This document shows, in pieces, positions 1-19,823 of a DNA stretch of 19,823 nt. A program made the position numbers and the translations under genes. Each line of letters opens with the position of its first letter. Positions within the stretch are counted from its first letter, which is position 1. Source of the DNA: Acidobacteriota bacterium. GTDB taxonomy: Bacteria; Acidobacteriota; Blastocatellia; Pyrinomonadales; Pyrinomonadaceae. Location of the stretch: assembly GCA_003222835.1 (NCBI GenBank), contig QHXE01000233.1, forward strand, positions 1-19,823, in the 5' to 3' direction. The notes under the pieces were generated by a model. The model saw only the letters and a list, made by a program, of their open reading frames with translations. It made no database searches and was not told where the DNA came from.

Positions 1-210
1 CAGAACCAGGTAAAGCGATGACGCGCCGAAGACCATGCCCAGCAGCGTTCCCATAATGAGCGGCAGAGGCGTCAATTCGCGCAGGCGCACACCGGCAGGA
101 ATGTATGGTCGAAAGTTCTCTAGATACGGATTGTCGGGTTTAAATCCCACGCGATCAGGGAATTCCTGCGCGGCTGCGGCATCACTGGGGCTGATGGTTT
201 CCGTGGACAT
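1..210 (-). CDS. OPT-family oligopeptide transporter, N-terminal fragment (runs off left edge)
   Basis: Only the first 70 residues are visible, because the gene continues beyond base 1. OPT proteins are multi-pass inner-membrane symporters that import oligopeptides or metal-chelate peptides. The start is the ATG at 208-210, preceded on the minus strand by GGAGG (221-225) with a 10-base spacer. After a hydrophilic cytoplasmic head of about 40 residues comes RELTPLPLIMGTLLGMVFGA followed by SSLYLVL. This matches the entry of OPT proteins into their first membrane helix, where family members read like REL(T)xRAxxxGxxLGxxFGAxxxYLxLK. It lies about 270 bases beyond the VWA gene stop and has its own ribosome-binding site. 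Family assignment is from the recalled N-terminal pattern only, so the substrate cannot be stated. Confidence 0.8.
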   Translation of the reverse strand, partial: MSTETISPSDAAAAQEFPDRVGFKPDNPYLENFRPYIPAGVRLRELTPLPLIMGTLLGMVFGASSLYLVL

Positions 211-375
211 CAGTTCTTAACCTCCGACGAGCGTCGTAAAAATCGGGGAAAATGCGGGAAAGACAGGAGGTACTTTACACGCGGCGGCTGTGTGAGGGCA
301 AGCAAAATGCAAAATTGTTAAGTGCACCGGCAGAGCGCGGCGACGGCGCTTTCGATCGCGTTGCCTCGCCTGTGC

Positions 376-435
376 GGGAGAGGGTTCTACCGCGCCTAGA
401 CGCTCCCCTTAATCCCGTCCTAGAGGGAGAGGATT
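376..435. repeat. Degenerate REP-like element downstream of the VWA gene
   Basis: GGGAGAGGGTT at 376-386 recurs at 3816-3826, and its reverse complement occurs at 3885-3895. GGGAGAGGATT at 425-435 recurs at 1972-1982. This ties the stretch to the elements at 1961-2101 and 3793-3907. Here the two cores point the same way and the palindrome is imperfect, so it looks like a decayed copy. It sits in the gap between the VWA gene and the OPT gene. Apart from this element, I see nothing else in 226-480. Confidence 0.5.
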
Positions 436-480
436 TCACGGCGCCCGTTGCCGCTTCGCTTTGCCGGCGCGCTCCAAAGT

Positions 481-1737
481 CTACTGCTTAGTGCCCTTGC
501 CGTTTGCGCTCGACGAGTCCGGCTTTGGTGCGTTGTAAACTTCGCGTGCTTTCACGACGTAAGCCTTGTCATCGTATTGCCCGTCGCCGTCGACGTCGAC
601 TTTCACTACGATCTTGTGCGACTTTCCGTCATGAATATCGTCAGGTTTGAATGCCAGACTGTATTGGCTGCGCAGCATCGCGTTGATCGAGCCGAGTACG
701 TTGGGCAGCTCGCCTTCGAAAGTTACCGGATAAAAAGTTCCGCCGCTTTCTTTGGCAAAAGTCGTGAGTGTGTTATTTGCTTGCAGAAAGGTCATCCGGT
801 CGATGGGAATCCCGCGGATGTTTGAGCCTTGGCCGGGATCCATGTTATCGCCGTACTTTTTCAGGAATAGGTTTCCGGTGCCGACGATGTAGATTGGAAT
901 GCCGGCATTCTGCACAATCTTTCGCGTTTGATCGAGATTGATTTTGCTGAACGTATCAATGCCGGACCCGACTAACAACACGGCTCGCCGCCGACCGCCC
1001 GGCACCGCTACCATGCCGGTGTACTCCTGGGTGCGTTCTTTTGAATCTTCCAGGACTACGGTATCACCTTTGCCGCCGATCAGAGTTAGCTTGAGCGCAT
1101 CGAAAAGATTTGTTTCGGTGAATGCGGGCTGGTTCCTAAGGAGCAGGCTAATCACTTGCTGAATTCGCTGAGGATTGTTGGTGAAGTCCGTCAGAGGCGT
1201 AGGTCGCATGTCATAAGCAATTACCGAGACGTAATCTTCCGGCTTAATAAACTGTGACAGAAAGATAGCCGTGGGGCGAATGACTTCATTTTGGCCGGCT
1301 TCCATACCGCCGCTTCCGTAGTAGCCCAGAATTTGACCCAGCTTGCTGTATTCGACCACGAGCGTGACCGTGATTGGCGCTTCCGGTGTCGAAAAGTTCG
1401 TAATGTCTTTCTTCACGCCATCAACGAAGATCGCGAAGTTGTCTTTTTTAAGATTTAGAGAAGGCTGTCCGGTCTTCTTGTTATAGACGACCGCGTCGAC
1501 GTTGACGATGTTAGTAGAGACAGTGATCTTTTCGGCCTCTTGCGGCTTGCCGGCGAGGTCGGGCGGCAAAGGCTCTTGCTGCTTCTCTTCGGTTTGTTGG
1601 TCGGGCCGCTTGTTCTTCTTCTGATCCGAAGCTGGCGGCTGCCGACGCGCCTGGGCAAACACGGGCGGGGTCGCAACCAATAAAAATGCTACAGCGATAC
1701 TCAGAGCGAGTAGCCCCAAAAGACGATTGCTTTTCAT
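481..1737 (-). CDS. Exported VWA (von Willebrand factor A) domain protein, acidobacterial type
   Basis: 418 residues. The start ATG at 1735-1737 has an AAGGA-like ribosome-binding site upstream. Residues 1-28 are a signal peptide (hydrophobic core LLGLLALSIAVAFLLVA, cut near VFAQA), so the protein is exported. Residues 30-70 are a Lys/Gln/Pro-rich linker. Residues 72-118 form the short beta-rich head of this family (VSTNIVNVDAVVYNKKTG, then LKKDNFAIFVDG). The VWA domain spans about 121-355 and the tail (SQYSLAFKP, then a YVVKAREVYNAP-like end) is typical of the family. The metal-binding MIDAS DxSxS is replaced by VVEYSKL (129-133), and the second loop reads LVGSGID instead of LTDGxD, so metal binding is doubtful. 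Residues 381-390 (DVDGDGQYDD) resemble a calcium-binding loop. The family has no agreed role. It is probably transcribed alone, with long gaps on both sides. Confidence 0.85.
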   Translation of the reverse strand: MKSNRLLGLLALSIAVAFLLVATPPVFAQARRQPPASDQKKNKRPDQQTEEKQQEPLPPDLAGKPQEAEKITVSTNIVNVDAVVYNKKTGQPSLNLKKDNFAIFVDGVKKDITNFSTPEAPITVTLVVEYSKLGQILGYYGSGGMEAGQNEVIRPTAIFLSQFIKPEDYVSVIAYDMRPTPLTDFTNNPQRIQQVISLLLRNQPAFTETNLFDALKLTLIGGKGDTVVLEDSKERTQEYTGMVAVPGGRRRAVLLVGSGIDTFSKINLDQTRKIVQNAGIPIYIVGTGNLFLKKYGDNMDPGQGSNIRGIPIDRMTFLQANNTLTTFAKESGGTFYPVTFEGELPNVLGSINAMLRSQYSLAFKPDDIHDGKSHKIVVKVDVDGDGQYDDKAYVVKAREVYNAPKPDSSSANGKGTKQ

Positions 1738-1862
1738 AAAGACGTTCCTTTTACTGACGTTTAGAGTTCAAGCTTTAGCTTCTCTTTTCGGATGCGGGTA
1801 ACCTGAAGGTTGAACTCTGAACCGTCCTTCTGGATTGAGGAGGCCAATTTATCAGCTTGTCG

Positions 1863-1901
1863 AGCTTGACTATATGGCGCTCGCGCGAGCACGGTCAAGC
1901 T
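1863..1901. repeat. Nested inverted repeat in the leader of the VWA gene
   Basis: AGCTTGAC (1863-1870) pairs with GTCAAGCT (1894-1901). Between them lies the perfect 12-base palindrome GCTCGCGCGAGC (1879-1890). It sits 126-164 bases upstream of the VWA start and has no T-run, so it does not look like an intrinsic terminator. It could be an operator or a leader RNA fold. Function is unknown. Confidence 0.45.
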
Positions 1902-1960
1902 GATGGACGGCCAATCCGAATGTTCTGATGCGAGGCGAGGAAGCCGAGTTTCCTAATGTT

Positions 1961-2101
1961 CCTCTCCCATTGGGAGAGGATTAAGATGGGGGTCCCCGAA
2001 GGATTCTTAGTTTCTCTCCTTCGAGAGGTCTGAGAATAAGGGAAAGAGAAGGTTCTTCTTTCATCGCTATGCCCTCACGCCAGTTCCCAAAATGGAGAGG
2101 G
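1961..2101. repeat. REP-like extragenic palindromic element
   Basis: The element opens with a perfect hairpin CCTCTCCC-ATT-GGGAGAGG (1961-1979). A second hairpin CTCTC-CTTC-GAGAG lies at 2014-2027. It ends with CCCTCACGCCAGTTCCC and GGAGAGGG up to 2101. The order (hairpin with a CTTCGAGAG loop, spacer, CCCTCAC, GGAGAGGG) is the same as in the element at 3793-3907, so the two look like diverged copies of one family. It lies directly after the stop of the gene at 2136 and could also help end or stabilise that transcript (inference). Confidence 0.6.
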
Positions 2102-2135
2102 AGCAAACAGGCTCACTTACTCCTTCTCTTCCACT

Positions 2136-2930
2136 CTAGCGCGGGTTGCCGCTCATGCTTTCGGCTTCGATGACTACATCGAACGCTCCTGAGTTGTCGC
2201 TTAAATTGCCTTCGTTTACACCAAGAAACAACACGCCGTCGCGTTGGGCCACAAAATCGCGGCTGCGGCCAATGAAGATAAAGTCGTCATTATCATCGCC
2301 AATGACGGCAATCAAGCCACCCGTCGGTTGATTGCGCATCAGCTTGTCGCGATCCGGGATACTTGGCAAACCGTCTGGCGTCGAAGTCCGGTTGTTCCCC
2401 AGATTCACGCGTCCAGAGGCGTTGATGCGCAGACGCTGGCCACGGCGCACGACCAGGCCGGTGTTGGTCCAACCGTTGCTGGCGTTATCGGACCGCACGC
2501 GGGTGTTGATTTGGAAGAATGTCGGGTTCGTCGTCGGCGCTGGAGTGCTTGTCGTTTGAGGCGGTTGATAGCTTGGTTGCGGATTAGTCGGCTGAGTGTT
2601 CGTCGGTTGAGTATTAGCGGGCGGCGGCTGATAGGTCGGCTGAGATGAAGTATTGCTCGTATTATCTTCGCCGGAACCGCTCGTATTTCCCGCGCTGCCC
2701 GCCGAATCAAACTCGATTGAGTCGACATCTTCCATGTAAACGGTAATGCGGCTCTTGCGCCCGCGCGTGCCGCTGCCCACGAGGATCGTGAACTGCTCGT
2801 TTTTGAAATTGACGATTTGGCCGCGAATCACGCTGCCGTCTTTTAGGCGTACAGTGTCAGCGAGCGCGGGCAGAGTCACGCTCAAAGCCAGCGCAACCAT
2901 CATTAGCGAACGCAGAAAAACCTGTTTCAT
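2136..2930 (-). CDS. Exported protein with a C-terminal LecA/PA-IL-like carbohydrate-binding domain
   Basis: 264 residues from the ATG at 2928-2930, chosen because GGAGG stands 5 bases upstream and a signal peptide begins there (MKQVFLRSLMMVALALSVTL, cut near PALA-D). An in-frame start 51 bases further up would bury the signal. Residues 25-75 (DTVRLKDGSVIRGQIVNF, then YMEDVDSIEFD) form a small beta domain, of the kind seen where a 'VRLKDGSxIxGxI' repeat precedes other modules. Residues 76-137 are a low-complexity Thr/Gln/Pro/Asn linker. Residues 138-255 resemble the PA-IL/LecA galactose-binding lectin fold: a WTNTGLVVRRGQRLRINASG strand pair, a TPDG turn, GGLIAVIGDD, FIFIGRS, and FLGVNEGNLSDNSGAF. 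Ligand and partners are unknown. The lectin assignment is from recalled family pattern and not from a search. Confidence 0.78.
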   Translation of the reverse strand: MKQVFLRSLMMVALALSVTLPALADTVRLKDGSVIRGQIVNFKNEQFTILVGSGTRGRKSRITVYMEDVDSIEFDSAGSAGNTSGSGEDNTSNTSSQPTYQPPPANTQPTNTQPTNPQPSYQPPQTTSTPAPTTNPTFFQINTRVRSDNASNGWTNTGLVVRRGQRLRINASGRVNLGNNRTSTPDGLPSIPDRDKLMRNQPTGGLIAVIGDDNDDFIFIGRSRDFVAQRDGVLFLGVNEGNLSDNSGAFDVVIEAESMSGNPR

Positions 2931-2978
2931 GACAACCTCCGGATGGAAAAGCAATGTTTTGATTGATGATTTTGCAGA

Positions 2979-2990
2979 CACGCGCGCGTG
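2979..2990. repeat. 12-base perfect palindrome CACGCGCGCGTG in a 5' leader
   Basis: The palindrome lies 49-60 bases upstream of the start codon of the lectin-like gene (ATG at 2930). It could be an operator or a short hairpin. Alternating CG also arises by chance, so no role is claimed. Confidence 0.25.
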
Positions 2991-3105
2991 CCGCCTTCAG
3001 GAGAGTTGAGTGAGCTATAACTCTTGCCCATCTTTTTCAGACGGGAGTCTACCACAATCGCGAGCCAGTGCGTCACAAAGTGCAGAGATCGCGAATCATT
3101 TTTCG

Positions 3106-3765
3106 TCATTGAAGAGCCATGCTTGCGGGACTAGTGGCGGCTACTATGAATGCGCGCAAGGCGATTTGGCGGGCTGCTTGGAGGTCTGACTGATACGGCA
3201 CCACGACGTAATGAACACGGACGCCGGATGCGCTGAAGAAGGCGTGATAGGCCTGGTAATGCTTTTCGGCAACGAGCGCGCCGAGCGTTGAATGGAGATC
3301 AGGGTCGAGATAAATAATATAGATTGCGCCGGCTCGCGGTGGTTGCAGCGTTCCGTCCTTGAACATTCCGGCGAGCACGCTCTGAATTTCCAGATCGCCG
3401 AGGTTTCGATTGCCGGAGATGTCCAGCTTTTCCTGACTGAAAGTTGGGGCGAACCTGTTCTTAATTCCCAAGCCCTCGATCGCATCCAATTGAGTATGTT
3501 CGCGAATATTTAGAAGCAGTTTACTCAACTCAAGCTCGCGCGAGCGCAGCTCCATGTCAGCCCAACCGCTGCCCAGAAAGATGCTGTGCTGTTCGATGTC
3601 GCCGTCTATGGGCTGGCCGAACTTGACTCCGCTACTGAGCTGAAACGTCTTGACAATGAAGGCCTTCCCACCGTCGTCGTTAATCGCCGGTTCGTCGCGC
3701 CTTTCCTGCGCCCGAGTGGTGGCCGTGATCGCGATCATGATCAAAAGAATTAGTTTGAGTTTCAT
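3106..3765 (-). CDS. Small exported protein of unknown function
   Basis: 219 residues from the ATG at 3763-3765. A TTG seven codons further up would put charged residues before the signal, so the ATG is preferred. Only a weak CAGAG stands upstream. Residues 1-19 (MKLKLILLIMIAITATTRAQ) are a clear signal peptide. The mature part is about 200 residues without Cys or further membrane spans. It has an Asp/Glu-rich front half and a regular alpha/beta-looking back half with GAIYIIYLDPDLHSTLG, then HYQAYHAFF, then VRVHYVVVPYQSD. The back half may be a compact domain exposed to the periplasm. I do not recognise the family. It lies among unrelated secreted-protein genes, so context gives no function. 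Confidence 0.7.
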   Translation of the reverse strand: MKLKLILLIMIAITATTRAQERRDEPAINDDGGKAFIVKTFQLSSGVKFGQPIDGDIEQHSIFLGSGWADMELRSRELELSKLLLNIREHTQLDAIEGLGIKNRFAPTFSQEKLDISGNRNLGDLEIQSVLAGMFKDGTLQPPRAGAIYIIYLDPDLHSTLGALVAEKHYQAYHAFFSASGVRVHYVVVPYQSDLQAARQIALRAFIVAATSPASMALQ

Positions 3766-3792
3766 AATCAACTCTGCCCGCCGCAATAGGCT

Positions 3793-3907
3793 CCCTCTCC
3801 TTCTTCGAGAGGGCGGGGAGAGGGTTTGAGCAAGCAGACCTAACCAAATGTTCTTGCTTTTCGGTCCACTCAGGCCCTCACCCTAACCCTCTCCCAACGG
3901 GAGAGGG
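3793..3907. repeat. REP-like pair of hairpins between two genes
   Basis: Hairpin one is CCCTCTC-CTTCTTC-GAGAGGG (3793-3813). Hairpin two is CCCTCTCCC-AAC-GGGAGAGGG (3887-3907). In addition GGGAGAGGGTT (3816-3826) is the inverted repeat of AACCCTCTCCC (3885-3895), so the halves are arranged head to head like a bacterial interspersed mosaic element. Hairpin two starts 15 bases after the stop of the gene at 3922 and may protect or end its transcript, but no T-run follows. Confidence 0.65.
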
Positions 3908-3921
3908 GACTTTTCGACCTG

Positions 3922-6087
3922 TTATGGCGTAGTCACGCTGAGCGCAAAGTCGTCGACCACAAAAGACGTTTTCAAACTCGTGTCTTCAACGCCGACGAGA
4001 TAAATTTGAATTGTCTGACCCTTGAAGCTGCCGAGATCGAAAGATACTTGCGCATAGCCGACCTTAGCACTTAGATTCGAATACGTCGCCAGCGTCGTCA
4101 GCGCTGTACCCGATGAGTTGCGAATCTGGACTTTCAGTGTGTCATACGCTGTCGTGGCCGTCGTTTCGGTCGTGTCGATGTGCAGCCAAAACGAAAGCGT
4201 CGCTTGAGTCGCATTCGCGGGAATCGCGATCTGCTGCATGACCGTGTCTGTGTGCGCTGAACCATAACCATCGAGCCAGGCTTTCCACGATCCTAAGTGC
4301 GCAGGTTCGGACGCTGAATTATCGACGACTCCTGAAGTAACGCTCCACGGCGCGGGATTCGTTGAACCATTTTCAAAACCGGCGTTGCCGAGCAATTGCT
4401 GCGTCGTGCCTCCGCTGCTGGAGACTGTCAAGGTGATCGTGATCGAGTGCGTCGCCCCCCCGCCGGCTCCCGCAACCGAAATCTTGTAAGTTCCCGCGAC
4501 GGTGGAAGCACCAACCGACATTGTCAATGAAGATGACCCCGTGCCGGGCGCGCCAATTGACGATGGATTGAAACTCGCAATTGCACCTGCCGGCAAGTCG
4601 GACGCTGATAAGGCGATCGAGGAATTGAAGCCTCCGGAAGTCGTCGTCGTGATAGCCGAAGAGCCCGAGTTCCCCTGCGAAATTGTCAGAGCAGACGGCG
4701 AAGCCGACAGCGCGAAGTCGCTGCTGCCGGATATCGTCGCATAAAGAGCGAAATCATCGACGACAAAAGAAGTCTTTAACTTCGAGTTTTCAACTCCGAT
4801 CAAATAGACTTGAATTGTTTGTCCTTTGTATGAAGTCACATCGAATGAGACCTGGCGGTACCCCGAATTGGCATCAAGATTCGAGTAGGTCGCCAGCGTC
4901 GCCAGCACCGTGCCTGAGGCATTTCGAATCTGGACCTTCAAGGTGTCATTCGCAATGATTGCCGTTTCAGCCGTGTCGATGTGCAACCAAAAGGACAGCG
5001 TCGCCTGCGCTGTATTCGCGGCGATCGGCACTTGCTGTTGCAGTGTATCAGTGTGCGCCGAGCCGTAACCGTCCAACCATGCTTTCCACGATCCCGTGTG
5101 CGGCGCTTCATAAGTGGAGCTATTATCGATAACTGCCGGCGTAACGGTCCACGGCGCCGGATTGGACGATCCAATTTCAAACCCCGGATTGCCCAGCAAC
5201 TGTTGGATCGTCCCGCTGCCGGTGGTCACTGTCAAATAGATCGTCGTAGGGTGTGTTTGTCCGCCGCCTGTGCCCGTAACTAGCACGTTATAAGTGCCAA
5301 CCGGAGTCGAAGCACCGACAGAGATCGTTAAGGTCGATCCACCTGAGCCTGGCGCAGGGATAGTCGCGGGCAAGAAGCTGGCTGTAGCTCCCGCCGGCAA
5401 GCCTGAGACCGACAACGCAACTGAGGAGTTAAAGGTCCCTGAAAGGGTCGAGGTGATCGTCGCCGTCGCCATGCCGCCCTGACCAATCGTCAGCGAAGAT
5501 GGTGACGCTGATAGTGAATAGAACGGGCCAAACTTGATATCAATGATTGGGTGCAGCTCAATTGCGTTAGGAGCGACGCCTTCCTGACCTTCGATGAAAT
5601 CGAAGAAGCCGACGCCGGTAATTTGAACCGGGACATTGGCAGTTTGGAAACTACCGGTCGCGGTGAACATAGCGTCAAATTGTGCTCGCGCATGCGCGAT
5701 GCCGGCGGCAAAAGGACTGCCTGGCCCGACGCATCCTGGATCTGGGATTTCCGCAATCATCGTATGTCCGGCACTATCCGTTACAACCATGTGATAGTCC
5801 GAGTCGTACGCGAGTTCATACTCCTGCAACGTCACGTTCATAACCCATAGAGTGGTTTCAGTGGGTTGCACGCGGTTATTATCGGGAAGAAAACTGGGCG
5901 GAGGTATGGCTGATAGGTTACTGATTGTCGTGCCGGTCGCAGAGCTAAGATTCACCAAGCTCGCATCGGGATCCGTGCCGGTTTTTACGGACCAACGCTC
6001 AACGCCACATTGTGCGAAAGACTGGTTAGCGAGGAAAAGCGGAAGCACCCCAACGCAGAGCAATGATATAAGAGAGAATCGTTTCAT
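3922..6087 (-). CDS. Exported multidomain protein with two Ig-like plus two jelly-roll (CBM-like) units
   Basis: 721 residues from the ATG at 6085-6087, chosen because a GGGGAAGGG stretch precedes it and a signal peptide starts there (MKRFSLISLLCVGVLPLFLA, cut near SFAQ-C). A GTG 78 bases further up would add a non-signal tail. Residues 26-187 are an N-terminal domain (opening CGVERWSVKTGTDPDASLVN) that I know only as a recurring uncharacterised region in soil bacteria. An Ig-like domain follows at about 190-288 (LSASPSSLTIGQGG, LPAGATASF, PVGTYNVLVTG). A jelly-roll domain resembling carbohydrate-binding modules spans about 294-450 (NPGFEIGSSNPAPW, GSWKAWLDGYGSAHTD, FWLHIDT, SFVVDDFAL). The pair then repeats at about 458-556 and 562-718. 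It is probably a secreted surface or polysaccharide-binding protein (inference). No catalytic motif is visible. Confidence 0.8.
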   Translation of the reverse strand: MKRFSLISLLCVGVLPLFLANQSFAQCGVERWSVKTGTDPDASLVNLSSATGTTISNLSAIPPPSFLPDNNRVQPTETTLWVMNVTLQEYELAYDSDYHMVVTDSAGHTMIAEIPDPGCVGPGSPFAAGIAHARAQFDAMFTATGSFQTANVPVQITGVGFFDFIEGQEGVAPNAIELHPIIDIKFGPFYSLSASPSSLTIGQGGMATATITSTLSGTFNSSVALSVSGLPAGATASFLPATIPAPGSGGSTLTISVGASTPVGTYNVLVTGTGGGQTHPTTIYLTVTTGSGTIQQLLGNPGFEIGSSNPAPWTVTPAVIDNSSTYEAPHTGSWKAWLDGYGSAHTDTLQQQVPIAANTAQATLSFWLHIDTAETAIIANDTLKVQIRNASGTVLATLATYSNLDANSGYRQVSFDVTSYKGQTIQVYLIGVENSKLKTSFVVDDFALYATISGSSDFALSASPSALTISQGNSGSSAITTTTSGGFNSSIALSASDLPAGAIASFNPSSIGAPGTGSSSLTMSVGASTVAGTYKISVAGAGGGATHSITITLTVSSSGGTTQQLLGNAGFENGSTNPAPWSVTSGVVDNSASEPAHLGSWKAWLDGYGSAHTDTVMQQIAIPANATQATLSFWLHIDTTETTATTAYDTLKVQIRNSSGTALTTLATYSNLSAKVGYAQVSFDLGSFKGQTIQIYLVGVEDTSLKTSFVVDDFALSVTTP
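3934..4716 (-). repeat. Second copy of the internal Ig-like/jelly-roll duplication
   Basis: This stretch encodes the C-terminal Ig-like plus jelly-roll unit. It is a near-copy of 4738-5517 with almost the same length and the same order of motifs (WKAWLDGYGSAHTDT, FWLHIDT, TLKVQIRN, SFVVDDFAL). Confidence 0.7.
4738..5517 (-). repeat. First copy of the internal Ig-like/jelly-roll duplication
   Basis: This is the N-terminal copy of the unit, separated from the second by a short Gly/Ser linker (ATISGSSDF). The jelly-roll halves are clearly closer to each other than the Ig-like halves. Confidence 0.7.
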
Positions 6088-6203
6088 CCCTTCCCCTACA
6101 GTCCCAGGTAGACTTCGCGAATAACGAGGACCCGGCGAGGCAGTCCGAAGCCTTCGGAAATCCACACCCCAACAAACGGCACGTTATAGCTAGATAAACT
6201 GAG

Positions 6204-6217
6204 AAGGCCGCGGCCTT
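6204..6217. terminator. Perfect palindrome, possible terminator between the NRPS gene and the next gene
   Basis: AAGGCCGCGGCCTT is a perfect 14-base palindrome 40-53 bases after the stop of the terminal NRPS gene. A run of six T (6222-6227) follows on the plus strand, while on the minus strand only a weak TTT follows. It therefore reads best as a terminator for plus-strand transcripts. Use by the minus-strand NRPS operon is possible but not shown. Confidence 0.35.
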
Positions 6218-6256
6218 TCCATTTTTTGAATCAAGTCAGCACATGGTTTCGGAGAA

Positions 6257-9200
6257 TTATGAGGATGCTAGACCGTCCGCTGACTTGTTCTCCTGCACGC
6301 GGTTTATACAGCTTCTCAATTTTTCTGCCAGCGCTCCGACGTGTGGTTCCTTAATGATGTCGATGTGGTTGCCGGGAATTTCATAAGTTTCGATCTCGCC
6401 CCGTACCAGTTCTCGCCAGCCATCGTATGAGTCATAGTCGGCAGTGAGATCAGTCGCGAGAAAAAGGGTGATGTCGCCTGAGTATGTTTGCGGCGTGTAG
6501 TCTTTCACCGCCGTGAAATTGATCTCCTCGATGTTTTTCAAGACTGGAGGCAGGCGCCTGCCGAGGCGTTGGTAAATTTTGTAGGCCCGGCGATAAAGCT
6601 TATGTTTCGCTTTCTCTGGCGCGTAGGCCAGCTTGTTTAGGAGATAGCCAACTTTCTTGGTTGCATTGAGCTGGCGGAGATTGGTCAGGTGTGACTGGAA
6701 CTTCCGAGCTTGACGGCTGAGACGCTGACCCAGCGATGAGGAGCCGGGCAAGAGTTTGAAGTATCCGGCCGGATACGTGTCGAGAAGGGCCAGCAAGTCA
6801 ACCTTCTCTCCCTCGGCTGCGAGCTGGCAAGCCATCTCGAACGCGATCGTGCCACCCGACGATCGACCGCCGAGCAGGTAGGGTCCTTCGGGCTGCAACT
6901 CGCGCATCTCTTTTATGTAATGCGCCGCCATCTCTTTGACACTCGTGTGCGGCTCTGACCTTCCATCCAATCCTTTCGCTTGCAATCCATAGAAAGGTTG
7001 ATCGGGGCCGAGCAAGCGCCCGAGATCGCGATACTCGAGCACGTTACCGCCAGCCGCATGAACACAGAAGAAGGGATGGAGTTTGCCACCTTGAATCATC
7101 ACCAGTGATGACCACGCGGCTTGCCATCCTTCACCACGCAGCACTCGCGCAAGCTTTTTCACTGTAGGTGCTTGAAAGAGCGTAGCCAGCGGAAGATTCT
7201 TGCCGAATGACTTTTCGATTTGCGCGAAGAGTCGCACCGCGAGCAGCGAGTGACCACCGAGATCGAAAAAGTTGTCGTCAACGCCAACCGGGCGCAAATT
7301 CAAGACCTTCTCCCAAATCCTGGTGAGCTTCAACTCAAGCTCATCACTCGCGGCGACGAAGCCTTTCGCGGATTTCGGCCTGAAACCGTCCGTCGAAGGC
7401 AACGCGCGTCGATCGACTTTGCCCATCGGCGTCAGCGGCAACGTTTCGAGGATGACAAACAGCGAGGGCACCATATGGTGGGGGAGCTTCTGCTGTAAAA
7501 CATCGCGCACGTTATCGATGGTCAGTTCGCGGCCCTTGCGTGCAGTCAGATATGCCACCAGATGCTTGTCTCCCTCATCTTTGCGAGCGATTACGACTGC
7601 CTCGCGCACCGCAGGATGATCAGCCAAAGCCGCTTCAATCTCGCCCAGCTCGATGCGGAAGCCGCGAACCTTAACCTGATTATCGATACGCCCGATGAAC
7701 TCGATCTCGCCTGTCGCCCGATAGCGAACCAAGTCGCCCGTCTTGTAAAGACGGGCATCGGATTGGCTCGAAAAAGAATTGCGAACAAATCGTTCGGTGT
7801 TTAGTTCCGGCCGATCCAGATAACCGTGCGCGAGTCCGTCGCCGCCGATGTAAAGCTCGCCCGGCACACCTATGGGTGCAGGATTAAGATACCGATCGAG
7901 CACATACACGGAAGTGTTCGAGATCGGATAACCGATAGGAACAGAGCCGTTGACGCGCGTCAGATCGTCAACCCGAAAGCAGGTCGTAAAGGTCGTGTTC
8001 TCTGTCGGGCCATAACCGTTGATGAACCGGCAGCCCTTCAACTCTTCGCAAACCTTCCGCACGTGTGGCACGGACAAGACGTCGCCGCCTGCCAACAACT
8101 GCCGGAGACCGCGCAGATCTTCGAGATGGTTATCGACCATCAGATGAAATAGACCAGCGGTAAGCCAGAGCGTGGTGACATCGTGGCGTTTGAGCGCGTC
8201 GCCCAATTCTTTCAGCGAAGCCTTGCCGGCAGGCATCAACGCCAGACGCGCGCCGTTCAGCAGACTGCCCCAAATCTCAAAAGTCGAAGCGTCGAAGGAG
8301 ATCGGCGCGTACTGAAGAAAAACTTCATCGGCCGAGAAGCTGGCATAATTCGTGTTCTTGACCAACCGCACGACGTTGCGATGCATGATTGCGACGCCCT
8401 TCGGCCTGCCCGTCGAGCCGGACGTGTAAATCACATAAGCGAGATTGTCGGCGGTCGTCTTGAGCTCCGGATTTGATTGACTCTCAACCGCAAGTTGCTT
8501 CGATAGCTCGTCAACGCAAACCACTGCCACGGTATCGACAGTGAGATCGCCGAGCAGCTCCCGTTGGGTCAACAGCACTGACACACGCGCATCTTCGATC
8601 ATGAACTGAAGGCGCGGCTTCGGATAATCCGGATCGAGCGGCACATACGCGCCACCGGCTTTCAGAATTCCGAGTAGCGCCACGATCATTTCGGGTGAGC
8701 GATGCAAACAAATAGCGACGCGGGTGTCCGCCACAATTCCCCGTCTTCGGAGGTAATGCGCGAGCTGATTTGCCCGAGCATTCAGCTCGCGATAGGTCAA
8801 CGACCTGTTTCCGCAAATCAGCGCGATTGCGTCAGGGGTGCTTTCAACTTGCTGCTCGAATAACTCCTGGATGCATTTGGTCGAAGGATAGTCGGTCCTC
8901 GTATCGTTCCATTCAACCAACAACTGAAGGCGCTCGCGCTCAGTAAGCAGTGGCAGCTCCGAAAGCCTCTGGCCGGGATTTCGGACGACGCCTTCGAGCA
9001 AGTTCCGGAAATGGCCCATCATTCTCTCGACTGTCTCGCCTTCGAAAAGGTCGGCGTTCGATTCGAACAAACAAACCAGCTGTTCGTCGCGCTCGACGAT
9101 GTCCAGAGTGAGATCGAAATTCGCCATTACGTTTTCAACGCGGAACTGAGTAGCCACCAAGTCGTGAAGTTGCAGCGGCGGTATATCTTCGCTCTGGAGC

Positions 9201-10423
9201 ACGAACATCATCTGGACCAGGGGGTTATGAGCCAGGGTGCGTTCCGGCTGTAACTCCTTCACCAGGCGCTCGAAAGGCAAGTCCTGGTGGGCATACGCCC
9301 CGAGCGCGGACTCCTTCACGCGATTGAGCAGCTCAGTAAAAGCGGGATTACCGGAAAGACTTGCGCGCAATGCCAGCGTGTTTATGAACAACCCGATGAC
9401 ATTTTCAGTTTCCGGCGCGTTCCGTCCGGCTATGGGTGTGCCGACAACGATATCTTCCTCGCCGGTGTAACGATGCAGCAGGGTTTTGAACGCGGCCATC
9501 AGAGTCATGAAGAGCGTGACGCCCTGTTTCTGGCTGAGCTGTTTGAGACTTTGCGTGAGTTGCCGCGAGAGACAAATTGTATGGTGCGCGCCGCGGAAGG
9601 CTTTGAAAGCCTGCTCGTTCGGCCGCGGATGATCGGCGGGCAATTCCAGAATCGGCGGCAGCGTTTCGAATTGTTTTTTCCAATAGGCGAGTTGCGATTC
9701 GTACACCTCGCCGTCAAACCATTGACGTTGCCAGTGCGAGTAATCTGTGTATTGGATCGGCAACTCGGCCAGCGGGGACGGTTGGCCTTTTGAAAAAGCG
9801 TCGTATAGCGCCGACAGTTCCTGATTAAAAACGCCCATCGACCAACCATCGGTAACGATGTGGTGCATCGTGACCAGCAGCAAGTGCTCTTGCTCGCACA
9901 GACGGACCAGGATTGCCCTGATTAAGGGCCCTTGCGAGAGATCGAATGGTATTCGTACTTCGCGCTTGAGGATGCGTTGCGCTTCTGCTTCGCGATCTGC
10001 TTCCGCCAAGTGGCTCAGGTCCGTTAACGGCATTTCGCAAAATACATTCTTTGCGACCACCTGCGACGGCTCTCCATCCACGGTTCTAAACGTTGTCCGC
10101 AAAGCAGCGTGACGCGCGACGATGAAATCCAAAGCTTGCTTCAAAGCCCCAACATCGAGCGCGCCGGTCAGGCGAACTGCCGTCGGCGAGTGATAGAGAG
10201 CAGTCCCGGGCATCAGTTGACTCAAGACCCAGAGACCTTGCTGGTTATAAGAGAGCGGCGCTGATTCGCGCACCGGCTGACGTGGAATCGTCTGATTAGC
10301 CGCTTCGCTGCGGTGCTGCTTTTTCATCAGTCGCAATTCGAGCAGCGAGCGCTTGGCCGGCGAAAGCGCGGCCATCTGTTGCGCGAGACTTGAGTCATAC
10401 GACGAGGCGATCTTCATGCTCAT
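6257..10423 (-). CDS. Nonribosomal peptide synthetase, terminal module C-A-T-TE
   Basis: About 1388 residues. The ATG at 10421-10423 is used, but a TTG at 10429 and an ATG at 10417 are alternatives and none has a good ribosome-binding site. Residues 14-40 form a short helical head (LSPAKRSLLELRLMKK) typical of NRPS proteins that receive a chain from another subunit. The condensation domain (about 55-495) has an intact HHIVTDG at 187-193 and looks like the LCL type. The adenylation domain (about 515-1010) has YTSGSTGRPKG, YGPTEN, YKTGDLVRY, VKVRGFRIELGEIE and the A10 lysine (GKVDRRALP). Its pocket residues read by eye as DAFWLGGTFK, a valine-type signature. The carrier domain has FDLGGHSLLAV with the phosphopantetheine Ser at 1059. 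The thioesterase (about 1117-1378) has GRSSG with Ser1188, Asp1215 (LLDTYP) and His1353 (PGNH), so it can release the product. There is no epimerisation domain. Confidence 0.95.
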   Translation of the reverse strand: MSMKIASSYDSSLAQQMAALSPAKRSLLELRLMKKQHRSEAANQTIPRQPVRESAPLSYNQQGLWVLSQLMPGTALYHSPTAVRLTGALDVGALKQALDFIVARHAALRTTFRTVDGEPSQVVAKNVFCEMPLTDLSHLAEADREAEAQRILKREVRIPFDLSQGPLIRAILVRLCEQEHLLLVTMHHIVTDGWSMGVFNQELSALYDAFSKGQPSPLAELPIQYTDYSHWQRQWFDGEVYESQLAYWKKQFETLPPILELPADHPRPNEQAFKAFRGAHHTICLSRQLTQSLKQLSQKQGVTLFMTLMAAFKTLLHRYTGEEDIVVGTPIAGRNAPETENVIGLFINTLALRASLSGNPAFTELLNRVKESALGAYAHQDLPFERLVKELQPERTLAHNPLVQMMFVLQSEDIPPLQLHDLVATQFRVENVMANFDLTLDIVERDEQLVCLFESNADLFEGETVERMMGHFRNLLEGVVRNPGQRLSELPLLTERERLQLLVEWNDTRTDYPSTKCIQELFEQQVESTPDAIALICGNRSLTYRELNARANQLAHYLRRRGIVADTRVAICLHRSPEMIVALLGILKAGGAYVPLDPDYPKPRLQFMIEDARVSVLLTQRELLGDLTVDTVAVVCVDELSKQLAVESQSNPELKTTADNLAYVIYTSGSTGRPKGVAIMHRNVVRLVKNTNYASFSADEVFLQYAPISFDASTFEIWGSLLNGARLALMPAGKASLKELGDALKRHDVTTLWLTAGLFHLMVDNHLEDLRGLRQLLAGGDVLSVPHVRKVCEELKGCRFINGYGPTENTTFTTCFRVDDLTRVNGSVPIGYPISNTSVYVLDRYLNPAPIGVPGELYIGGDGLAHGYLDRPELNTERFVRNSFSSQSDARLYKTGDLVRYRATGEIEFIGRIDNQVKVRGFRIELGEIEAALADHPAVREAVVIARKDEGDKHLVAYLTARKGRELTIDNVRDVLQQKLPHHMVPSLFVILETLPLTPMGKVDRRALPSTDGFRPKSAKGFVAASDELELKLTRIWEKVLNLRPVGVDDNFFDLGGHSLLAVRLFAQIEKSFGKNLPLATLFQAPTVKKLARVLRGEGWQAAWSSLVMIQGGKLHPFFCVHAAGGNVLEYRDLGRLLGPDQPFYGLQAKGLDGRSEPHTSVKEMAAHYIKEMRELQPEGPYLLGGRSSGGTIAFEMACQLAAEGEKVDLLALLDTYPAGYFKLLPGSSSLGQRLSRQARKFQSHLTNLRQLNATKKVGYLLNKLAYAPEKAKHKLYRRAYKIYQRLGRRLPPVLKNIEEINFTAVKDYTPQTYSGDITLFLATDLTADYDSYDGWRELVRGEIETYEIPGNHIDIIKEPHVGALAEKLRSCINRVQENKSADGLASS

Positions 10424-10429
10424 TTGCAA

Positions 10430-10668
10430 TTCATATTTTACTGACTGGTCACCTAATAGAACTCAGGCTGAGCGAGCAACCGAGTCGGCGAGTTGAATTT
10501 GATGACTGAATTCGTGATGAAAATCCGGGCGACTGAGAGCCGAGTTCATTAAGCTTCATATACCGCTGAGCCATATTTCATCCTAACTAAACAGTGAATC
10601 GCTTGGAGGTTCCCCAAATATGCGGGAGACTGATTAGATGTAATCATGGTCAATGCATCTGGCGCGTG
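10430..10668. other. Gap between the terminal NRPS and the desaturase gene
   Basis: I find no gene, terminator-like hairpin or MbtH-sized reading frame in these 239 bases. The gap is long for an operon, so a separate promoter for the terminal NRPS is possible, but I cannot point to convincing -35/-10 boxes. Confidence 0.4.
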
Positions 10669-11685
10669 TTAATACTTTCCGGCGAGCAGGTAGCGGAAGA
10701 AACGATAGTAAAATCTCGGATAGGATTCCTCGAAATACTTGAAGGGCTCTTGAGCCATCAAGCGCGACTCGTGCTCGGGAAGCCGTTCCATGGCGACGTT
10801 AATATCGTGGTGATGGCCGACGTGATTGCAGTTGTTGTTAACGTACCATTGGGCCAACCTGCTTGCCCTGATGCTTCGCGTATTCAGTCTCGGGTTAGTA
10901 CTGAAAGTTTCACATCTCCAGTGTTCAGGCAGTTCGATCAACGCGTGGATTGGGGCCCAACCGATGATCATGGGGATTAACCAAAGCTGGATCAGGATGT
11001 CCGTACGAAAGGTCACGGAGACCATAAACGCCAGACATAACAACGCCGCCATGGCCAGATAATCGCGGCGAATTCTGCTTATCACCATCTGATTAGGCTT
11101 CGGATTGGTTTCCGAAAGTTTCTCTTCGACTTTGCCAGCAAACGCAAATCCGATCCATTTCAAGGTTCCTGCGAAATGATTGAGCATGGAAAGGTGCAGC
11201 AAGAAACCAGTTATGCGGATCGGTAATGACTTGGACTCCATCCTTTGGTAGTTGTAGCTGAAACTCTCCTTGGTTACATCCTTATGATGACGAAAGTGGT
11301 CAGTAAGGTAGCGCCAAAAGGAAATTCCCAGCGGCGTTGCGATTAACATGCCCAACGCTTGATCGCGGGAGGCGCGACCTGTCGCTGTTCGGTGCAGACA
11401 CTGATGGATCAACTCGGTCGCGTGAGCAAGAACGGCTCCGAGACAAACTTGCACGATAATTCTGAGCAGGCCATGTGTAACCAACACCGCGAAGCCTGCC
11501 AATCCCAACAAACTCGCCAAGACGATGAGCTTGGCTACGAAGATTAGCGGCACGACTTTCCTTAAAAAAGTTCGCTCTGAGGTAACATTATTGGCCGTCC
11601 AGGATCCGAATGAGTTGGCTCGCAATACGGGGTATGCTTCCATTAGACCGTCGGTGGTAATCGAGTCCGGCTGTAGGTTGGTCAT
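10669..11685 (-). CDS. Membrane fatty-acid-desaturase-like diiron enzyme
   Basis: 338 residues from the ATG at 11683-11685, with no strong ribosome-binding site seen. Three histidine boxes of the membrane desaturase/hydroxylase superfamily are present: HQCLH (94-98), HFRHH (130-134) and HVGHH (288-292). A further His pair, HALIELPEH (247-255), lies before box three. Hydrophobic stretches at about 45-92, 110-125, 155-180, 208-227 and 229-250 give the expected multi-pass topology. The iron ligands are all there, so it should be an active O2-dependent desaturase or hydroxylase. It lies between two NRPS genes on the same strand, which suggests tailoring of the peptide or of its starter acid. A free fatty-acyl-lipid substrate is the alternative. 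Desaturation versus hydroxylation cannot be told from sequence. Confidence 0.85.
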   Translation of the reverse strand: MTNLQPDSITTDGLMEAYPVLRANSFGSWTANNVTSERTFLRKVVPLIFVAKLIVLASLLGLAGFAVLVTHGLLRIIVQVCLGAVLAHATELIHQCLHRTATGRASRDQALGMLIATPLGISFWRYLTDHFRHHKDVTKESFSYNYQRMESKSLPIRITGFLLHLSMLNHFAGTLKWIGFAFAGKVEEKLSETNPKPNQMVISRIRRDYLAMAALLCLAFMVSVTFRTDILIQLWLIPMIIGWAPIHALIELPEHWRCETFSTNPRLNTRSIRASRLAQWYVNNNCNHVGHHHDINVAMERLPEHESRLMAQEPFKYFEESYPRFYYRFFRYLLAGKY

Positions 11686-11725
11686 AGCTGATGTCTACCC
11701 GGCATCGGCTGGTACAGGGCAGCTT

Positions 11726-11731
11726 TGTCAA
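11726..11731 (-). promoter_or_regulatory. Possible -35 box (TTGACA) for the desaturase gene
   Basis: A perfect TTGACA on the minus strand lies 41 bases upstream of the desaturase ATG and directly next to the tandem repeat at 11733-11792. No convincing -10 hexamer stands 16-18 bases further on (CCGATG there), so this is weak. Confidence 0.25.
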
Positions 11732-11732
11732 T

Positions 11733-11792
11733 AACTACGGGTAGAAGCAGACTTCAACCCAGAACTACGGGTAAAAGCAGACTTCAACCCAG
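11733..11792. repeat. Two tandem copies of a 30-base direct repeat upstream of the desaturase
   Basis: Unit one is 11733-11762 and unit two is 11763-11792. They abut with no spacer and differ at a single base (G at 11744, A at 11774). Each begins AACTACGGGTA and ends CTTCAACCCAG. The array lies 48-107 bases upstream of the desaturase start, next to a TTGACA. It could be a regulator-binding array or a recent slippage duplication. Confidence 0.85.
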
Positions 11793-11952
11793 CAAACGGT
11801 CCCCATGACCATTGCGCCGTCTCTTGGGTTTCATCGAGATAAAAGTCCCAACGAGGAAATGATTCCAGGAAAAGATGCTTATTGACGCGTTTTGTAGATT
11901 TAATCCGGGGATCCTAAGAAAGAAGAAGGTCTATCTCGTCGGCTAAAGACGA

Positions 11953-14900
11953 TCAAGCTGCGGCTTCGTCGATCCACAATTCGCGATCAAGGCACGCCTG
12001 AGCTTCTTCTTCAGACAAATTCGCTAATTCGTCGATTAGTCTTGCCAGCTCACTCTGTGACTGCTTTTGCGCTACGCGAGGACAAAGCATTTCAGCGAGG
12101 CCGGAGATCGTGGGCGCCTGAAACACATCAACCATGCCCAGCTCGACGTCCAGAACGCTTCTTACCTTCGATACAACTCTCGCGGCCAGCAACGAATGCC
12201 CGCCCAAATCAAAAAAGTTTTCGTCTATGCCGATCTGATCGATCTTCAAAACGTCCCGCCATGCATCAGCCAGCAGTGTTTCAAGTGGCGTTCGTGGCGG
12301 AACAAAACTTTCGTCTGCTTCCGGACGAGTGGGATGCGGCTCGGGTAGCGCCCGCCGATCGGTCTTTCCATTGGGCATCAATGGCAACACATCGATCACT
12401 TCAAACGCCGCCGGCACCATGTAGGAAGGTAGCTTACTTTTCAAAAAGTTACGCAACTCGCTGGTTATTGCCCGCGACCCTGGTACCCAGACGACATAAG
12501 CCACCAGACGCTTGTCGTCATCTTCGCGCAGCACAACGACGCAATCATCAACATCGTCGTGACTTCTGAGGGCCTGTTCAATCTCTTCCAACTCAACGCG
12601 GAATCCGCGAATCTTGATTTGATTGTCGACTCGTCCGAGAAACTCTATGTTTCCATCCGCTTGATAACGAACGACGTCGCCGGTCTGGTAGAGGCGCGCG
12701 CCCGGATCGTCGCTGAACGGATTGGCAATAAACTTCTCAGAGGTGAGATCGGGACGGTTGAGATAACCACGTGCTACGCCAGGCCCACCGATGTGCAGTT
12801 GACCCGGAATGCCCATCGGAACAGGCCGCAGCCCGGGATCGAGCACATAAAGCTTCGTATTTGCCATTGGCCGGCCGATGGGAATAACACGCGGTGTAAT
12901 GCCCGGTGCGTGCGCGCCAAGATCGCAAGCCGTGACGGCAATCGTGGTTTCGGTTGGGCCATAGGTGTTCAGCAGTCTTACATGGTCACCAACAATCTTC
13001 TTCCAGGCGCCGACGCGATCAGATGCTGCCTTCTCGCCGCCAATGATTACCAGGCGAACGCTTTGCGGCAGCGTGAGATTCTGTCCGCTCAAGGCATCCG
13101 TCAATTCATGCCAGTAAGCAGTCGGCAAATCGAGGATTGAAAGGTTCCATTCCTCGCAAAGCCGCAGAAAGTCCTTTGCCGAGCTGATCATTTCATCAGT
13201 GCGCAAGACGATGGTTCCACCACAGGTCAAAGCCAGATAGATTTCTTCCGCGCTGAGATCGAACGAAAGCGACCCAAATTGCAGGATGCGATCCCCAACC
13301 TCGATTTCGTATGCCGACTTGGCAGCCATTATGAAGTTCACCAGCGAGCGGTGTTCGAGCATCACACCCTTCGGATTTCCGGTCGAACCTGACGTATAGA
13401 TCACAAGAGCGACATTAGAGGACGTCATTGGGACTGTCAGATTCTCTGCGCTTTCTCTGGCGATCATTTCCCAATCTTCATCTATGCAAATCATCGTGGC
13501 GTCGCCAGGAATATCTTTCGCAAGGTGTTTTTGGGTGATCACGACGGACAACGCTGCGTCCTCGACCATGAATGCAATTAGATTTTGCGGGTAATTGGGA
13601 TCGAGTGGAACGTAGGCGCCGCCGGCTTTGAGCACGCTCAGAATGCTAACCAGCATTTCGAAAGATCGTTCGACACTGACGCCGACCAGCACCTCCGGGC
13701 CGACACCTTGCTTTCGCAGGTAATTAGCAAGCCGGTTCGCGCGAGAATTCAACTCGCGATATGTCAATTGCTCGTTATGAAACTCAGCGGCGACTGCGTC
13801 GGGCGTCCTGGCGACCTGGGCTTCAAACAGGTCATGTATACACGAGGCTTCAGGAAACTCGGTGCGCTTATCGTTCCATTCAACCAAGAGCTGATGACGC
13901 TCAGCGTCACTGAGCAGCGGCAGATCGCCGAGACGTTGCGCGGGATCGGCAGCCACGGACGCAAGCAAGTTCTGGAAATGTCCAAGCATCCGCTCCACAG
14001 TCGCCGGAGCAAACAAGTCCGTGGCGTACTCGAAAGAAAGGCAAAGCCGGTCGCTCTCGTCTTCGACTTCCAGACTGAGATCGAACTTTGACGTTGCGGT
14101 ATTAAGTTTAACCGGACTCACCGTCAAACCCTCGACCGCGAGATCCGGCGCAGGCGTGTTTTGCAGCGCGAACATTACCTGGAATAGCGGCGAGCGATTG
14201 ATGTTACGCTCGGGATTTAACTCTTCAACTAACTTTTCAAACGGAACATCCTGATTCGAGAAAGCGCCGAGCACGGTCTCGCGGACTCTGCCAAGAAATT
14301 CACGGAAAGTTGGATTGCCGACCATGTCTCCGCGGAAAACCAACGTGTTCACAAAAGCGCCAATTAGATCTTCCGTCTCGAGCATGGTGCGGCCCGCGAC
14401 GGGCGATCCAATGACGATGTCTTCCTGTCCGCTATAGCGAAACAGCAGCGTTTGAAACGCGGCCAACAATGTGATGAACAATGTGCCGCCTTCGCTTTGA
14501 CTCAACTCTTTGAGCGAGTTGGTCAAGGCTCTCGGCACGGTGGCTGATATTCGCGCGCCACTCATGTTTCCCGTCTCAGGCCGCGGAAAATCCGTCGGCA
14601 GATCCAGAGTTGCCGGCGCATTGGCCAGCTTCTGTTTCCAATAATCAAGTTGCTGCTCGAGCGTCTCGCCTTGCAACCGGCGCCGCTGCCACAAAGCAAA
14701 GTCCGCATACTGAATCGGCAATTGCGGAATGGCGGCGTTGTCATCGTCGCCTTGATAGAGGGCTGCTATTTCGCGGAGCAGCAATCCAATCGACCATCCG
14801 TCGCAGATAATATGGTGGATTGTGATAAGCAGCACGTGCTCGGTTGTGCTCAGCTTCAGCAGTTTGGTTCGCAGCAGCGGGCCGTGATTCAGATCGAAGG

Positions 14901-17166
14901 GCGTTTCTGCTTCCGCGGCGAATATGCGATCGATTTCCGCGTCCTGATCCGAAGTCAATGCAAGATCGGAGACTTCGAGGGCTGCGGTCATCGGTGGCGT
15001 AATCACCTGCATCGGCGATCCTTCTATCATGACGAAGTTCGTGCGGAGAATTTCGTGACGTGCGACGACCGTGTTTAGAGCGCGCTGCAACCGTTGAATG
15101 TCGAGCGCGCCGCCAATCCGAATCGCGCTGCCAACGTTGTAGGCGGAACGGTTCGGCGTTGTCTGATCCAATAGCCAGAACTGTTGTTGCGTGAATGACA
15201 GCGGCGCCGTGCCGTTACGCTCAAAGCGGGCGATTGATTGGGGCAACACTCCTTCGTTGCGCTCTTTGAGCGATTGAAGCGCTGCGGCCAGCGAACTAAC
15301 CGTGGGATTGTCGAAGAGAATACGCAACGGCGCTTCAATCAAGAGCTCGCTGCGAACCCGCGAAATGACGCGGACCGCCAGCAATGAGTGTCCGCCCAGC
15401 TCAAAGAAATTGTCGTTGACGCCGACGCGCTCAACGCGCAACACATCACCCCAGATTGCGGCGAGGCTTTTCTCGAATTCGTTTCGTGGCGCGAGATACT
15501 CGCTCGATAGTTTTATTCTCGCCTGTTGAGGATCAGGCAAAGCGAGGCGGTTAACTTTTCCATTTGGGGACAGAGGGAGGCCGTCCAGTAGGACGAATGC
15601 CGCCGGAACCAAATGCTCCGGCAATTGTTCGCTCAGAAAGTTTCGCAACTCTCCGGCGTGGGGCGCCGTTCCATTGGCGACCAGATAAGCAATCAGCTTT
15701 TTATCACCGCCGGCATCATCGCGCGCGACGACTACGCACTCGCGGACCGATGGATGTTTCGTCAGCGCCACTTCGATTTCGCCCAGCTCGATCCGAAAGC
15801 CGCGCAACTTCACTTGCTGATCGCGCCGGCCGGCAAATTCGATCTCGCCACCCTTTCGCATGCGCGCCCAGTCGCCGGTCCGATAGAGTCGCGCGCCGCT
15901 TTGTTCGCTGAACGGATGCGGAATAAATTTCTGAGCGGTGAGTTTCGGATGATTCAGGTAACCGCGACCGATACCGGCCCCACCGATGTATAACTCGCCG
16001 GCTTCGCCGACATCACAGAGGCGCTGTTGTTCATCGAGGACGTAAATCTCAGTGTTGGCGATCGGCGTTCCGATGGGAATTATTTCAATGTTCTCGTCGA
16101 CCTGCTCCGGAATGCGATACAAACAAACGATGCCCGCGGTCTCAGTCTGTCCAAACATGTGCACATGCCGAGCCGAATGCTGAAACTGTCTCATCCAAGT
16201 TTGCGGAATGTCGGATAACAAAGGCTCGCTGGCCGAAAGGATCAGACGCAGTCGATTGTCGAGCAGGCGGGTGCGCTCTTCGTTGCCGAGACTTGCCAGG
16301 ATAGTCGTGCAGTGGCGCCAAAACGACGGCACGGCATCCATCACGGTTACGCCGCTCTTCTTAATCGTCGTGAACAGCGCCAGCGGATCTTTTCGGTGCT
16401 CCGAATTCGCGATCACTACGCCGGCGCCTTGCGACAGCGGCAACATCAATTGGCGCCGCGACGACGAAAAAGCCATCGAGGCGGTGTGTAGATAAAGATC
16501 GTCGGGATTGATTTTCAGCTCGTGATTGAGCGCAAGTAGATAATTTGACAGATTCCCGTGCGTGATCATTGCGCCCTTGGGACGGCCCGTCGATCCTGAC
16601 GTGTAAATCACGTAAGCAAGATCATCCGGCGATGGTCCATCGGAAAGATTCGTTCCGGATTCTTTTGAAATCGCGGACCGGTGCCGATCGAGCAGAACTG
16701 TTGGAGTTTCGCTTGCCGAAAACAGATTTATGAAATTTGATCTCGTCAACAGGAGCCTTGGCTGCGCATCCGCAAGCATGAAAGCCAAGCGCTCACTCGG
16801 GTATTCCGGGTCCAGAGGTAAGTAGGCGCCGCCGGCTTTTAGGATTCCGAGAATACCTATCGCCATCTCAAGCGAGCGATCGATGCAAATCCCAACCAGC
16901 GATTCGGCTCCCACCCCCAAAGCCCGCAAATGGCGCGCGAGCCGATTTGCGCGCACATTCAAGTCCTCAAACGTCAGTGTCTCACCATCGCAGGAGAGGG
17001 CAGTCCTATTCGGATTGTGAGCGGCTTTCTCTTCGAACAAGCGCGGGAATGGCCGTTCGCTAAAGTGAGCCATCCGTGGGCCCCGAAGTTGGGCCGACGA
17101 AGCGGATAGGACGTCAGGAATGTTCTTGGGCGCGAGACTGGATGTCTCGATCTTTGGGTTGGACAT
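11953..17166 (-). CDS. Nonribosomal peptide synthetase, loading plus extension module A-T-C-A-T
   Basis: About 1737 residues from the ATG at 17164-17166. A GTG 12 bases up is an alternative, and neither has a clear ribosome-binding site. Domain A1 (about 40-545) has YTSGSTGRPKG, YRTGDW and the A10 Lys (SPNGKVNRLALP). Its A4 region reads MAFSSSRRQLM where a normal domain has SFDxSxxE, and A5 reads MFGQTETAG instead of YGPTE. Carrier T1 has FELGGHSLLAV (Ser594). The condensation domain (about 655-1090) has HHIICDG and is LCL-like. Domain A2 (about 1110-1610) is conventional, with pocket residues read as DLEDVITIAK, for which I know no match. Carrier T2 has FDLGGHSLLAA (Ser1658). The C-terminal helix (ELARLIDELANLSEEEAQAC) looks like a docking tail for the next subunit. 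There is no TE, so the chain must pass on, most simply to the C-A-T-TE protein at 6257-10423. Confidence 0.95.
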   Translation of the reverse strand: MSNPKIETSSLAPKNIPDVLSASSAQLRGPRMAHFSERPFPRLFEEKAAHNPNRTALSCDGETLTFEDLNVRANRLARHLRALGVGAESLVGICIDRSLEMAIGILGILKAGGAYLPLDPEYPSERLAFMLADAQPRLLLTRSNFINLFSASETPTVLLDRHRSAISKESGTNLSDGPSPDDLAYVIYTSGSTGRPKGAMITHGNLSNYLLALNHELKINPDDLYLHTASMAFSSSRRQLMLPLSQGAGVVIANSEHRKDPLALFTTIKKSGVTVMDAVPSFWRHCTTILASLGNEERTRLLDNRLRLILSASEPLLSDIPQTWMRQFQHSARHVHMFGQTETAGIVCLYRIPEQVDENIEIIPIGTPIANTEIYVLDEQQRLCDVGEAGELYIGGAGIGRGYLNHPKLTAQKFIPHPFSEQSGARLYRTGDWARMRKGGEIEFAGRRDQQVKLRGFRIELGEIEVALTKHPSVRECVVVARDDAGGDKKLIAYLVANGTAPHAGELRNFLSEQLPEHLVPAAFVLLDGLPLSPNGKVNRLALPDPQQARIKLSSEYLAPRNEFEKSLAAIWGDVLRVERVGVNDNFFELGGHSLLAVRVISRVRSELLIEAPLRILFDNPTVSSLAAALQSLKERNEGVLPQSIARFERNGTAPLSFTQQQFWLLDQTTPNRSAYNVGSAIRIGGALDIQRLQRALNTVVARHEILRTNFVMIEGSPMQVITPPMTAALEVSDLALTSDQDAEIDRIFAAEAETPFDLNHGPLLRTKLLKLSTTEHVLLITIHHIICDGWSIGLLLREIAALYQGDDDNAAIPQLPIQYADFALWQRRRLQGETLEQQLDYWKQKLANAPATLDLPTDFPRPETGNMSGARISATVPRALTNSLKELSQSEGGTLFITLLAAFQTLLFRYSGQEDIVIGSPVAGRTMLETEDLIGAFVNTLVFRGDMVGNPTFREFLGRVRETVLGAFSNQDVPFEKLVEELNPERNINRSPLFQVMFALQNTPAPDLAVEGLTVSPVKLNTATSKFDLSLEVEDESDRLCLSFEYATDLFAPATVERMLGHFQNLLASVAADPAQRLGDLPLLSDAERHQLLVEWNDKRTEFPEASCIHDLFEAQVARTPDAVAAEFHNEQLTYRELNSRANRLANYLRKQGVGPEVLVGVSVERSFEMLVSILSVLKAGGAYVPLDPNYPQNLIAFMVEDAALSVVITQKHLAKDIPGDATMICIDEDWEMIARESAENLTVPMTSSNVALVIYTSGSTGNPKGVMLEHRSLVNFIMAAKSAYEIEVGDRILQFGSLSFDLSAEEIYLALTCGGTIVLRTDEMISSAKDFLRLCEEWNLSILDLPTAYWHELTDALSGQNLTLPQSVRLVIIGGEKAASDRVGAWKKIVGDHVRLLNTYGPTETTIAVTACDLGAHAPGITPRVIPIGRPMANTKLYVLDPGLRPVPMGIPGQLHIGGPGVARGYLNRPDLTSEKFIANPFSDDPGARLYQTGDVVRYQADGNIEFLGRVDNQIKIRGFRVELEEIEQALRSHDDVDDCVVVLREDDDKRLVAYVVWVPGSRAITSELRNFLKSKLPSYMVPAAFEVIDVLPLMPNGKTDRRALPEPHPTRPEADESFVPPRTPLETLLADAWRDVLKIDQIGIDENFFDLGGHSLLAARVVSKVRSVLDVELGMVDVFQAPTISGLAEMLCPRVAQKQSQSELARLIDELANLSEEEAQACLDRELWIDEAAA

Positions 17167-17216
17167 GTCTGGCAGCACTCTGAAGTTTCTTGAGTCACCT
17201 AGGGCGGGGTGACGCG

Positions 17217-18140
17217 TTATCTTTTGGCTATTTCAGAATTCTCCTTGCTGATTTCGATGATGGCGCCAACTTTTCGCTTCAGGTCAGTCTGAACCGAGAG
17301 ATAGATGTTTCCCTCGTCGTCGAGCGTTACGCCCTGAACGTTCTTCAGTTGCCCGCCAAATGCCGCGATAGTTTTCAGTTCTTCGTTGGGTGTGTAAACG
17401 TAAAGCTTATTGTTGTGGCTGTCGGTGATGTAAAGCGAACCCTTCGAGTAGAAGATTGTCTCCGGCGAAAAGGAATCTTTTCGATCGACAACGCGATGCA
17501 GTTTCTTTTCACCGTCCAGCAAATAGAGCACATCGTCTTCGTTGTCCGCGATGTAGAGATTGCCGCGATCGTCAAAGACCATGCTCTCAGGCTTGGTAAT
17601 CCCGTATTCTTTTCCCAGAAACTCAGAAACCTGGCCATCGCGCGTGACGCGGAACACTTCATGTTGCTCGCCATCGCCAACCAAAAGCGATCCATCGGGG
17701 GTGAGCGCGATGCCTTCAGTCGAAATTAAACCTTTGTCTTTGCCGGCCACGAGTCGCGGCGTGCCATTGGCGGTAAATTCCCAAAGGCCACCCGCATCGT
17801 CATCGGTGAAAAAAATGTTGTCTTGAGAGTCGATTACCAGATCTTCGGGAGACCGAGTTCCAAAGCGCGAATCGATCAGCGTCCTCAAGCCATCCTGTTT
17901 GCTCCAGGATTCGAGCGCGACGCCGCCCTCGTCGGCCAGGTACAGCTTTCCTTTGTGCCATAGCAGCCCGTCAGGTGATCCGAATTTGATCTTATTGTTA
18001 TTCGCAAACAAGGTCGCCTTGTACGACTCGTCCGTCATGACGACCAGACCTTCCTTCTGAATCTTGCAGGAAGTCAGAAAGACGAGAGCGCCGGCAATGA
18101 TGGCAGTGCCTATTAGCTTCATAGAATTACTTCGCTTCAC
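17217..18140 (-). CDS. Lipoprotein with an NHL/SMP-30-like beta-propeller
   Basis: 307 residues from the GTG at 18138-18140, chosen because AAGGAG stands 4 bases upstream. The ATG at 18120-18122 is the alternative and has no ribosome-binding site. Either start leaves a lipoprotein signal peptide with lipobox LTSC (Cys25), so the protein should be lipid-anchored in the envelope. The rest is a run of about six blades with NHL/SMP-30-style units: SPDGLLWHKGKLYLADEGG, SPEDLVIDSQDNIFFTDDD, STEGIALTPDGSLLVGDG, KPESMVFDDRGNLYIADN, SPETIFYSKGSLYITDSH and VQGVTLDDEGNIYLSVQ. Such propellers bind ligands or act as lactonases, but no catalytic set can be assigned. The gene is coupled to the PAP2 gene ahead of it, and its stop lies about 50 bases before the NRPS start, so the three probably share a transcript. 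Its role in the pathway is unknown. Confidence 0.88.
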   Translation of the reverse strand: MKRSNSMKLIGTAIIAGALVFLTSCKIQKEGLVVMTDESYKATLFANNNKIKFGSPDGLLWHKGKLYLADEGGVALESWSKQDGLRTLIDSRFGTRSPEDLVIDSQDNIFFTDDDAGGLWEFTANGTPRLVAGKDKGLISTEGIALTPDGSLLVGDGEQHEVFRVTRDGQVSEFLGKEYGITKPESMVFDDRGNLYIADNEDDVLYLLDGEKKLHRVVDRKDSFSPETIFYSKGSLYITDSHNNKLYVYTPNEELKTIAAFGGQLKNVQGVTLDDEGNIYLSVQTDLKRKVGAIIEISKENSEIAKR

Positions 18141-18144
18141 GATG

Positions 18145-18150
18145 CTCCTT
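18145..18150 (-). promoter_or_regulatory. Shine-Dalgarno AAGGAG overlapping the PAP2 stop codon
   Basis: The TAA of the PAP2 gene (18149-18151) supplies the AA of AAGGAG. The GTG of the lipoprotein gene follows 4 bases later. Ribosomes ending PAP2 can restart directly, which implies translational coupling. This site also decides the GTG over the downstream ATG. Confidence 0.7.
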
Positions 18151-19036
18151 AACTGATTCCGAACAGCACGTGCCTCCGCATTGCCGCCAGCAATCCGAGA
18201 AACGCTCTGACGTGGATCATTGTGCTGGAGACTTCGAAAGCTACGGCGAAGATGAGTGCGCTCGACAGCGCGCTGTAGCTCACGGTTAAGCCAGCGAGTT
18301 TGTCGAGCCAAACACTAAACCTCTTTCTGAGGGCGTACTGGATGATCGAAACTTCGGCAATCGCAACCCCGGCGCCGGCGGCAATGTCCAGCGGCGTGTG
18401 CTGTGCGCCAATCATCTTGCCCATTAGGATTACCAGGATGGTCCAGCCGAGTGCGATCAATCCCAGCCGGCGCGACGCCAGCCAGATGCCGAGCGAGATC
18501 GCGATGAAAAAACCGGCGTGGTCGCTGGGAAACGATCCCAGATCGTTGGTTTCGACGTAGCCGTTTAGCAGAGCGCGATAATCCTTCTGGCTGTTTGCAT
18601 CCAAAGGCACACGCACCGGCATGCGCTTCATCTCGACGAGTTGATCTCCTTCGAGCCGATAGATCTTGCGCGACTGAATCTCCGGCCTGGGAAGAAAAAT
18701 GGTGTGTGACAGGACTTTCGTGGTCGCGATCACACAGACCGAAGCCAACAACCCGACAATCAGAATCTTGCGGCGCGTGGTGGTTCCATTAGTTGTTTTT
18801 CCGCCATACCAGGCAGCCAGAAAGCAACAACCAATCACGCCGGCCTTCGCCAGATCGTTGTCCTGAAAAAACGCGACCGTGCTGTCGAACAACCAAGATC
18901 GCCCCGCCAGGCCATTAATGCCCAGCAGAAGCCGATCGTTTAAGTTCGTCAGCGTCGTCACGAGCGAAGCGAAAACCGATGAAACAATAATTGCGCCGAC
19001 CAATTCGTTTGCCTCCCAAATCAATTCAACTCTCAT
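18149..19036 (-). CDS. PAP2-superfamily integral membrane phosphatase
   Basis: About 295 residues from the ATG at 19034-19036. A TTG at 19001-19003 has GGGAGG 8 bases upstream and is a serious alternative start. A TTG at 19051 is less likely. Active-site motifs of the PAP2 (phosphatidic acid phosphatase type 2) superfamily are present. K107 leads to R117-P118 (LPRP), with a spacer longer than the usual six residues. PSDH lies at 170-173. GKMIGAQHTPLD (206-217) keeps the His and Asp, but Lys stands where the family normally has Arg. Several hydrophobic helices surround these motifs, and about 70 hydrophobic residues follow the last motif. The family removes phosphate from lipid phosphates such as undecaprenyl pyrophosphate. 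The gene is the first of the minus-strand run leading to the NRPS genes, so a link to product maturation or resistance is possible but unproven. Confidence 0.85.
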   Translation of the reverse strand: MRVELIWEANELVGAIIVSSVFASLVTTLTNLNDRLLLGINGLAGRSWLFDSTVAFFQDNDLAKAGVIGCCFLAAWYGGKTTNGTTTRRKILIVGLLASVCVIATTKVLSHTIFLPRPEIQSRKIYRLEGDQLVEMKRMPVRVPLDANSQKDYRALLNGYVETNDLGSFPSDHAGFFIAISLGIWLASRRLGLIALGWTILVILMGKMIGAQHTPLDIAAGAGVAIAEVSIIQYALRKRFSVWLDKLAGLTVSYSALSSALIFAVAFEVSSTMIHVRAFLGLLAAMRRHVLFGIS

Positions 19037-19247
19037 GAGATAAAGGTTCAAAACGCCAAACTTGCCAGAAATCTAAGCGGACGCAATGTCCTGATCCCAA
19101 CCAGGTTGAGATCGAACTTGGATGACCATGGCCTTCGACTCCACTACGCTCAAATTAGTGCCCGGGGAGCACGGAACCTGCTTGCTATTAATCATTTAAC
19201 CCTGCGGGAGGTTTTTCAGGTCCAGCGACTCCGGAGGACCGATTCAC
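19037..19247. promoter_or_regulatory. Divergent intergenic region, probable promoters for both NRPS-locus arms
   Basis: These 211 bases separate the minus-strand PAP2 gene from the plus-strand NRPS gene, so promoters for both must lie here unless transcripts start further in. An AT-rich patch (TTGCTATTAATCATTTAA, about 19182-19199) is a candidate core promoter region. I see no clear consensus hexamers and no strong inverted repeat. Confidence 0.4.
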
Positions 19248-19823
19248 ATGTCCGCTTCAATCGCGCGCCACTGTTCTTACGAAATCCATCCGCCTTCAAA
19301 GTCCGAGGAAGAGATGTCTCCCGCCCTGACCAGGCAGACAGTTTCCTTAACGCGGAACGTCGCTGAGTTGGTCGCCGCACACGCAGCGGCAGCGCCAAAG
19401 GCGATTGCCATTACTGACGATGGCAGAGTGATGACCTATGGCGAACTGGATGAACGTGCGAACCGGCTGGCCAATTATCTCATTGAGCTCGGCGTCGGAC
19501 CGGAAGCCATTGTGGGACTTTGTCTGGATCGTTCCCTGCTGTCGGTCGTGAGCGCCCTCGCAGTTCTTAAAAGCGGCGGAGCCTTCCTCCCGCTCGATCC
19601 GGCCTATCCGATCGAGCGACTGCTCTTCATGCTGAACGATGCCCAGCCGAGCGTGGTAATAACTCTTGACGCAGATGCAAAGAACATCTCGCGCGGTCGA
19701 TGGAAGGTTCTTAGTATCGATGGTAATGAAACCTATGAGAATTATTCCGCCGACGTACCCGCTACCACATTCAGCAGCGAGCAACTGGCTTATGTCATCT
19801 ATACGTCCGGGTCAACCGGACAA
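19248..19823 (+). CDS. NRPS gene starting with an adenylation domain, N-terminal fragment (runs off right edge)
   Basis: 192 residues are visible from the ATG at 19248-19250, which has GGAGG 10 bases upstream. The in-frame ATG at 19314-19316 (GAGG 5 bases upstream) is equally plausible and would leave 170 residues. No stop is met before the window ends. The visible part is the front of an AMP-binding/adenylation domain: NVAELVAAHAAAAPKAIAI, then TYGELDERANRLANYL, then LKSGGAFLPLDPAYP (A2), and at the very end LAYVIYTSGSTG (A3, the P-loop). The substrate-pocket residues lie beyond the edge. Because the protein starts with an A domain, it is a loading module or a stand-alone ligase. It is divergent from the PAP2-lipoprotein-NRPS run and probably belongs to the same locus. 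Confidence 0.88.
   Translation, partial: MSASIARHCSYEIHPPSKSEEEMSPALTRQTVSLTRNVAELVAAHAAAAPKAIAITDDGRVMTYGELDERANRLANYLIELGVGPEAIVGLCLDRSLLSVVSALAVLKSGGAFLPLDPAYPIERLLFMLNDAQPSVVITLDADAKNISRGRWKVLSIDGNETYENYSADVPATTFSSEQLAYVIYTSGSTGQ

Follow-up and report, generated by a model that had tools for sequence, protein, structure and literature searches.

Organization of the locus

The window, by which we mean the whole 19,823-nt stretch of DNA analyzed here (contig QHXE01000233.1, positions 1-19,823), carries two NRPS genes on the minus strand as well as the start of a divergent third one. The subject of this work is the starter adenylation (A) domain of NRPS gene 1, hereafter A*. The features that matter for the argument are the following.

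6257..10429, minus strand: NRPS gene 2, C-A-PCP-TE, Val-like code DAFWLGGTFK
10669..11685, minus strand: membrane fatty-acid-desaturase-like protein (P0003), between the two NRPS genes
11953..17178, minus strand: NRPS gene 1, 1741 aa, A*-PCP-C-A2-PCP, GTG start or ATG at about 17166
12343..13830 (limits approximate), minus strand: second A domain of NRPS gene 1, Arg/Lys-like code DLEDIGTIAK
13885..15213, minus strand: condensation (C) domain of NRPS gene 1, residues 656-1098, HHIICDG intact
15367..15396, minus strand: phosphopantetheine site GGHSLLAVRV of the first carrier domain
15535..17046, minus strand: starter adenylation domain A*, residues 45-548, code SSRDLAMGIK
16132..16155, minus strand: A5 motif FGQTETAG of A*, with Gly at position 330
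16336..16338, minus strand: Asp at PheA position 278 of A*, within VTVMD
16450..16476, minus strand: MAFSSSRRQ stretch of A*, with Ser at PheA position 235 (codon 16465-16467) and Arg at 239 (codon 16453-16455)
17217..18311, minus strand: NHL/SMP-30-like beta-propeller, conserved neighbor, likely start inside the ORF
18149..19051, minus strand: PAP2-family phosphatase, conserved neighbor
19248..19823, plus strand: divergent NRPS gene, start only, its A domain truncated where the window ends

In line order, the three A domains carry the codes SSRDLAMGIK (A*), DLEDIGTIAK and DAFWLGGTFK. The second is read as Arg/Lys-like because it matches the E239/D278/I299/G301 pattern of Arg domains given in PMC12283262, and the third lies one residue away from a Val code in PMC11355689. 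As originally predicted, A* belongs to the first module of the line, and since no C domain comes before it in the window gene we regard it as a loading module. A* would load an acid, here called X, onto the first PCP, the line would add an Arg/Lys-like residue and then Val, and the TE would release the tripeptide X-(Arg/Lys)-Val, in the order that we infer.

Pfam detects no KR domain in the NRPS gene 1 protein (P0001), no aryl-acid biosynthesis genes are found among the scanned proteins of the window, which spans 19.8 kb only, and TauD, an interface domain and a C domain upstream of A* are all absent within it. No relative of the desaturase-like P0003 was detected at E <= 1e-3 in 63 fetched loci, where the control NHL and PAP2 proteins were matched; a Methylosinus desaturase near A* was rejected as a candidate relative, the match (24% over 71 residues, E 0.38) not being clear. 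Elsewhere in the window, a protein encoded at 2136-2981 (minus strand) has a PA-IL-like domain (PF07828, 26.3 bits, above the cut-off), and P0008 matches the NCBIfam model acidobact_VWFA, which together with the nearest named relatives of A* gives the window an acidobacterial look.

A starter domain with Ser in place of Asp235

With an AMP-binding fold, the A3, A7 and A8 motifs and the A10 Lys, A* qualifies as an NRPS adenylation domain. These motifs and the catalytic Lys are intact, as had been claimed; judged by its sequence, the domain looks functional, and it probably has adenylation activity. Code extraction bears out both anomalies of the original prediction, Ser instead of Asp at position 235 and the divergent A5 motif FGQTETAG. 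The code given there, SSRDISMGIK, is off by one residue at both 299 and 301 and is corrected here to SSRDLAMGIK, Ser235 being unaffected. Realignment, run on the window domain and its relatives, never restored an Asp at position 235. The predicted model of A* has a normal fold, and the fold search matches ordinary A domains, many of them tied in Z and uninformative on substrate; a profile search of the PDB, with a 140-residue pocket alignment as query, returned zero chains at E <= 1e-15.

A pocket fixed throughout a large clade

Three protein searches, the first of which gave 1439 proteins at E <= 1e-30 with the best 120 listed, provided 233 listed matches that together with the window protein form a set of 234 proteins; as it consists of best matches only, this sample is biased toward what is related to the three queries. 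S235, S236, R239, D278 and G330 are kept in 234/234 proteins examined (listed best matches and window), and S235, R239 and D278 are present in 35/35 named loci. Position 236 is Ser or Ala in 39/39 locus domains, a kind of count that is partly circular because Ser235, Arg239 and Asp278 had served to select these domains. The named relatives span Acidobacteriota, cyanobacteria, rhizobia, methanotrophs, Gemmatimonadota and Streptomyces, and those nearest to the window A* among the listed matches are from Acidobacteria gp4 and Pyrinomonadaceae. The A* code is also read in the plasmid loci L040, L044 and L050, and the L042 translation has the same motif. Identity to the window domain is 41-65% in 22 of the 23 other rows of the alignment, with the pocket fixed. 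Such retention of the pocket among relatives this distant, a normal model fold and the intact A3, A7, A8 and A10 motifs make it very improbable that A* lacks activity or selectivity and that its carrier is loaded in trans, a notion to which the missing canonical substrate anchor lends some weight.

Within the class of L005's genome, a match is present in 13/162 genomes, or in 11/162 after removal of L062 and L063, both of which have Asp235 and were rejected as A* members; L060 is a diverged member with the code SVRDLVVGV. In the tree, A*-code domains are monophyletic (53/53), and with rooting on 10 FAAL-like domains the A* clade branches off ahead of 70 other A domains (node support 0.98), five further odd domains falling outside both groups. 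We make no claim on the depth of the A* clade, as the sample is what the loci contained and the A* node's own support is 0.44. Ser235 and the A5 change are thus no oddity of this one gene but are fixed across a large clade.

None of six spellings of the A* code occurs in the 5.39 million open-access papers searched, and our searches found no characterized relative of A*. The code differs from that of the loci's FAAL-like domains, as which we take those with a DMGGFGCLMK-like pocket. A* belongs to a large and strictly conserved family of building-block selectors without the usual amino-acid anchor, a family that appears to be uncharacterized.

Gene neighborhoods and upstream domains in the relatives

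PAP2, NHL and the A* gene follow one another in this order in L001, L002, L004, L005, L006 and L023, which amounts to six of the seven acidobacterial loci reaching that far upstream when the differing Bryobacteraceae locus L026 is left out; L020 has TauD in place of PAP2 - NHL, and L003 begins inside the A* gene. At L023:8117-14602, a Polysacc_synt_3 polysaccharide-flippase domain (E 2.9e-12) is located at the N-terminus of the A* NRPS ORF, and ORFs beside the A* genes of L002, L004 and L020 look by eye like glycosyltransferases or flippases, a hint that the A* peptide is tied to an exopolysaccharide or export pathway. In a Gemmatimonas A* line (L034:7673-15583), the second A domain is split by a luciferase-like monooxygenase (PF00296, residues 1905-2207).

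When the 234 proteins are sorted by a script, 166 have A* near the N-terminus, 28 have it behind an interface-like domain, 23 behind HHxxxD and 17 behind some other sequence; in the Acidobacteriota loci, A* usually comes first, without C upstream. A C domain precedes A* in 20/35 named loci. Seven of them (L025, L027-L030, L032, L033) have a CoA-ligase-like domain, a PCP and an intact C domain (HHxxxDG, in cis) before A*, the first of these domains being presumably akin to oxalyl-CoA synthetase, as judged by eye; rhizobial and Phycisphaerales lines are among these loci. Five others (L008, L010, L011, L013, L031) have a C-A*-PCP-TE gene in which HHxxxD is followed by E, R or D replacing Gly, and 5/20 C domains before A* have thereby lost the Gly of HHxxxDG. 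In the remaining eight (L009, L012, L014, L016, L017, L019, L021, L022), an intact HHxxxDG C domain lies upstream after a FAAL-like domain, both in one ORF in 7/8 and the C domain in its own ORF in L022.

Further Asp235-less A domains accompany A* in some loci. L027-L030, L032 and L033 (not L025) have a second one, with code ASAHAARHIK, followed by PCP-TE in L030 and L032, and A-PCP(-TE) genes with the Asp235-less code MGRH[VI]GGTVK lie near the cyanobacterial C-A*-PCP-TE gene at L008:1249-4056 and L010:18298-20418.

Since a C domain precedes A* in so many loci, X should offer an amine or a hydroxyl, and these upstream C domains could be making esters. An amine on X is not required in the window, which is without TauD, interface or upstream C domain. 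By-eye reading showed no X-making neighbor gene near the C-A*-PCP-TE gene of L011, L013 or L031, and X may therefore need no dedicated pathway.

TauD, interface and FkbM modules

In 10/35 named loci (L007, L009, L012, L014, L016, L017, L019, L020, L021, L022), the ORF immediately upstream of A* encodes TauD, and in 4/8 plasmid loci (L040, L042, L044, L050) TauD adjoins A*; at L041 it lies about 6.6 kb from A*, and none was seen at L038, L039 and L043. In eight cyanobacterial loci, the domain before A* reads LPALCAD-like instead of HHxxxDG, and in a tree without support values this C-like domain groups with the interface domains of CcsI and CcsL, which are beta-OH-Asp modules of cyanochelin B according to PMC12628792. 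The combination of interface-A-PCP module and TauD is thus found in cyanobacterial relatives and not in the window. In a second tree without support values, the standalone TauDs linked to A* are placed close to the Asp hydroxylase CcsK and to the TauD beside the DSALIAEVWK module of L016, which we take to be His-type. TauD enzymes of a group to which those beside A* may belong act on Asp and His in NRPS siderophores, as described in PMC12971057, and activation of the alpha-carboxyl may be the better fit to this.

At L020 and L040, A* contains an inserted FkbM methyltransferase, with TauD next door in both, and an FkbM domain is listed in 20/48 proteins from the search with an FkbM-insert query. 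L040:5717-27971 and L050:3023-23484 share an actinomycete cluster of carbamoyltransferase, P450, M20-type or Zn-dependent hydrolase, TauD and A* gene, the last annotated as FkbM methyltransferase, an insert that Pfam confirms in L040. In L032, Pfam places a malate/lactate-dehydrogenase-like domain after A*-PCP, and in L012 A* shares its line with the normal Asp code DLTKIGHIGK.

Candidate substrates

The C-domain and TauD contexts, Arg239 and the precedent of VinN and FlvN lead us to favor, tentatively, an acidic building block whose amine sits away from position 235, for instance a side-chain-activated Asp or Glu or a closely related beta- or gamma-amino acid. That X has an acidic group is suggested by Arg239. 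In this pocket the free carboxylate would be bound by Arg239 and the amine by Asp278, and a basic residue 239 together with Asp278 presumably resembles Glu-type codes. As a point against the favored reading, these two residues may only be partners of one another. The action of TauD enzymes on Asp and His, the possible making of esters by upstream C domains, the Gly lost in 5/20 of these, the N-terminal place of A* in 166/234 proteins and the window's lack of TauD, interface and upstream C domain weigh against it as well. There is precedent for amino diacids bound to a carrier with their second carboxylate free, VinN (3-methylaspartate) and FlvN (Asp) loading theirs as beta-amino acids (PMC11284099). 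Identity of code suggests that the same pocket takes the same substrate across the A* clade and, given one substrate per pocket, X would have an amine or hydroxyl and could be hydroxylated once carrier-bound.

A bolder version, which we hold to be improbable, makes A* a separate lineage of NRPS A domains that binds the head group backwards, Arg239 and Asp278 clamping the alpha-carboxylate and amine while the side-chain carboxylate is adenylated. If true, there would be a beta- or gamma-linked (iso) residue in every A* line, in some lineages hydroxylated by TauD and perhaps O-methylated by FkbM.

An ordinary alpha-amino acid, Asp or a beta-hydroxylated relative, could instead be activated through its alpha-carboxylate, with the amine held by Asp278, another residue or the backbone. 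The kinship of the cyanobacterial interface/TauD modules with the cyanochelin B Asp modules, the Asp code in the A* line of L012 and the placement of A*-linked TauDs near CcsK and the L016 TauD (in a tree without support values) all speak for it. Alpha-amino-acid domains keep Asp235, however, according to PMC12283262 and PMC11355689, Ser occupies this position in every one of the 234 A* proteins, and some A* lines use the canonical Asp code elsewhere; we consider this alternative unlikely, if a serious one.

The original prediction was of priming with a non-alpha-amino acid, and the view that an acid without an amine (alpha-hydroxy, keto or dicarboxylic) primes the peptide draws on Ser235, on the first position of A* in most Acidobacteriota loci and its N-terminal place in 166/234 proteins, and on Arg239, by which a second carboxylate could be read. 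The GQTET form of A5 is known from acyl-CoA synthetases too, and that shared motif points the same way. Against an amine-free acid stand the C domain before A* in 20/35 loci, to which a hydroxy acid would still be suited, the lack of a KR domain of the kind found in keto-acid modules and the lack of aryl-acid genes among the scanned window proteins, and we judge it unlikely. Of the classes first proposed, beta-amino and hydroxy acids accordingly stay possible, and aryl and keto acids are disfavored by those C domains and by the interface/TauD modules.

Whichever acid it is, a pocket conserved across several phyla points to one building block common to many biosynthetic lines, cyanochelin-like siderophore clusters of cyanobacteria among them. 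Prediction based on Asp235 gives no answer for A* clusters, and the residue assigned in one member could serve many.

Comparison with known systems

A* and GrsA PheA (1amu) are alike in fold, in the A3, A7, A8 and A10 motifs and in the catalytic Lys; A* differs by Ser for Asp235, by GQTETxGI for GPTETT in A5 and by conserved Arg239 and Asp278. Beta-alanine-type A domains have Asp at 236 instead of 235. Those of L041 (VDSVVSLADK) and L020 (GDWVTSLADK), which we assume to be beta-alanine NRPS domains, lack Asp235 as A* does and share 26-27% identity with it in the pocket region, but have Asp236 where all 234 A* proteins have Ser. With CcsI and CcsL of cyanochelin B, cyanobacterial A* has in common the type of interface domain in front and the TauD beside, whereas the window A* has neither; the cyanochelin B Asp modules read the canonical DLTKIGHVGK and not the A* code, and A* was rejected as an ordinary Asp domain of cyanochelin for this reason. 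The proposed likeness to VinN and FlvN, an analogy of function, lies in a displaced amine and in a free carboxylate that the enzyme would read, and VinN works with a standalone ACP (PMC11284099).
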